A stretch of 64,000 nt of DNA from Hygrocybe punicea (Eukaryota; Basidiomycota; Agaricomycetes; Agaricales; Hygrophoraceae): positions 5,404,891-5,468,890 of the forward strand of contig OY744461.1 of the NCBI GenBank assembly GCA_963556145.1, written 5' to 3'. Made by a program: the position numbers and the translations under genes. Below the pieces are notes generated by a model that searched no databases, had not been told where the DNA came from, and saw only the letters and a program-made list of their open reading frames with translations. Of the stretch, positions 1 to 64,000 are shown piece after piece; position 1 is the stretch's first letter; every line of letters starts with the position of its first letter.

Positions 1-78
1 GTTACAACACAGCGAGATCTTCAGGAAGATGAGCCCAAGTTGGCATGGAACTGGGATGCGATAACCCTCAATAAATAA
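1..78 (+). CDS. possible 3' end of an unrecognised ORF
   Basis: Frame 1 is open from the window edge to a TAA at 76-78 and reads as a balanced 25-residue peptide ending WNWDAITLNK. The composition looks protein-like, but it is too short to assign and I do not recognise it. It is followed by T-rich, non-coding sequence. Confidence 0.2.
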   Translation, partial: VTTQRDLQEDEPKLAWNWDAITLNK

Positions 79-1103
79 TTGTAGTTTTTTTTTTATCTCG
101 TAGACTTGCACCCTCCAAAATACATGATGGTACCCCTGGGTACCCGTTACCTGTCATTACCCACCATAACCCGCTCACATGTAACCTGAGGGTAGAGGGG
201 TACGAGTCAGTGCAGGTAAGATTACGGGTAGTAATGCCAAACCCACAGGATTACCTGTGCTCTTGCCTATCAGCACCTCATCTTCACTGGCTCTTATCTG
301 CTTTTTTGCCATGGCCAGTGTCATCTTCCCTACATTGTCTTTTTACTTCCTTGGCTCTGGATACGTTTACTTATCCTCTTCATGAGGGATTGTCCATGCT
401 TAACATCTTTTGACATCACAGCCACAATATTGATATGTCAACTGCAATGTACCTGCATGCTGTTGTGCTTAGTGCCACATTTTTTAATCTCCATGTCTTT
501 TTCACTTACGTGTACATTTTTTCTATTGTAATTTTACTGATATTTGTATTTCCTGTGTATTTCATACATCCACCATTAAACTTACCCAATGCCTGGTGCT
601 ATACCATGTTGTACAGGGGCACAGCCTCATGGGAATATAATTGTCAGTGATGGCATGGTCCATGGCAGGATATAGGGATAGGGCTTGCACACATGTTGCA
701 ATATGAGTTGACCTATCTGTATCTGGAGGTCCGTTAAATTGAAATTCATGTCAGTCATCATATATATTCAACTGAACTCTGCGTAACTCTTTAGACTGAT
801 ATGCCAGGCATTCCTTAACATGCAGCCAAAAAGTCCAAGATGACTAACCTCGCAAATGGCGCACTTCAAACAACCTTCCAAATCCAAGATAGATATTTCA
901 TTTCTAAACCCGCCCATATATGGTGCTGACACTCATACATATCCAGTACCTCAACCATCCACTCCACCTCCTGAACCGATCTGCCGAGACAAAGGAAAGG
1001 GCAAGGCCACTGAACTAGACATTAAACTAGACATTGACGATCCCTTTGGCCCAGGCTTCATCAAGATATACTAGCTAAGCCCATACACCTGTTATGATTT
1101 CTT
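79..1103. other. unassigned stretch, probably old repeat
   Basis: No convincing gene. Around 128-220 the sequence is full of GGTACCC/GGGTA-type words (GGTACCCCTGGGTACCCG, CGGGTAGTAATGCC) that resemble the interior of the hAT-like element near 59.1 kb, so it may be a decayed relative. The open frames at 210-413 and 435-650 have hydrophobic, biased compositions typical of AT-rich non-coding DNA. Confidence 0.4.
856..1074 (+). CDS. hypothetical 72-residue ORF
   Basis: ATG-initiated ORF with a Pro-rich middle (YPVPQPSTPPPEP) and a basic KGKGKA patch that could be a nuclear localisation signal. I recognise no domain. It lies just upstream of the large hairpin repeat and could be a fragment of a transposon gene. 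Only the reading frame and plausible composition support it. Confidence 0.15.
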   Translation: MAHFKQPSKSKIDISFLNPPIYGADTHTYPVPQPSTPPPEPICRDKGKGKATELDIKLDIDDPFGPGFIKIY

Positions 1104-1921
1104 TTACAGCCGTTTTTAATGATCATGGCACTTTTTAAAAAATTTTGATTAAAAGAAATGATATGGACTTAGTGAAAATTTCTGTGCTCTACCTAGTATC
1201 TCATGAAATACTGCATGGATTAACATGGTTATAGAGGGAAAGTTGTACTGTTTCTTAAGGGCTATCCACTTCTATAATTACATTTGGACAATATTTAGTA
1301 TTTGGTGACTTGTAGATAAAACAAAAGGTAAACCAGTACTTTTTGACACCCAAAATGACATTGTCAAATTATGGCATCAAATGAGCTCCTATGAAAAAGA
1401 TTGTAGAGAGAAAATTGTTCACTTTTTCAAGGGCTAAAAGTACATATACCGTGTTTTTCTTTATTTTTGTCCTATGAGGCCATATTTCATTTGTGCTATG
1501 TTTGTCCATGTTACGCTTGAAATGCCACAAGAATCATGATTACAAGCTCATAGGACAAAAATAAAGAAAAACACGGTATATGTACTTTTAGCCCTTGAAA
1601 AAGTGAACAATTTTCTCTCTACAATCTTTTTCATAGGAGCTCATTTGATGCCATAATTTGACAATGTCATTTTGGGTGTCAAAAAGTACTGGTTTACCTT
1701 TTGTTTTATCTACAAGTCACCAAATACTAAATATTGTCCAAATGTAATTATAGAAGTGGATAGCCCTTAAGAAACAGTACAACTTTCCCTCTATAACCAT
1801 GTTAATCCATGCAGTATTTCATGAGATACTAGGTAGAGCACAGAAATTTTCACTAAGTCCATATCATTTCTTTTAATCAAAATTTTTCAAAAAGTGCCAA
1901 GATCATTAAAAACGGCTGTAA
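1104..1921. repeat. fold-back element, two 375-bp inverted arms
   Basis: The left arm is 1104-1478 and the right arm 1547-1921. They are reverse complements over 375 bp with only two mismatches (near 1125 and 1137), separated by a 68-bp loop (1479-1546). The outer ends are TTACAGCCG/CGGCTGTAA. No ORF of note. A transcript through it would fold into a near-perfect 375-bp duplex. A diverged partial arm recurs at 3937-4048, so it is a dispersed family. The right end abuts a Helentron 5' end that lacks its outermost bases, which suggests insertion into it. No clear target-site duplication was found. Confidence 0.93.
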
Positions 1922-3617
1922 TTTATTAAAAGACTTGTTCTTTATCAGACCAGGCTCAGTGAGGGTTCATAATTAATAAATAAAGTTGATCGTATGTAGG
2001 GGACTTTTCTTTGGGGCATAACATATGATTCTACTTGTTATACTGGAAAATAACATGTGGTCTTGGTCATGTTTGCATAAGCATCCAAATATGGGTTGCC
2101 TCTGAAAAGACAAAATACTTTCTAATTATATTTAAAATATTCATACTGGCCTCAATTCTTACTAGAATTAACTGAAAATTAAACTGTTGACTAATGTAAC
2201 CATTTCTGGCAAAGTGTAACAGTCACATGTAACTGCTCTAACTATATAAGGCAATTTCTGGTATTATATACCAAATTTTATACTGATCATCATGATGATA
2301 GTCACATGTGACCAGTCTAATCATATATGGTAATTTTGCATAATGTGTGCTAATTGTCATACTAATTATTATATTTCTTATTATATGTTGCAAATCTAAT
2401 TATATAATGCAATAACACATATTTTAATAAATGTTTTAGTCTACATATTATTATCTGAACTATAGTAAATATATATATAAACTTATATGAAGATAAATAA
2501 AGCACTTCTCTGCTAATATTATGACTAGACATTTGAAAGTCATGTTGCAACTTGGCCATGTGATAAAGAAATACAAATAATATCAGGTTGGACCATATTT
2601 GGACAGGCTTACATAGTCCTCCATATTTGAGTCACCTCAGAAAAGACAAATTAGTGGCCATTTATATTAAAAATATTCATACTGGCTGCAATTCTTATAC
2701 AAATCAGCCCAAATTTGAACTACTGACTAATATAACCAGTTTAGGTAAGATGTGACAATAAGATGTGACAGTCACATGTGACCACACTAACCATATAAGG
2801 TAATTTCTGGTATTATATACTAAATTTTGTGTTGATTATAATGATGATAGTCACATGTGATCAGTCTAATCATATAAGGTAATTTTACATAATGTATGCT
2901 GAAGTTGGTACTCATCATCACAGTATTTGTTACATCTAATTATATAATACAATAATACATATTTTATCATATAAAGTACTTATTTGCTAATATTACCACT
3001 AATTATTTACAAGTCACATTGCAATCTTGCTATATAACAGACAAATATAAATAAATGAACCTAATATAATTACATCACTTTATATTTCAATTTTGGTTTT
3101 AGTTAAATTTATTATATAATTATGATTATATAATCATTAGTCCATCCATCATTTGAATCCAGACTTTGAACCTTATTGTGTTTTTCATTTTAAACCCAAA
3201 CCACTATTTTTCTAATTTAATGTACAACTATCATGTTTTTATTTATCTTTTTGACTGGTTTAAGCTCACTTTGCTATATACAAACTTTAAAAAATAACTT
3301 CTGGATCAGATGATATGTCCATTCCATTCAGGGTCTGATGCTGGTATAAAATTTTCTTTTCTAGATATAAAAGTAAAAAAATTCTTTAGTTTTTCTTTCA
3401 TGTAACTCTATTTTGTTTCCTGGATCTCCATGTAGTTTTATTTATTTTCCTTGTATCTTGTAGAGGTGGGAGGTAGTTATCTCACAATAATACAATATAC
3501 AACATATATTATGTACCTCATGTATTATTCAATATAATCTTATTGCTTAATTCATTAAAGAAGAGAGAGAAAAAGAACTTGGTCATGTCATGTGCAGCAC
3601 TGGCCCACTAAACAAGT
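1922..3617 (+). mobile_element. non-autonomous Helentron (deletion derivative)
   Basis: The 5' part (ATTAAAAGACTTGTTCTTTATC followed by AGACCAGG-like bases) matches the 5' end of the large Helentron at 26.9 kb. The 3' end is the family terminus: AAAAGAACT..., then GCACTGGCCCACTAAACAAGT at 3597-3617. The outermost 5' bases (TTACGAGTTCTTTT) are missing, cut by the fold-back element. In between it keeps the block of TCACATGTGA palindromes (exact at 2302, 2772 and 2851, degenerate at 2223) and part of the leader repeat seen upstream of the copy A Rep gene (about 3130-3420). It has no coding capacity, so it is an internal-deletion derivative. Confidence 0.65.
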
Positions 3618-3936
3618 TTGACAAGTGGAGTCTGTGATATTGCACCATGCTTGGTGAAGGGTTCTTTCTGCAAAAGCTAATGACCCGAACAACGTAGCAG
3701 CCACTGTCAACATACTCTTCACACCATCTTCTTGTTCACGCTGCAGTCATCGTCCATCAAATTCTCCTGACAATGGTCCCTTCACAACAACCTCCACTTC
3801 TACTCTTTGATCTACCAACCACTATGCCCTCACCAATGTCGCCAACATCAACATTGAGCTCTGGGTCTAGTGAGTCAGAATCCAGCTGTAACCCATGACT
3901 GACTACCTGCAGCGAATCTGGCAACTCATTTATACA
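3618..3936. other. unassigned 0.3 kb
   Basis: Less AT-rich than its surroundings. It holds one small Ser/Pro-rich reading frame (ATG 3773, TGA 3896-3898; 41 residues ending SSESESSCNP) that I do not recognise. Nothing else can be supported. Confidence 0.3.
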
Positions 3937-4048
3937 TGTAGTATTTCATGAGATACAAGATTCAGCATTGGAAATTCCACTAAGTTCATATTTCTCAATT
4001 GATTGAAAAAAGTGCATTTACTGCCAAGAATTATGCAAACGGCTGTAA
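3937..4048 (+). repeat. truncated arm of the fold-back family
   Basis: Matches the last 110 bp or so of the right arm at 1811-1921: GTAGTATTTCATGAGATAC, then a diverged CACTAAGT block, ending in CGGCTGTAA. Only one arm is present. It is clearly more diverged than the two arms of the hairpin at 1.1 kb are from each other. Confidence 0.7.
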
Positions 4049-4641
4049 ATATAAATTTTGCCAATACTGAAAGCAATGATTTGTCTGAAAATTTCCATTC
4101 TGTGGAAGAACAAGATGATGACTATAGCGATAGAAATTTACAATATTTCATTGATGACAATAACCTAACTTGCAAAATTGATATAGAAATCACCAGTAAT
4201 AATGAGTATTACAATTTAAATGAATATCAAAGACTAGATTTTTCAGAAGATGAACTAGATATCATGCATAGATCTGAGGATAAAGCATCAATTAAGTTAA
4301 AAAAGAACTATAGCTTGCTTCCAGGCCACCCACAACATCTTATTCACCAAGCTCGGATGATGAAAGAAGATCATTCAATAGTTCCAAATTTCTTACCAAA
4401 TAACCTACCAAGATGTAACTGTGGTGACAGAGAGTATTATTATTGTACCATGTTGACACTTTTCAAGCTTTGGCGAAATAGAACAGACCTTAAAAATAAT
4501 TCTGATTCATGGAATAATTCTGATTCATGGAACAAAACTTTTACAAATTATGAGTTTTCTAAGAGACAGCTTGAAATTATGAAATATTTTGGACTGAGAT
4601 ATGAATGTCTTGATGCTCGTGATGATTTCTCTGCTAAATGA
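4033..4641 (+). pseudogene. fragment of Helentron helicase, N-terminal region
   Basis: The open frame matches the N-terminal acidic and conserved section of the 1286-residue helicase ORF at 16596-20456: shared VPNF..., DREYY, TMLTLFK.WR and LRYECLDARDD.SA. The match ends where the helicase ORF continues with its Pif1 domain, so only about 150 of 1286 residues' worth survives. ATG 4033 lies inside the truncated fold-back arm; the frame is also open from a TTG at 4003. A duplicated six-residue unit (NNSDSW twice) is a local 18-bp tandem duplication. It has no catalytic motif, so a functional product is unlikely. Confidence 0.7.
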
Positions 4642-4789
4642 AAGAGTGGATTAAATGGAATTCAATACTCATGGGCTATCACTAAAAACCTTGACAATCT
4701 GGACTTGTTTAGTAGGCCAGTGCTGCATATGGCATGAATGAGTTCTTTTTTCCCCCTTCCGATTTCCATGAAGTAAGCACACCTATGAC

Positions 4790-5500
4790 TCTCATCTAAC
4801 CCCTCTAATTAGAGGGAGGCAATACATCTCGGCCTCCCTCTAACTAGAGGTGTTCTTATGTTTTCAGGGTCTTCTCCAATAATTAAGCTGATCTATTTTG
4901 AACTTCGATATATTTTTAGAGTACCATAGTTGCCTACCTCTAACTAGAAGTGTTCTGATGTTTTCAGGGTCTCCTCTAATAAATAAGCTGATATATTTTA
5001 ACTTCAATACATTTTGAGATTACGGTAGTTGCTTACCTCTAACTAGAAGTGTTTGAATGGTTTCAGGGCCTCCTCCAATAAATATTTTGAACTTCAATAT
5101 ATTTTGAGATTACGGTAGTTGCCTACCTCTAACTGGAGGTGTTTCAATGTTTTCAGGCCTCCTGCTATATCTCAGATGTTTGACTTTGAGATTACTATAG
5201 TTGCCTACCTCTAACTAGAGGTGTTTTAATGATTTTCAAGCCTCCTGCTATATATATATCAGTGGTTTAACTTAGGTATATCTTAGCATTAGTTTACTTG
5301 ACCTCTAACTAGAGGCATTTTGATGTTTATCAGGCCTTTTGCTATATTATTGGTTTGACTTTGATATATTATGATGTTAGATTACTTGCCTTCCTCTAAC
5401 TAGCGGTATTTTGGTGTTTTCACCTGCTATACTATACCATTGGTTCACCTTTGATATATTGCAATGTTAGTTTACTTGCCTTTCTCCAACAATAGGTCTT
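4790..5500. repeat. minisatellite, about eight 85-100 bp units
   Basis: Each unit carries a CCTCTAACTAGAGG-type palindrome (about 4838, 4938, 5036, 5128, 5212, 5300, 5395, 5487) followed by a GTTTTCAGG(C/G)CTCCT block and an AT-rich tail. Units differ by 10-25 percent. No coding content. Confidence 0.85.
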
Positions 5501-5745
5501 TTGATATTTTTCAAGCCTTATCAGTCCACTAGTTATATAATGCCAGTATACTAAACCCCATACTAGCTGAGAGGTTGAGTTAACTTTTAGCCCAGTTACT
5601 ACTAGAGACTTGATTATACTATAGAAAGCTATTGTCATGAGTATAGTGATACTACAGCTAGGTATTGCTGTAGACTTAACTATACCACAGTCAGCTATTG
5701 TTATGATCTTAGTTATATTATGAGCAGCTATTGCTATAAGCTTAA
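5501..5745. repeat. short degenerate tandem repeat
   Basis: Roughly 55-bp units around CAGCTATTG(T/C)TAT... (5622-5740), a second minisatellite type following the 90-bp one. No gene seen. Confidence 0.5.
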
Positions 5746-5960
5746 AATATGTTTACACAAGAAAACATGTTCACTTTTAACAAAACATATCCACCAAGCA
5801 AACATGTCCACCAAGAAAACATGTCCACACAAGAAAACATGTCCACTTTCAACAAAACATATCCACTTTCAACAAAACATGTCTACACAACAAAACATAT
5901 CCACACAACAAAACATATCCATACAACAAAACATGTTCACTTATAATAAAATATGTCCAC
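5746..5960. repeat. AAAACATGTCCAC minisatellite, left part
   Basis: About a dozen 15-22 bp units around ACAAAACATGTCCAC. The two overlapping reading frames here (repeats of NMSTQ or KHVH type) are only translations of the repeat. The array stops at the LTR and resumes in related form at 7869. Confidence 0.85.
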
Positions 5961-6098
5961 TGTCATGATCCAAAAAGGATTTGGATCAAAACATAGCAAT
6001 ATGCTGTCACTAGTCATCATCCCTACAGCACACATTACATTACAAGGACCATTTATACTGGAATGCCCCCATCTGCATATGGAGTAGAAAGGAATACC

Positions 6099-6455
6099 CT
6101 TATCTGCATATAGGACACACAGGAAATCCTTATCTGCACATAGGACTACATGAAACCCTTATCTATACAAGGGACATGTAAGGGAACCCTTATCTACAGA
6201 AGGGACATGCAAGAAAACCCTTATCTATGCAGAGAAAATGAAGAAATACCCTTATCTTAACTGATAAGGCCCCCAAACATCTTATCAGAGGCCAAAGAAG
6301 CACAAGCAGCACAGCCACATCCTTATCTCCAGCCATAGAGATAACACATGCCACCCATCATTCCCTGATCAAGAAGCACAGCATCCCTATCACATTTCAC
6401 ATCAATTGATCAAATACAGCTCAGCCCTGGTCTTATCTTTTTCTTAACTGATAAG
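6099..6455 (+). promoter_or_regulatory. array of eleven GATA-factor motifs
   Basis: CTTATC or its complement GATAAG occurs at 6099, 6129, 6158, 6189, 6220, 6251, 6263, 6281, 6322, 6432 and 6450. The first six are about 30 bp apart inside ACCCTTATCTR repeats. GATAAG is the core site of fungal GATA factors (AreA/Nit2, white-collar and siderophore regulators). Binding is inferred, not shown. Confidence 0.6.
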
Positions 6456-6576
6456 GATACACACATGGCATGGCATCAATTGATCAAGAAGCATAGCCTC
6501 AGGAAGATGATTCTAGAAGCATAACCTGGCACAGCCCTTGCCTTTGATTCACACACCCAAGACTAGATCAGCAAAA

Positions 6577-6924
6577 TGACTCACACCCACAAAATGTGAC
6601 TCATTGATCTATCTATGACAAATTTATGACCCTTATGACTCATTATGACCACCCATGACCCATTATGACCACCCATGACTCATTATGACTATTTCTGACT
6701 CATTATGCCCCATCCTTTGATTATAGTACTTATGTGACTCATTAATTGACTCTGTATGAGTCACAAACCCATGCCTTCCCTTTCTTATGATTCCTTATGA
6801 GTCATAACCCCCATGCCCTTCAATATTATGACTCCTTATGAGTCATAAACCTATGCCCCTCCTCTATATGACTCCCTATGAGTCATATCCTATGCTCTCC
6901 ATTTCATATACCATTCTATGACTC
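6577..6924 (+). promoter_or_regulatory. array of eleven TGASTCA (Gcn4/AP-1) motifs
   Basis: TGACTCA at 6577, 6597, 6637, 6676, 6696, 6735 and 6918, and TGAGTCA at about 6757, 6798, 6839 and 6879. Many related TGACC and TGACT half-sites lie between. The heptamer is the consensus of Gcn4/Cpc1 bZIP proteins. The array ends about 26 bp before the TATA element. Confidence 0.6.
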
Positions 6925-6949
6925 AGTATGACTCCTGCTGTAGAATAGG

Positions 6950-6958
6950 TATATATAG
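6950..6958 (+). promoter_or_regulatory. TATA box of the LTR
   Basis: TATATATAG lies directly downstream of the TGASTCA array and before a more GC-balanced stretch that would be the transcript start region of the LTR. Confidence 0.45.
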
Positions 6959-7868
6959 AGCCCAGTTTCTGCTGGAGATGGCTCAGTCACCTAATCTGAC
7001 AGGCCCAGTCACAGGACAGTCCCTCTCCCAGATTCTGATTCACCCCATCTGTATTTGTTCGTATTACCTACTTTGGTAGTAGCTAGTACCCAAATACCAA
7101 TTGCAGTTCAAGTCATCATTCATTTGTTTAAGGATATCAATCTCAGATTTATTGATACTCCCTTATTACTTGTTTGATATATATTATTTGTGTTCTGTCA
7201 CATAGTACAGTCACATTCATCTTCTTTCAAGTTCTATTGATCATCACCAAAGATATCCCAGTACTTTATTCTGCACTAGTAGCCAATGTGCGTTTGAAGC
7301 TTCGGAATAAAGTCCGATATCTTGATTATCAATTCTACTTGCCTATTGTTCAGTTCATTCATTCTGTACATAGTATTTTGTCACACCTCCCTTTTGTCTG
7401 ACATCTACTGTTACATTGCCCATCGCCCATCATCTACCACCCATCGTCCATAATCTATCGCTCATCTCTGTTGTACCTCTGCTCATTGTATACTTGCTAC
7501 TTGTATACTTGACTGTTGTACACTCGTTCATCTTACACTGTTCATACTTGCTTGAGTTATTATTCGCTTATACTCTCGCATACCTCTTGTCACTTAAAGT
7601 CTTTACCTTCAGTAGGGAAGACCTCACTGTTCACTCATCCTCTATAAGTCATACATCTGACTTATATTATTGTCAAGTATTTGTTATATCCCTCAAAGCT
7701 AACCTTTGATAGGATTCACACCACAACCCAACCACCCAACAGGAATACCCCAGAGTTATTAAAGAGCTAAATCCTTGTTCCTAAAGGACAACAAGGTAAT
7801 TTCCCGATCAACGACGCACTCCGGAAACCCTTGGTGTGGATTTGTTCAAACACTTCCCACGCAAAACA

Positions 7869-8340
7869 CCACTCACAATAAAACATGTTTAGTTCTACTC
7901 AAAACATATTCAATTATACTAATACATGTCCAGTCACATCTCAAATATGTCTAGTCACACCTAAAACACGTTCAATTATATTAAAACACGTCTAGTCATG
8001 TTAAAACACATCTAGTCATGTTAAAACATGTCTAGTCATGTTACAAAGATATCCAGTCACACGAAAACACCTCCAGTCATGTTAAAACATGTCTAGTCAG
8101 GCCTAAAACACATCTAGTCACGTTTAGTCACACTCAAAACATGTCCCATCACACTCAAAACATATCTCGTCACATTAAAACACATCCAGTCACACTCAAC
8201 ACATGTCCTCAAAAACATGTCCAGTCATGCTCAAAACATACCCAGTTATGTCAAAACATGTCTAGTCATTATCAAAACATATCCAGTTTTACCCTAACAC
8301 ATCCAGTTATCACTGGCATTTCAACTTTATCAAGTATATT
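7869..8340. repeat. AAAACATGTCTAGTCATGTT minisatellite, right part
   Basis: About twenty units of 18-24 bp around AAAACATGTCYAGTCAYG. Same family as the array at 5746-5960; the LTR separates the two. Confidence 0.85.
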
Positions 8341-8627
8341 AAAATGGTATATGTGAGTATGGTTTCAGAACTAAGCTTCAGATCATAATATAATGGCTTG
8401 ACACATTTGTTATAAAATTTGAAGCAAAACACCGGACTAAGTAGTTGCTAGTGTTTGAAGTGTTACTCTAACCAAGACTATTATTACATTTCAAAAACAA
8501 GCTTCGGACTTCAAGCATTTAGACTAAGGGTTTATAATAAGGACTTATGGATTTTGAAGCAAAACGTCAGACTACAAGCATTCAGGGTAAAGGTATCTAA
8601 TAAAAGCTTATGGTTTTTGACTCTTCA
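8341..8627. repeat. degenerate 90-bp tandem repeat
   Basis: Three diverged units sharing TTGAAGCAAAAC...GGACTNCAAGCAT-type blocks. The 94-residue ORF running through it (8455-8739) has no recognisable domain and crosses into the Helentron body, so I do not call it. Confidence 0.45.
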
Positions 8628-9029
8628 ATCTTCATCAACCTCCTCGCTTACTGTCATGTCTGCTGTGAAGCATCATCATGCAATATTCTTAGTCATAAAG
8701 AAAATGTTCAAGTCGCAACAGGTCAACTGCCAAACATAACTGTCTCCTGAACAGTATGATAACAATTGACTTACATTTTCTCAACCCTACTTCTCCATGA
8801 TCTTGAATGCTGTACAACAGATGAGTCATCAACATGAAGAGAGCTATGTTTGTTGAGTGGGCTAATGTTGCATAAGTATAAACAAGTCTGTTTTCTTGCA
8901 TTTTATTTATATGATTGTTACTGACATCAATTAGTAATTAATATGTTTGAAGTAAAAATAATAGTAGATGATCAGAAATAAGCTCATTTCTGCTTATATG
9001 GCTGATATTTCTATATATAGTAACAGTGG

Positions 9030-9197
9030 TCACATGTGACTATGACTCATGTGATTAGCTCAAAATTTAGGATATATGATGTAAAATTACCTTATATGAT
9101 TAGACTGGTCACATGTGACTATCACCATTACGATCAGCACAAAATTTGGTATACAATATGAGAAATTACCTTATATGGTTAGACTGGTCACATGTGA
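9030..9197. promoter_or_regulatory. three TCACATGTGA palindromes at 79-bp spacing
   Basis: Exact copies at 9030-9039, 9109-9118 and 9188-9197, part of a 79-bp degenerate repeat shared by all Helentron 5' ends in the window. CACATGTG is a bHLH E-box; it could equally be a transposase-binding repeat. Confidence 0.6.
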
Positions 9198-9587
9198 CTG
9201 TCGCACCTTGCCCAAAAAGGTTATATTATTCAGCAGTTCAATTTTTAGCTGATTCTGAATAGAATAAAGACCAGATTGAATATTTTGAATATAATTAGAA
9301 TATAATTAGAAGGTAAATTGATTTTTTTGAAGCAACCCAGATATAGATGCTTATGTAAGCTTGTCCCAACATGGCCCCAACTTGGTGTTATTTCCAGTAT
9401 CAGAAGTAGAATCATATCTCTTGCCCAAAAAAATTTTGTCTATAGGTAATCAACTTTATTAATCAATTAATTAATTAATTACAAACCTTCACTGAACCAG
9501 GTCTGATAAAGAACGAGTCTTTTAATGAATTAAAAGAACTTGTAATGACGTTCATTATAGAGAGCTTCAAAATAACAGTGATGATTT

Positions 9588-9720
9588 TTGCAAGTTCTTT
9601 TAAGTTATTAAAAGACTCATTCTTTAGATGATTCAGTGAGCGTTCGTAATTAATTAATTGATAAAGTTGATTGCCTATAGACAAAATTTTTGTGGGTAAG
9701 AGATATGATTCTACTTCTGA
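9588..9720 (+). mobile_element. 5' end of a second non-autonomous Helentron (interrupted)
   Basis: Starts with the degenerate 5' terminus GCAAGTTCTTTTAAG and runs to ...TACTTCTGA at 9720, where the 20.9-kb Helitron is inserted. It resumes with TACTGGAAAATAAC at 30667. It faces the previous Helentron head to head, with 42 bp between the two 5' ends. Confidence 0.75.
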
Positions 9721-9732
9721 TTAGTTGGTACC

Positions 9733-9746
9733 CGTGCTTCGCAACG
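9733..9746 (-). other. Helitron 3'-terminal hairpin
   Basis: On the minus strand CGTTGCGAAGCACG folds as CGT(T)GC-GAA-GCACG with a GAA triloop. It contains GCGAAGC, a DNA mini-hairpin known to be unusually stable. It lies 12 nt before the CTAA terminus, the expected place for the stop signal of rolling-circle transposition. Confidence 0.7.
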
Positions 9747-10270
9747 ATGTTTAGTTTATCTAAATGTTAGTAAAGTTATTATTATTATAATAAATATAAG
9801 TAAAGTTATTGAATGTTAGTTAGCAAAGTTTTTAAATATTAGTTTGCAAAGTTAGTAAAAGTTAGTAGAGTTATTAAATGGCCAAAGTTACTAAATATTA
9901 GACTGTATTGTGATTGAAGAGCTCAAGTGTTTGCCCTCAAGTAAAGAGAGGTAAACTGAAAATTTAGTCAAGTCCTCAAATGCCTGCTCTAAAGTCACAC
10001 ATGTGAAAGCAAAAAAAAACAGGCTCAATTCAAAGTAATAGTAAAGTAATAGTACAAACACCCAAACACATCCAAGTTCTAAATATCAATACAAACACCC
10101 AAACAAATATTAGCAAGATAACAACCACATCTAATTCTATAGAGTCCATTTTACTACATAGAGATCTAAACAAAGTCAAGAAAAAGCAAAGAACAGCCAT
10201 AAATGTCCCAAATCTAAGAACAGCCATCAATAACATTTCAAAGTCAATAATAGACAGGCAACATACCCCA
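9747..10270 (-). other. 3' untranslated part of the Helitron
   Basis: AT-rich. It begins with a degenerate AGTAAAGTTATTA / TTAGCAAAGTT repeat (about 9757-9895), followed by sequence with no recognisable gene. Confidence 0.45.
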
Positions 10271-12216
10271 TCAAAGTATATCGGTCAACAGTTCTCGATA
10301 CACAATGTTTGATGTAAAGGTGTCATTGGAATGATGAGGAAACAGAACTTTGATCCTATCTCCAGAAGTACAGCAGCAAAGAGCAACATAGAGCTGGCCA
10401 TGGAAGAAGATTGGGTCACGAAGGTCCAAACCAACATTGATCACAGATCGGCCTTGTGATTTGTTGATTGTCATGGCAAAGGCAAGACGCACGGGGAACT
10501 GGTGCCTTGACAAAGAGATGCCCAATGCATCATCTAAAGGCTCGATAATAATCCTTGGAATGAAGACAGTTTGTCCAGCATGTTTGCCTCCCAAAATGCA
10601 ACACTGCAACACACGTGGTTTGATGTCTGTCAAAATCATGCGGTTTCATTGCAAAGGCCATTTGAAACATCGATGTTATGAAGAAGCATGAGAGGACAGC
10701 CTATTTGCAAGGCAAGTTTGGCCAAGGGTAAGCCTGATGCCTTTTGAGCATTGAGGAACTCGATGGGGTAAATGTTTTTGACACCAACAACTTTGTCAAT
10801 TGATCTGACAATACACTTTTCACCTGGAAACCTGTCAAGGATAGCCTGGTTGAGGTCATCCACATAGTTATTGGTTGGAGAGAGAATAGTGCGGTCAAGG
10901 AAATAGTGATCCGGTTTAGCGCCATCTGCAATTCCTAGATACAGATTGTCAATCACAAATTCGACAGTGTTTTCTGGCGTGTGCATGTTAAGTAGGAGAT
11001 GGATGGTGTTTTGGGGACCCAATCCATGACCAGCGCCTACTTCCAACAGCCAAGCTGCGAATGCCTCACTCTCTGGGGTTTGATCCAAACGCATGTTCTA
11101 TTTCAAGTGAAGGACCTATATGTGTGGCCATAAGGTGGATCTTTTGAGAGAGGAATTGACTATCCTCTCCCTGGAGCCACGGGGAACGACGGGGGTAGTC
11201 TGGCGAAAGTCACCACCAAACAGCATTATCATTCCTCCAAAGAGTCTGTTATCTGTTAAAAGCGGATTATACGGTTGTTGACAACGTTAGTTGACACTCG
11301 TAAGAGAGGGAAGATTCTTAGAGAGACGGTAGTAGGTCTGATACAAACTTGTAATAATCCGATGGGGTGACTCCTACATCGGATACCAAGTATATATACT
11401 AAACTGCAATGATGACTAATGATGAGTACTAGCCAATAGCGTAAGTCCCTCGGAGAAGACAGACCCGGATACACAGCGATGAGTAAAGACGATTACATAC
11501 GATGATAGTCCTAACGAGTAGTTATCTGATGATATTCAGATAAGCGCATATCCAAATGAATAACGTAGACAGTAATAAATGTACGACGTTACCAATTCCA
11601 ACATTATCATCCAGGACATCCTTTAATGTGCGAATGAGTGCCTCGATAGCATGACGATGCTGCATTGGAGCTTCATCCCAAATGATGATGTCTATCTGCC
11701 TTAAAATATCTGCAAGTTCACTTTGCTTCTGTATCTTGCAAGTGGAGTCCTCGAAGATGGGAATGGGAATTTTCAATTGAGAGTGAGTGGTGCTTCCACT
11801 ATCCAAGATGAGAGCAGAGATGACAGAGGAGGCGATGGTGAGAGCAACCTTGTGATTGGCACGAATAGTTGCGGTAATGGTATTGCACACAAAGGTCTTT
11901 CCTCCACCACCAGCACTGTGAATGAAGAAAGCCTTTCCCTCCTTGTTGTTGACAGAATGCATGACGGTATCATAAGCAGCGTGTTGCTCAAGATTGAAGC
12001 ACCCCCCCTGTTGAAGTCGACACGAAGCAAGAGATCGTATGGGTCGAAATCCAATTGCTGCTGCAGAAGTTGATTTAGATTCTGCTGGACCTGCCATTCA
12101 CCTGCAGAAAGAGGCATAGGTGGATAGAGGGAGAGGTTTTTTCCAGAATTAAGAAGGATTGCATTGATCAAAAACAGGCCATAATCATAAACCTGGTGTG
12201 GGATCTGGGATGCCAT
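10271..12216 (-). pseudogene. Helitron Pif1-type helicase domain, broken
   Basis: Helicase half of the Helitron protein. The 12097 frame has Walker A (SAGGGGKT, about 11895-11915) and Walker B (IIIWDEAPM). After the nested LTR the reading continues with the helicase III motif region (FGGDFRQT, about 11190), then the 10636-11094 frame, then the 10271-10639 frame with the terminal motif AMTINKSQGRS and the YVAL..CTSGDR segment, ending in TAA. At least three breaks are visible: a frame change at a run of seven C near 12001-12007, the LTR at 11254-11603, and a frame change near 10640. The C run could be a sequencing error. Helicase activity from this copy is not expected. Confidence 0.85.
11254..11603 (-). 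mobile_element. 350-bp solo LTR in the Helitron helicase
   Basis: On the minus strand TGTTGGAATTGG...CTTTTAACA, 350 bp, TG...CA ends, flanked by a perfect 5-bp duplication TTATC (11249-11253 and 11604-11608). It is nearly identical to the LTRs at 20574-20923 and 38744-39093. In LTR sense it has a GATA-motif pair (11522-11547) upstream of a TATATATA element. No internal region is attached. Confidence 0.93.
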
Positions 12217-15162
12217 GATGATTTATGATCCTGACACACAAGTCATCGCAAATATGAACCCTATGTTGAGTCCAAAGCATGTCTGGTTGAGTTGGTATAC
12301 AGTGCATGAGGATGGTGGCAAAGAGGATGTGCAATTGACCGCCTGTTTGTATTTCGCCTGCTTCCTTCAAACAGCTGTCCCACTCTCCATCATCCTCCAA
12401 GAGGCCACGTACGAGGCAAACAGCCTTGTAAGTTGGATAAGTGACACCAGCAAATTTGTTCAGATCATCCCAATCCAATGTACCCTTGACCATGGTTAGA
12501 AGTGTCCTGAGGTAAAACCTCTCTCCTGCGGATGGATAAACCCAGGTCAACCTTGTTATGGCGAAACCTTTTTTATGAACGGTCCAAGCTTTTGTCTTCT
12601 TGTTCCAAACGAAATGCTGGGGGAAATCCTGATAGGTGTGATTGATAGCATTAGGAAGCAGCTGGTTTGCCTTGAACCAACCCATGAGCTTGGTTGATTT
12701 GTTAGCGCCACGGTCTGCAATAAGCTCTGCATCATCCTCTTCTTCAAAGAACACAGTCTGCTGATCCTTGAGGTGGACAGGAAGACGATACACGGTAGGA
12801 CTCTCCTCATGCATGGAGAACTCGAATATGTGCCAGCAAGCTATTGGAGGACTAATGTAAATGACCATCGATATACTCCTGTATTTCATTGATTTCTGCA
12901 TTGCCATTCTGCCCCACAGCCAAAGTTGCCAAATCATGCCCCTTGTATATGTACTTGTGAATATACTTGATGGCCTTGATGGAAGCGCATATCTCGACAT
13001 TGATGTGGCAGTTGTAACATGCGGAAAGGTATGGGTTATAAGGGATGACATCATGATTGTCAAAGACATTACCCTTGCTGTTTGTGAAGGTGCAACCGTT
13101 GTTGGGTCTGGCATACTCTGGGTAACCATCATCTCCAAAGTGGGTCTCTGCAGAAAAGGTCTTTGGGTAATGCTTGCTGCACTTCCCATTGACCATGCAA
13201 GGAGTGTTAGGATACTCTGTGCCGCAAGGACCATGCATCATGCACTTGGTGACTGTGTCGTACAACTGGGGTGTGGCGACTGGGTCAGGAAACTGAGCAG
13301 AGACTATGCCGTCAACGTCTGGAACAGTGCGAATCTTGAAAGGACCTCGAAGAAATATAAGGAGATGCATGTGAGGCAAACCCCGCTTCTGGAATTCGAC
13401 CGTGTAAACCAATCCTGCGACCTCTCCAAAAAGACCCCCTCCGACCTCCTTCAACAGTGCCTTCATCTTCTGGTAGAAGACTCGTGCGATGATGTCTGGG
13501 CGATCGTGAGCTGTTTGATGTCTTAAAGGTGTGCCTGGACCATCGTTGACCTCTCTGCCATATTTCAACAGCTCTTCTTGAATCTCTGGCCAATTTGGAT
13601 TGCATGTCATTGTCAGAAAGAGATCTGGCTTCTGACAGTATCTGCTGATGGCCATTGAATCTTAAAACAGCTGGAACATGTGATGAGTGCTGCCAGCATA
13701 TGTAGAGGGAAGAACAATGCAGGTTCCAACTTGTCCAAGATCGACAGGACCATCATCTGCATTGTGGACAGCATTGGTAACCTCCTGGTTGAAATAGTGT
13801 GTCAGGTTCTGGATCATGAAGAGGGGTGTGGAGTAGAAGCCTTTGGTGGAGTCTGTAAGCATGGTAGCGCTGCTGAGTGACATGCTCTGTGTGGAATTGA
13901 CCTCTGGGTCCAGGAAGTGAAGGAATGCCATCATGCCAGCCTTGCTCTCCATTTGGACAGAAAAGCACATAGTGGAGTGGCCAGTAGACAGGATTAAGAT
14001 GACTGATCTTTTTGAGGGCACCACCTTGATCAGGAGTCTTGAGACGCAAAATGATCTCCCTGTGAAGGTTGACCTCCTCTTCTCCACTTCTTGGTATGAT
14101 GGCAGTGACCTCCTTTACTGTGGGCAAGTTGTAGTGATGGCGATCTGCATTTGGCTGCAGGACCAAGCGAGCCTGAACATTTCCATGTTCCTCTGGAGGC
14201 TTGTCCATCATGATCCGAAATGCATGCTGATAGAGAGGCACGAAAGGGTTTGCAGCATTAAGCATTATCTGGAGATCGGACATGATGGTGGGATCCAGGT
14301 TTGGATTGCAAGCATTATGTGTGGCAAGAGCAGCTTGTGGGTCATGAATGTAGAGCTGGGCATAAGCAGGCTGTACACCATTTCGTGGAATGAGAGCACC
14401 CATATTGTGATGCATGTCGCCATGCATGCGGAAGCAGTAAGGACCGGCACCTTGGAGGACAGTCATGTCGAGCTGAACAGCAATGGAGGTGAATGCAAAT
14501 GCAGCATTGTACTGGCGTATGTGTTCCCTGAAGGCACGTGCACGAGGATTGCTTTCTGTGAGAAGACGTCTCAAGGTGGCAGGGGGATATGGCAAAGGCT
14601 CCAAGTGAATCTGTCCCTGAAGACAGCACATGCCGAACCTTGGATGGACTTGAGAAGACCCTGAGAGGCGTTCTGTGATGAAGTGAAGAGCACCACAGTG
14701 AGAGCACACCACATCCATCCTCTTAATGCTGAAGTGAACTGGTGGCTCAACATATGGTTGTCGACCCTTTGGCACTTGTTGTTGTGCCTGCAATACCAGT
14801 GCATCTGGCTGAGCCAGTGCCACCAATTCATCATGAACAGCATTGTCCTGTTCATGTGCTTCCGCATGAGCCTCTGCTCTAATGTCCTGATTCTGTATGT
14901 CCTCTAGCACAATCTCCTGGGATGTCCTCTGCAGGTCCTCTTGATGCTGCTGGTGTGAGTACTCTTCAAGCTGTCTCAGCTCTTGCTGGTCATCTTGATG
15001 TTGCAGATGTGACTGGACTTCAAGCAGTCTTGGCCTGTGCTGCTGCTCTCGATATTGTTGGAATGAACGTTCTTCATCCAACTGTCTTGCTAAACGTGTC
15101 TCTCTGGCAAGATGTGACCTCTGCAGCTCTTGACACAGTTGTGTCAGTTGATCTGCTTCCAA
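12217..15162 (-). pseudogene. Helitron Rep (HUH nuclease) region, broken
   Basis: Rolling-circle replication initiator half of the Helitron protein. The 469-residue frame (15162-13753) starts with a Gln-rich, coiled-coil-like segment, then a Cys/His cluster (CSHC...CC) and the Helitron_like_N signature LNPVYWPLHYVLFCPNGE. The next frame (13655-12852) has motif 1 (FLTMTCNPNW), the two-His motif GLPHMHLLIFL and the paired-Tyr motif KYIHKYIYKGHD. The chain continues in the 12185-13234 frame (HEESPTVYRLPVHL, then a conserved spacer) towards the helicase. Frame changes near 13750 and 12855 and a stop near 13660 break it. All catalytic residues are still present. Confidence 0.85.
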
Positions 15163-16149
15163 CTGTTGTGCAAGATGTTTTCATTTGGCATCATCCAGGT
15201 TCTTCTACTGCCAATGCTCTTCTTCTCGAAGAATAGCCTGACGTTGGCGTTCTCAAAGACTTTGCTCTTCCTGCTGATGCAGTTGGTGCAATCAGTCTTC
15301 TTCAGCTGCTTGGCAAGAAGATCCTGTTCCGCCAACCGTTGGTACTCTGCATTGAATTGGTGTTGCCATTGGTTGTCAACAACAAATTGGTCCTGATGTC
15401 CAGACTATTTCCTTGCACGTCTGGCCTTCAGTTCCTCGTAGTGACTTGTCCTAGGTGGCTGAGGTGCAGCATTAAAATCTGCAGGCCTCACAGGTTGCTG
15501 CTGATTTGTTTGTCCATGTTGTCTGACCCGTTCAGCATGCGTCCACTCAAAACCCTGTTGCAACTCCTCTCAGTTTCTTGACACTGGTGGAACATCTCTT
15601 CCTGAAGCCTGCTGCTGATAATAGGCCACTTGTCTATCATGATGTGCAATCTGATGTCTTGGCAAGCCAGGATAAACGTCCACTGGAACCGGCCAATAAC
15701 GACTCGATGAAGTCGGTTGTTGTGGGTCAACAGGGACTGAGGATGACATGCCAAAGTTTGGCTGAATGATCGGGGGCTGATAGTCATAGGTTCTTTGTCA
15801 ACGAATGGAAGGAGATGTCATCTGCAGTCTTTGCAGCCTTTCACGCTCTCTTTCACCCTGACGGTCCCTTTCAGGAGTTTGCTGAGGATCAGCATGATGC
15901 TGTGATAAACTGGCATAAATATCAGCATTCCAGTTTTGCATCCAGGTGAACCCAACACCCACATAACATTTATATATTCAATCCCATCCACTTCTTCATA
16001 AAGGGGGTGATTGCTAGGATTCCTGAATGGCCCAATTTGTGAGCAAGCCAAATTCATAGATGCACCATTTAATTACAATGCCCACATTTTTTAATGCCAA
16101 CCAATACCTCAAATTGTGGGGGAGAATTTGTTTGCAGTTTCCAATATAT
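15163..16149 (-). other. Helitron 5' coding/leader remnant
   Basis: Continuation upstream of the Rep frame. Several short minus-strand frames (15488-15787, 15818-16057) are Gln/Arg-rich or unremarkable and probably represent the decayed N-terminus and leader. It ends where Helentron copy A is inserted (TTCCAATATAT before ACTTTTTTAG). Confidence 0.4.
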
Positions 16150-16196
16150 ACTTTTTTAGTGGGCCAGTGCTGCGCATGGCATGAACGAGTTCTTTT
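16150..16196 (-). other. Helentron 3' terminus: hairpin and inverted repeat
   Basis: Top strand ACTTTTTTAG, then GCCAGTGCTGCGCATGGC, which folds with GCCA/TGGC and TGC/GCA stems and a 3-nt loop, then the inverted-repeat word ACGAGTTCTTTT. The same terminus occurs at 3617 (end), 4703, 27270, 29704 (end), 43517 (end) and 54015, always with the boundary at ACTTG/CAAGT. Confidence 0.8.
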
Positions 16197-16595
16197 TTCC
16201 CTCCACTTCTTTGCTGATTTGAGCAATAAGATTAAATTGTATAAAGCATGTTACATATGGCATAAGATACATAGCATGAGTTGCATATTACATATTGATC
16301 TAATAAGCCCACCTCCCACCTCTGTAACATGTAAAAAAAAACTACATAGGGTGTCTTAAGTCTTCATCAACCTCCTCTCTACCTGCCATCTCCCCTGTGT
16401 TGCACCATCATGCAACACTCTTAGCCATGAAGCAATTGTTCAGAGAGCAACAGGTCAACTGCCAAACACAACTGCCCCCCAAACAGTGTGGTGACAATTA
16501 ACTCACATTTGCTCAACCCTACTTCTCCATGACCTTGAATGCTACACAACAGATTACCACATGAAGACAGCCGTGCTTGACCTCAAGGAGGATGC

Positions 16596-19500
16596 TCAAA
16601 GACTCTGAGCATAAATAGCTAATACTAGGTTTCTATTTTTACAGTGTCTGATATCATGGTCTGAAAGTTGTGTAAGGACAGTGTCTCTGGAACAAGATTT
16701 GCCTGTAATCATTCCATCATGATACCATACTTGTTTCTGTGCAGCAATAATACGTGAGGTGAAATGATATTGACCATGATATACAATGCCTCTAAGTTCT
16801 AATGTCTTTGTGCCAGTCTCTGAAACAAATTCTAGTCTATGACTGGTTTTAATATTTTTGAATGGATACTCTAGCACAAGAATGTGTGGTGCTTCATTAT
16901 AAAATACAAGTTGATTCATTCTGCTGTTGCAATCAGGACATCTTCTATTGGTTTTCTGTGACAATGTATCAATCCAATTCATGGTAGACTGTTTAATGGT
17001 GTCATCAGCATGTAACACATAGCCTAGTCTGTCATCAATGGGTTCTTCTGCAAAGTCACAGTGAGAACATTTATGTTGAGAAGAGGCTACAATGTCATTG
17101 ACTTTAAATAACTCCATAGCCAGATTGGCAACACTGATGCCCAAAGTGCCTCTAGGAAAGTCTGTAGGATTCATGTTATGCAGTGTAGTTCTAAGGTGGT
17201 CTCTTAGCTGTTCAAATGCCACATTTTTGTGTAACACCTGTGGAAAACCATGAGACAATGTGGTCAAATGATCATTCATGCTTCTGAATACTGTGGACCA
17301 CTCTGCATGATTGTCTTTCCACAGATTGAAGAGAATCACCAACAATGAGTCATATGCACAGCTGTAGTCATTTCTATCCCAGATCAGTCCAGCTGGAGAG
17401 TTAATGACCTGTTGCATGCTTGTGGATCCTTTGTTGACATGGTCTTTGGTGATCCGAGGCCTTTTTGTTGCTGACTCAATCTTGGTGTCAAGGGAATGTT
17501 TTTGGGTTGAAGTAAGAGCAATTGAGCCTATTGCTGGAACAAATGAAGTTGGAACTGCAGCTGCTTTCTGTTTGCCTTTGCCTTTTTCAACCAATTGCCA
17601 TGGGCTGTCAGGGACTGTATGAGTCAACAATAGTGGATCAGTTCGTGACCATTTAATGGCATTGTCAGTCTTTGCAGGAACATAGTGAATTCCCTTCCAC
17701 TGCTGAAAGTTTCGAAGCATAACTGAGCATGTCCCAGCTTGAATGTGATCAGGCAATTGTCCTTCATATCTAATCCTCATAATCTCATCAAGCAATTCTA
17801 GTTCTCTAAATTCTTGTCTAAGATATCCAGAACATCCTCTAGTAATTACTTTAGTGTCAAAGCCTTGGATAATAACAGTTCCAGCAGCAGAAGCACTTCT
17901 AGACAATGAAGAATAATATGACATATGGTTGAAGCAACTGTTTAAATGCACAACATTGAATGGACGTGTTTTTCCTTGAGCAGCATGAGCAGTCATTGCA
18001 AAGTTAGGAAGTACCCAGACTTGTTGTCTCTCAATGGATTCCTTCAGGTCACTGGGAAAAACACACTGAATTGTCTTGGTGTTTTTTACAATGGGCACTA
18101 CATTGTCAGGAAGTCCTGGAATCTGCACCAGCTTTGGAGGTTTATCCAGTTCAACAAACAAAGTGTCAAGTACCCTTTTGCCATGACTTGCTTTCATTGA
18201 CTGCCAGCCAACAACAAATCCTTCTTGTCCTTTTGTAATGCAGAGCTCAGTGGCATCATTGTTTCGAAGCATCACAGGCATCCCAAGACACAATGAGAGT
18301 TTTCCAGCAAAGTTGTCAGTTGCAGCATGTCGCACTTTCCATATCTCTCTTTGTGTATCAAAGTCTATGTCACTGGATTGATGTATAGCTTTAGATTTGG
18401 ACTTGCTTCTCACGGAATCCTTGTCTTTTCCCCACTTGTCAATAGAATAGAAGTTGGTCAAGTTCTGGTTGGTGTCTGAAGCAAATCTTTCACATCCAAG
18501 AAGATTAATCTGATCCTTCTGTGAGTGAATGCCACATATGATAGGAACATTTCTAAAATCTTTGGAGGCAACATTGGGCTGATCTGGACGTTTGCCTGCA
18601 ATTCTGCTTCTCAAAAATTGAATGTCCTGTGCAGTACATTTGCCATAGCGCATGTTGACAAGGGTGGTTCTGAATAATGCATCCTCAGCTGTTTGGGTTC
18701 TCTGTCTCATGTTTTCTCTGAGAATCACAACTGTGGTCACTTGATGCCAGAGTGCTTTTCCAATTGCAGTTTCCTGAGAATGTGTTGTCAAGGCTGATGT
18801 GATCTGAGTGCCAACTGTTCCACTGTACAACGGTGCACCTCCAACTGGTGGTAACTGTGCAAAGTCTCCAGCAAATATTATGTTGATTCCACCAAATGGC
18901 ATGTCATGTATGTTCAAAGCTTTAGTGAGTCTAGCACTGATTTTGTAGAGATCATGACAAGACAACATTGAGACTTCATCAATGAAAATGTAGTCAACTC
19001 CTTCTAGTCTCCCTTTGAGCTGAGCAATGCCCATTGCTTCATTTCTATTTGACATGTTTGGATTGATGCCCAGGAAGTAGTGATAGGTTGAGCCATTTTG
19101 TAGAGCTGCAGAAGTACCAGTAGGACCAAGAATAACAAATCTGTGAGACTCATGTACATTGTCAAAGAACTCAACAACTGCTTTGATGACTTGTGATTTT
19201 CCAGTGCCAGCCATTCCAGCAATATTCATTTTCAACTGGTCACTGCTGGGAGAGGAAGCATGATTTGCAATAATCCTAAAGGCTCTTTTTTGCTCAGTGT
19301 TCAGGCTGAATTTTCTGACTGTGGCATCAATTAGCTGTTGTCTGTGTGCATTTTCAGCTCTGAAAGTTTGCATCAAGTATGATTGGTCTACAATCAGTAC
19401 CTCATTTTCATTTGAATCAGTGTATATTTTATGTGAAATAGACTTGGAATTTGCAAAATTGTGTTGATTGCGCTCATCTAGTACTTCTTGTCTCTGTTCA

Positions 19501-20456
19501 TGAACAAGTTGTTTCCATTGAGTACCAGGTTGATTCATTTCAACTTCAAGTGGAGCAGAATTTACAGTAATAGAACCATCTGGACATGGATCAAGCCAAC
19601 CAATGTTTCTGACAATGTTTTCAGTGGCATCCATTTGAGCTTTGATTAGTCTACCATGTTGACCAAGTTCAGAATATTTGTTAGTTCCATAATCTGCAGT
19701 ATTCTTTTCTTGCTCATAATTGTCATCTCCAAAGTCACCACCATTTTGAATGTCGTCATCATCCAAGTGTGATATCATGTCTGAAGTCATAAATTGAGGA
19801 CAGGTACCATCTAACACTGCTCCTTGTCTAAGCTGAGCAGAATAGTCATCTCTGGCATCAAGGCATTCATATCTGAGGTTAATGTTGTCCATAATTTCTA
19901 ATTGTCCAACAGTAAATTCATAATCAGTGAATGCTTCATCCCATGATTCCAGTTCACTTTTCAGATCATGACCAGATCTCCATGGTTTGAACAGAGTGAG
20001 CATTGTGGTGCAATAATACTCTCTGTCTCCTCTATCACGTCTGGGCAATGAACCACCAACAAAGTTTGGAACAACATGCTTTGTCTTTTTACTGAATTCT
20101 ATGCAATGTGATTCATATAATGGGTGATCTTCTAGGAAAAGCTTGGTATCTTCTTGGACAGACTCAGTGCTATCAGACTCATTGTCTTCTGAATCACATT
20201 CTATGAAATTGTCATCATCTTTGATGTTCAGATCATCAAACTCTATGGTCAAGTCATTACTGGTAGATACATTAGATTTCGAAGTTTTTTTCTGAGTTGA
20301 AGGTTGTGAATCTGTTTGCAAAAAGTCTAATTCATCATCACTGTTGATTTCATTATGAGGTGGTTGAATATTTCTCTTGACTCTTTCTGCACCCTGTACC
20401 CATTCATATAAATTCATGTCTTCATAATAAGCTGGTCTGTAAATATAGTCATGCAC
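16596..20456 (-). CDS. Helentron Pif1-type helicase with C-terminal cysteine-protease-like domain
   Basis: 1286 codons, open throughout. Residues 1-380 are an acidic linker and the conserved LRYECLDARDDYSAQL segment. The SF1B helicase follows: Walker A GMAGTGKS (about 414-421), Walker B FIDEVSML (about 489), AGDFAQLPPV (about 530), RENMRQ, LGMPVMLRNNDAT, and MTAHAAQGKT near residue 830. From about 1015 a separate domain carries DYSCAYDSL (Cys about 1031), two CxxC pairs (CSHC, CPDC) and GIVYHGQYHF...WYHDG (His about 1229). This Cys-box / zinc-ribbon / His-box order resembles ubiquitin-specific proteases. The start is a GTG just after a shared frame change; in the intact protein this was probably the C-terminal part of one long Rep-helicase. 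The ORF is identical to copy B. Confidence 0.85.
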   Translation of the reverse strand: MHDYIYRPAYYEDMNLYEWVQGAERVKRNIQPPHNEINSDDELDFLQTDSQPSTQKKTSKSNVSTSNDLTIEFDDLNIKDDDNFIECDSEDNESDSTESVQEDTKLFLEDHPLYESHCIEFSKKTKHVVPNFVGGSLPRRDRGDREYYCTTMLTLFKPWRSGHDLKSELESWDEAFTDYEFTVGQLEIMDNINLRYECLDARDDYSAQLRQGAVLDGTCPQFMTSDMISHLDDDDIQNGGDFGDDNYEQEKNTADYGTNKYSELGQHGRLIKAQMDATENIVRNIGWLDPCPDGSITVNSAPLEVEMNQPGTQWKQLVHEQRQEVLDERNQHNFANSKSISHKIYTDSNENEVLIVDQSYLMQTFRAENAHRQQLIDATVRKFSLNTEQKRAFRIIANHASSPSSDQLKMNIAGMAGTGKSQVIKAVVEFFDNVHESHRFVILGPTGTSAALQNGSTYHYFLGINPNMSNRNEAMGIAQLKGRLEGVDYIFIDEVSMLSCHDLYKISARLTKALNIHDMPFGGINIIFAGDFAQLPPVGGAPLYSGTVGTQITSALTTHSQETAIGKALWHQVTTVVILRENMRQRTQTAEDALFRTTLVNMRYGKCTAQDIQFLRSRIAGKRPDQPNVASKDFRNVPIICGIHSQKDQINLLGCERFASDTNQNLTNFYSIDKWGKDKDSVRSKSKSKAIHQSSDIDFDTQREIWKVRHAATDNFAGKLSLCLGMPVMLRNNDATELCITKGQEGFVVGWQSMKASHGKRVLDTLFVELDKPPKLVQIPGLPDNVVPIVKNTKTIQCVFPSDLKESIERQQVWVLPNFAMTAHAAQGKTRPFNVVHLNSCFNHMSYYSSLSRSASAAGTVIIQGFDTKVITRGCSGYLRQEFRELELLDEIMRIRYEGQLPDHIQAGTCSVMLRNFQQWKGIHYVPAKTDNAIKWSRTDPLLLTHTVPDSPWQLVEKGKGKQKAAAVPTSFVPAIGSIALTSTQKHSLDTKIESATKRPRITKDHVNKGSTSMQQVINSPAGLIWDRNDYSCAYDSLLVILFNLWKDNHAEWSTVFRSMNDHLTTLSHGFPQVLHKNVAFEQLRDHLRTTLHNMNPTDFPRGTLGISVANLAMELFKVNDIVASSQHKCSHCDFAEEPIDDRLGYVLHADDTIKQSTMNWIDTLSQKTNRRCPDCNSRMNQLVFYNEAPHILVLEYPFKNIKTSHRLEFVSETGTKTLELRGIVYHGQYHFTSRIIAAQKQVWYHDGMITGKSCSRDTVLTQLSDHDIRHCKNRNLVLAIYAQSL

Positions 20457-20573
20457 AACAGATAAGTCCTATGAATTTTCCCTTTTGATTGTGCAATACT
20501 ACTTTTTCAGAATCAACTTGCATGTCATTCTTGTCATCTGGATTCCATGCTTTAAGTACTTCTCTCACATAGT

Positions 20574-20923
20574 TGTTAAAAGCGGATTATACGGTTGTTG
20601 ACAACGTTAGTTGACACTCGTAAGAAAGAGAAGATTCTTAGAGAGACGGTAGTGAGTCTGATACAAACTTGTAATAATCCGATGGGGTGACTACTACATC
20701 GGATACCAAGTATATATACTAACTACAAATGATGACTAATGATGACAACTAGCCAATAGCGTAAGTCCCTCGGAGAAGGCAGACCCGGATACACTCCAAT
20801 GAGTAAAGAAGATTACATACGAAGATAGTCCTAACGAGTAGTTATCTGATAATAATCAGATAAGCGCATATTCAAACGAATAACGTAGACAGTGATAAAT
20901 GTACGACGTTACCAATTCCAACA
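20574..20923 (-). mobile_element. 350-bp solo LTR inside Helentron copy A
   Basis: TGTTGGAATT...TTTTAACA on the minus strand, inserted in the Rep-helicase linker. Flanks are ATAGT and ACAGT, a 5-bp duplication with one difference. In LTR sense it holds two facing ATCAGATAA sites (20842-20850 and 20855-20863) upstream of a TATATATA element. The same insertion with the same flanks is present in copy B, so it predates the duplication. Confidence 0.92.
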
Positions 20924-21559
20924 ACAGTTTCTCCAGTAGACAGGAATGAATTTGTGACTGGTATAATGGTCAGGGTTGCCAAGCAGATACATTGCAGCCA
21001 TTGGACTACCAATTTCAAGTTTTGCAGTTAAAGCGTTTATGATCTGGGTGATGAGTTTTCTAGCTTTGTCTTTTCTTTTCATGGATCCTCCAAGCATTTC
21101 TGAGTTTCTGTCAAACACACTTCTAATGGTATCAAATATACTATAGGTTTTCAATCCAGGTTTTGTAATGTAGTCAGAAATATATGCTACAATGGCTTTG
21201 ATTGCAGTGCCAGAGAGAAGACTTGTAATGTCAGTGTTGCAACGCAATAGATATGTCACAAGGAGTGTTAATGTATTGATCCAAGCTTCTCCCTTTTTTA
21301 TATTCAATGCACCTGTTTTTGGGTCTACTTGTGTTGATTCAAACAAAGGTCTGGGAAATCTAGCTTTGCATTTACCATGTTTGTTCATGCAACTGGGTCT
21401 ATCTTTTCTCTGGACTTTCTCATTATTTGAACTGTTTCTGCCACAATTATGAACATTGGAGCGTAAAATCAACTGATCAACGGTGTTTGCAAATCTGTCC
21501 CACCATGAATCCATTTGTTTGCAATCATTACAATTTATGTCACCATTCATATCGTACAC
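20924..21559 (-). pseudogene. Helentron Rep, C-terminal part with catalytic tyrosines
   Basis: Continues the Rep protein after a frame change near 21560. It contains a Cys pair and CMNKHGKCKARFPRP (CxxH/C-type zinc site) and the paired-Tyr motif AYISDYITKP (about 21165-21195), the active-site tyrosines of Helitron-type HUH nucleases (Y-x3-Y). The frame is cut by the solo LTR after PVYWRN. The reading resumes on the other side with YVREVLKAWNPDD, about 20573 downwards, and runs to a TGA near 20465 just before the helicase ORF. Known Helitron order (Rep then helicase in one chain) supports one original gene. Confidence 0.8.
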
Positions 21560-21606
21560 ATAGGTGGGGGTGCTTCAGGCAGAGTCTGAGTGGGATCCTT
21601 ATAGTC

Positions 21607-24600
21607 TCATTCAGACTTCTGGTTGACTTTAGCTTTGACTTCATCCATAGTTCCAGTCATAAATTCACCAATGTGCACACTTTCTAAATACTCAACAAAA
21701 GCTTTTTGGAAATCTGAATTTGGATCCATTATTCTATCTCTGATTTCCTGAGGTGACAAACATCCTTTGAGCCATAGTAGCATGTGCATGTGAAGTGTGA
21801 GATGTCCTTGTTGCTCCACTGTGCCATAGTATGCCTTTGTGTCACCATAAAAGCCAGAATAATTTGATCCAACTCCCAGGACATGTTTGATAAATAGTTC
21901 TACTATAAAGTGAAAGAATCTAGCACCAGCCACTGGGTTTTCTGCAATAAGTCTGTAGCGCTCATCATATCCTCTAAGTTCTGGTGTAAAGGTTTCCTGG
22001 GTATCAGCAAAATATAAAGACAGTGGATGCATGTTATCTGCAGGTGAAAATGTGATGAACCAGGAAGGTGCACCCACAAAGGACATCAGAGACCATACTT
22101 CATTTCTCATATATTTCTTGCTTGTGAGTGATCCTTTGACATGACTTCCTACATGATCAATATCTTTAATTAATTGGAAGCAAAGTTTCTCTTCATCTGT
22201 TTCTGGAATGACATGTTCACCATCTTCCATTTTTCTAGCAATGTTATTCAAAACTCCAAGATCAACATCCATCAGTCTTTGTGAAATGTGTTCAAATTTT
22301 GCCTTTTCAGCTAATAAATAGCCAGCTGTTGTGGACTCCTTTATTTGCTCATGGTTGAATCCAATCAAAGGAAAGTGAGGATCTTTCTGAAACCTCTTGT
22401 CATAGTACATTAACAAGTGTCTCTTGTGTTTGATTTCAGAAATCTTGCCTTGAATCAGTGAATTGCCAATTCCACCAAGTCCATAGGGAAACAGCCATGG
22501 CATCATTTGAGGGAATAGCTGAGGATTGTTATAGATGGACTGTGGATCACTCTCATGACCAATTGCCAGGATCTTTTTATTATCCATCAGATGTTTTAGT
22601 GCAATTGCTTTGATGGCTTTGATGCTTTTGGTTGAGTACTCTTCACCAGTCAGACCATGAACTACAAATGGACATATGCCAGTCTCAGTTCCTTCTTCTT
22701 CTTCCATGTCATTGACAGCAGTAGCTTCTGGGTTTTTGTTAACAAATGATTGCCTGTACTCTACCACAACTGGTATATCATTCTCAGGGTATTGATTCAA
22801 GTTATCTTCTGAAATCTCCAAGTCAAAATAGTCACTGTGATTGAGTTTCAACCAGTTCAATGCAATTGCAACTTTATTTCTTCTAACAAGCAATGGTGTG
22901 CGCTCAAAATCAGATTTTGTAGGCTTACATGGTCCAGTATAAATGAATGCCAGCACTTCATCCAACTCATCAACAGGTGGAGGTAAGATGTCATAAATCT
23001 TTGGAGTTGGATTAGCAAATGTGATGGCATTGGCTCTTATTTTGTGCATTCCAGATGAAACTCGAACTATACATCTATTATGTCTCACTCTAGCAATTAA
23101 CAGTTGCTCAGCATAAGACAAGTTGCTCAATTGTTCTGGAACTTTACCAAGCCATAAGCCATTTGCAAGTGACATAGTTGGACATTTGCCTTTGGACAAT
23201 GACTTGCAACACTTTTTGCAAATGTCAAGCAAGTCATCAATGATTACAGGGCCATCTGTAGATTCTATGGGATCATTTACTGAGAAACGCTCTTTTGGTG
23301 TTATACCAGCTTGTTTCAAACAACTCAAATTCAAGTCTGTGTAGCTTTGCAATTGAGAGACTGGAGTCAATCTTCCACAGACAGCACAACCAGATTCAAT
23401 GAAATTGTTTGCAGAGGTATCACTACAAAACCCTGAAATAATAGTGTGTTGCAATTTTGCCGATGGTGGAACTGGAGGGAATTGTATATTGTCTCTGTAT
23501 GTTTGAACAGCCATCTGATTTATTTGTGCATGCTGCTCAGGGTGATTTATGGTATGTCTTCTAACTGCATTTAGTGTGTGTTGTAGATGCTTTTCATTAT
23601 GATCAACTTTGAATTTGGTAATGGCCGCAAGGTTTTGTGTTGCATGCTTCTCAGAATGTTCCAGGTGAAATTTCTGTACAGCTGCAAGGTTTTGTGCTGC
23701 ATGCTTCTCAGGTTGTTCCAAGTGAAATTTCTGCACAGCTGCAAGGTTTTGTGTTGCATGCCTCTCAGGATGTTCCAAGTGAAATTTCTGCACAGCTGTA
23801 AGGTTTTGTGTTGCATGCTTCTCAGGATGTTCTAGATGAAATTTCTGTACAGCTGCTAGATTTTGTTTAGCATGCTTGTCAGGGTTTTTACTCTGAAATC
23901 GCAGTACTGCTGCTAGATTTTGTTTAGCATGCTTGTCAGGATTTTCACTCTGAAATTTTTGTACAGCTGCTTGATGTTGTTTGGCATGCTGGTCAGGGTT
24001 TTCATTATGAAATTTTTGTACAGCAGTCAGATTTTGTTTTGCATGTTTGTCAGGATGTTGTGCTTTAAACTTATTGACTGCTCTGATGTTCAAGGATTTC
24101 TTGTGAATTGCAATTGCTTCTTTATCAACAAATTCAATATATTCAAAGACAGATAAAAATTCAGGGCAGTTGCAGCACACATGAGTCTGAATTGCATTTT
24201 GAATTGATGCATGATTCATTTTTGAGTGAATATGAATGCTATGACTAGCTGCAATCACCTTCAAGTTTGCAATGGTCAACTTTGGAATCAACAGTTCAAA
24301 TGGGTGATTTATAATTACGAGTGACTTCTCAGATGATAATTCCAGAGAGAGTGCTTCATTTTTTGTCATGTAAGAGTAGAATTTACACTTGGCTGTATCT
24401 ATACTAGCATTGTCATTGATTGAAGCAGGCATTAGTTCTTGAAGTGAGAATACATGTGCTTTGCCTCCACCAATACAGTCAATATGAATGTTAGCACTGG
24501 AAGATATATTGTCAGACTTGAAAATGTCAAATAATTTCGAAGTTTTATTATAAATATAGTCTGCAGACACTTGACAAGCTAGGAAATGATGCAGAACTAA

Positions 24601-25398
24601 CAAAAATAGTATGATTGCCCCATTAGCCAATAGAGGTTGTTTTGTAACACATTTCAAGTAAGCTCTGAAGTCATGTTTTCTGAATAGATTCTGTTGAAGT
24701 TTCAACTTAATATACATGCATTTATTAGTCATACTAGTTGTACAATGATATACAGCAAGCAAATCAAACATGTTTAAGATAACTCTGGCATATAGTTCAA
24801 ATAGAAAAGAGGTATGAGTTAATTGATAACTAGATAGAACAAATTCAGTACTGTTGTGGACACTTGTGAATTTTTCAGGGATTTGTGATGTAAAAGAAGA
24901 GGTGGACTGGAGACCAATTTGATGAACAGAGACTAAACTTGGTAAATAAGTGGGGTTTTCATGCTTTGGCAAATTGTCTTTGTAAAAATTCAAAGTAACT
25001 GGACATAGAGTGACATTTGGTGTGACAGAGACAGTTGGTGTGACATGGACAGTTTGTATGACACTTGCAGGAGGCACAAGGCCAATCCCAGTGACAGCAC
25101 ATTGTGCCCAAGACATTGCAATAATAAAAATCATAAGACATTGTGACATGGATGACATTTTTAACATTTTTGTGAACAGGTTTATAGTTTTTTTGAGAAT
25201 AAAAGCTGGATGATAATATGGATATGTCAAATATATCTGGAGAATATGAATAAACAACATACCAATACAAATTCCAGCACAAAGAGCAGTAAAAATCGAA
25301 AAAATCCACAAAATTTTGCATTTTAAGCCTATATATAAATATGTAAACATTTGATCATAGATGGTAAGAGATTCATACCTGAGCCAGAAAAGATCCAC
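21607..25398 (-). CDS. Helentron Rep, N-terminal part with DUF6570-like and HUH domains
   Basis: 1263 codons. The first 90 or so residues are hydrophobic and start at a GTG in AT-rich leader, so the true start is probably later. About residues 300-430 hold a small domain ending in a CCNC cluster. Residues 443-632 are ten perfect-length 19-residue repeats. About 680-850 is a DUF6570-like block (SGCAVCGRL, CKKCCKSL, ANGLWLGKVP, LLIARVRHNRC). Then comes the Helitron_like_N region (FPYGLGG, KRHLLMYYDKRF), motif 1 (APSWFITFSPADN) and the two-His motif HLTLHMHMLLW at about residues 1198-1206. It ends at a TGA (NQKSE*), after which homologous reading continues in another frame. A nuclear DNA-nicking role in rolling-circle transposition follows from the family. 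Confidence 0.85.
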   Translation of the reverse strand: MDLFWLRYESLTIYDQMFTYLYIGLKCKILWIFSIFTALCAGICIGMLFIHILQIYLTYPYYHPAFILKKTINLFTKMLKMSSMSQCLMIFIIAMSWAQCAVTGIGLVPPASVIQTVHVTPTVSVTPNVTLCPVTLNFYKDNLPKHENPTYLPSLVSVHQIGLQSTSSFTSQIPEKFTSVHNSTEFVLSSYQLTHTSFLFELYARVILNMFDLLAVYHCTTSMTNKCMYIKLKLQQNLFRKHDFRAYLKCVTKQPLLANGAIILFLLVLHHFLACQVSADYIYNKTSKLFDIFKSDNISSSANIHIDCIGGGKAHVFSLQELMPASINDNASIDTAKCKFYSYMTKNEALSLELSSEKSLVIINHPFELLIPKLTIANLKVIAASHSIHIHSKMNHASIQNAIQTHVCCNCPEFLSVFEYIEFVDKEAIAIHKKSLNIRAVNKFKAQHPDKHAKQNLTAVQKFHNENPDQHAKQHQAAVQKFQSENPDKHAKQNLAAVLRFQSKNPDKHAKQNLAAVQKFHLEHPEKHATQNLTAVQKFHLEHPERHATQNLAAVQKFHLEQPEKHAAQNLAAVQKFHLEHSEKHATQNLAAITKFKVDHNEKHLQHTLNAVRRHTINHPEQHAQINQMAVQTYRDNIQFPPVPPSAKLQHTIISGFCSDTSANNFIESGCAVCGRLTPVSQLQSYTDLNLSCLKQAGITPKERFSVNDPIESTDGPVIIDDLLDICKKCCKSLSKGKCPTMSLANGLWLGKVPEQLSNLSYAEQLLIARVRHNRCIVRVSSGMHKIRANAITFANPTPKIYDILPPPVDELDEVLAFIYTGPCKPTKSDFERTPLLVRRNKVAIALNWLKLNHSDYFDLEISEDNLNQYPENDIPVVVEYRQSFVNKNPEATAVNDMEEEEGTETGICPFVVHGLTGEEYSTKSIKAIKAIALKHLMDNKKILAIGHESDPQSIYNNPQLFPQMMPWLFPYGLGGIGNSLIQGKISEIKHKRHLLMYYDKRFQKDPHFPLIGFNHEQIKESTTAGYLLAEKAKFEHISQRLMDVDLGVLNNIARKMEDGEHVIPETDEEKLCFQLIKDIDHVGSHVKGSLTSKKYMRNEVWSLMSFVGAPSWFITFSPADNMHPLSLYFADTQETFTPELRGYDERYRLIAENPVAGARFFHFIVELFIKHVLGVGSNYSGFYGDTKAYYGTVEQQGHLTLHMHMLLWLKGCLSPQEIRDRIMDPNSDFQKAFVEYLESVHIGEFMTGTMDEVKAKVNQKSE
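23503..24072 (-). repeat. ten 57-bp units encoding a 19-residue protein repeat
   Basis: Exactly 570 bp = 10 x 57. Unit consensus KFHLEHPEKHATQNLAAVQ. The invariant positions are F/H at 2, P/S/N at 7, H at 10, the QN-type pair and the A-V near the end. The outer units (1 and 8-10) are the most diverged, the pattern expected of an array that grows in its middle. The related Rep pseudogene at 52 kb lacks the whole array. Confidence 0.93.
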
Positions 25399-25437
25399 TG
25401 TAAACCTGTAGGTTAAGAAATAAGCTTATACAATCTA

Positions 25438-26045
25438 AAAAGGTGAAAAAATGCGAAATTTCCACATACTTTAAATGTTGACAGGGAGATTGGCTATCAA
25501 ATGATAGATTATGTCAATGAATGATAATTTACACCAATAAAAGACATTACCAGTGGTCCAAGATACAAAACAGAGCCAGAGAAAAGAAAAAGCATGAAAA
25601 TCTGAAGAATTTTCAACTTTTTTGTCTATAAAAGGAAATATTATGTCAGCATTGGACCCTGAATGGTGCAGGGACATCACCTGATCTAGATCGCTGTTTT
25701 TCGGGGTCTGAATAAGGAAAAATGAGCTTAAACAAGCAAAAAAGGTGAAAAAATGTGAAATTTACACATACTTTGAAAATTGAAAGGGAGATGGGCTGTA
25801 AAATCATATATTATGTTAACAAACAATAAAATATACAAATTGAAAACATTACCAGTGGTCCAGGCAACAAAACAGAGCCACAGGAAATAAAAAGCACAAA
25901 AATCCGAAGAATTTTGCACTTTTATGTCTAAAGAAGGAAATTTTATGTCAGCGTTGGACCCTGAATGGTCCAGGCACATCACCTGATCCAGAAAACATTT
26001 TTTCGGAGTCTGAATATGAAAAACTGAGCTTAAACAAGCCAAAAA
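25438..26045 (-). repeat. about two 302-bp leader repeats upstream of Rep
   Basis: Unit starts AAAAAGGTGAAAAAATG at 25438 and about 25739, with the start of a third at 26041. Each holds TTACCAGTGGTCCA and GACCCTGAATGGT blocks about 150 bp apart. A more degenerate unit extends into 25240-25430. The position between the 5' E-box block and the Rep ORF suggests leader or promoter sequence. The reading frames inside are not convincing genes. Confidence 0.8.
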
Positions 26046-26507
26046 GGTCAAAAAACTCGGACTTAACGCACCAAATGGGGAAGGTGGTGGTTCAGGTTCA
26101 AGTGGCAAAAGCATAATAAGATTCAAAGTCTGGGTTCAAATGGTGATCTGACTAATTATTACATAATCATGATTATGTAAGAAATTTGACCAAGACCAAA
26201 ATTGAAATACAAAGTAATCTAACCATATTGGGTTTGTTTATTTGTATTTGTTTGTCTTATGATCAATTTGCAACATTGCTCAGAAATGCCCAGCGAGAAT
26301 TTCATAAAAGAGCATATTATTTGGCTTTATTTACATCTATTTGTATTTGTTTACTAAAGCTCAAATAAGACTACAAAAAGCAAAACATACAATAAAATAT
26401 GTATGATTGTATTATATAATCATATTTGTTACCTGCAATGAATGTTATAGTAAAAAATATGAAATTTAGAAAACTTCATGTAAAATTACCTTATATGGTT
26501 AGACTTG
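26046..26507 (-). other. Helentron leader between repeats and E-box block
   Basis: AT-rich; no gene. It matches the corresponding stretch of the deletion derivative at about 3050-3200 in the opposite orientation, so it is a conserved part of the element's 5' region. Confidence 0.5.
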
Positions 26508-26596
26508 TCACATGTGACTGTCACCATTGCGATCAGCACAAAATTTGGTATATAATATCAGAAATTACCTTATATGGTTAGAGTAGTCACATGTTA
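26508..26596. promoter_or_regulatory. TCACATGTGA palindromes in Helentron copy A
   Basis: Exact copy at 26508-26517 and a degenerate one (TCACATGTTA) at 26587, again 79 bp apart. They lie about 340-425 bp inside the 5' end and upstream of the Rep gene. Confidence 0.5.
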
Positions 26597-26933
26597 CTGT
26601 CACATGTTACCTGAAATGGTTATATCAGTCAGCAGTTCAAATTTCAGCTGATTCTGATAAGAACTGAGGCTAGTATGAATATTTTGAATATAATTAGAAG
26701 ATGGTTTGTATTTTATAAGACAACCCATATTTGGATGCTTATGTAAGCTTGTCCAAACATGGCCCCAAGTTGATGTTATTTCTTAGTATCAGAAGTATAA
26801 TCATATGTCTTGCCCAAAAATTTTCTCTATAGGCGATCATAGAACATTAATTAATCAATTAATTAATTACGAACCCTCACTGGTCCTGGTTTGATAAAGA
26901 ACGAGTCTTTTAATAAATCAAAAGAACTCGTAA

Positions 26934-27269
26934 TTTCAAAGCAAATGTGCTAGCTAAATGCCAATTATCGCTTTCTTTCTCCCCCACATAGAAGGAATTT
27001 GGTCATGTTTGGTCGTTGTGTGACTAAACTCGCGCAAGGCATGCGGAACACTGTCCACTATATGGCGTATGAAATTTACACCCGAAATTTCATATGTAAA
27101 CACATGCAAAATTTTGAAGGAAGAGAATATAGGATATTACAATAGTAACTGACCAAGAAATAAGTAACAGAATGTTTATTTTGGTTCAGAATGTTGAATT
27201 TGGTTCAGAAAGATGACTTAGGTTCTGTTCATTTTTGTTTTCAAATAATATATTTAAACCCAGGGTACA
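26934..27269. other. 336 bp of unassigned sequence
   Basis: Between Helentron copy A and the next Helentron. It may be host Helitron sequence or an older fragment; no open frame or repeat recognised. Confidence 0.3.
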
Positions 27270-28697
27270 ACTTGTTTAGTGGGCCAGTGCTACGCATGGC
27301 ATGAACGAGTTCTTTTTTCCCCCTTCCGACTTCCATGATGAAGTGAGCAATAAGATTAAGTTGCATAAAGCATTTTACATATAGTATGAGACATATAGCA
27401 TATATTGTATATTGCAAATTGTTCTAATGAGTCCACCTCACACCTCAGCAACATAAAAAGTAGACAAAATAAAACTACCTAGTGAGTCTTTAGTCTTCAT
27501 CAACCTCCTCACTTACTGTTATGTCTGCTGTGCTGTATCATCTTGTAATAGTCTCAGCCATAAAAGAAATGTTCAAGGAGCAACAGGTCAACTGCCAAAC
27601 ATAACCATCTCCTAAATAGTATAATAACAATTGACTTATATTTTCTCAACCCCACTTCTCCATGACCTTGAATGCTGTACAACAGATGAGTCATCAATAT
27701 GAAGACTACTGTACTTGTTAAGTGGGCTAATATTGCATATAGCATAAACAAGTCTGTTTTCTTTCATTTTATTTGTACGATTGTTACTCACATTAATAAG
27801 TGATTAATATACAATTAACATATAAGATAATGTGCGATATCACATTGAATTTTATGTTTGAAGTAAAAATAATAGTGGATAATCAGAAATAAGCTCATTT
27901 CTGCTTATATGGCTGATATTTCCATATATAGTAATAGTGGTCACATGTGACTGTGACTCATGTGATCAGCTCAAAATTTAGGATATATAGTGTAAGATTG
28001 CCTTATATGGTTAGACTGGTCACATGTGACTGTCACCATTGCGATCAGTAAAAGATTTGCTATACAATATCAGAAATTGCCTTATATGGTTAGAGTGGTC
28101 ACATGTGACTGTCACATCTTGCCCGAAATGGTTATATTAGTCAGCAGTTCAATTTTCAGCTGATTCTGATAAGAATTGAGGCTAGTATAAATATTTTGAA
28201 TATAATTGCATTTGTGTAATAAGGTTAGTATGCGATTTAGCATATATTATACAAACTTACCATATTTGGTTAGACTGGTCACATGTGACTATCACCAATG
28301 CGATCAGTAACAAATTTGTTGTACAATATCAAAAATTACCTGATATGGTTAGATTGGTCACATGTGACTGTCACACCTTGCCCGAAATGGTCATCTTAGT
28401 CAGCAGTTCAAATTTCAGCTGATTCTGAGAAGAAATGAAGTCAGTATGAATATTTTGAATATAATTAGAAGGTAGTTTGTATTTTCTGAGACAACCCATA
28501 TTTGGATGCTTATGTAAGCTTGTCCACACATGGCCCCAACTGCATCTTATTTTCAAGTATTAGAAGTAGAATCATATCTCTTGCAGAAAAAAATTCTGTC
28601 TATAGGCGATCAACTTTATTAATTAATTAATTACGAACCCTCACTGAACCAGGTCTGATAAAGAACGAGTCTTTTAATTTATTAAAAGAACTCGTAA
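27270..28697 (-). mobile_element. non-autonomous Helentron, 1.4 kb
   Basis: 3' terminus ACTTGTTTAGTGGGCC at 27270 and 5' terminus ATTAAAAGAACTCGTAA ending at 28697, both matching copy A. It keeps the 3' subterminal block (CTTCATCAACCTCCTC, 27493) and five exact TCACATGTGA palindromes. No coding region. Confidence 0.75.
27941..28367. promoter_or_regulatory. five TCACATGTGA palindromes, mostly 79 bp apart
   Basis: Exact copies at 27941, 28020, 28099, 28279 and 28358; spacings 79, 79, 180, 79. The copy at 55830-56250 has the same layout with one 73-bp step. Confidence 0.65.
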
Positions 28698-29704
28698 ATT
28701 AATTGATTAATTAATTAATTGATTAATTGATAAAGTTGATCGCCTATAGAGAAAATTTTTTTGGGCAAGAGATGTGATTCTACTTCTGATACTGGAAAAT
28801 CAAATACAGTTGGGGCCATGTGTGGACAAGCTTACATAACCAACCAAATATAGGTTGTTGCAAAAAAGATAAATTAACTTCCAATTATATTCAAAATATT
28901 TGTACTGGTCTCAATTCTTATCAGAATCGGCTGAAAATCGAACTGCTGACTAATATTAACATTTCGGGTCAGACGTGACAGTCACTTGTGACCAGTCTAA
29001 CCATATCAGGTAATTTTTGATATTATATAGCAAATTTTTTGCTGATCACAATGGTGACAGTCACATGTGACCAGTCTAACCATATAAGGCAATTTTACAC
29101 CATATATGCTAAATTTTGAGGTGATCACAACAGTCATAGTCACATGTGACCACTGTTACTATATATAGAAATATTAGCCGTATACGCAGAAATCAGTGTA
29201 ACTCAGATGAGATAATGATATTCTTACTCAAAACATATAATTCAATGTGATATCGCTGTATATATTATATGCTAATTATATATTTCAAGCAAAATCACTC
29301 ATCGATGTTCATAATAATCAGACAAATAAAAATCCAATGACAGAAACAAGACTTTGTTCATGCCAACATTGGCCCACTCAAGCACAGCTGTCTTCATGTT
29401 ATCATCTGTTGTGCAGCAAGGTTATGGAGAAGTGGGGTTAAGCAAATGTAAGTCAATTGTTATCATACTATTTGAAGACAGTTGTATTTGACAGTTGACC
29501 TGTTGCACTCTTTTTTGGCTGAGAATATTGTATAATGATGAAGCAAAGAAGACATGACAGTGGGAGAGGAGGTCGAGACATGCTGTGCAGTTTTATTTTT
29601 TCTACTTTTTATGTTGCTATGGTGAGAGGCTGCTATGATGAAAGTGAGGAGGGAAAAAAAAGAACTCGTTCATGCCATGCGCAGCACTGGCCCACTAAAC
29701 AAGT
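28698..29704 (+). mobile_element. second Helentron half, head-to-head with the first
   Basis: Opposite orientation to 27270-28697. It begins in the AT-rich zone just inside a 5' end (its own first bases are lost) and ends at the 3' terminus ...GGCCCACTAAACAAGT at 29704. Palindromes at 29061 and 29140 (exact) and 28982 (degenerate) keep the 79-bp spacing. Its 3' end interrupts the LTR fragment that follows. Confidence 0.7.
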
Positions 29705-30122
29705 GCTTCTTGATCAGGGGATGATGGGTGGCATGTGTTATCTCTATGATTGGAGATAAGGATGTGGCTGTGCTTCTTGTGCTTCTTTGGCCTCTGATAA
29801 GATGTTTTGGGGGCCTTATCAGTTAAGATAAGGGTATTCCTTCATTTTCTCTGCATAGATAAGGGTTTTTTTGTATGTCCCTTCTGTAGATAAGGGTTTC
29901 CTTGCATGTCCCTTGTATAGATAAGGGTTTCATGTGTGTCCTATGTGCAGATAAGGATTTCCTGTGTGTTCTATATGCAGATAAGGGTATTCCTTTCTAC
30001 TCCATATGCAGATGGGGGCTTTCCAGTATGAATGGTCCTTGTAATGTGATGTGTGCTGTAGGGATGGTGACTAGTGACAGCATATTACTATGTTTTGATC
30101 CGAATCCTGTTTGGATCATGAC
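29701..30122 (-). mobile_element. 5' fragment of the 1.9-kb LTR
   Basis: Reverse complement of about 5961-6380: it ends ...GGATCATGACA at 30122, matching the TGTCATGATCC start, and contains the same ACCCTTATCT repeats with their GATA motifs. The rest of the LTR is missing. It shows that the element family is dispersed and fixes the left LTR boundary. Confidence 0.8.
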
Positions 30123-30666
30123 AGCGGACGGCCGTGGGAGGTGGCAGGGGCAGGTTAGGGGCTCGTTGTGTTGATTCCGGGTGTGGTGGGGCCTGGGGAG
30201 TGCAGGGAGATAGGTCAGTTGGGCCAAATGAACAAAAATTGAGAAAATACCAGTTTTGGCCAAACGTTCGACTTTGGGGTTGAACAGTTGGCCACGAGAG
30301 ATGTGGGGGGCTTGCAGGGAGGCCGTGGGGTTGTTTGGGAGTTGGGTGGAGCTATGGAAGTGCAGGGAGATGAGTTTCAGACATCAAAGTGACCAACCAA
30401 AAAAAATACTTATTTTGGCCAAACATTTGGGTTTGGGTGCAAACACTCAGTCAGAGGAGAGCCGTGGGGTCGTTGTGGGGGCCAGGGTAGCATGTCAGGT
30501 CAGCCATGTTGGTTGGCTGGGCTGGGGGTCGGACTCGGCTTCGCCTTGCAAGGGGACAGGACTCGGCTTCACCTCGTGTGACTACGCAAGCAAGAATAGA
30601 TGAGCAAAATGTGACCATAGCCAAATACCCATGCCACCAACCCCCCTTCCTCCCCTTTCTTTTAGA
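30123..30666 (-). mobile_element. 5' terminal part of the canonical Helitron
   Basis: Much richer in G+C than its flanks. It holds two diverged units of about 170 bp (GTGCAGGGAGAT ... TTTTGGCCAAAC ... GAGAG at about 30200-30300 and 30358-30460). It ends on the top strand ...CTTTTAGA next to host T at 30667. No credible gene; the short frames are translations of the repeats. Confidence 0.6.
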
Positions 30667-31487
30667 TACTGGAAAATAACACCAAGTTGGGGCCATGTTG
30701 GGACAAGCTTACATAAGCATCTATATCTGGGTTGCTTCAAAAAAATCAATTTACCTTTCAATTATATTCTAATTATATTCAAAATATTCATTCTGGTCTC
30801 CATTCTATTCAGAATCAGCTAAAAATTGAACTGCTGAATAATATAACCTTTTTGGGCAAGGTGTGACAGTCAAATGTAACCACTCTAACCATATAAGGTA
30901 ATTTCTCATAGTGTATACCAAATTTTGTGCTGATCGCAATGGTGACAGTCACATGTGACCATTCTAACCATATAAGGTAATTTCACATGTAAATATCCGA
31001 ATATAAGTTATCTTAGAAAAGACAAATTTCCTTGCAACTACATTCAAAATATTCAGACTTTAATTCTTCCCAAAATCAGCTAAAAATTGAAATGCTGACT
31101 AATATAATCATTTTGGATTAGGTGTGATAGTCACATGTGACTAATATAATCATATAAGGTAATTTTTGTTATTATATAGCAAATTTTTTACTGATCACAA
31201 TGGTGATAGTCACATGTGACTAGTCTAACTATTTTTACACTATATATGCCAAATTTTAAGCTGATTACAAGAGTCATAGTCACATGTGACCACTTCTATT
31301 ACATAAGAAAATATCAGCTATATAAGCAAAAATGGACGAAACTATAGATGATCTGATATTTTTACTTAAAACATAAATTTCCATGTGATACCACTGGATA
31401 CATATATTATCTTATATACAAATTATATATTTTAAGTAAAATTACTTATTGATATTCATAACAATTATGCAAATAAAAATCCAATGA
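30667..31487 (+). mobile_element. continuation of the Helentron split by the Helitron
   Basis: TACTGGAAAATAAC joins exactly to ...TTCTGA at 9720. It contains palindromes at 30949, 31131, 31210 and 31280 (and a degenerate one at 30870). It ends inside the element near AAAATCCAATGACA, so its 3' half is lost. The stretch from 31488 to the copia LTR (120 bp) is unassigned. Confidence 0.75.
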
Positions 31488-31607
31488 CACAGGGTGCGCA
31501 GTAGCATACCATGTCACACAGTATCTTGAAAGTACTTGACAAGTATACTAAATATTATTACCATAACATTCAACATGGTATTGTAACAGTATTCAGACAT
31601 AAACTAT

Positions 31608-31831
31608 TGAAATAAACTGGTAGGAGGTCACTGTGAATACTGATATATTGTGTGATACAAAACTACACTACTTACCTGGTAGGAGGTCACTGTGAATACT
31701 GAGGATACACAGTGAGCTCCCCACCAGGTTTGACCGCTTTGGGACAAATAGGTACAAACAATCAGCCACAATCTTCGAAATCTACTAAGTCCATACTCTC
31801 TTGTGGTAGAGTGGCTCATCACAACCTAACA
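31608..31831 (-). repeat. copia 3' LTR
   Basis: Top strand TGAAATAAACTGG...CCTAACA, 224 bp. It contains a 27-bp direct duplication beginning CTGGTAGGAGGTCACTGTG (at about 31617 and 31677). Confidence 0.95.
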
Positions 31832-31841
31832 CTCCCTCTTG
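31832..31841 (-). other. polypurine tract of the copia element
   Basis: Minus strand AAGAGGGAGT lies directly before the 3' LTR, the plus-strand priming site. Only about 10 bp separate it from the stop codon of the polyprotein. Confidence 0.75.
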
Positions 31842-31852
31842 ATCAGGCAACT

Positions 31853-34800
31853 CTACAATTTTCTCAATCCCAACATTTCCACCATAGCAATCACCTTAGG
31901 CCGGCCAAGAGCTTTAGTCAACATGTCTGCAGGCATATCATCTGTCCTGACATGCATCACATTAATGTTGCCCTTCTCCACTTCATCACGTAACCAGTAG
32001 AACCGCAGATCCAAGTGTTTCATGCGTCCATGATGCTCAGGATTCTTGGCAACAGATATTGCAGATTGGTTATCAATGAGAAGTGGTGAGGAGGTGGTGA
32101 TGGTGTATCCCAGTTCAGTGAACAGATTCCGCAACCAAAGGATTTCTTGGCCAGCAGAGGTTGATGCAACATACTCTGCTTCTGTGGTTGACAGCGCAAC
32201 AATCCCTTGAAGCTTGCTTGACCAGCTGATTGCACCAGTGCCCATCTTCACCACATAACCACTTGTGGATCGTCCATTGTCAGGATTGCCACCATGGTCT
32301 GCATCAGTGTAAGTGGTGAACAATTGAGTGGATGTGGGGTCAGGTGCATAGGTAAGCTTGAGGTCAAGAGTGCCTTTGAGGTAGCGGAAGAGATGTTTCA
32401 CTGCTCTCCAGTGGGTCATTCCAGGATTCTTGTTGAACCGGGCAAGTACACCAACAGCATAGGCAATGTCAGGACGAGTAGCAGTGGCAAGATACATCAA
32501 TGCACCAACTGCTTGGAGGTATGGAACAGCACGCATCTCCTCAATGTCTTTGGAGGATGTAGGAGACATGTCATTGCTGAGTTTCAAGCCAGGATCCATG
32601 GGAGTGCTGAGTGAGTTGCAATCAGAGAGTCCAAAGCGTTCCAGCAGAGTGAGAATGTACTGGCGCTGAGAAAGTGATAGAGTGTGCTTGGATCTGTCTC
32701 TGATGATTTCAACACCCAACAGCCATGACGTGGGTCCCAGTTCTCTGAGCTTGAAGTGCAACTTGAGTTCTGCAATGACCTGATTGATTTTCTCCTTGGA
32801 CTTGCAGACAATGGTCATATCATCAATAAAGACTGGAATGATAATGCGCATGTCCTCCTTGCCATAAATCCAGATGCTGTGTTCACAAACAATCCTCCTG
32901 AAGCCCATGGACTCCAACACTGCATTGAGCTTCTTGTGCCAGCATCTTCCAGCCTGTTTGAGCCCATAGAGTGACTTCTGCAAATGCCAGACCCAATCAT
33001 TGCCCTTCTCAACAAATCCCTCTGGCTGGCGCATGTAGACTTCTTCTTCAAGGGTTCCATTGAGAAATGCAGATGAAATGTCTACACTCTCCAAGTGGAG
33101 ATCCTCAAGTGCAGCCAATGCCAGGATGGCGCGTAAAGCAGCCCATTTTGGAGTAGGAGCAAATGTTTCAGTGAAATCAAAGCCTGGGCGTTGCGAATAT
33201 CCTTGGGCCACCAATCTCCCTTTACGACGCTCAATAGATCCATCAGCATTCTTTTTGACTTTGAACACCCAGCGGCTGCCAATAGCTTTGTGGCCAGGTG
33301 GAAGCTGAACCAGATCAAAGGTGCCATTCTCAATCAAGGCCTGAATCTCATCTAGAGCAGCTTTGTGCCAGAGTTTCCTCTCCTCTTCTGGGCGAGACAT
33401 TGCTTCAGCATAGGAGTTTGGCTCTCCATCATGGTTGACTGTCTTGCATGCCCACTCAGAGGTATTGAATGCATATTCAACTGCTTGATCCCAAGTCAAG
33501 TAGGCATGATGTTGGCCTTCTGTGACAAAAGCCAGACCTGCTCTGACAGCATCAGCATATTCCAGTTCATCATCACTTTCATCTCTGGGCAGGAGATCGA
33601 GTTCATCATCACTGCTTGAGTCATGTACAGATGTAGTTGATGGAGTTAAAGTTGAAGCTGGAGCTGGAGCTGGCACTGGATTTACAGGAGGCATAAGCAA
33701 GGGATCAGGAGTGGGTGTAGCTGAAGATGGGGGAGGAGTTTGAGGTAGGGGCACAGGCTGAGTGAAGTACTTTCTCTCTAGTGCAGATTCATTGAGGGAG
33801 CCTTGAGGACGACTGGACCTGGGGGGATTTGCGCGTTTGGGAGGTGAAAGAACAGGTGCTGGATTGCGAACAGGACCTACTGGAGGAGCAGCAGGAAGTG
33901 GAACACCAGGTGCAGGATCATTTTCAGTAGCAGGAGCAGGTGCTTCATCACCATTGTCATCATCTCCCTCTGGATGGAGCACCACTCCAGGATGTTTGGG
34001 AGGAGCCTCCACAACAGGTGGCTCAGAGACAAGGTTAATGGCAGTGGGAGAGTTCCCAGGGAAACACCGCTCATCAAATACTGCATGGCTACTGATTATA
34101 ATCCGCTTTTCTACTGGGTCCCAGAATTTCCATGCTTTGACACCTTCTGGATAGCCAACAAAGATACACTTCTTTGAGTGTGGTTGCAGTGCTTTCCTCT
34201 TTTCCTTGCGAACCAGCACATATGCCAAGCAACCAAACACTCGAAAGTAAGAAATGTCAGGCCGTTTACGTTTCCAGACAAAGTAGGGTGTCTCTTTATC
34301 CAATGCAGAGGTAGGTGTCCTATTGCTGGTGTGCACAAATGCTGCCACAGCTAGCTTCCAGAAGGAGGGAGGGAGTTTTGCCTGAACCAGGAGTGCAGTA
34401 GCGCCACCAGCTACATCACGATTGGCACGCTCTGCAACTCCATTCTGATGGGGTTCATTTGGTTCAGTGTGTTGGCATTTGATTCCCTCACTGGCACAGA
34501 AGTCAACATATTCATGGCCAATGTATTCACCTCCTTTGTCATCCCTGGTAGACCGGATTCTCCTGCCAGTCTGGTTCTCTGCATCTGCCTTGAACAGCTT
34601 GAATGAAGCCAATGCATCACTCTTTTTCTTGAGGAAAGCAACAGTTTTCCAGCGTGACTTGTCATCAATGAACAGTTCCCAATAGCGATAGCCCTCTGCT
34701 GTTTGCACAGGCAGTGGGCCCTTCAGATCCATGTGGATGAGATCAAGAATCTGAGTACGACGAGTGGCTGTTTTGGGAATGTCATGACGATGTTGCTTTC

Positions 34801-36301
34801 CAAAGATGCATGGTTCACAGATGGGATCAGGAGTAGACTGAGACTTGATCACCATCCCTGTGACGAGCTTGTTCTTGCGCATGAGTTCCACATCAGCAAA
34901 GTTGAGATGGGAACAACGACGATGCCAGAGAGTGAGATCCAGGGGACAAGTGCTAACCGCATGAGCAGACTGAGACTGGGGCACAATGACTTTGCCATCC
35001 AAGTACCCGACATTGTGAATGTCAACAGTGGCAGTAAAACGAAGTTGGCTCTGCTGATGAAACAGAACCCTATCATCCTCAATGGCTATTTTGAAGCCTT
35101 TCTGACGTGTGAGGTGAAACAGAGAGAGTAGATTACTGCCAAGATCAGGTACATGAAGAACGTCATGGAATATAACAGGATACAGGGGTATACTCCTAGC
35201 GACTGGTTGAAACTCAACAGATCCCATCCCAGCCGAGTAGATGATTGAATCATTGGCAAGGCGAATTGGGACAATGTGAGGGGAATAGGAGCGAAACCAG
35301 TGTCGGTGGGGTGTCATATGTGATGTGGCACCTGTATCCGGGTTCCAGTCAGTGCATGCTCGAGATTGCAGCCAATTGCTGCGGTGAGAAGGAGGAAGAT
35401 AACTTGCATTGCCCGCAAACTCAACAACAGCAATATTGCTGGCTTGCACAGGAGCGCTCTCAGGAATGTCTTGGGAGGCCTCCTTTGCATTTTGTCTGCG
35501 CTTCCAAGCCCGTTGGTTTCCTTGACCCTGCTTGTTGCCACCCTGCTTTTTGGCCTCAGCTGAGGCTTTCTGCTTCAATGAGCAGTCCCTCTCAACATGG
35601 CCTTCTTTTCCACAGAAATAGCAGGTGACTTTTGTAGCGAATGAGGCAAGGTGGGATGAAGAACCAAGGGTGCGCGCAAGACGTTGGCTTTCTTCATTTT
35701 GGAATGCGGATTTGAGTTTGTCGAGGTCAAGAGTGTCGAGGAGGAGTAGCGATGAGGCAAAGTTATCGAATTCGGAGGGGAGAGCGAGGATGAGACTCAT
35801 GGAAAGGAGTTCTTTGTCGAGGTCGTCAAGGGTGAATCCAGGTGGACGCAGGGCTTGAATGTCCTGCATGGCCTTGTCAGCACGAGCCATGAGCTCAGTG
35901 AGCGTCTCATTGTCGTCCTTGCGAGTGCTGAACAGGACTTTGTAGGCGTTGAAACGAGCGCCTGGCCATTTTTGGAGGTGAACTGCCTCCAAGGCCTTCC
36001 ACATCGCAACAGGATTCCCCTTTGAGGCTTTTACGTGCACTTTCTGGTTGTCCTCCAGTGCAAGCCAAATCTCCCCACTAGCTTTTGCAGCTTTCCTCTT
36101 CCACTCAGCAAGCTCTTTCTTCTCAGCAGCAGTAGGATGTGCAGCATCAGCTGGCACAGGCTGGGGTGTAGAACCATCAACGTATTCCCAAAGCTCCTTG
36201 GTGGCTAGATAAGCCTCCATGTTGTCAGACCACTGACCCCAATTGGAGCTGGAGAGAGCGGGGAATGTACGTTTAGTGTCAGAAGACATGATGGTGCTCA
36301 A
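31853..36301 (-). CDS. Ty1/copia gag-pol polyprotein
   Basis: 1482 codons from ATG, no stop or frame change. Order: UBN2-type gag (about 10-200), zinc knuckle CYFCGKEGHVERDC (about 226), aspartic protease DTGATSHMT (about 320), GAG-pre-integrase HHCC (about 455-500), integrase core (MDLKG, DDKGGEY at about 587), a Pro-rich linker (about 760-920), reverse transcriptase (SRWVFKVK at about 1010; catalytic FIDDM at about 1158), RNase H (TYTDADHGG at about 1332). Protease-integrase-RT-RNase H order defines Ty1/copia. All catalytic residues that I can check are present, so it could still be functional. Single-ORF gag-pol is common in fungal copia elements. It is read from the 37060 LTR side. Confidence 0.96.
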   Translation of the reverse strand: MSTIMSSDTKRTFPALSSSNWGQWSDNMEAYLATKELWEYVDGSTPQPVPADAAHPTAAEKKELAEWKRKAAKASGEIWLALEDNQKVHVKASKGNPVAMWKALEAVHLQKWPGARFNAYKVLFSTRKDDNETLTELMARADKAMQDIQALRPPGFTLDDLDKELLSMSLILALPSEFDNFASSLLLLDTLDLDKLKSAFQNEESQRLARTLGSSSHLASFATKVTCYFCGKEGHVERDCSLKQKASAEAKKQGGNKQGQGNQRAWKRRQNAKEASQDIPESAPVQASNIAVVEFAGNASYLPPSHRSNWLQSRACTDWNPDTGATSHMTPHRHWFRSYSPHIVPIRLANDSIIYSAGMGSVEFQPVARSIPLYPVIFHDVLHVPDLGSNLLSLFHLTRQKGFKIAIEDDRVLFHQQSQLRFTATVDIHNVGYLDGKVIVPQSQSAHAVSTCPLDLTLWHRRCSHLNFADVELMRKNKLVTGMVIKSQSTPDPICEPCIFGKQHRHDIPKTATRRTQILDLIHMDLKGPLPVQTAEGYRYWELFIDDKSRWKTVAFLKKKSDALASFKLFKADAENQTGRRIRSTRDDKGGEYIGHEYVDFCASEGIKCQHTEPNEPHQNGVAERANRDVAGGATALLVQAKLPPSFWKLAVAAFVHTSNRTPTSALDKETPYFVWKRKRPDISYFRVFGCLAYVLVRKEKRKALQPHSKKCIFVGYPEGVKAWKFWDPVEKRIIISSHAVFDERCFPGNSPTAINLVSEPPVVEAPPKHPGVVLHPEGDDDNGDEAPAPATENDPAPGVPLPAAPPVGPVRNPAPVLSPPKRANPPRSSRPQGSLNESALERKYFTQPVPLPQTPPPSSATPTPDPLLMPPVNPVPAPAPASTLTPSTTSVHDSSSDDELDLLPRDESDDELEYADAVRAGLAFVTEGQHHAYLTWDQAVEYAFNTSEWACKTVNHDGEPNSYAEAMSRPEEERKLWHKAALDEIQALIENGTFDLVQLPPGHKAIGSRWVFKVKKNADGSIERRKGRLVAQGYSQRPGFDFTETFAPTPKWAALRAILALAALEDLHLESVDISSAFLNGTLEEEVYMRQPEGFVEKGNDWVWHLQKSLYGLKQAGRCWHKKLNAVLESMGFRRIVCEHSIWIYGKEDMRIIIPVFIDDMTIVCKSKEKINQVIAELKLHFKLRELGPTSWLLGVEIIRDRSKHTLSLSQRQYILTLLERFGLSDCNSLSTPMDPGLKLSNDMSPTSSKDIEEMRAVPYLQAVGALMYLATATRPDIAYAVGVLARFNKNPGMTHWRAVKHLFRYLKGTLDLKLTYAPDPTSTQLFTTYTDADHGGNPDNGRSTSGYVVKMGTGAISWSSKLQGIVALSTTEAEYVASTSAGQEILWLRNLFTELGYTITTSSPLLIDNQSAISVAKNPEHHGRMKHLDLRFYWLRDEVEKGNINVMHVRTDDMPADMLTKALGRPKVIAMVEMLGLRKL

Positions 36302-37042
36302 TATACGACTCTAGTTAGATGTGGGGGGCGTGGTAGGAAGTGAAGCTGGAAACAGTCTCCTTAAAGCAGAGAGATTACCAGTCTGTTCTCAATCAGACGA
36401 AATCGGCTCAGGACAGCAGTAGTTGAAAATGGAGAGTCTTCAGAGCAAAATCTGAAGGGGAGGCAACTGAATACCCGCCAGCCCAATCTCTCTACGTGCT
36501 GTATCACAATGAGAGGTGCAGAGGCAACTGGGGTAACACTCCAGAGGAGGCCCAGGGAAGTAGCACTTCACTATGACTTGGCCTTGTTCTAGTCCTTTCT
36601 CAACAGACCAATAACCACTCCCAACAGGTAGAACTGTCAGACAAGATGGATGCACACCCCACACACCTATTTGAGACGAAATCAAGCCTAACCCAAGCCC
36701 AAAAAGCGGCCTACAATGACCTCACACAACCACAGTAGCCCAAAACCCAAATAGACTCAGAAACAGCAACAAACTGTTCTGAAGTTACTAACACAGGCGA
36801 AGTAAATCGACTCCGGACGACGAAGCGCTAAGACGAGGATGTTGTACTGTTGCTAGGGCAAAGTATACGTGCCGAAGCGAGTGCTGACAACGATTCGAGT
36901 CGGTCCGAAGAGTAGTTGTCGAAAACAGGGGTCGATCTCGGGAACGGCGAGGTTTTAGCGTACGATAGTTGTTCCCAATTGATTCGGCGTAGTAACAAAC
37001 GGTTTGGGCGAAGGGGGGGCGGTTATTCGTTAAGCTAGAGCG
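36302..37042 (-). other. copia leader
   Basis: Untranslated leader between PBS and gag-pol. The short frame at 36440-36685 lies in it and has no recognised domain. Confidence 0.6.
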
Positions 37043-37057
37043 CAGGGCTCATAACCT
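37043..37057 (-). other. copia primer-binding site (initiator tRNA-Met, internal)
   Basis: Minus strand GGTTATGAGCCCTG lies 2 nt inside the 5' LTR. It is complementary to the anticodon arm of initiator tRNA-Met (GGGCTCATAACC). This is the half-tRNA priming known from Drosophila copia and yeast Ty5, rather than priming from a tRNA 3' CCA end. Confidence 0.7.
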
Positions 37058-37059
37058 AT

Positions 37060-37283
37060 TGAAATAAACTGGTAGGAGGTCACTGTGAATACTAATATAT
37101 TGTGTGATACAAAACTACACTACTCACCTGGTAGGAGGTCACTGTGAATACTGAGGATACACAGTGAGCTCCCCACCAGGTTTGACCGCTTTGGGACAAA
37201 TAGATACAAACAATCAGCCACAATCTTCGAAATCTACTAAGTCCATACTCTCTTGTGGTAGAGTGACTCATCACAACCTAACA
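37060..37283 (-). repeat. copia 5' LTR
   Basis: 224 bp, same ends as the 3' LTR; differs at four positions (near 37094, 37125, 37203 and 37266). It is fused directly to Helentron copy B at 37284 (GATCCTAAC). Confidence 0.95.
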
Positions 37284-38060
37284 GATCCTAACTTTCCTTT
37301 GATTGGATTCAACTATGAGCAAATAAAGGAGTCCACAACAGCTGGCTATTTATTAGCTGAAAAGGCAAAATTTGAACACATTTCACAAAGACTGATGGAT
37401 GTTGATCTTGGAGTTTTGAATAACATTGCTAGAAAAATGGAAGATGGTGAACATGTCATTCCAGAAACAGATGAAGAGAAACTTTGCTTCCAATTAATTA
37501 AAGATATTGATCATGTAGGAAGTCATGTCAAAGGATCACTCACAAGCAAGAAATATATGAGAAATGAAGTATGGTCTCTGATGTCCTTTGTGGGTGCACC
37601 TTCCTGGTTCATCACATTTTCACCTGCAGATAACATGCATCCACTGTCTTTATATTTTGCTGATACCCAGGAAACCTTTACACCAGAACTTAGAGGATAT
37701 GATGAGCGCTACAGACTTATTGCAGAAAACCCAGTGGCTGGTGCTAGATTCTTTCACTTTATAGTAGAACTATTTATCAAACATGTCCTGGGAGTTGGAT
37801 CAAATTATTCTGGCTTTTATGGTGACACAAAGGCATACTATGGCACAGTGGAGCAACAAGGACATCTCACACTTCACATGCACATGCTACTATGGCTCAA
37901 AGGATGTTTGTCACCTCAGGAAATCAGAGATAGAATAATGGATCCAAATTCAGATTTCCAAAAAGCTTTTGTTGAGTATTTAGAAAGTGTGCACATTGGT
38001 GAATTTATGACTGGAACTATGGATGAAGTCAAAGCTAAAGTCAACCAGAAGTCTGAATGA
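37284..38060 (+). pseudogene. Rep fragment of copy B (Helitron_like_N and HUH motif)
   Basis: The open frame (it runs in from the copia LTR at 37164) carries FPLIGFN.EQIKEST, the motif APSWFITFSPADN and the two-His motif HLTLHMHMLLW, ending NQKSE*. Identical to the last 257 residues or so of the copy A Rep N-terminal ORF except near the junction. It lacks the repeat array and the DUF6570-like block. Confidence 0.9.
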
Positions 38061-38107
38061 GACTATAAGGATCCCACTCAGACTCTGCCTGAAGCACCCC
38101 CACCTAT

Positions 38108-38743
38108 GTGTACGATATGAATGGTGACATAAATTGTAATGATTGCAAACAAATGGATTCATGGTGGGACAGATTTGCAAACACCGTTGATCAGTTGATT
38201 TTACGCTCCAATGTTCATAATTGTGGCAGAAACAGTTCAAATAATGAGAAAGTCCAGAGAAAAGATAGACCCAGTTGCATGAACAAACATGGTAAATGCA
38301 AAGCTAGATTTCCCAGACCTTTGTTTGAATCAACACAAGTAGACCCAAAAACAGGTGCATTGAATATAAAAAAGGGAGAAGCTTGGATCAATACATTAAC
38401 ACTCCTTGTGACATATCTATTGCGTTGCAACACTGACATTACAAGTCTTCTCTCTGGCACTGCAATCAAAGCCATTGTAGCATATATTTCTGACTACATT
38501 ACAAAACCTGGATTGAAAACCTATAGTATATTTGATACCATTAGAAGTGTGTTTGACAGAAACTCAGAAATGCTTGGAGGATCCATGAAAAGAAAAGACA
38601 AAGCTAGAAAACTCATCACCCAGATCATAAACGCTTTAACTGCAAAACTTGAAATTGGTAGTCCAATGGCTGCAATGTATCTGCTTGGCAACCCTGACCA
38701 TTATACCAGTCACAAATTCATTCCTGTCTACTGGAGAAACTGT
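38108..38743 (+). pseudogene. Rep C-terminal part of copy B
   Basis: Same frame and residues as 20924-21559: zinc-type CMNKHGKCKARF and catalytic-tyrosine motif AYISDYITKP. It is cut by the solo LTR at 38744; the chain resumes at 39094 with YVREVLKAW and stops near 39217. Confidence 0.85.
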
Positions 38744-39093
38744 TGTTGGAATTGGTAACGTCGTACATTTATCACTGTCTACGTTATTCGTTTGAATATG
38801 CGCTTATCTGATTATTATCAGATAACTACTCGTTAGGACTATCTTCGTATGTAATCTTCTTTACTCATTGGAGTGTATCCGGGTCTGCCTTCTCCGAGGG
38901 ACTTACGCTATTGGCTAGTTGTCATCATTAGTCATCATTTGTAGTTAGTATATATACTTGGTATCCGATGTAGTAGTCACCCCATCGGATTATTACAAGT
39001 TTGTATCAGACTCACTACCGTCTCTCTAAGAATCTTCTCTTTCTTACGAGTGTCAACTAACGTTGTCAACAACCGTATAATCCGCTTTTAACA
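38744..39093 (+). mobile_element. 350-bp solo LTR in copy B
   Basis: TGTTGGAATTGG...CTTTTAACA, flanked by ACTGT and ACTAT (a 5-bp duplication with one difference, shared with copy A). Facing ATCAGATAA sites are at 38804-38812 and 38817-38825; TATATATA is near 38949. Confidence 0.93.
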
Positions 39094-39210
39094 ACTATGT
39101 GAGAGAAGTACTTAAAGCATGGAATCCAGATGACAAGAATGACATGCAAGTTGATTCTGAAAAAGTAGTATTGCACAATCAAAAGGGAAAATTCATAGGA
39201 CTTATCTGTT

Positions 39211-42200
39211 GTGCATGACTATATTTACAGACCAGCTTATTATGAAGACATGAATTTATATGAATGGGTACAGGGTGCAGAAAGAGTCAAGAGAAATATT
39301 CAACCACCTCATAATGAAATCAACAGTGATGATGAATTAGACTTTTTGCAAACAGATTCACAACCTTCAACTCAGAAAAAAACTTCGAAATCTAATGTAT
39401 CTACCAGTAATGACTTGACCATAGAGTTTGATGATCTGAACATCAAAGATGATGACAATTTCATAGAATGTGATTCAGAAGACAATGAGTCTGATAGCAC
39501 TGAGTCTGTCCAAGAAGATACCAAGCTTTTCCTAGAAGATCACCCATTATATGAATCACATTGCATAGAATTCAGTAAAAAGACAAAGCATGTTGTTCCA
39601 AACTTTGTTGGTGGTTCATTGCCCAGACGTGATAGAGGAGACAGAGAGTATTATTGCACCACAATGCTCACTCTGTTCAAACCATGGAGATCTGGTCATG
39701 ATCTGAAAAGTGAACTGGAATCATGGGATGAAGCATTCACTGATTATGAATTTACTGTTGGACAATTAGAAATTATGGACAACATTAACCTCAGATATGA
39801 ATGCCTTGATGCCAGAGATGACTATTCTGCTCAGCTTAGACAAGGAGCAGTGTTAGATGGTACCTGTCCTCAATTTATGACTTCAGACATGATATCACAC
39901 TTGGATGATGACGACATTCAAAATGGTGGTGACTTTGGAGATGACAATTATGAGCAAGAAAAGAATACTGCAGATTATGGAACTAACAAATATTCTGAAC
40001 TTGGTCAACATGGTAGACTAATCAAAGCTCAAATGGATGCCACTGAAAACATTGTCAGAAACATTGGTTGGCTTGATCCATGTCCAGATGGTTCTATTAC
40101 TGTAAATTCTGCTCCACTTGAAGTTGAAATGAATCAACCTGGTACTCAATGGAAACAACTTGTTCATGAACAGAGACAAGAAGTACTAGATGAGCGCAAT
40201 CAACACAATTTTGCAAATTCCAAGTCTATTTCACATAAAATATACACTGATTCAAATGAAAATGAGGTACTGATTGTAGACCAATCATACTTGATGCAAA
40301 CTTTCAGAGCTGAAAATGCACACAGACAACAGCTAATTGATGCCACAGTCAGAAAATTCAGCCTGAACACTGAGCAAAAAAGAGCCTTTAGGATTATTGC
40401 AAATCATGCTTCCTCTCCCAGCAGTGACCAGTTGAAAATGAATATTGCTGGAATGGCTGGCACTGGAAAATCACAAGTCATCAAAGCAGTTGTTGAGTTC
40501 TTTGACAATGTACATGAGTCTCACAGATTTGTTATTCTTGGTCCTACTGGTACTTCTGCAGCTCTACAAAATGGCTCAACCTATCACTACTTCCTGGGCA
40601 TCAATCCAAACATGTCAAATAGAAATGAAGCAATGGGCATTGCTCAGCTCAAAGGGAGACTAGAAGGAGTTGACTACATTTTCATTGATGAAGTCTCAAT
40701 GTTGTCTTGTCATGATCTCTACAAAATCAGTGCTAGACTCACTAAAGCTTTGAACATACATGACATGCCATTTGGTGGAATCAACATAATATTTGCTGGA
40801 GACTTTGCACAGTTACCACCAGTTGGAGGTGCACCGTTGTACAGTGGAACAGTTGGCACTCAGATCACATCAGCCTTGACAACACATTCTCAGGAAACTG
40901 CAATTGGAAAAGCACTCTGGCATCAAGTGACCACAGTTGTGATTCTCAGAGAAAACATGAGACAGAGAACCCAAACAGCTGAGGATGCATTATTCAGAAC
41001 CACCCTTGTCAACATGCGCTATGGCAAATGTACTGCACAGGACATTCAATTTTTGAGAAGCAGAATTGCAGGCAAACGTCCAGATCAGCCCAATGTTGCC
41101 TCCAAAGATTTTAGAAATGTTCCTATCATATGTGGCATTCACTCACAGAAGGATCAGATTAATCTTCTTGGATGTGAAAGATTTGCTTCAGACACCAACC
41201 AGAACTTGACCAACTTCTATTCTATTGACAAGTGGGGAAAAGACAAGGATTCCGTGAGAAGCAAGTCCAAATCTAAAGCTATACATCAATCCAGTGACAT
41301 AGACTTTGATACACAAAGAGAGATATGGAAAGTGCGACATGCTGCAACTGACAACTTTGCTGGAAAACTCTCATTGTGTCTTGGGATGCCTGTGATGCTT
41401 CGAAACAATGATGCCACTGAGCTCTGCATTACAAAAGGACAAGAAGGATTTGTTGTTGGCTGGCAGTCAATGAAAGCAAGTCATGGCAAAAGGGTACTTG
41501 ACACTTTGTTTGTTGAACTGGATAAACCTCCAAAGCTGGTGCAGATTCCAGGACTTCCTGACAATGTAGTGCCCATTGTAAAAAACACCAAGACAATTCA
41601 GTGTGTTTTTCCCAGTGACCTGAAGGAATCCATTGAGAGACAACAAGTCTGGGTACTTCCTAACTTTGCAATGACTGCTCATGCTGCTCAAGGAAAAACA
41701 CGTCCATTCAATGTTGTGCATTTAAACAGTTGCTTCAACCATATGTCATATTATTCTTCATTGTCTAGAAGTGCTTCTGCTGCTGGAACTGTTATTATCC
41801 AAGGCTTTGACACTAAAGTAATTACTAGAGGATGTTCTGGATATCTTAGACAAGAATTTAGAGAACTAGAATTGCTTGATGAGATTATGAGGATTAGATA
41901 TGAAGGACAATTGCCTGATCACATTCAAGCTGGGACATGCTCAGTTATGCTTCGAAACTTTCAGCAGTGGAAGGGAATTCACTATGTTCCTGCAAAGACT
42001 GACAATGCCATTAAATGGTCACGAACTGATCCACTATTGTTGACTCATACAGTCCCTGACAGCCCATGGCAATTGGTTGAAAAAGGCAAAGGCAAACAGA
42101 AAGCAGCTGCAGTTCCAACTTCATTTGTTCCAGCAATAGGCTCAATTGCTCTTACTTCAACCCAAAAACATTCCCTTGACACCAAGATTGAGTCAGCAAC

Positions 42201-43071
42201 AAAAAGGCCTCGGATCACCAAAGACCATGTCAACAAAGGATCCACAAGCATGCAACAGGTCATTAACTCTCCAGCTGGACTGATCTGGGATAGAAATGAC
42301 TACAGCTGTGCATATGACTCATTGTTGGTGATTCTCTTCAATCTGTGGAAAGACAATCATGCAGAGTGGTCCACAGTATTCAGAAGCATGAATGATCATT
42401 TGACCACATTGTCTCATGGTTTTCCACAGGTGTTACACAAAAATGTGGCATTTGAACAGCTAAGAGACCACCTTAGAACTACACTGCATAACATGAATCC
42501 TACAGACTTTCCTAGAGGCACTTTGGGCATCAGTGTTGCCAATCTGGCTATGGAGTTATTTAAAGTCAATGACATTGTAGCCTCTTCTCAACATAAATGT
42601 TCTCACTGTGACTTTGCAGAAGAACCCATTGATGACAGACTAGGCTATGTGTTACATGCTGATGACACCATTAAACAGTCTACCATGAATTGGATTGATA
42701 CATTGTCACAGAAAACCAATAGAAGATGTCCTGATTGCAACAGCAGAATGAATCAACTTGTATTTTATAATGAAGCACCACACATTCTTGTGCTAGAGTA
42801 TCCATTCAAAAATATTAAAACCAGTCATAGACTAGAATTTGTTTCAGAGACTGGCACAAAGACATTAGAACTTAGAGGCATTGTATATCATGGTCAATAT
42901 CATTTCACCTCACGTATTATTGCTGCACAGAAACAAGTATGGTATCATGATGGAATGATTACAGGCAAATCTTGTTCCAGAGACACTGTCCTTACACAAC
43001 TTTCAGACCATGATATCAGACACTGTAAAAATAGAAACCTAGTATTAGCTATTTATGCTCAGAGTCTTTGA
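39211..43071 (+). CDS. helicase with C-terminal cysteine-protease-like domain, copy B
   Basis: 1286 codons; the predicted protein is the same as that at 16596-20456, with every helicase motif and the Cys / CxxC / His-box C-terminal domain. It starts at a GTG directly after the shared frame change. No promoter of its own remains on the 5' side, where the Rep gene is truncated at the copia junction, so expression would depend on the copia LTR region or the nested solo LTR (38744-39093), which is in the sense orientation with a TATA element 260 bp upstream. Confidence 0.85.
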   Translation: MHDYIYRPAYYEDMNLYEWVQGAERVKRNIQPPHNEINSDDELDFLQTDSQPSTQKKTSKSNVSTSNDLTIEFDDLNIKDDDNFIECDSEDNESDSTESVQEDTKLFLEDHPLYESHCIEFSKKTKHVVPNFVGGSLPRRDRGDREYYCTTMLTLFKPWRSGHDLKSELESWDEAFTDYEFTVGQLEIMDNINLRYECLDARDDYSAQLRQGAVLDGTCPQFMTSDMISHLDDDDIQNGGDFGDDNYEQEKNTADYGTNKYSELGQHGRLIKAQMDATENIVRNIGWLDPCPDGSITVNSAPLEVEMNQPGTQWKQLVHEQRQEVLDERNQHNFANSKSISHKIYTDSNENEVLIVDQSYLMQTFRAENAHRQQLIDATVRKFSLNTEQKRAFRIIANHASSPSSDQLKMNIAGMAGTGKSQVIKAVVEFFDNVHESHRFVILGPTGTSAALQNGSTYHYFLGINPNMSNRNEAMGIAQLKGRLEGVDYIFIDEVSMLSCHDLYKISARLTKALNIHDMPFGGINIIFAGDFAQLPPVGGAPLYSGTVGTQITSALTTHSQETAIGKALWHQVTTVVILRENMRQRTQTAEDALFRTTLVNMRYGKCTAQDIQFLRSRIAGKRPDQPNVASKDFRNVPIICGIHSQKDQINLLGCERFASDTNQNLTNFYSIDKWGKDKDSVRSKSKSKAIHQSSDIDFDTQREIWKVRHAATDNFAGKLSLCLGMPVMLRNNDATELCITKGQEGFVVGWQSMKASHGKRVLDTLFVELDKPPKLVQIPGLPDNVVPIVKNTKTIQCVFPSDLKESIERQQVWVLPNFAMTAHAAQGKTRPFNVVHLNSCFNHMSYYSSLSRSASAAGTVIIQGFDTKVITRGCSGYLRQEFRELELLDEIMRIRYEGQLPDHIQAGTCSVMLRNFQQWKGIHYVPAKTDNAIKWSRTDPLLLTHTVPDSPWQLVEKGKGKQKAAAVPTSFVPAIGSIALTSTQKHSLDTKIESATKRPRITKDHVNKGSTSMQQVINSPAGLIWDRNDYSCAYDSLLVILFNLWKDNHAEWSTVFRSMNDHLTTLSHGFPQVLHKNVAFEQLRDHLRTTLHNMNPTDFPRGTLGISVANLAMELFKVNDIVASSQHKCSHCDFAEEPIDDRLGYVLHADDTIKQSTMNWIDTLSQKTNRRCPDCNSRMNQLVFYNEAPHILVLEYPFKNIKTSHRLEFVSETGTKTLELRGIVYHGQYHFTSRIIAAQKQVWYHDGMITGKSCSRDTVLTQLSDHDIRHCKNRNLVLAIYAQSL

Positions 43072-43632
43072 GCATCCTCCTTGAGGTCAAGCACGGCTGT
43101 CTTCATGTGGTAATCTGTTGTGTAGCATTCAAGGTCATGGAGAAGTAGGGTTGAGCAAATGTGAGTTAATTGTCACCACACTGTTTGGGGGGCAGTTGTG
43201 TTTGGCAGTTGACCTGTTGCTCTCTGAACAATTGCTTCATGGCTAAGAGTGTTGCATGATGGTGCAACACAGGGGAGATGGCAGGTAGAGAGGAGGTTGA
43301 TGAAGACTTAAGACACCCTATGTAGTTTTTTTTTACATGTTACAGAGGTGGGAGGTGGGCTTATTAGATCAATATGTAATATGCAACTCATGCTATGTAT
43401 CTTATGCCATATGTAACATGCTTTATACAATTTAATCTTATTGCTCAAATCAGCAAAGAAGTGGAGGGAAAAAAGAACTCGTTCATGCCATGCGCAGCAC
43501 TGGCCCACTAAACAAGTTCTGCAAGGTTAGGTTGGGGCGGGTGATGTGTCGTTTCTGTGAGAAGTCAATCAGCACGAATTTATTGGTTTCGAATCTGGAA
43601 TTATGGTCTCTGGACCAGTCGTAGGCGCCGTT

Positions 43633-46162
43633 TCATTTATTCATCATGTTTTTGATAGCTGTGTGTGTATCAGTGAAGTTTCTCCCCTCCGCGTAGATGG
43701 CCGCGTCATCTACGAAGGCTACCACGAGTTCATATGGACCTGTGGGTATATCAAGTAAATCAGCGTTATAGTATAGGTATATAATCATGGATAACGGGTC
43801 GCCCTGTCCTATGCCGTTTACTAGTTGAATAGGGTCAGAGACGTAGTCATCGAATTTGAGGTGTGTAGATCTGTCTGAGAGTATGAGCCCAATAAGGGTG
43901 ACGAGTTGTTCAGGTATGCAACGTTTTCTAAGATTGTGTAGTAGGCGGTCCGTGACAGCGTTGGGGAAGGCGCCCTCGATGTCCAGAAAGAGGATGGTGG
44001 CGACCCTTTTGTTTCTCCAAGCGTGTTTGATGCGGTTTACTAGGAGGTGCATGGAGTCGGTTGTCGAGCGGCCAGGTCTGCTGCCGAAGTGGGTTGGTGG
44101 TAGGAGTTGATGTTCCTCTGTAAGTTGGACTAGGACCTCTGTCAGTATAGATGTTAGGATTTTTGGTAGTGTGTTAAGGAGGGCGATGGGACGGTATGCT
44201 TTCGGTATATCGTAGTGGGGTTTTCCTGGTTTTCTTAGCACGCAGGTTGTGGATTCCTTCCAGCTGTCGTGGTACATGCCTAATTCGAAGAAGGTGTTGT
44301 AAATGTAGTATAGGTGATCGATAATGAGGTGGCTCGTTTCTTTGAGTACTATGTTTGGAATGCCGTCCAGGCCTGGGGCTTTGAAGGGTTTCGTCTTGTC
44401 GATGTGTTTGGAAATTTGGGCACGAGTGATGATGGGGTCGTAGTTTACTCTGGTTGGGTAGTCGTATAGCTGTGGGACGGTGGAAGTATCTGGAGGGGGG
44501 GAAGAAGCTCGTCGCTATTGCTTTACTTTTTTCTTCGTTTGAGGTAGCGTATTTAGTCGCGCTGTCCTGGGCTTTAAACTCGAGGGTGGGTATGGCTGAG
44601 CTCCCTCCATCTCCTCGTGGATAGTCGCTAATGGGATTTGAGATGCAGCGGTTGACTGACCATAGGGAGTAGTCGTTGGCGTCTTCTAGAAAGGCTGACC
44701 AGTGATCCTTCTTGGCTTTCATAATGGCGTTACCGTAGGTGTTTCTGGCCTAACGGTGTTCTTCATGGACTGGATGGTTGGGTAAGGCTCTTTTTCTATA
44801 GGATTCGAAACTTAGCTTGTTTTTGGTTCTTTTTAGGTCTGATAGATTTTTGTTCCACCATCGTTTCGAGTGCAGTGTCGGTTTAGCGAGAGGCACCTCA
44901 CGCTCAATGATATGTTGTATTGAGTTTGTGAGGTCTGTTATGGCGTGAGTTAGTTGTTGTTTGGTAGTTATCTTAGTCGGCCTGGGGTAGTTGAGGTGAA
45001 GATGATAGAATAGCGATTTGCGGAATGTGTCCCAGTCGGTCATAAGATAGTCGCGTGTGGGGGTTGTGTGTCATGTGCGGGTTTGGAAGAGGAGGGTGGT
45101 AAGAATTGGGATGTGGTCAGTGCCCGTGGGGCGTTCGTCAGGTTTAGTGTCGCAGATTAGGATTGATTGTGAGGTTTTGGCTGTGCAGTAGACATTGTCG
45201 GTTCGTGTCCAATTTTTGGTGGCCATTGATTCTAGTGTGGGGAGATCTTTGGGCAGAGCCATGATCATATCATGGCTCGTCGTGGCATCTATAAGGAGCT
45301 GTGCTTGGTCTAGGGCGGCGGCAGTGAAGAGATGGTGATTCCTTTCTTCGTCCCATAATGGGTGGTGCCGGTTGAAGTCCCCGCACCAGATCATGTGGTC
45401 GGAGTCGTTTCGATAGAGTGTGGATGCGTTGTTTTTAGCGAAGTCGGATAGTAATGTGATGTTGTCGGAATGTAAGCAGTCGTTATATATGTTAAAAATG
45501 GAGATATTGCCTTGTGTGTTACGAATATGGATGGCGGAGATGTCGTTGGTGCTGTGGACCTTGATTTGTTCCCAGGTAGTCGTGTCTAGTCTAGTGTTGA
45601 CGAGGATAACCGAGCAGACCGTCTCGTCGATGATAAAGCGTGATGAGGGGTATATTACCCGCCAGTCGTGTGTTGCTTTGGTGTTGTTGTATTTGTCAAA
45701 GTAGGGTTCTTGTAGGAGTACGTCACATTTATTATATAGGTTAGAGTTGATTAAGTCCCATTGCGCTTTAGCGGATTTGTTGAGGTTGATTTGCCATATG
45801 TTTAGTCGAATCGGGTTTTTGTTGGGGTGGTCAGGCATGAGGCAAGGGGAGGAAGGAGTCGAGTGGTCTATTACTGAAAACGGAATACGGTGATGGCGGG
45901 CGATCGCCCCAACCTTCTGGGGTGCAGGTTCGTGGGATGATGATGGGGGGTATGGTAGCTTCGTTCGGTGTGAATGGAAGTGTTGATTGCGTGAGGTGGG
46001 GGAGTGTGTTATGTATGGGTCTGTGCGGTTGTTGTTGTTGTTGTTGTTGTTGTGACGTACACGTGGGGTTGGGTCTGTTAGATGGGATGCGGTGGGTGTT
46101 GGGGTTGGGGGTGTAGTGTCTGTCTTCGGGTCTGAGCATGGGATGGTGGGAGTGTGAGTCAT
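43633..46162 (-). pseudogene. LINE ORF2: AP endonuclease and reverse transcriptase, broken
   Basis: The 363-codon frame (46162-45071) holds an apurinic-type endonuclease: IWQINLNKS, LLQEPYF, and WCGDFNRHHPLWD near residue 256. The chain then passes a stop at 45071, a frame at 45043-44750 (SKRWWNKNLSDLKR), a stop at 44750, a frame change near 44510, and the RT frame 44277-43633 with AYRPIALLN, FGSRPGRSTTDS, LFLDIEGAFP, NGIGQGDPLS and the catalytic FVDDAAIYA. Coding similarity continues past the stop at 43633 to the Helentron boundary. The order EN-RT fits fungal Tad1/I-type LINEs; the RNase H is missing. Not expected to be active. Confidence 0.88.
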
Positions 46163-47648
46163 TGGTGGTGTTTAATGTGGCGCTTTCTGAGGGGGTGATC
46201 GCCTGCGTCCACGGATCGGCTGTGGGGTAGTATGGCATGCGGTTTTCTATGTTAGAGGCGTCTATATCCTTGCATTTTTTGATAAAGGTGGGACAGCTGC
46301 GGTCCCAGCTGGTGTGGCCGTCTTTTCCGCATGGGGTGCAGTATGGGTTGTTGCTGACAGTACAGTCCGTGGTTCGATGATTTTTGCTGCATGTGCCGCA
46401 TGTGTCTCGGGGAGCCGGACACGAGGACGCGACGTGGTTCCATAGCTGGCATCGTAAGCATCGAAGGGGTTCCCTTTTACATTTATTGGCTTTGATGCGT
46501 TTATTGCATACGTATAGCCCCTTGGAGATGATGGAGTTAGCGGATTCTGGGGATGAAACAAAGAGGAATGCGTGTCCGCAGGTTTGGTTAGCTGCGCGCT
46601 TTTCTTTTGGTTTGATCCAGGTTGCTTTGACGATGGAGAGGGTGGGCAGGTCATTGGTCTCCTCTATTTCTCTTAGGTTTCATGTGTCATCCGGATTAAA
46701 GGTGAGGGGAATGAAGTAAGCTACGACGTTGTATGTTGGAGGTTTGATCTCTGCCCCGAAGCCAAAGTTAGTCGTAAAGCTGGATCGGCGGTCGTCTTCC
46801 AGTAGCCATTTGATCAGTATATCGGAACTTGCTTCTAGTAGTATACCTCCGTTGCGTAGTTTGGTTAGACCCCGAAATTTTTGCCCATCTGGGGCTCCGA
46901 TGGTAGCTAGAATCTGGTTAGCTTTTTCTATAATGCTGGCATGACTGAGCTTAGCGATGTCCTCCTGGTGGGGGGGTTTGACGTCGACGAGGATTTGTCG
47001 GGCTTGCAGGGCCTCTTTGGAGCTAATGTGTGGGTTTTTGTGGCTGGTGGGGTGAAGTTTGGGTTGGTTAATTAATGCGTCTTTGTATGTATTGGTAGTG
47101 GATTTGATGGTGTTCGTGGATTTTTGTATGTCGCTAGCAAGTTGCTGGAGCTGGGTTCTGGTAGCTTCTAAGTTGTCTTCGACCTTTTTGGTTACTTTTT
47201 CTACTATTGCGTCGATGATCGGTTCTAGGGTATGTGCGGGGGAGATGGTGGACTGTAGATGATCGGTGTTTATTTTGGTCGCGAGTTGGTCGGAAAAGGT
47301 GGACGCTTTGAGGTCTAGGTCTAGGTCGAGTAGGGCGATTGCGATCGATCTTACGGTATTGATCGCCTCCCTGTTATCAGCTAAACCATTTGCTGTGGCG
47401 AGGTGGAAGAGCATGCCGGCTAAGATAGAGGCGTCATAGTCCTTATGTGAAAGGGAGGGAAACTTAGCGGATAGGTATTCTTTAGCGTCCTCCAGGGTTT
47501 CTACATCGTCACTGTCTTCGGTATCTTGCCTGATGTCTTTCTTTTTCCGGGAGCCCGGATTAGGACCGGGGGTTGACTTGGTGTTTGCGGGGTCCTGGTT
47601 GGTTGATTTGCCGGTGGATTTACCGCTTGTGAGTGTTGACTGTCGCAT
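45831..47648 (-). pseudogene. LINE ORF1: coiled-coil/RNA-binding protein with three zinc knuckles
   Basis: A single frame of about 606 codons from ATG 47648, interrupted by one TGA (46680-46682, after FNPDD T). Before it: a Lys/Ser-rich start, a helical segment with coiled-coil character (about residues 140-190) and an RRM-like fold region. After it: three CCHC-type knuckles (CLRCQLWNHVASSC, CGTCSKNHRTTDC, CTPCGKDGHTSWDRSC), then a Pro-rich tail with a run of eight Gln (46025-46050 on the DNA). ORF1 overlaps ORF2 by about 330 bp in another frame, as in many fungal LINEs. The single TGA may be a late mutation. Confidence 0.82.
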
Positions 47649-47739
47649 TTCTAACTGACTGTAAGGGTTGTTTGCTCTGGTATGTCTGGAAATTGTATAT
47701 GATGAGTATTGGTGAGATTTTTGAAGGGGGGTGTAGGGC

Positions 47740-50700
47740 CTAAAGCTGCTGTAGAGGAACTCCTTTTTTCAGGGTCCCTAGGGGGTACCACATGGTGAAG
47801 GAGCAAGAACCATCAAGAGGGTGATTATTGATCATAAAAGGTGGGATCTGGGGGGTTTGTGCAGCAGACATGGCTATTGTCTCTCCCATTTCTTCAGAGT
47901 TTTTATAGCAATTCTTATCTAAATTTCCCTGGTGTGAAAATCCATTTCTTATCTTTCTCCTTTTAGAAAATTCAGATTCTTCATTGTTCATGTCATCACA
48001 ATGGGCTATGGACAATGCAAAAAGTTTCGAGCCATCATATGCATTTTTGGGGATATTGAAGCATGAGATACTTACATCTCCTTTTACTGCAGACTTATCC
48101 TTATCCAAATAAGGCTTATCCTGTAAGCATGTAATCATTTTGGTAAAATAATTCGGTTTAAGCGGAGTTTGAAATTGCAGATTATAGCGGACTAATGCCT
48201 TATTTTGTTCATAAGACTTAGTTAAAGGAATTGTAATGGTTTCTTCAAGTTCCATAGGTAAAGTGCATAAATAGGATGTTGAGGCATGGGCAGTAGTAGC
48301 TCCTCTGATGTGATTAACTTGAGAATGGTTTGGTGTGACCATTAGGTCAAATCTGTTTGTCAAATCTTCAGGATTCTTGAACACTAAATATGTACCATCT
48401 ATTCTTTCATCAATAGAAACATAGTTGCCTCTTTGCCATGGTCTTCCAAGTAATAAATCAAAGGGCACTGTCTCTCCTATGTAAAGATTGGCATAAGTGA
48501 GGACACCACCACAAGTCAATGGAACTTCTGAGACTAATGCTTTTAATGTTCCTTCACCTCCATTAGCATCATTCATTGTGAGAATTTTTCCTACATCCAT
48601 AGGTCTTTGGATAATTTCTTTCCAGACTCTTTTACTAATCACATTTAACTGGGATCCAGTGTCAATGATGGCTTCAATAGGTCTTCTATCACATTCCATC
48701 TGAAGCCTGATTAACACTCCACGATCCTTGGTTATGAATGAGCTTGCAATGGCAGATACCTTTGCATTCTTTCTCTTAATCATGTCTGTTAATTGCTCAG
48801 ATAATTCCTTGGAAGAAGCTAATACTTCACGAACGTGCAGGGTAACTGGTGTGTCAAGGATTTGATTGACAACTTGAGTTTCTCCAATATTGACTGAAAT
48901 TTCAGATTGTCTGGGAGTGGGCTTTGGACGAGTTATGGCATTATGTCTTTCAGCCATGATCTTGTTCTTATCTATGTTTGCCTTGTGTCCTTGTATATGA
49001 GTCTTTGCTGGCTTTGCTGGAGAAGGATCTATCATCTCCACATCTGAATCTGTGTCTGAAGGAATATGTATTGGGGTTCTTATATCCATTGGAACAGGTT
49101 GCTTTGCATGCAGTTCTTCTGTAGGATGGAATGGGTTTGTCTTCTTGAGAGCAAAGGGTAATGGTGTGGGTATATGTGCTTGAGCTTGCTTCTGTGCTGA
49201 AAGAGGGCCAGGTTTGACTGGGCCTTTTGGAATGGGTGGCAGTACTGTATTGGGCCTTATATTCTCTTTTCCTTTGGCCTTAATACCTGTAGGAGGATAT
49301 ACTCCATCTAATACTTCCTTCCTTGCTGCACCAATTTTCTGTGGTCCTCTGACTGCAGGCAGGATTTGTATTTCTTCTTCCTTGATTGTAGGTATAGTAT
49401 ATGCTTCAAAATCTTCTTCAGCATCAGATTGATAGTAATCAGAGAATTGATCTTGTAATACATAGAAGTGTGATTGGACATTGCTGGCCTTTTCAGCTAC
49501 ATGTCTATCAATTCCTTGTACAAATGTCTCACCCATATTTCTGCGAATTATTGAGCCATCTGGATAAACAATCCTTCCAAGACCATCCTTGGTTATCTTG
49601 CCTGTCTTGAGTAATTCATTGATCTGGAAACATGTTTGCATTCCATGTCCATGTCCTCCACAACCATAGTAGGTCATGGGTCCTCTTGGTTCATTGGAAG
49701 GAGTGAATGAATTGGTAGGGGTAAACGAACTAGTAGAAGGGTTTGGTGGAAGGCCAACACTATTGGCAGCTGAGATTTTGAAGGGAGGTCTTTGTGTTTG
49801 CTGTGACTGTGCTTGCCTTTGCTGAGGTTGTTTCAGCTCAGGTGGGCTAATACAGTGAGCAATGTCTGGGTCTAGCTTCAAGGCTCTATAGTATGCTAGT
49901 CCATACTTAATATCATCCAAAGAGAGCTTTCCCATTTGCTTGATTAAAGACTCTACTTCATTCTGGTGTGATGATGATGTGGAGGTAGACTTCCTGTCTG
50001 TCCCCTTCCTGCCATTATCTTTCTTCTCAGCTTCTTTCCTTACTGTCTTCTTAAATAGTTCATCATCTGAATCATATGCCTTGGATTTGAATGTCTTCTT
50101 CTTCTTGCTAGCTTTCTTTCTCTTGATGCAGGCTTCATAGTCACTATCTGTATCATACTCTGATAAATCATCTGCATCAGAGTCTTCTGAAACAGAGTTG
50201 TCTAGTCTTCCTGGTACATTTGAATCTGAATCTGCTAGGTTCATGTCAAACCGATTCCTTTCAAATAGAGTTTCTGCAACCTTAATGACATCTTTCATAG
50301 AGAATGGAGATGGGACATCTAAAGGTGTTGATCCAGTGTTGAGACGTGTCTCAATGATATGTCTGAGGTTCTTGTTGATTCCATGCCAGAAGTATGCAGC
50401 CTTTTCATCTGCAGAGATCTTCTTCTTGCTCTCTAACCACCCTGCAATAATAATGAACCTGCGTTCATATTGCTTCCATTTGGTGAGAGTTCTGATCTGC
50501 TTCAGTTTCCAAATGCGTGCAAGGGTCATGAGATCTCTAACAATGTATCTTGTTTCCTTTAGGGCAGCATCAAAGTAGCGAGTAATATCTTTCTTAAGAG
50601 TATTCCAGTCCTGGGATATGTAACTCTCTAGGGCTTCAATGAGCTTGACTACTTTGGTGGAGCAGTAATCTACAATCCTTTCACATTTCTCTTTATCAGA

Positions 50701-50844
50701 AACAGCATAGGATTTGCACATTTGATTGTAATGCCTTAAGAATCTCTTGACTTCTTCATAGCTTCCTTTGAATTTAGCTGGGGCAGACTTCTGCCCTAGC
50801 AGGGGCATCATGTCTGGGGTACGAGTACTGGTGCTTGTGGACAT
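47740..50844 (-). CDS. gypsy-type gag and aspartic protease ORF
   Basis: 1034 codons from ATG. Residues 15-215 are a gag/capsid-like helical region (KFKGSYEEVKRFLRHYNQ; AAYFWHGIN). An acidic/Lys-rich linker follows, then a zinc-knuckle remnant YGCGGHGHGMQTC near 390, a conserved basidiomycete spacer, and the retropepsin: IIDTGSQLNVIS (about 726) and FDLLLGRPWQ (about 800). It ends at a TAG right beside the LINE 5' end, so the separate RT/integrase ORF expected downstream in such elements is missing. Placement 48 bp from a PBS and LTR confirms an LTR retrotransposon. The frame is intact; the element is not. Confidence 0.88.
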   Translation of the reverse strand: MSTSTSTRTPDMMPLLGQKSAPAKFKGSYEEVKRFLRHYNQMCKSYAVSDKEKCERIVDYCSTKVVKLIEALESYISQDWNTLKKDITRYFDAALKETRYIVRDLMTLARIWKLKQIRTLTKWKQYERRFIIIAGWLESKKKISADEKAAYFWHGINKNLRHIIETRLNTGSTPLDVPSPFSMKDVIKVAETLFERNRFDMNLADSDSNVPGRLDNSVSEDSDADDLSEYDTDSDYEACIKRKKASKKKKTFKSKAYDSDDELFKKTVRKEAEKKDNGRKGTDRKSTSTSSSHQNEVESLIKQMGKLSLDDIKYGLAYYRALKLDPDIAHCISPPELKQPQQRQAQSQQTQRPPFKISAANSVGLPPNPSTSSFTPTNSFTPSNEPRGPMTYYGCGGHGHGMQTCFQINELLKTGKITKDGLGRIVYPDGSIIRRNMGETFVQGIDRHVAEKASNVQSHFYVLQDQFSDYYQSDAEEDFEAYTIPTIKEEEIQILPAVRGPQKIGAARKEVLDGVYPPTGIKAKGKENIRPNTVLPPIPKGPVKPGPLSAQKQAQAHIPTPLPFALKKTNPFHPTEELHAKQPVPMDIRTPIHIPSDTDSDVEMIDPSPAKPAKTHIQGHKANIDKNKIMAERHNAITRPKPTPRQSEISVNIGETQVVNQILDTPVTLHVREVLASSKELSEQLTDMIKRKNAKVSAIASSFITKDRGVLIRLQMECDRRPIEAIIDTGSQLNVISKRVWKEIIQRPMDVGKILTMNDANGGEGTLKALVSEVPLTCGGVLTYANLYIGETVPFDLLLGRPWQRGNYVSIDERIDGTYLVFKNPEDLTNRFDLMVTPNHSQVNHIRGATTAHASTSYLCTLPMELEETITIPLTKSYEQNKALVRYNLQFQTPLKPNYFTKMITCLQDKPYLDKDKSAVKGDVSISCFNIPKNAYDGSKLFALSIAHCDDMNNEESEFSKRRKIRNGFSHQGNLDKNCYKNSEEMGETIAMSAAQTPQIPPFMINNHPLDGSCSFTMWYPLGTLKKGVPLQQL

Positions 50845-50891
50845 TGTGTATTAGAGGTATAGAAATGCTTGGGTTATTTAAATTTAAAACT

Positions 50892-50908
50892 CCTCGCGGT
50901 GGGCTCCA
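50892..50908 (-). other. gypsy primer-binding site
   Basis: Minus strand TGGAGCCCACCGCGAGG begins 4 nt inside the LTR end and would pair with a tRNA 3' end CCTCGCGGTGGGCTCCA. The implied discriminator base is U; the tRNA species cannot be named from the sequence. Confidence 0.75.
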
Positions 50909-51620
50909 ATTTTGTTATGTGAATGTTTGTTTCACCAAGAATTACCAGAGTTGACTTTGTTCAGGTACCTTCTTGTTGTTCATGGGTTTCTAATATTTAA
51001 ATAACCTATCAGGAAGGGGTTTGTGGGTATATGTACTGTATGAATCAATAGAATGTAATAGTGAGGTCTCTTCAATTAAGAATTGAGACTTTGAGTAGGT
51101 ATGAATAGTAATTGGGTGTGTGATGTACTGAAAATACTAATATTCACTACTGGAATATAAAATATGAACTAATGAATACTGATAACAATATTCACCAGTT
51201 GAATATGGATGGTTTTGGCTACAGGGCCTATTCAATTAAGAGTATCTCTGGGTATTATAATATCTGACTTAAATCCAAAGCTTCAAACGCACATTGGCTA
51301 CTAGTTCAGGGATATCTTTAATACCTTTTGAATACTCTGTTTTGTTTAGGATGAAACCTTAACCCTAGAAGTGTATCTAGCTGACTAATGCTGACTAATA
51401 AACTGATTGGACTGAGTGAACTGGGTGAATTCTCCTTGATGACAAGGGGAACTCAGAGAATGATAGAGTAAGAGTGAACTAGACTGGATTGCAAGCACTA
51501 GCTACTACAATGAGTAACTACTAGTACTAAGAGAATGAGGGATCACACTGTGTGAACCCAACTAAGAGTGACTACTGAGTGGTGAGGGGGGAAATCCCAC
51601 TGACTACTGGAATTTGGGGG

Positions 51621-51631
51621 CCCTATTTATA
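51621..51631 (-). promoter_or_regulatory. TATA box of the gypsy LTR
   Basis: Minus strand TATAAATAGGG, a strong consensus, 10 bp downstream (in the sense of transcription) of the AACAATGG array. Confidence 0.65.
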
Positions 51632-51640
51632 CTGTTGGAG

Positions 51641-51791
51641 AACAATGGGGGACTGAGAACAATGGGAAAGTGAGAACAATAGGACTGAGTCATGAGAACA
51701 ATGGATGGCATCAAAGAGGCTGTGAACAATGGGCTCTATCTCCATTTGGACTGTTTAGAACAAAGGACTGCTCAGAACAATAGACCATTGT
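51641..51791. promoter_or_regulatory. array of AACAATGG (HMG-box) motifs
   Basis: Exact AACAATGG at 51641, 51658, 51697 and 51725; one-base variants at 51675, 51759 and 51776, and an inverted CCATTGT at 51785. AACAAT is the core site of SOX/MATA-type HMG-box proteins. It sits directly upstream of the LTR TATA box. Confidence 0.5.
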
Positions 51792-51979
51792 CTTTATGTA
51801 AGCAGAATATCACAATCACTCTCTGATGCATTCTATCTTATCATTATCTTATCATCCTCTTGTTTACATCTTATCTAATCATTTCCCATTATCTAGCTGA
51901 GCCGCTTTTGATCAATACAAGTAAACAAGATTTGTAATCAATCCATTACTGCTAATATAGGTAAGGATGCTAGTTGGGC

Positions 51980-54014
51980 TTGTCTTCTTGCACACGCAAT
52001 ACAGAGAAATATATAATAAATACTAATGAGTGGGGGATGTGCCTCTGTGCATCATATATAAATGGCTAAGTCTGGGCATTGCTAGTGAAGCCATAATAAA
52101 TGATATAAAGGTAAGCATATATGCTATTTGTGTCTGTTCACTAGCATGCGTAATGTGGAAAGGCATAGAATGGGTACTAATGAGTGTAGGGTGTGCATCC
52201 ATAGTGTTGCACTTAAATATCTAAGTCTGTGGTCTGATGGTAAACCCATGACATTACACCCAAAAACACTTGGGGTCATGACAACGGTGAAGGATATTAG
52301 AGAAATAACAACAATACATGGTATATATTTGTCAAAGACATTACGAAGATTACATGGACAAGATCTATTTGCTGCATTAATGAGGCATAATTGTTCAGCT
52401 TGTGATACTTATGTTTCCATTTTTCATGTGCATGATATTAAATCAAATAAAGATAAGTGTAAAGAGTGGTACAAAAGATAACAAATGACAGAAACAAATG
52501 AGTGCGGAAATGAAGAATCTCAGCCTAAAATGAAAGAAGAATTGGACACGTCAGATGAGCAATCATTTCCTCCTCCTCCACCATCTATTGAATTGAAGGA
52601 AACCATAATCTGCAACTGGTGCAGAGATACATCAACCAAATGTTTTCAAGAAAGTGGGTGTGCCGTGTGCAGTCAATTGGTTGTATTGAAGAACATGTCT
52701 ATTGTCAAAGACAAAGGATAATCTGAAAATATTAACTCGAGAAAATATGGGAATCACAAGATGTGAACCACATCATTGTTCTGATCCAATAGAGGATATG
52801 AAAGGTCCAGTGCTAGATGACACATGTAAATGGATATGCAAGCCATGTGTTCTCAGTCTAAACAAAGGCCAACTCCTAAATAGGCTTTGGCAAATGGACT
52901 TTGGATGGGCAGAATTCCTGCACAACTTCAAAATCTAACATTTGCTGAACAACTTTTAATTGCCCGTGTTTGTCACAACAAATGTATTGTTCATGTGTCA
53001 TCTGGGATGCATAAAATGAAAGCAAATGCCATCATGTTTCAAAACCCAACACCAAAGATATATCAACAGTTGCCTCCAACAATTAAAGAACTTGATGAAG
53101 TGCTAGCCTTCATTTTCACTGGTCCTGCCAGACCAACTCCAGAAGACATGGAGCAAACGCCTTTATTGGTTTGCTGAAGGTGAGTTTCTGCAGCTTTAGA
53201 ATGGCTTAAATTGAACCACATGAACTACTATGATTTAGACATCTCCTATAAAAATCTAGAACAATATCCAGATCATGGAATTCCTGTTGTGGTTGCATAT
53301 CGACCAGCAGACACAAGTAAGGAACCAGAAGCTACTAGTGCATTTGACAATAAAGTGGAAGATGGTGTGGAAGATGGGCCTTGTCCCTTTGTTGTTAGTG
53401 GAGTAACTGGTGAAAATCTAGATATTACAAGTTCAAAGGCATTAATAGCTAGAGCAACAAAGAACTTGATAGATGACCATGGTGGTGTTCTTGCCATAAG
53501 CCACGCTAAAAATCCAGAATCGTTCTTTAATAATCCTCAATTATATCCTATGATGTTCCCCTGCCTATTTTCATATGGCTTAGGTGGTATTAGCAGCATT
53601 GACAAGGATGTTTTAAGGATCAGTGATATGATGCACAAAAGGCATCTTCTGATGTACCATGACAAAAGATTTCAAACTGTCCACTGATTGCATTCAATCA
53701 GGAACAAATCAAAGACAGTGCAACAGGTGGATATCTGTTGACTAATAAACATAATTTCAATGATATTGCAGGTCGCTTGATGAATATCAATATGGCTATT
53801 TTAGATGACCTCTCTAAAAGATTGTCTAGAGGTGATAGGGTCAAACCAGATACACCTGAAGAAAAGGCATGTTATCGGCTCATATCAGACTTGGATCACG
53901 CAGCTGGTCAGGTCAAAGGTTCAATTACTAACAAAAAGTACATGTGAAATGAGATTTGGTCTCTGATATTTTATATTGGTGCTCCTACTTGGTTTATCAC
54001 TTTTGCACCTGCTG
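51980..54014 (+). pseudogene. diverged Helentron Rep, N-terminal region
   Basis: Same architecture as the copy A Rep but strongly diverged. Frames 52128-52481 (small domain with CSAC), 52485-52721 (ESGCAVC), 52702-52938, 52887-53177 (ANGLWMGRIP, LLIARVCHNKC), 53211-53687 (FSYGLGG, KRHLLMYHDKRF) and 53738-53947, then GAPTWFITFAPAD up to the next insertion. At least five frame changes or stops. The 19-residue repeat array of copy A is absent. The first 200 bp contain a diverged direct duplication (ACTAATGAGTG blocks at 52022 and 52177). Truncated at 54014 by a small Helentron, so the HUH motif is lost. Confidence 0.85.
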
Positions 54015-54185
54015 ACTTGTTTAGTGGGCCAGTGCTGCACATGGCATGAACGAGTTCTTTTTTTCCCCTCCTCACTTTGATGATGAAGTAAATAATAATA
54101 TTAAATTGCATAAAGTATGTTACATGTGATAGAAGACATATAGCATATATTATATATTAATAAGCCCACCTCTCACCATAGCAAC

Positions 54186-55357
54186 TAGTGTTGCCGTAGT
54201 TCGGTTCCGAACCTAGCTGAACCCGGTTCAAACCACAAACCGAACCCGGGGTTCAGTCTAAGTTCAGCCAAATGCTGAACCGGACCGCGGGTTCGGTTCA
54301 GGGTTTCGAGGCTGGCCGGATTTCATGAACGGCTCCAAACCGCGTCCAAACCGCGAACGCTGATATTTTTAAGGTATTTATTTCATTTGTTTTTCAGATT
54401 TCTTTACTTACTTTTTCGCGTTAAACGATATCATGTGACCATTACAGGTTTCTTCACGCAACAACGCAAGGCCAATGAACGCGACACAATGTCGCGTTCG
54501 TGAATACAGGTAAGTCTCGTAAATACTCTTAACTTTACTAATATTATCTGCCACAGGCAACTTGACCGCGACCACATCGCGAGCACACCACCACGGCACA
54601 ACATGGATCCCAACGCCAACGCCAACGGACGCGGGACAGCCGTTACACCACCACCACCACCACCACCACCAGCAACGGCAACGGCAACGTCAACGTCAAC
54701 AACGACGATGGCAACAACGACGACGGCAACGGCCAGCAGCAGCAGCAGCAGTAGCAACGGCGGCAACAGCAGCAGCAGCAGGTGCTGCATCAAGCCATCC
54801 AACGCCAAGGAACCTCGCGAACACGAGCTGACGCGTCAACTGACATGTGGACGTCGTTCGCGAGGTGTTCGCGAGGTATTCGGCACCAAGAAGGATAACG
54901 GGAGCGTGGGTGTACACTCCCATCTCCACGGCGGCTCATCCAATGCCGGCAGCATCAGCAGCAACAACAGCAACGGCGCAGCAGCAGCAGCAGCAGCAGT
55001 TGCAGCAGCAATGGCAGCAGCGCCGGTAGCAGCAGCAACAGCGACAGTGGCAACGGCAACGGCAGCAGCAGCAGCAGCAGCAGTGCCGGACGATTCCCCC
55101 ACAGCCCAACTACCTCGCGAAGTGCAGCGCCGTATCGATTGATACGTGCCTGCCATTCGCGAGGAGAATAGAGCTCATGGGGTGAGCCCACCTCGGTTTG
55201 GGGTTCAGACCGTGTCAGAACCCAGACCGAACGCAGTGAGACGGTTCGACGCCGTCTGGGTCCAGGTTTGGCCATGCGCCAAACCAGACCCGAAGTTCAG
55301 TTCGCGGTTCCGCCAAAAAGGGTCGGAACCGGACCGAACTAAACTTCAGCAACACTA
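54186..55357. mobile_element. hAT MITE, 1172 bp
   Basis: Terminal inverted repeats start TAGTGTTGC, and a perfect 8-bp duplication ATAGCAAC flanks it (54178-54185 and 55358-55365). Subterminal GGTTCGG/CCGAACC words are repeated at both ends, as in many hAT elements. The interior has a (GCA)n-rich module. The long Ala/Ser/Thr and Pro/His frames here are translations of trinucleotide repeats, not genes. Confidence 0.93.
54722..55084. repeat. GCA/CAG trinucleotide-rich module
   Basis: Interrupted runs of GCA/CAG with CAACGG variants. The flanking words (CTCGCGAACACGAGCTGA, CATCCAATGCCGGCAGCA, ACAGCCCAACTACCT) recur around a similar GCA tract at 59655-59940 in a different hAT element. Confidence 0.85.
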
Positions 55358-55829
55358 ATAGCAACATAAAAAGTAGAAAATATAAAACTGCATAGCGTGT
55401 CTTGACCTCCTCTCCCACTGTCATGTCTTCTTTGCTTCGTCATTATGCAATATTCTCAGCCAAAAAAGAGAGCAACATGTCAACAGTCAAATACAACTGT
55501 CTTTAAACAGTATGATAACAATTGACTTACATTTGCTTAACCCACTTCTCCATAACCTTGCTGTACAACAGATGATAATATGAAGACAGCTGTGCTTGAG
55601 TGGGCCAATGATATAGCATGAACAAAGTTTTGTTTCTGTCATTAAATTTTTATTTGTATGATTATTACAAATATTGATAAGTGACTTTGCTGAAAATATA
55701 TAATTAGCATATAATATATACAGCAATATCACATTGAATTGTATGTTTTAAGTAAAAATATCATTAGATCATCTGAGTTACACTTATTTCTGCTTATATG
55801 GCTGAAATTTCCCTATATAGTAACAGTGG

Positions 55830-56250
55830 TCACATGTGACTATGACTCCTGTGATCACCTCAAAATTTAGCATATATGGTGTAAAATTGCCTTATATGAT
55901 TAGACTGGTCACATGTGACTGTCATGATCAGTAAAAAACCTGGTATATAATATTAAAAATTGCCTTATATGGTTAGATTGGTCACATGTGACTGTCACAC
56001 CTTGCCCAAAATGATAATATTAGTCAGCAGTTCAATTTTCAGCTGATTCTGATAAGAATTGAGGCTAGTATAAATATTTTGAATATAATTGCATTTGTAT
56101 AATAAGGTTAGTATGCGATTTAGCATATATTATACAAACTTACCATATTTGGTTAGACTGGTCACATGTGACTATCACCAATGCGATCAGTAACAAATTT
56201 ATTGTACAATATCAAAAATTACCTTATATGGTTAGATTGGTCACATGTGA
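55830..56250. promoter_or_regulatory. five TCACATGTGA palindromes
   Basis: Exact copies at 55830, 55909, 55982, 56162 and 56241; spacings 79, 73, 180, 79. The 73-bp step reflects a 6-bp deletion in the intervening repeat. Confidence 0.65.
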
Positions 56251-56600
56251 CTGTCACACCTTGCCCGAAATGGTTATCTTAGTGAGCAGTTCAAATTTCA
56301 GCTGATTCTGAGAAGAAATGAAGTCAGTATGAATATTTTGAATATAATTAGAAGGTAGTTTGTATTTTCTGAGACAACCCATATTTGGATGCTTATGTAA
56401 GCTTGTCCACACATGGCCCCAACTGCATCTTATTTTCAAGTATTAGAAGTAGAATCATATCTCTTGCACAAAAAAATTCTGTCTATAGGCGATCAACTTT
56501 ATTAATTAATCAATCAATCAATTAATTAATTAATTACGAACCCTCACTGAACCAGGTCTGATAAAGAACGAGTCTTTTAATAAATTAAAAGAACTCGTAA

Positions 56601-57700
56601 CACTGAGGAAAGAATTTCACAAGTCACCATCGGCTTAGACAGCAGCCATTGCACACTGGACAATCTCAAGTTGACAGACAGTGGAAACCTCATTTGGAAG
56701 TGGACACAAGAGGAGCAAAGAGCCCAAAAGAACTGAGATCTTGATGAGACAGCAATGGATTTATATGATGCGAAAATAAGCAAAGGTATTCATTTGACAT
56801 CCGATTCAACAATATCTGAACTTGTGTCTCAGGACCAACCAAGGAGGAAACAATCTTGGAGTTAACCATGTGTGAAAAGACTGATGGTCTGGTGAATGGC
56901 ACTATCACATGGTTATCGAATGGAGTAAAAATTGAAGAATCACAGTAGGTGATATTCTATAAGGAGAGCACCAAAATTTACCTCAATTGATTTGTACAGA
57001 ATGTCATTGGCCCATGAAGAGAGAAAACTCAGTGGTAACCCTGAAGCATCAGCATTGCTATTGATGGAGGAAAAAAGACACTGATTGTCACACAGAATCA
57101 CCCTTTTCAACAAATTGTCATCAAAATTTCTGGATTCATGTATGAACAATGAGGATTTGGATTCGACATCAGACACTGATGGATTGGATAATGCAGACGA
57201 TGCAGAACCAGATGTTGAAGACAGTGCTGATGAGGAGGATGACGGTGAATATCCTTTTCTCAGCCGCCAACGACAGAGGTACTCTGATGACCATTCCCTC
57301 ATCTATACAAAATTGTGTCTCCCTTCCAACCTCTGTCGATCGGTGGTCACAAGGTCTGGCAACAGATTACTGGAATTGAAAATGCGAGAGAGCCAGGCTA
57401 CAAATGCTCTCTATCAAATCTGAATATGTCTTGGCCATAAAGTGTTCCTGTTTCAGAAAAATGTTTGACTTGCAGCCAGGACTAAACAAAAAACCAGAGC
57501 ATAAAAAGAAGTTTATTTGGTGGAAGTCCAGGTAAGGCATCATTCTCAGGTTTATCGCTTGGCTCGAAGAACTATGGTTCATCTTGGAGCATCAAAAGAG
57601 ATGCTGGCGACCTACCAGTTGCTCTGGAGTGATCAACTCAATGCAACTAGTGGGGTCTGGGCCATTGCTTTGTATGGCAGGTTACTTGTCCCTTTTTTTA
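56601..57700 (+). pseudogene. KDZ-family transposase, C-terminal remnant
   Basis: Read across frames it matches the C-terminal half of fungal Kyakuja-Dileera-Zisupton transposases: WKWTQEEQRAQKN, then ITWLSNGVKIEESQ (about 56905-56945), an acidic segment (57085 frame, DDAEPDVEDSADEEDD), LCLPSNL, MRESQATNALYQI, KTRA, and YRLARRTMVHLGAS ending near SGVW. Several stops (57421, around 57465 and 57510) and frame changes are present, and no catalytic domain remains. Identification is from the remembered family pattern (GQAxDAL, xxAR.AL..LG) and should be tested by a profile search. The 5' side is cut by the small Helentron at 56600. Confidence 0.65.
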
Positions 57701-57715
57701 GCAAGAGAACAACCA

Positions 57716-57789
57716 TTAAGATTGAGCATATATAAACAGTACAGCATTATTACCATTACATGACAGTAAATTTGAAAAGTCATCTATAT
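57716..57789 (-). pseudogene. last 24 codons of the diverged Helentron helicase
   Basis: Minus-strand reading DDFSNLLSCNGNNAVLFIYAQS and TAA. It corresponds to the final residues of the copy A helicase (VLAIYAQSL) and continues in frame from 60145 once the hAT element between is left out. Confidence 0.85.
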
Positions 57790-57823
57790 TAAGGCATGTC
57801 ACGACTCTGGGTAACCCACAGGT

Positions 57824-59101
57824 TAGTGTTGGGGAAGTTCGGTTTGGTCTGGTTTGGGGCCTTTTTGCCCAAACCGGAAACCGAATGGTCCGGTTTCCAC
57901 CCCAAAATCTCCAAACCAGACCGAAACCGATGCAAACCGTTTGCATCGGTTCGGTTTCGGTCTAAACGCGGTCTGAACCGCGTTTGGCTAGTGGCCAGTC
58001 CCCCTGCACCATTCTGACCTTGCAACAGTGCTGCGCACGTCAATTGATGTGGCCAGCCTGCTTGCGAGGTGGGATTGGGGTGCTGGGGTGCTGGCACACC
58101 CTGTGCCGGCATTGAGCCGCACGCAGGCCTCTCCGTGGGTGTCCTGACGCGTCACACGCGTTGTACATGTGGTGGCGGGTTGACCGTTTTCGATGGACGC
58201 GTGATGGTGGTGGTGGTGCCCCACGTGTCATATGCGTTGTGGACGCGACGACGGCCAGGTTGCAGCCGCTTTGGTTGTTTTCGGCAGACGCGTGGTGGTG
58301 GTGGCATAGGAGCGTCTTCGCGTGGGTGTCCGGACGCATCATACGCGCTGTAAACGCGACGACGGCTGGGTTGACCCTGCGTTGGCCTTCCTCAGTGGTG
58401 TTGGTGTTGCGTGGTGGTGATGGTGGTAGTGTTGCATGGTGGTGATGGTATTCTGTGATATACAAATAAAATCAGTGAAAAAATCAATAAAAATACATAC
58501 CACGAAGGAGCGGGGGTGGATGCACTACCCCCCGCTGCTCGATAACTGCCACTCCACCCCGTTCACGTTCGTTTGCGTGCGCGCGCGTTGGAGGCGTTGG
58601 CGTGTCCGGTGCGGTGTTGATCGCTGCTGTCGTGGTTGTGGCCGTCATGGTGGCAGTCGCTGTCGTTGCCATCGTGGTGGTGGTGATGGTGATGGTGGTG
58701 ATGGTGGTGATGGTGGTGATGGTGGTGTGCGTCAACCTGTAATGTGTTAATGCGTTAGTTAAGTTCGAATAAATATAAATAAAAAACATACGAGGGCGGC
58801 AGGGAGTACCCTGCCACCCGTTTTGTCGACCTCGGGTGCTCCATCGTCCTCGTTTGGCGTACATCAGGGGTGTTGTTGGTGGGGGTTGGTGAATTTGGGT
58901 GACTTTCAAAGTCAGCCAAGTACTGTCGGTTTGCGGTTCAAACTGAGTTTGAAACCATTTCGGCCCGTGGCCAAAGCTCCAAACCAGAGACTGAACGGTT
59001 CGGTCTCAGCCGAAATTTCCCAAACCGAAACCGAAACTGGCGGTTTCGGTTCGGTCTAAACCGGGTTTGGGTCGGTCTGAGACCGAACTTCCCCAACACT
59101 A
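57824..59101. mobile_element. hAT MITE, 1278 bp, nested
   Basis: Ends TAGTGTTGGGGAAGTTCGGT and its complement, flanked by a perfect 8-bp duplication CCACAGGT (57816-57823, 59102-59109). Inserted only 34 bp inside the outer hAT element. GGTTTCGG-type subterminal repeats resemble those of 54186-55357. It holds a GGTGAT minisatellite (about 58665-58735). Reading frames through it are repeat translations. Confidence 0.94.
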
Positions 59102-59654
59102 CCACAGGTCACAATGGGTTTACCCATGGGAAAACTTGTGGGTATCTTACTCATGAGTATTATTTACCTGTTGTCTGAAATACTCACAGATCTGGGTGTC
59201 CACATATATCTCTCAAGTACATGTATGAGTACTCGTGGGTCATAGTCAAATTTCCAGATGTGTTGCAAATGAGGTTGACCATGGGTGTAGTATTTTTTTT
59301 TTGCTGTTTGCTTCATTTTCTGTGTTATTATTATTAATATTAATAATTTCATTATTTTTGATAACTAAAATTGACATAACAAGCAATCACAATCATGATA
59401 AGAACAACACCAACGACTTGGACCTGGACTCAGCCATGAAAACGACGGAACAAGGCCGGGCTCAGCAATGCAAATGACAAAACAAGGCCAGGAGGGTGGT
59501 GCACCCACCTACTGGCCCAGGTACGTACCCTAAACCCAGCCCCATTGATACCCACTAACCACCACACCTCGCGAATACGCATTGCATGACACGTCAACTG
59601 ACACATCGCGAGCTCTTTGGCATAGAAGGACCTTGCAAACCCCGGCTCACTCAA

Positions 59655-59724
59655 GGAACCTCGCGAACACGAGCTGATGCGCACTCCCATTTCCACGGCT
59701 CGGTGACAGCTCATCCAATGCCGG

Positions 59725-59759
<35 letters not shown>

Positions 59760-59940
59760 GTAGCAGCGGCAATGGCAACGGCAATGGCAACGGCAATGGC
59801 GGCCGCAGCAGCAATGGCACCGCAGCAGCAATGGCCGTGACAGCAACAGCAGCAGCAGCAGCAGTTGCCGAAGCAGCAATGGCCACAACAGCAGCAGCAG
59901 CGCAGGACGGCTCCCCCACAGCCCAACTACCTTGTGAAGT
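59655..59940. repeat. GCA trinucleotide-rich module (second copy)
   Basis: GCA/CAG runs with GGCAACGGCAAT variants, flanked by the same unique words as the module at 54.7-55.1 kb (for example CTCATCCAATGCCGGCAGCA, GACGGCTCCCCCACAG, TGATACATGCCTGCCAT). Confidence 0.85.
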
Positions 59941-60144
59941 GCAGCGCCATATCAATTGATACATGCCTGCCATTTGCGAGGAGAACAGGACTTGCGAGTA
60001 CCTGAGTATCCACGGGTAGCCGACCCGTGGATCCAAGTCTGGTGTGTTGAAAAACCCACGCGGATCTGAGTAAGCAGATTTTGTTTAAAAAAACTCGCAA
60101 GTTTGGATGCAGATCACCCATGGATGGACTCGTGACATGCCTTA

Positions 60145-61712
60145 ATCTATATCGCCTTCATTAATACAAATTGATCTTGTTGATATACCATCATGAAACC
60201 ACACCATTTTGTTGACGAATATGTGAGCAGTAAAATGTGCATCACCAAAGTACACAATTCCTCTCAATGTGAAAGCAGTGGATATGTCATCAATTGACAA
60301 GTTTATAACTTGACTAACTATTAAATTCTCAATAGAGTCAAGTGTAAACATGATTAGAGGTGGAATTTTGTTAAATGCAATAAATTTAGTAATCTCTCCC
60401 CAACACAATTGACATCTATGTCGTTGTCTATTAACTATAATTTGAGCAAGACATGCTGAGATTGTTCCAGAAAATGAATATGAACAATGAAAGATGGCAT
60501 CACATATGTCATTTTCTAGAATGGTTATGTTTTCACAATTCATACATTTAAGACAAGTTGAAGTCATTGGTTCATTTGCTTTCATTATATAATGAGCCAA
60601 ATCACTTATGGCAATGCTAACTTGACCATAAGGAATTATTTCGGGTTTATCTTGATGCAATAAATGTCTGATTGTATTTCTAACTGTTTCTAAATCTGTT
60701 GTGTTATTCTTTGATCGTTTGAATCCTAAGTTCAAAATCTTTAATATTTCATTGATGCTATTGAATCTTTTTTTCCAACTTGATGGATCTTCATTCCATA
60801 TTGCTAGTAATATTGTAAAGAGTGAATCATAAACACAGCTCCAATCTTGCGCATCCCATATAAACCCTTTTGGTTCATTTAATTCAATAGTACTTCTTTT
60901 TTGTCTTTTTTTCACTATAGAAGATGAACTTACAAGTTGTTCTAATTTTCGTTTTTTATTTTGCAATACATTGGCTGTGGAATTTTTATGAGCAAAAGTG
61001 ACTGGAACAGTTCCTTTTGCAGGAACAAAGTTGAGGTTTCTGAAATCTGCCTTTTTATTTTTGTTCATAGGTTTAATTAATTGCCATGGAGAGGGCTATG
61101 CTGTGTATTGGTTTAGTTGCTCTGTGGCTTTCCATGCAATAGCATGATGAATGTTTTTTGGAACATATGACTTTCCTTTCCATTTTTTAAATTGATCAAT
61201 GATAGCATTTCGCTGATCTCCCTTGACATGGTCTGGTAAGAGTCCTTGATATTTCAGTTTGGTAATCTCATCAAGCAGTTCTAATTCCCTGAATTCTTGC
61301 CTGAGATATCCAGAAGCACCACTTTAGGATCAAAGCCTTGCATGATGATAGTTCCTGCTGCAGATGCACTTCTTGATAAGCAAGTATAATAGGATTGGTG
61401 GTTTCTACAACTACTGAGGTCAACTACATTGTTAGGATGAGTACGTCCTTGACATGCATAATCAGTCATTGCAAAATTAGGTAGTACCAACACTTGTTCT
61501 CTTGACAAAGATATCACATCATCATTGGGTAATGAGCACATGGTGAAAGTGACATGTTTTGTAATCAGCACCACATTTTCAGGAAGTTCTTCTTTGTTGA
61601 TTTTTTTTGGAGGATTCAATAATCTGACAAATAAAGTGTCCAGTATGATTTGTTGTTCTGGACCTATTGCATTCTGCCAACCAACAACCATGCCCTCGGC
61701 TCCTTTGGTAAT
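60145..61712 (-). pseudogene. diverged Helentron helicase: C-terminal helicase and protease-like domain
   Basis: Frame 61691-61281 holds MVVGWQ, the motif MTDYACQGRTHPNNVV and YTCLSRSASAAGT. A frame change near 61320, then SGYLRQEF...ELLDEI, a TAG near 61099, and the 61068-60142 frame with the protease-like domain: DWSCVYDSL (Cys box), CxxC pairs (CMNC, CQLC) and LRGIVYFGDAHFT...WFHDG (His box). It keeps every putative catalytic position of copy A despite strong divergence elsewhere, which argues that the domain is real. The final codons lie at 57716-57789. Inactive now because of the frame changes and insertions. Confidence 0.85.
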
Positions 61713-63336
61713 TGTTACGGATCGCTTCTGCAGCGGGCTCCGGCAACAATCAACTTAACTGGGGATCGGATTCCAGAGGAGAGAGAAGCAGTTTTCATTG
61801 TTGCTTACTACTAAGACAACACTGCTAAGAGGGGGGTCATGGTACAATGTCATTACGAGCCGTGGGGGTTACCCAAGATAAGGGGGTCTGCCCCAAGAAC
61901 CAGACTAAACGTAAGGAAAGGAAAAGAAGAAAAAGTCCGAACCAACAACAAGAACAGTACATATAGTGGCTGGTCTTGAGGGGAGGTAAATAGGAATACA
62001 ACCATGAAGCCACAACATGTCCAACTCTACCATGTGTTCACCATGAGGCGTACATGAGGCGTCCTCATGTCGATGTTCTCGCGATCCAACTGGAGGCCCG
62101 CTGGATGACTCGGATGATTTGTCATTGGATCATGTGACAAGCAGAATTGCCAATTCGGGGTCTACACTTGCTGTAACAGGCAAGTGCGCAGTTTGGCAAG
62201 TGCGTTGCACGGTCGGGTCAAAGATGGGTATCGTCCAGTGTGGGGTTGGCAATGAGAGTGTCTTGAGGTAGCATGGATATAGCGGCAAGGTTGGTATGAA
62301 AGAAAATGAAGGAATGTATAGAGGAAAAAACCAACTAGGACAATGGGCTAGTCGAGGTCAGACATATGAACAGCATAAGCTGTACCGGATGACGATGTCT
62401 GTTGATGACATATCGAGGAGCGGTGTCTTGTCCTGTTTGTGGAACAAGAAGGTCCACTTGATGTCGGTATTCGTCCAAGAAAGGGTATCATTGTAAACGA
62501 GTGTGGGAGATATCAAGGCTATAGATGGAAAAGGTTAAATGAATGTGGGTCCAGGTTTCGAGTCATGGCACGAGTGACAAGCTGTGGGAACAAGTCATCG
62601 GGTACTGCATTGAAGCAGTGTCGTGCGAACAATATGCGATAGGGGTTGGTTCACTGTTTGGGAAGTCGTATGGTCTGTGGTCGAAGTCCAAAAGAATGTG
62701 CTTCGGCAATGGTCGGATTAGAGAGAACAGTGAAATGTCCCGTGATCGAGGATTGTCCAGGGCATGCGTGCAGGTGAGGAATGTCGTCGGATCGTCAGGG
62801 AGGATAATGGTAGGCACAGAATACGAAAGTGGAAACCATATATCCGAGAATGGCAATTGTCAATTACGTGTCGAGATATTGTTGAGGTGGAAGTCAGAAG
62901 TATCAATGGTGGAAGGGTTTCGATGCCGATGCCAAAGATAGATCATAACAAAGTAGAAACCGATCAGGAAGGTGATGGCAATGCTGCCAATAACAATTAC
63001 GGTAATGAGCTGTGTCGGGAGTACAGCCATTGTGAATCGGTTTGTCGTGGGATGAAGTCAACAATATGTCAGGGCGAGGGAAAAGACAATAGCGATGATG
63101 TCCGTCGGCAAGGAGACTATTCGGGTACAGCAAGGTAACGTGGGGATGTGTCCATGGTCGGTCTGGATTGTTCTAGAAGAAGAAAGGAAGAAAAGAGAAC
63201 AAGGACAAGAATAAACAACAATGTCCAAAAGAAGACAAAAGGTAAAGGGGAACGAAAAAGGAAGGTATGGTAAAGTGGAATCGTCATCGTGGGTAGTGGA
63301 GTCGGAATCGGAGTTGTGGAGTTGAAAAATGTAACA
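61713..63336. mobile_element. solo LTR, 1624 bp
   Basis: TGTTACGGATCG...AAAAATGTAACA with TG/CA ends and a TGTTAC/GTAACA inverted repeat, flanked by a perfect 5-bp duplication GTAAT (61708-61712 and 63337-63341). It lies inside the helicase codons between LRNNDATE and TKGAEG. No coding region or PBS is visible, so it is a solo LTR of an unidentified retrotransposon, left by LTR-LTR recombination. The small frames inside are not conserved with anything that I recognise. Confidence 0.88.
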
Positions 63337-63341
63337 GTAAT

Positions 63342-64000
63342 GCAGCACTCCGTCGCATCATTGTTTCTCAGCATCACTGGCATGCCTACACATAAGTCCA
63401 ATCTTCCTGGTATATGATCAGAGGATGATGCATGTGGTTGGCTCCAAAGTAGTTTTTGGAGTAAAGGTTCCAATATCTTTGTGTGTCGAATGGGATCCAA
63501 AATTGTTGACATGTGATGAGATTTTCTTTTGCTATTGGAACTAGTAGTTTCATTCCATCTGTCTATAGAATAGAATGATGTTAATGGTCTTCTATTTTCA
63601 GCAGGAAAATGTTGAATACCAAGTTCATTGATTTTGTCTTTTTGTGCATTTAATGCAGTAACAACTGATACATTCCTGAACTTCTTTTGGGCTAATTTTG
63701 GATCATTTGAACCTTTTCCTGCAATAATAGTACGAAGAAATGCAATATCTTTGGAAGTACATGCTTTGTATCTCATGTTTCCCAAAGCCAGTCTCAGTTG
63801 GACATCTTCTTCTGACTGATTGGTTTGTCTCATATTTTCATGTAATATAACAACTGTTATAATTTGATGCCAAAGAGCTTTGCCTATAGCAGCTTCCTGA
63901 TTTGCTATAGTTTGACTGGAATTGATTTGGACACCAATGGTTCCAGAGTACAAAGGAGCACCACTCATAGCTGGTGGAAGTTGGCCAAAATCTCCTGCAA
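63342..64000 (-). pseudogene. diverged Helentron helicase: middle part, running off the window
   Basis: Minus-strand frame entering from the window edge with AGDFGQLPPA (helicase motif), then GALWHQ-type GKALWHQIITVVILHENMRQ, IAFLRTIIAGK, SFYSIDRW and LCVGMPVMLRNNDATE, up to the solo LTR. Roughly half identical to the copy A helicase. Walker A and B lie beyond position 64000. Confidence 0.88.

Follow-up and report, generated by a model that had tools for sequence, protein, structure and literature searches.

A predicted USP-fold cysteine protease domain at the C-terminal end of a Helitron2 transposase from an Agaricomycete

Transposase ORF and its copies in the window

The window analysed herein is the whole 64-kb stretch of Hygrocybe punicea DNA. 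A whole Helitron (copy A, 16151-26933, minus strand) lies within it, with its 5' end at 26933 and its 3' end at 16151, both placed by copy comparison. Part of its transposase is encoded by an open frame of 1290 aa, read stop to stop in the ORF list (16596-20468, minus strand), which contains a PIF1 helicase domain (residues 389-614; 18627-19304, minus strand; PF05970, E 1.5e-22), a linker, and a USP-fold cysteine protease domain (residues 1021-1290; 16599-17408, minus strand) that was assigned by AlphaFold2, Foldseek, and VIA-align. Upstream on the same strand are Helitron_like_N, the HUH Rep domain (21775-22422; PF14214, E 1.6e-32), in which an L-H-M-H motif was read directly, and, ahead of Rep, DUF6570 (22795-23193; PF20209, E 2.8e-43). 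A 350-bp LTR-like insertion (20574-20923, minus strand), recognized from the sequence read, splits the Rep part from the helicase part. The coding matches break at this insertion, and a frame change is found about 0.6 kb upstream, near 21540. A second copy of the insertion, 94% identical, is located at 11254-11603 inside another Helitron coding region.

A second copy of the helicase-USP ORF (copy B, 39199-43071, plus strand; USP domain at 42259-43068), which was absent from the original prediction, is identical to copy A, with 0 differences over 3873 nt. It belongs to a Helitron copy at 37283-43516 (plus strand), delimited by self-comparison and flank reading, whose 5' side is cut at a Copia LTR. 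The stretches 16150-22384 and 37283-43517 form an inverted Helitron pair with 99.95% identity over 6235 bp, which may reflect a recent duplication, a recombination, or else an assembly effect. The Rep region is broken in both copies; the USP domain itself is undamaged. The Copia element at 31598-37283 has 234-bp LTRs that are 97.9% identical and an open 1485-aa polyprotein; no matching target duplication was seen by eye on its two sides.

A diverged relic ORF (60142-61095, minus strand) contains the linker and the USP domain, and its C-terminal tail sits apart at 57716-57789, at the end of the ORF 57716-57961. The original prediction had pointed to a set of protease-like motifs in the intact ORF and in this relic, and all of them were recovered. 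In the intact ORF, SCAYDSL begins at residue 1036 and WYHDG at residue 1248, the two CxxC pairs occupy 1134/1137 and 1177/1180, and YHGQYHF ends at F1236. In the relic, SCVYDSL, YFGDAHFT, WFHDG, and both CxxC pairs are all retained, and the separate tail was likewise confirmed.

Element ends and Helitron class

The 3' end at 16151 is common to seven termini in the window. It was also looked for in five genomic 3' flanks and turned up in three of them, but not in the other two. The 5' end at 26933 is common to four other genomic copies. Helentron and Helitron2 elements insert into TT or T-rich targets; a T follows all seven 3' ends in the window and may belong to the element or to the target. 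Copy comparison revealed a 5' terminal hairpin (26901-26933, minus strand), the first arm of which is repeated in inverted orientation (12 nt) about 34 nt from the 3' end. This 3' subterminal arm of the asymmetric terminal inverted repeat (16185-16196, minus strand) was positioned by eye, following the repeat calculated for the genomic loci L060 and L059. A further hairpin (16163-16180, minus strand), also defined by copy comparison, lies 12 nt ahead of the 3' end. The same 3' end occurs at 3618, 4703, 27270, 29704, and 54015, in non-autonomous or truncated relatives. Tandem repeats are present in the 5' part of the Helitron (23624-24059 and 25418-26055), and a 336-bp unit recurs in other genomic copies.

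The available text of two papers (PMC5148889, PMC4067079) gives an asymmetric terminal inverted repeat and a hairpin at each end as the marks of Helitron2, to which Helentron adds an endonuclease; in the strict sense, a Helentron carries an AP endonuclease fused at the C-terminus of the Rep/helicase. Helentron proteins have been reported in fungi by Rep motif (PMC4067079, available portion). The element described herein is a Helitron, with PF14214 and PF05970 in one element, and a Helitron2, with an asymmetric terminal inverted repeat, hairpins at both ends, and no endonuclease listed. No endonuclease family appeared among the Pfam matches of the element or its relatives, and the C-terminus is the USP domain. 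The element had been called a Helentron. That label agrees with the termini, which are of the Helitron2/Helentron type, but not with the listed domains, which include no endonuclease. Given the Helitron2-type ends and that no endonuclease was found, we do not regard the element as a strict Helentron.

Predicted fold of the C-terminal domain

Residues 1021-1290 were modelled by AlphaFold2 as a complete USP fold (pLDDT 95.8, pTM 0.92), which spans model residues 4-270. The best 50 PDB rows of Foldseek and the best 50 of VIA-align were all USPs or the USP-like USPL1, and OTU, Josephin, and MINDY had no row among them. When a viral structure library was searched, the named top rows were mostly viral ubiquitin hydrolases and coronavirus papain-like proteases ranked lower; many rows were nameless. 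The proposal that the C-terminal region resembles ubiquitin-specific proteases was thus borne out: the predicted fold is papain-like and of the USP type rather than unrelated, and the triad falls at the expected secondary-structure places.

A USPL1-like protease for SUMO or NEDD8, acting on sumoylated silencing or repair factors, is a possible but rather unlikely alternative. In fold alignment the Z score of USPL1 came within 1 of those of the USPs; USPs proper scored at least as high as USPL1 and formed most rows in both rankings (best 50 each). USPL1 (C98 SUMO isopeptidase) is specific for SUMO, whereas ubiquitin is the predicted specificity of the Helitron domain.

Compared with the USP/UBP deubiquitinases (MEROPS C19; USP54, USP46/USP12, CYLD), the Helitron domain has the same whole predicted fold and the same order of Cys box, CxxC/CxxC fingers, His box with a following aromatic residue, and Asp. 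It is, however, only 10-16% identical to them, which is below Pfam detection; at 270 aa it is shorter than most of the matched USP chains, and it is fused to a transposase. Since the domain scored below the curated cut-off of PF00443 (Pfam UCH), we call it a USP-fold domain and keep it out of the PF00443 sequence family. Among 83 relatives, PF00443 matched three, with scores no better than noise (best E 0.011), and the weak Pfam matches of relatives were judged to be noise. The PF15499 profile had no match in the host genome, where its control likewise matched nowhere. Two relatives bear the UniRef name 'USP domain-containing', indicating that automatic annotation had already seen the domain.

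Predicted catalytic and zinc residues

Residue conservation was counted in an alignment of 83 rows of domain relatives. The putative catalytic Cys1037 of the Cys box SCAYD (17358-17360, minus strand) is present in 81 rows and starts the first model helix (model residues 17-32). The predicted catalytic His1235, which begins a model strand, is found in all 83 and is followed by the aromatic gatekeeper Phe1236 (16761-16766 for the pair, minus strand; F in 78 rows and Y in 5). Asp1251 of WYHDG (16716-16718, minus strand), the third predicted catalytic residue, comes after the next strand and is also invariant (83/83). Conservation of these residues is far above chance, and the order of the predicted triad, Cys1037-His1235-Asp1251, is the USP triad order. 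Zinc knuckle 1, C1134-x-x-C1137 (17058-17069, minus strand), is conserved in 83 and 79 rows for its two cysteines, and zinc knuckle 2, C1177-x-x-C1180 (16929-16940, minus strand), in 82 rows for each; both align with the finger cysteines of USP12/46. Such CxxC knuckles are found in the fingers of many USPs, though not all.

Among 105 domains longer than 200 aa, the zinc cysteines were complete in 104 and the triad in 102. The three exceptions have a gap at Asp (P0185), Asn at Asp (P0212), and Cys at His with a gap at Asp (P0224); active USPs may use Asn at the Asp position. Inactive USP-fold proteins exist, and the three domains lacking a triad residue would fit a catalytically spent scaffold that keeps the USP fold for binding ubiquitin or a partner. 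Set against these are the 102 complete domains, together with all 59 fetched genomic loci with the domain, which keep both the triad and the zinc cysteines (the best matches, some of them overlapping fetches, with both window copies included). We therefore consider a spent scaffold very unlikely.

An Asp two residues before His1235, as in the tegument-type Asp-x-His, occurs in just 26 of the 83 rows and is not conserved. The His-aromatic pair marks proteases that cut after Gly-Gly, namely deubiquitinases (DUBs) and also the SUMO/NEDD8 proteases, including USPL1 (PMC7391069, available text). Given this pair and the lack of conservation of Asp-x-His, the domain is labelled a USP-fold isopeptidase, with ubiquitin as the likeliest predicted substrate.

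A cut after Gly-Gly is also what the aromatic gatekeeper would predict if the protease cleaved its own transposase polyprotein, for example at an F-x-G-G between Rep and helicase, and so freed Rep, helicase, and protease. The family is one long polyprotein with the protease at the very end, an arrangement that favours such self-processing, and viral papain-like proteases cut their own polyproteins. An F-x-G-G precedes the LPR motif in 73 of the 77 relatives matched by motif search, although 43 of the 120 rows were unmatched by this search and are uncounted; in the 16596-20468 ORF, the F-x-G-G-x-L segment before the helicase is VPNFVGGSLPRRD. However, when 80 of the 90 relatives longer than 2000 aa were quickly aligned, four Gly-Gly positions showed more than 80% conservation, and F-x-G-G was not one of them; USPs generally recognise folded ubiquitin, not a linear peptide. 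Self-processing thus appears improbable, and the Gly-Gly site is a weak lead.

The domain as part of the transposase

Relatives were collected with the P0013 helicase, itself from a relative, as the query, and the best 120 of 902 matches were considered. The USP domain is located at the C-terminal end of 111 of these 120 proteins, and the remaining nine break off within the helicase, within the linker, or at the first residues of the domain. No protein among these best 120 that extends past the place of the domain is without it. Rep and the PIF1 helicase occur together in one protein in the relatives; among the 90 longer than 2000 aa, a crude and narrow HUH-pair pattern matched 48, and a narrow pattern for the Tyr region matched 56. 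The 13 rows with an organism name all point to Agaricomycetes: Galerina belongs to the Agaricales and Hygrophoropsis to the Boletales, and we take Mycena, Collybia, Tricholoma, Favolaschia, and Flammula to be Agaricomycetes as well. Pattern matches in viral contigs (12) and in bacterial or archaeal genomes (18) included no confirmed relative.

Trees were built from 111 proteins with a near-complete helicase and domain, out of 122 considered, the window copy included. Helicase and domain distances correlated at 0.89, and none of 2000 permutations gave a value as high. At a support of at least 0.9, the helicase and domain trees had 61 and 56 splits, respectively; 40 of these were common, and 5 and 4 were contradicted. 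The helicase and protease trees therefore largely agree, which is explained by a single fusion followed by joint descent. The mean pairwise identity was 63% for the helicase, 35% for the stretch of linker between helicase and domain, and 34% for the domain. The linker had been described as drifting around fixed protease positions. It has indeed drifted, but the domain is on average no better conserved than the linker.

Short relatives were also considered as stand-alone domesticated USP genes, 83 of 118 being without a detectable helicase remnant. This candidate was rejected: the domain starts 1-108 residues from the N-terminus and most of these proteins come from short contigs, so they are likelier to be fragments.

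Copies in the host genome and selection

The host genome (92.2 Mb, 42 contigs) yielded at least 142 scored matches to the domain from 793 candidates, partial ones included. A distant-domain query gave 146 matches, which overlap the first list and reveal further subfamilies. Several host matches lie inside single ORFs of about 2,800-2,900 aa. At 13 places the Rep-helicase stretch lies in a stop-free ORF of at least 2400 aa, and 11 of these hold the domain in an ORF of equal length; at one of the remaining two, a separate short ORF about 4.8 kb further along holds the domain, and at the other no domain is listed. PF00443 matched the host genome at 20 places, none of which is also listed for the Helitron domain.

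One further subfamily, with ORFs of up to 2926 aa, has identical or near-identical scores at many places (C40:3266356, C40:3522896, C40:3577679, C1:4936742, and C33:3534490) and may be the one that was active most recently. Among the host matches, most copies with about 58-61% identity have an in-frame TAA. The idea that it marks a truncated protease was rejected, the TAA being the natural stop after AIYA in the 8 copies read, of 20 fetched.

Pairwise dN/dS was calculated by the Nei-Gojobori method with our own script for the window copy and seven others that were chosen for their long open frames. Of the 28 pairs, 7 include the same distant copy, for which dS is saturated, and 2 consist of almost identical sequences; the 19 used are not independent. 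In these 19 pairs, dN/dS was 0.19-0.36 for the USP domain, 0.29-0.45 for the linker, and 0.06-0.15 for the helicase, and the value of the domain was below that of the linker in 17. These results show that the USP domain is under purifying selection in the long genomic copies.

Gene capture by Helitrons is established, and the domain might for that reason be read as a recently captured fragment of a host gene, carried as a passenger without function. Its presence in 111 of the 120 relatives (best 120 of 902), the largely congruent histories, the purifying selection, and the occurrence of several subfamilies all contradict this, barring misleading sampling, and leave the passenger reading hardly credible.

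Comparison with known systems

Deubiquitinase-class domains are already known in animal Helitrons, as OTU (PMC4067079) and as VTD (PMC9741609), according to the available text of both papers. In the accessible part of Erven et al. 2022 (PMC9741609), VTDs are papain-fold DUBs with demonstrated ubiquitin activity, sit in Helentrons with an AP endonuclease in vertebrates, insects, cnidarians, and molluscs, and are proposed to prevent proteasomal loss of transposition proteins; in fungi, that paper describes VTDs joined to an RBR ligase rather than to a Helitron. The VTDs and the USP-fold domain are both papain-fold DUB types in a rolling-circle transposon protein, with a similar proposed role. 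According to the same portion of that paper, however, Asp-x-His is invariable in VTDs; in the Helitron USP domain it is found in the 26 of 83 rows given above, and Asp1251 in all of them. In Helentrons, the OTU cysteine proteases described by Thomas et al. 2014 (PMC4067079, available text) are additional ORFs that keep their active-site residues. Both they and the domain described herein are deubiquitinase-class proteases of rolling-circle elements with active-site residues kept, but there an OTU fold is an extra ORF, whereas here a USP fold is fused to the Rep-helicase.

The fungal Helitron2 elements of Chellapan et al. 2016 resemble our element in having Rep and PIF1 in one protein, hairpins at both ends, an asymmetric terminal inverted repeat, and no endonuclease (PMC5148889, available text). 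The word 'protease' is absent from the main text of that paper as available, and no C-terminal protease is described in it. For Pleurotus Helitrons, the available text of PMC4289320 states that the authors did not find the cysteine protease known from animal elements in the RepHel ORFs. Literature searches of open-licence PMC papers, in the texts available, brought up no report of a USP in any Helitron or of a DUB in a fungal Helitron. The suggestion that a USP-like protease in such a fungal element would be a distinct acquisition is supported by the fold rows, which are of the USP type (best 50 each), and by the lack of conservation of the tegument-type Asp-x-His. The best reading is that a third deubiquitinase class was taken up by rolling-circle transposons and fused early in an Agaricomycete lineage.

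Proposed function

Collectively, we consider it probable that a USP-fold (papain-like, clan CA) cysteine isopeptidase, which would cleave ubiquitin or another Gly-Gly modifier, is the last transposase domain of an Agaricomycete Helitron2 lineage. Computation supports this through the predicted fold, the putative triad and zinc site, the history shared with the helicase, the purifying selection, and the long open ORFs. The domain order of the transposase would be DUF6570, HUH Rep, PIF1 helicase, linker, and USP. The Rep-helicase may tether the isopeptidase at donor or target DNA, where it could remove ubiquitin, or a ubiquitin-like modifier ending in Gly-Gly, from the transposase or from proteins present there. 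Removal of ubiquitin would spare the complex from proteasomal clearance or would lift ubiquitin-dependent silencing. This model parallels the proposals for the OTU and VTD domains of animal Helitrons. As in the original prediction, the domain could deubiquitinate silencing factors or the transposition machinery, and the data suggest that the element uses ubiquitin removal when moving or escaping control. A bolder version seems doubtful, in which the USP domain is obligate and ancestral in the Agaricomycete Helitron2 transposase, represents a third independent recruitment of a DUB class by rolling-circle transposons, after OTU and VTD, and serves both Gly-Gly polyprotein maturation and deubiquitination of the complex, like some viral papain-like proteases.

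Should the domain be active, then deubiquitinases of three different enzyme classes have entered rolling-circle transposons, in at least three separate events, and ubiquitin removal would be a recurrent need of rolling-circle transposition and not a curiosity. Since domain and transposase form a single fusion protein here, and no protein among the best 120 relatives that extends past the place of the domain is without it, the need for it can be tested by one active-site change. A natural test system is offered by a single sequenced fungus with its long open ORFs.

Other features of the window

A second Helitron lineage, which is broken, is located at 11522-13661 with matches to Helitron_like_N and PIF1; DUF6570 gave no match among the four ORFs scanned there. 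At 43633-50850 lies a degenerate LTR element with an RVT_1 match and a weak aspartyl protease match, which is perhaps Gypsy-like.
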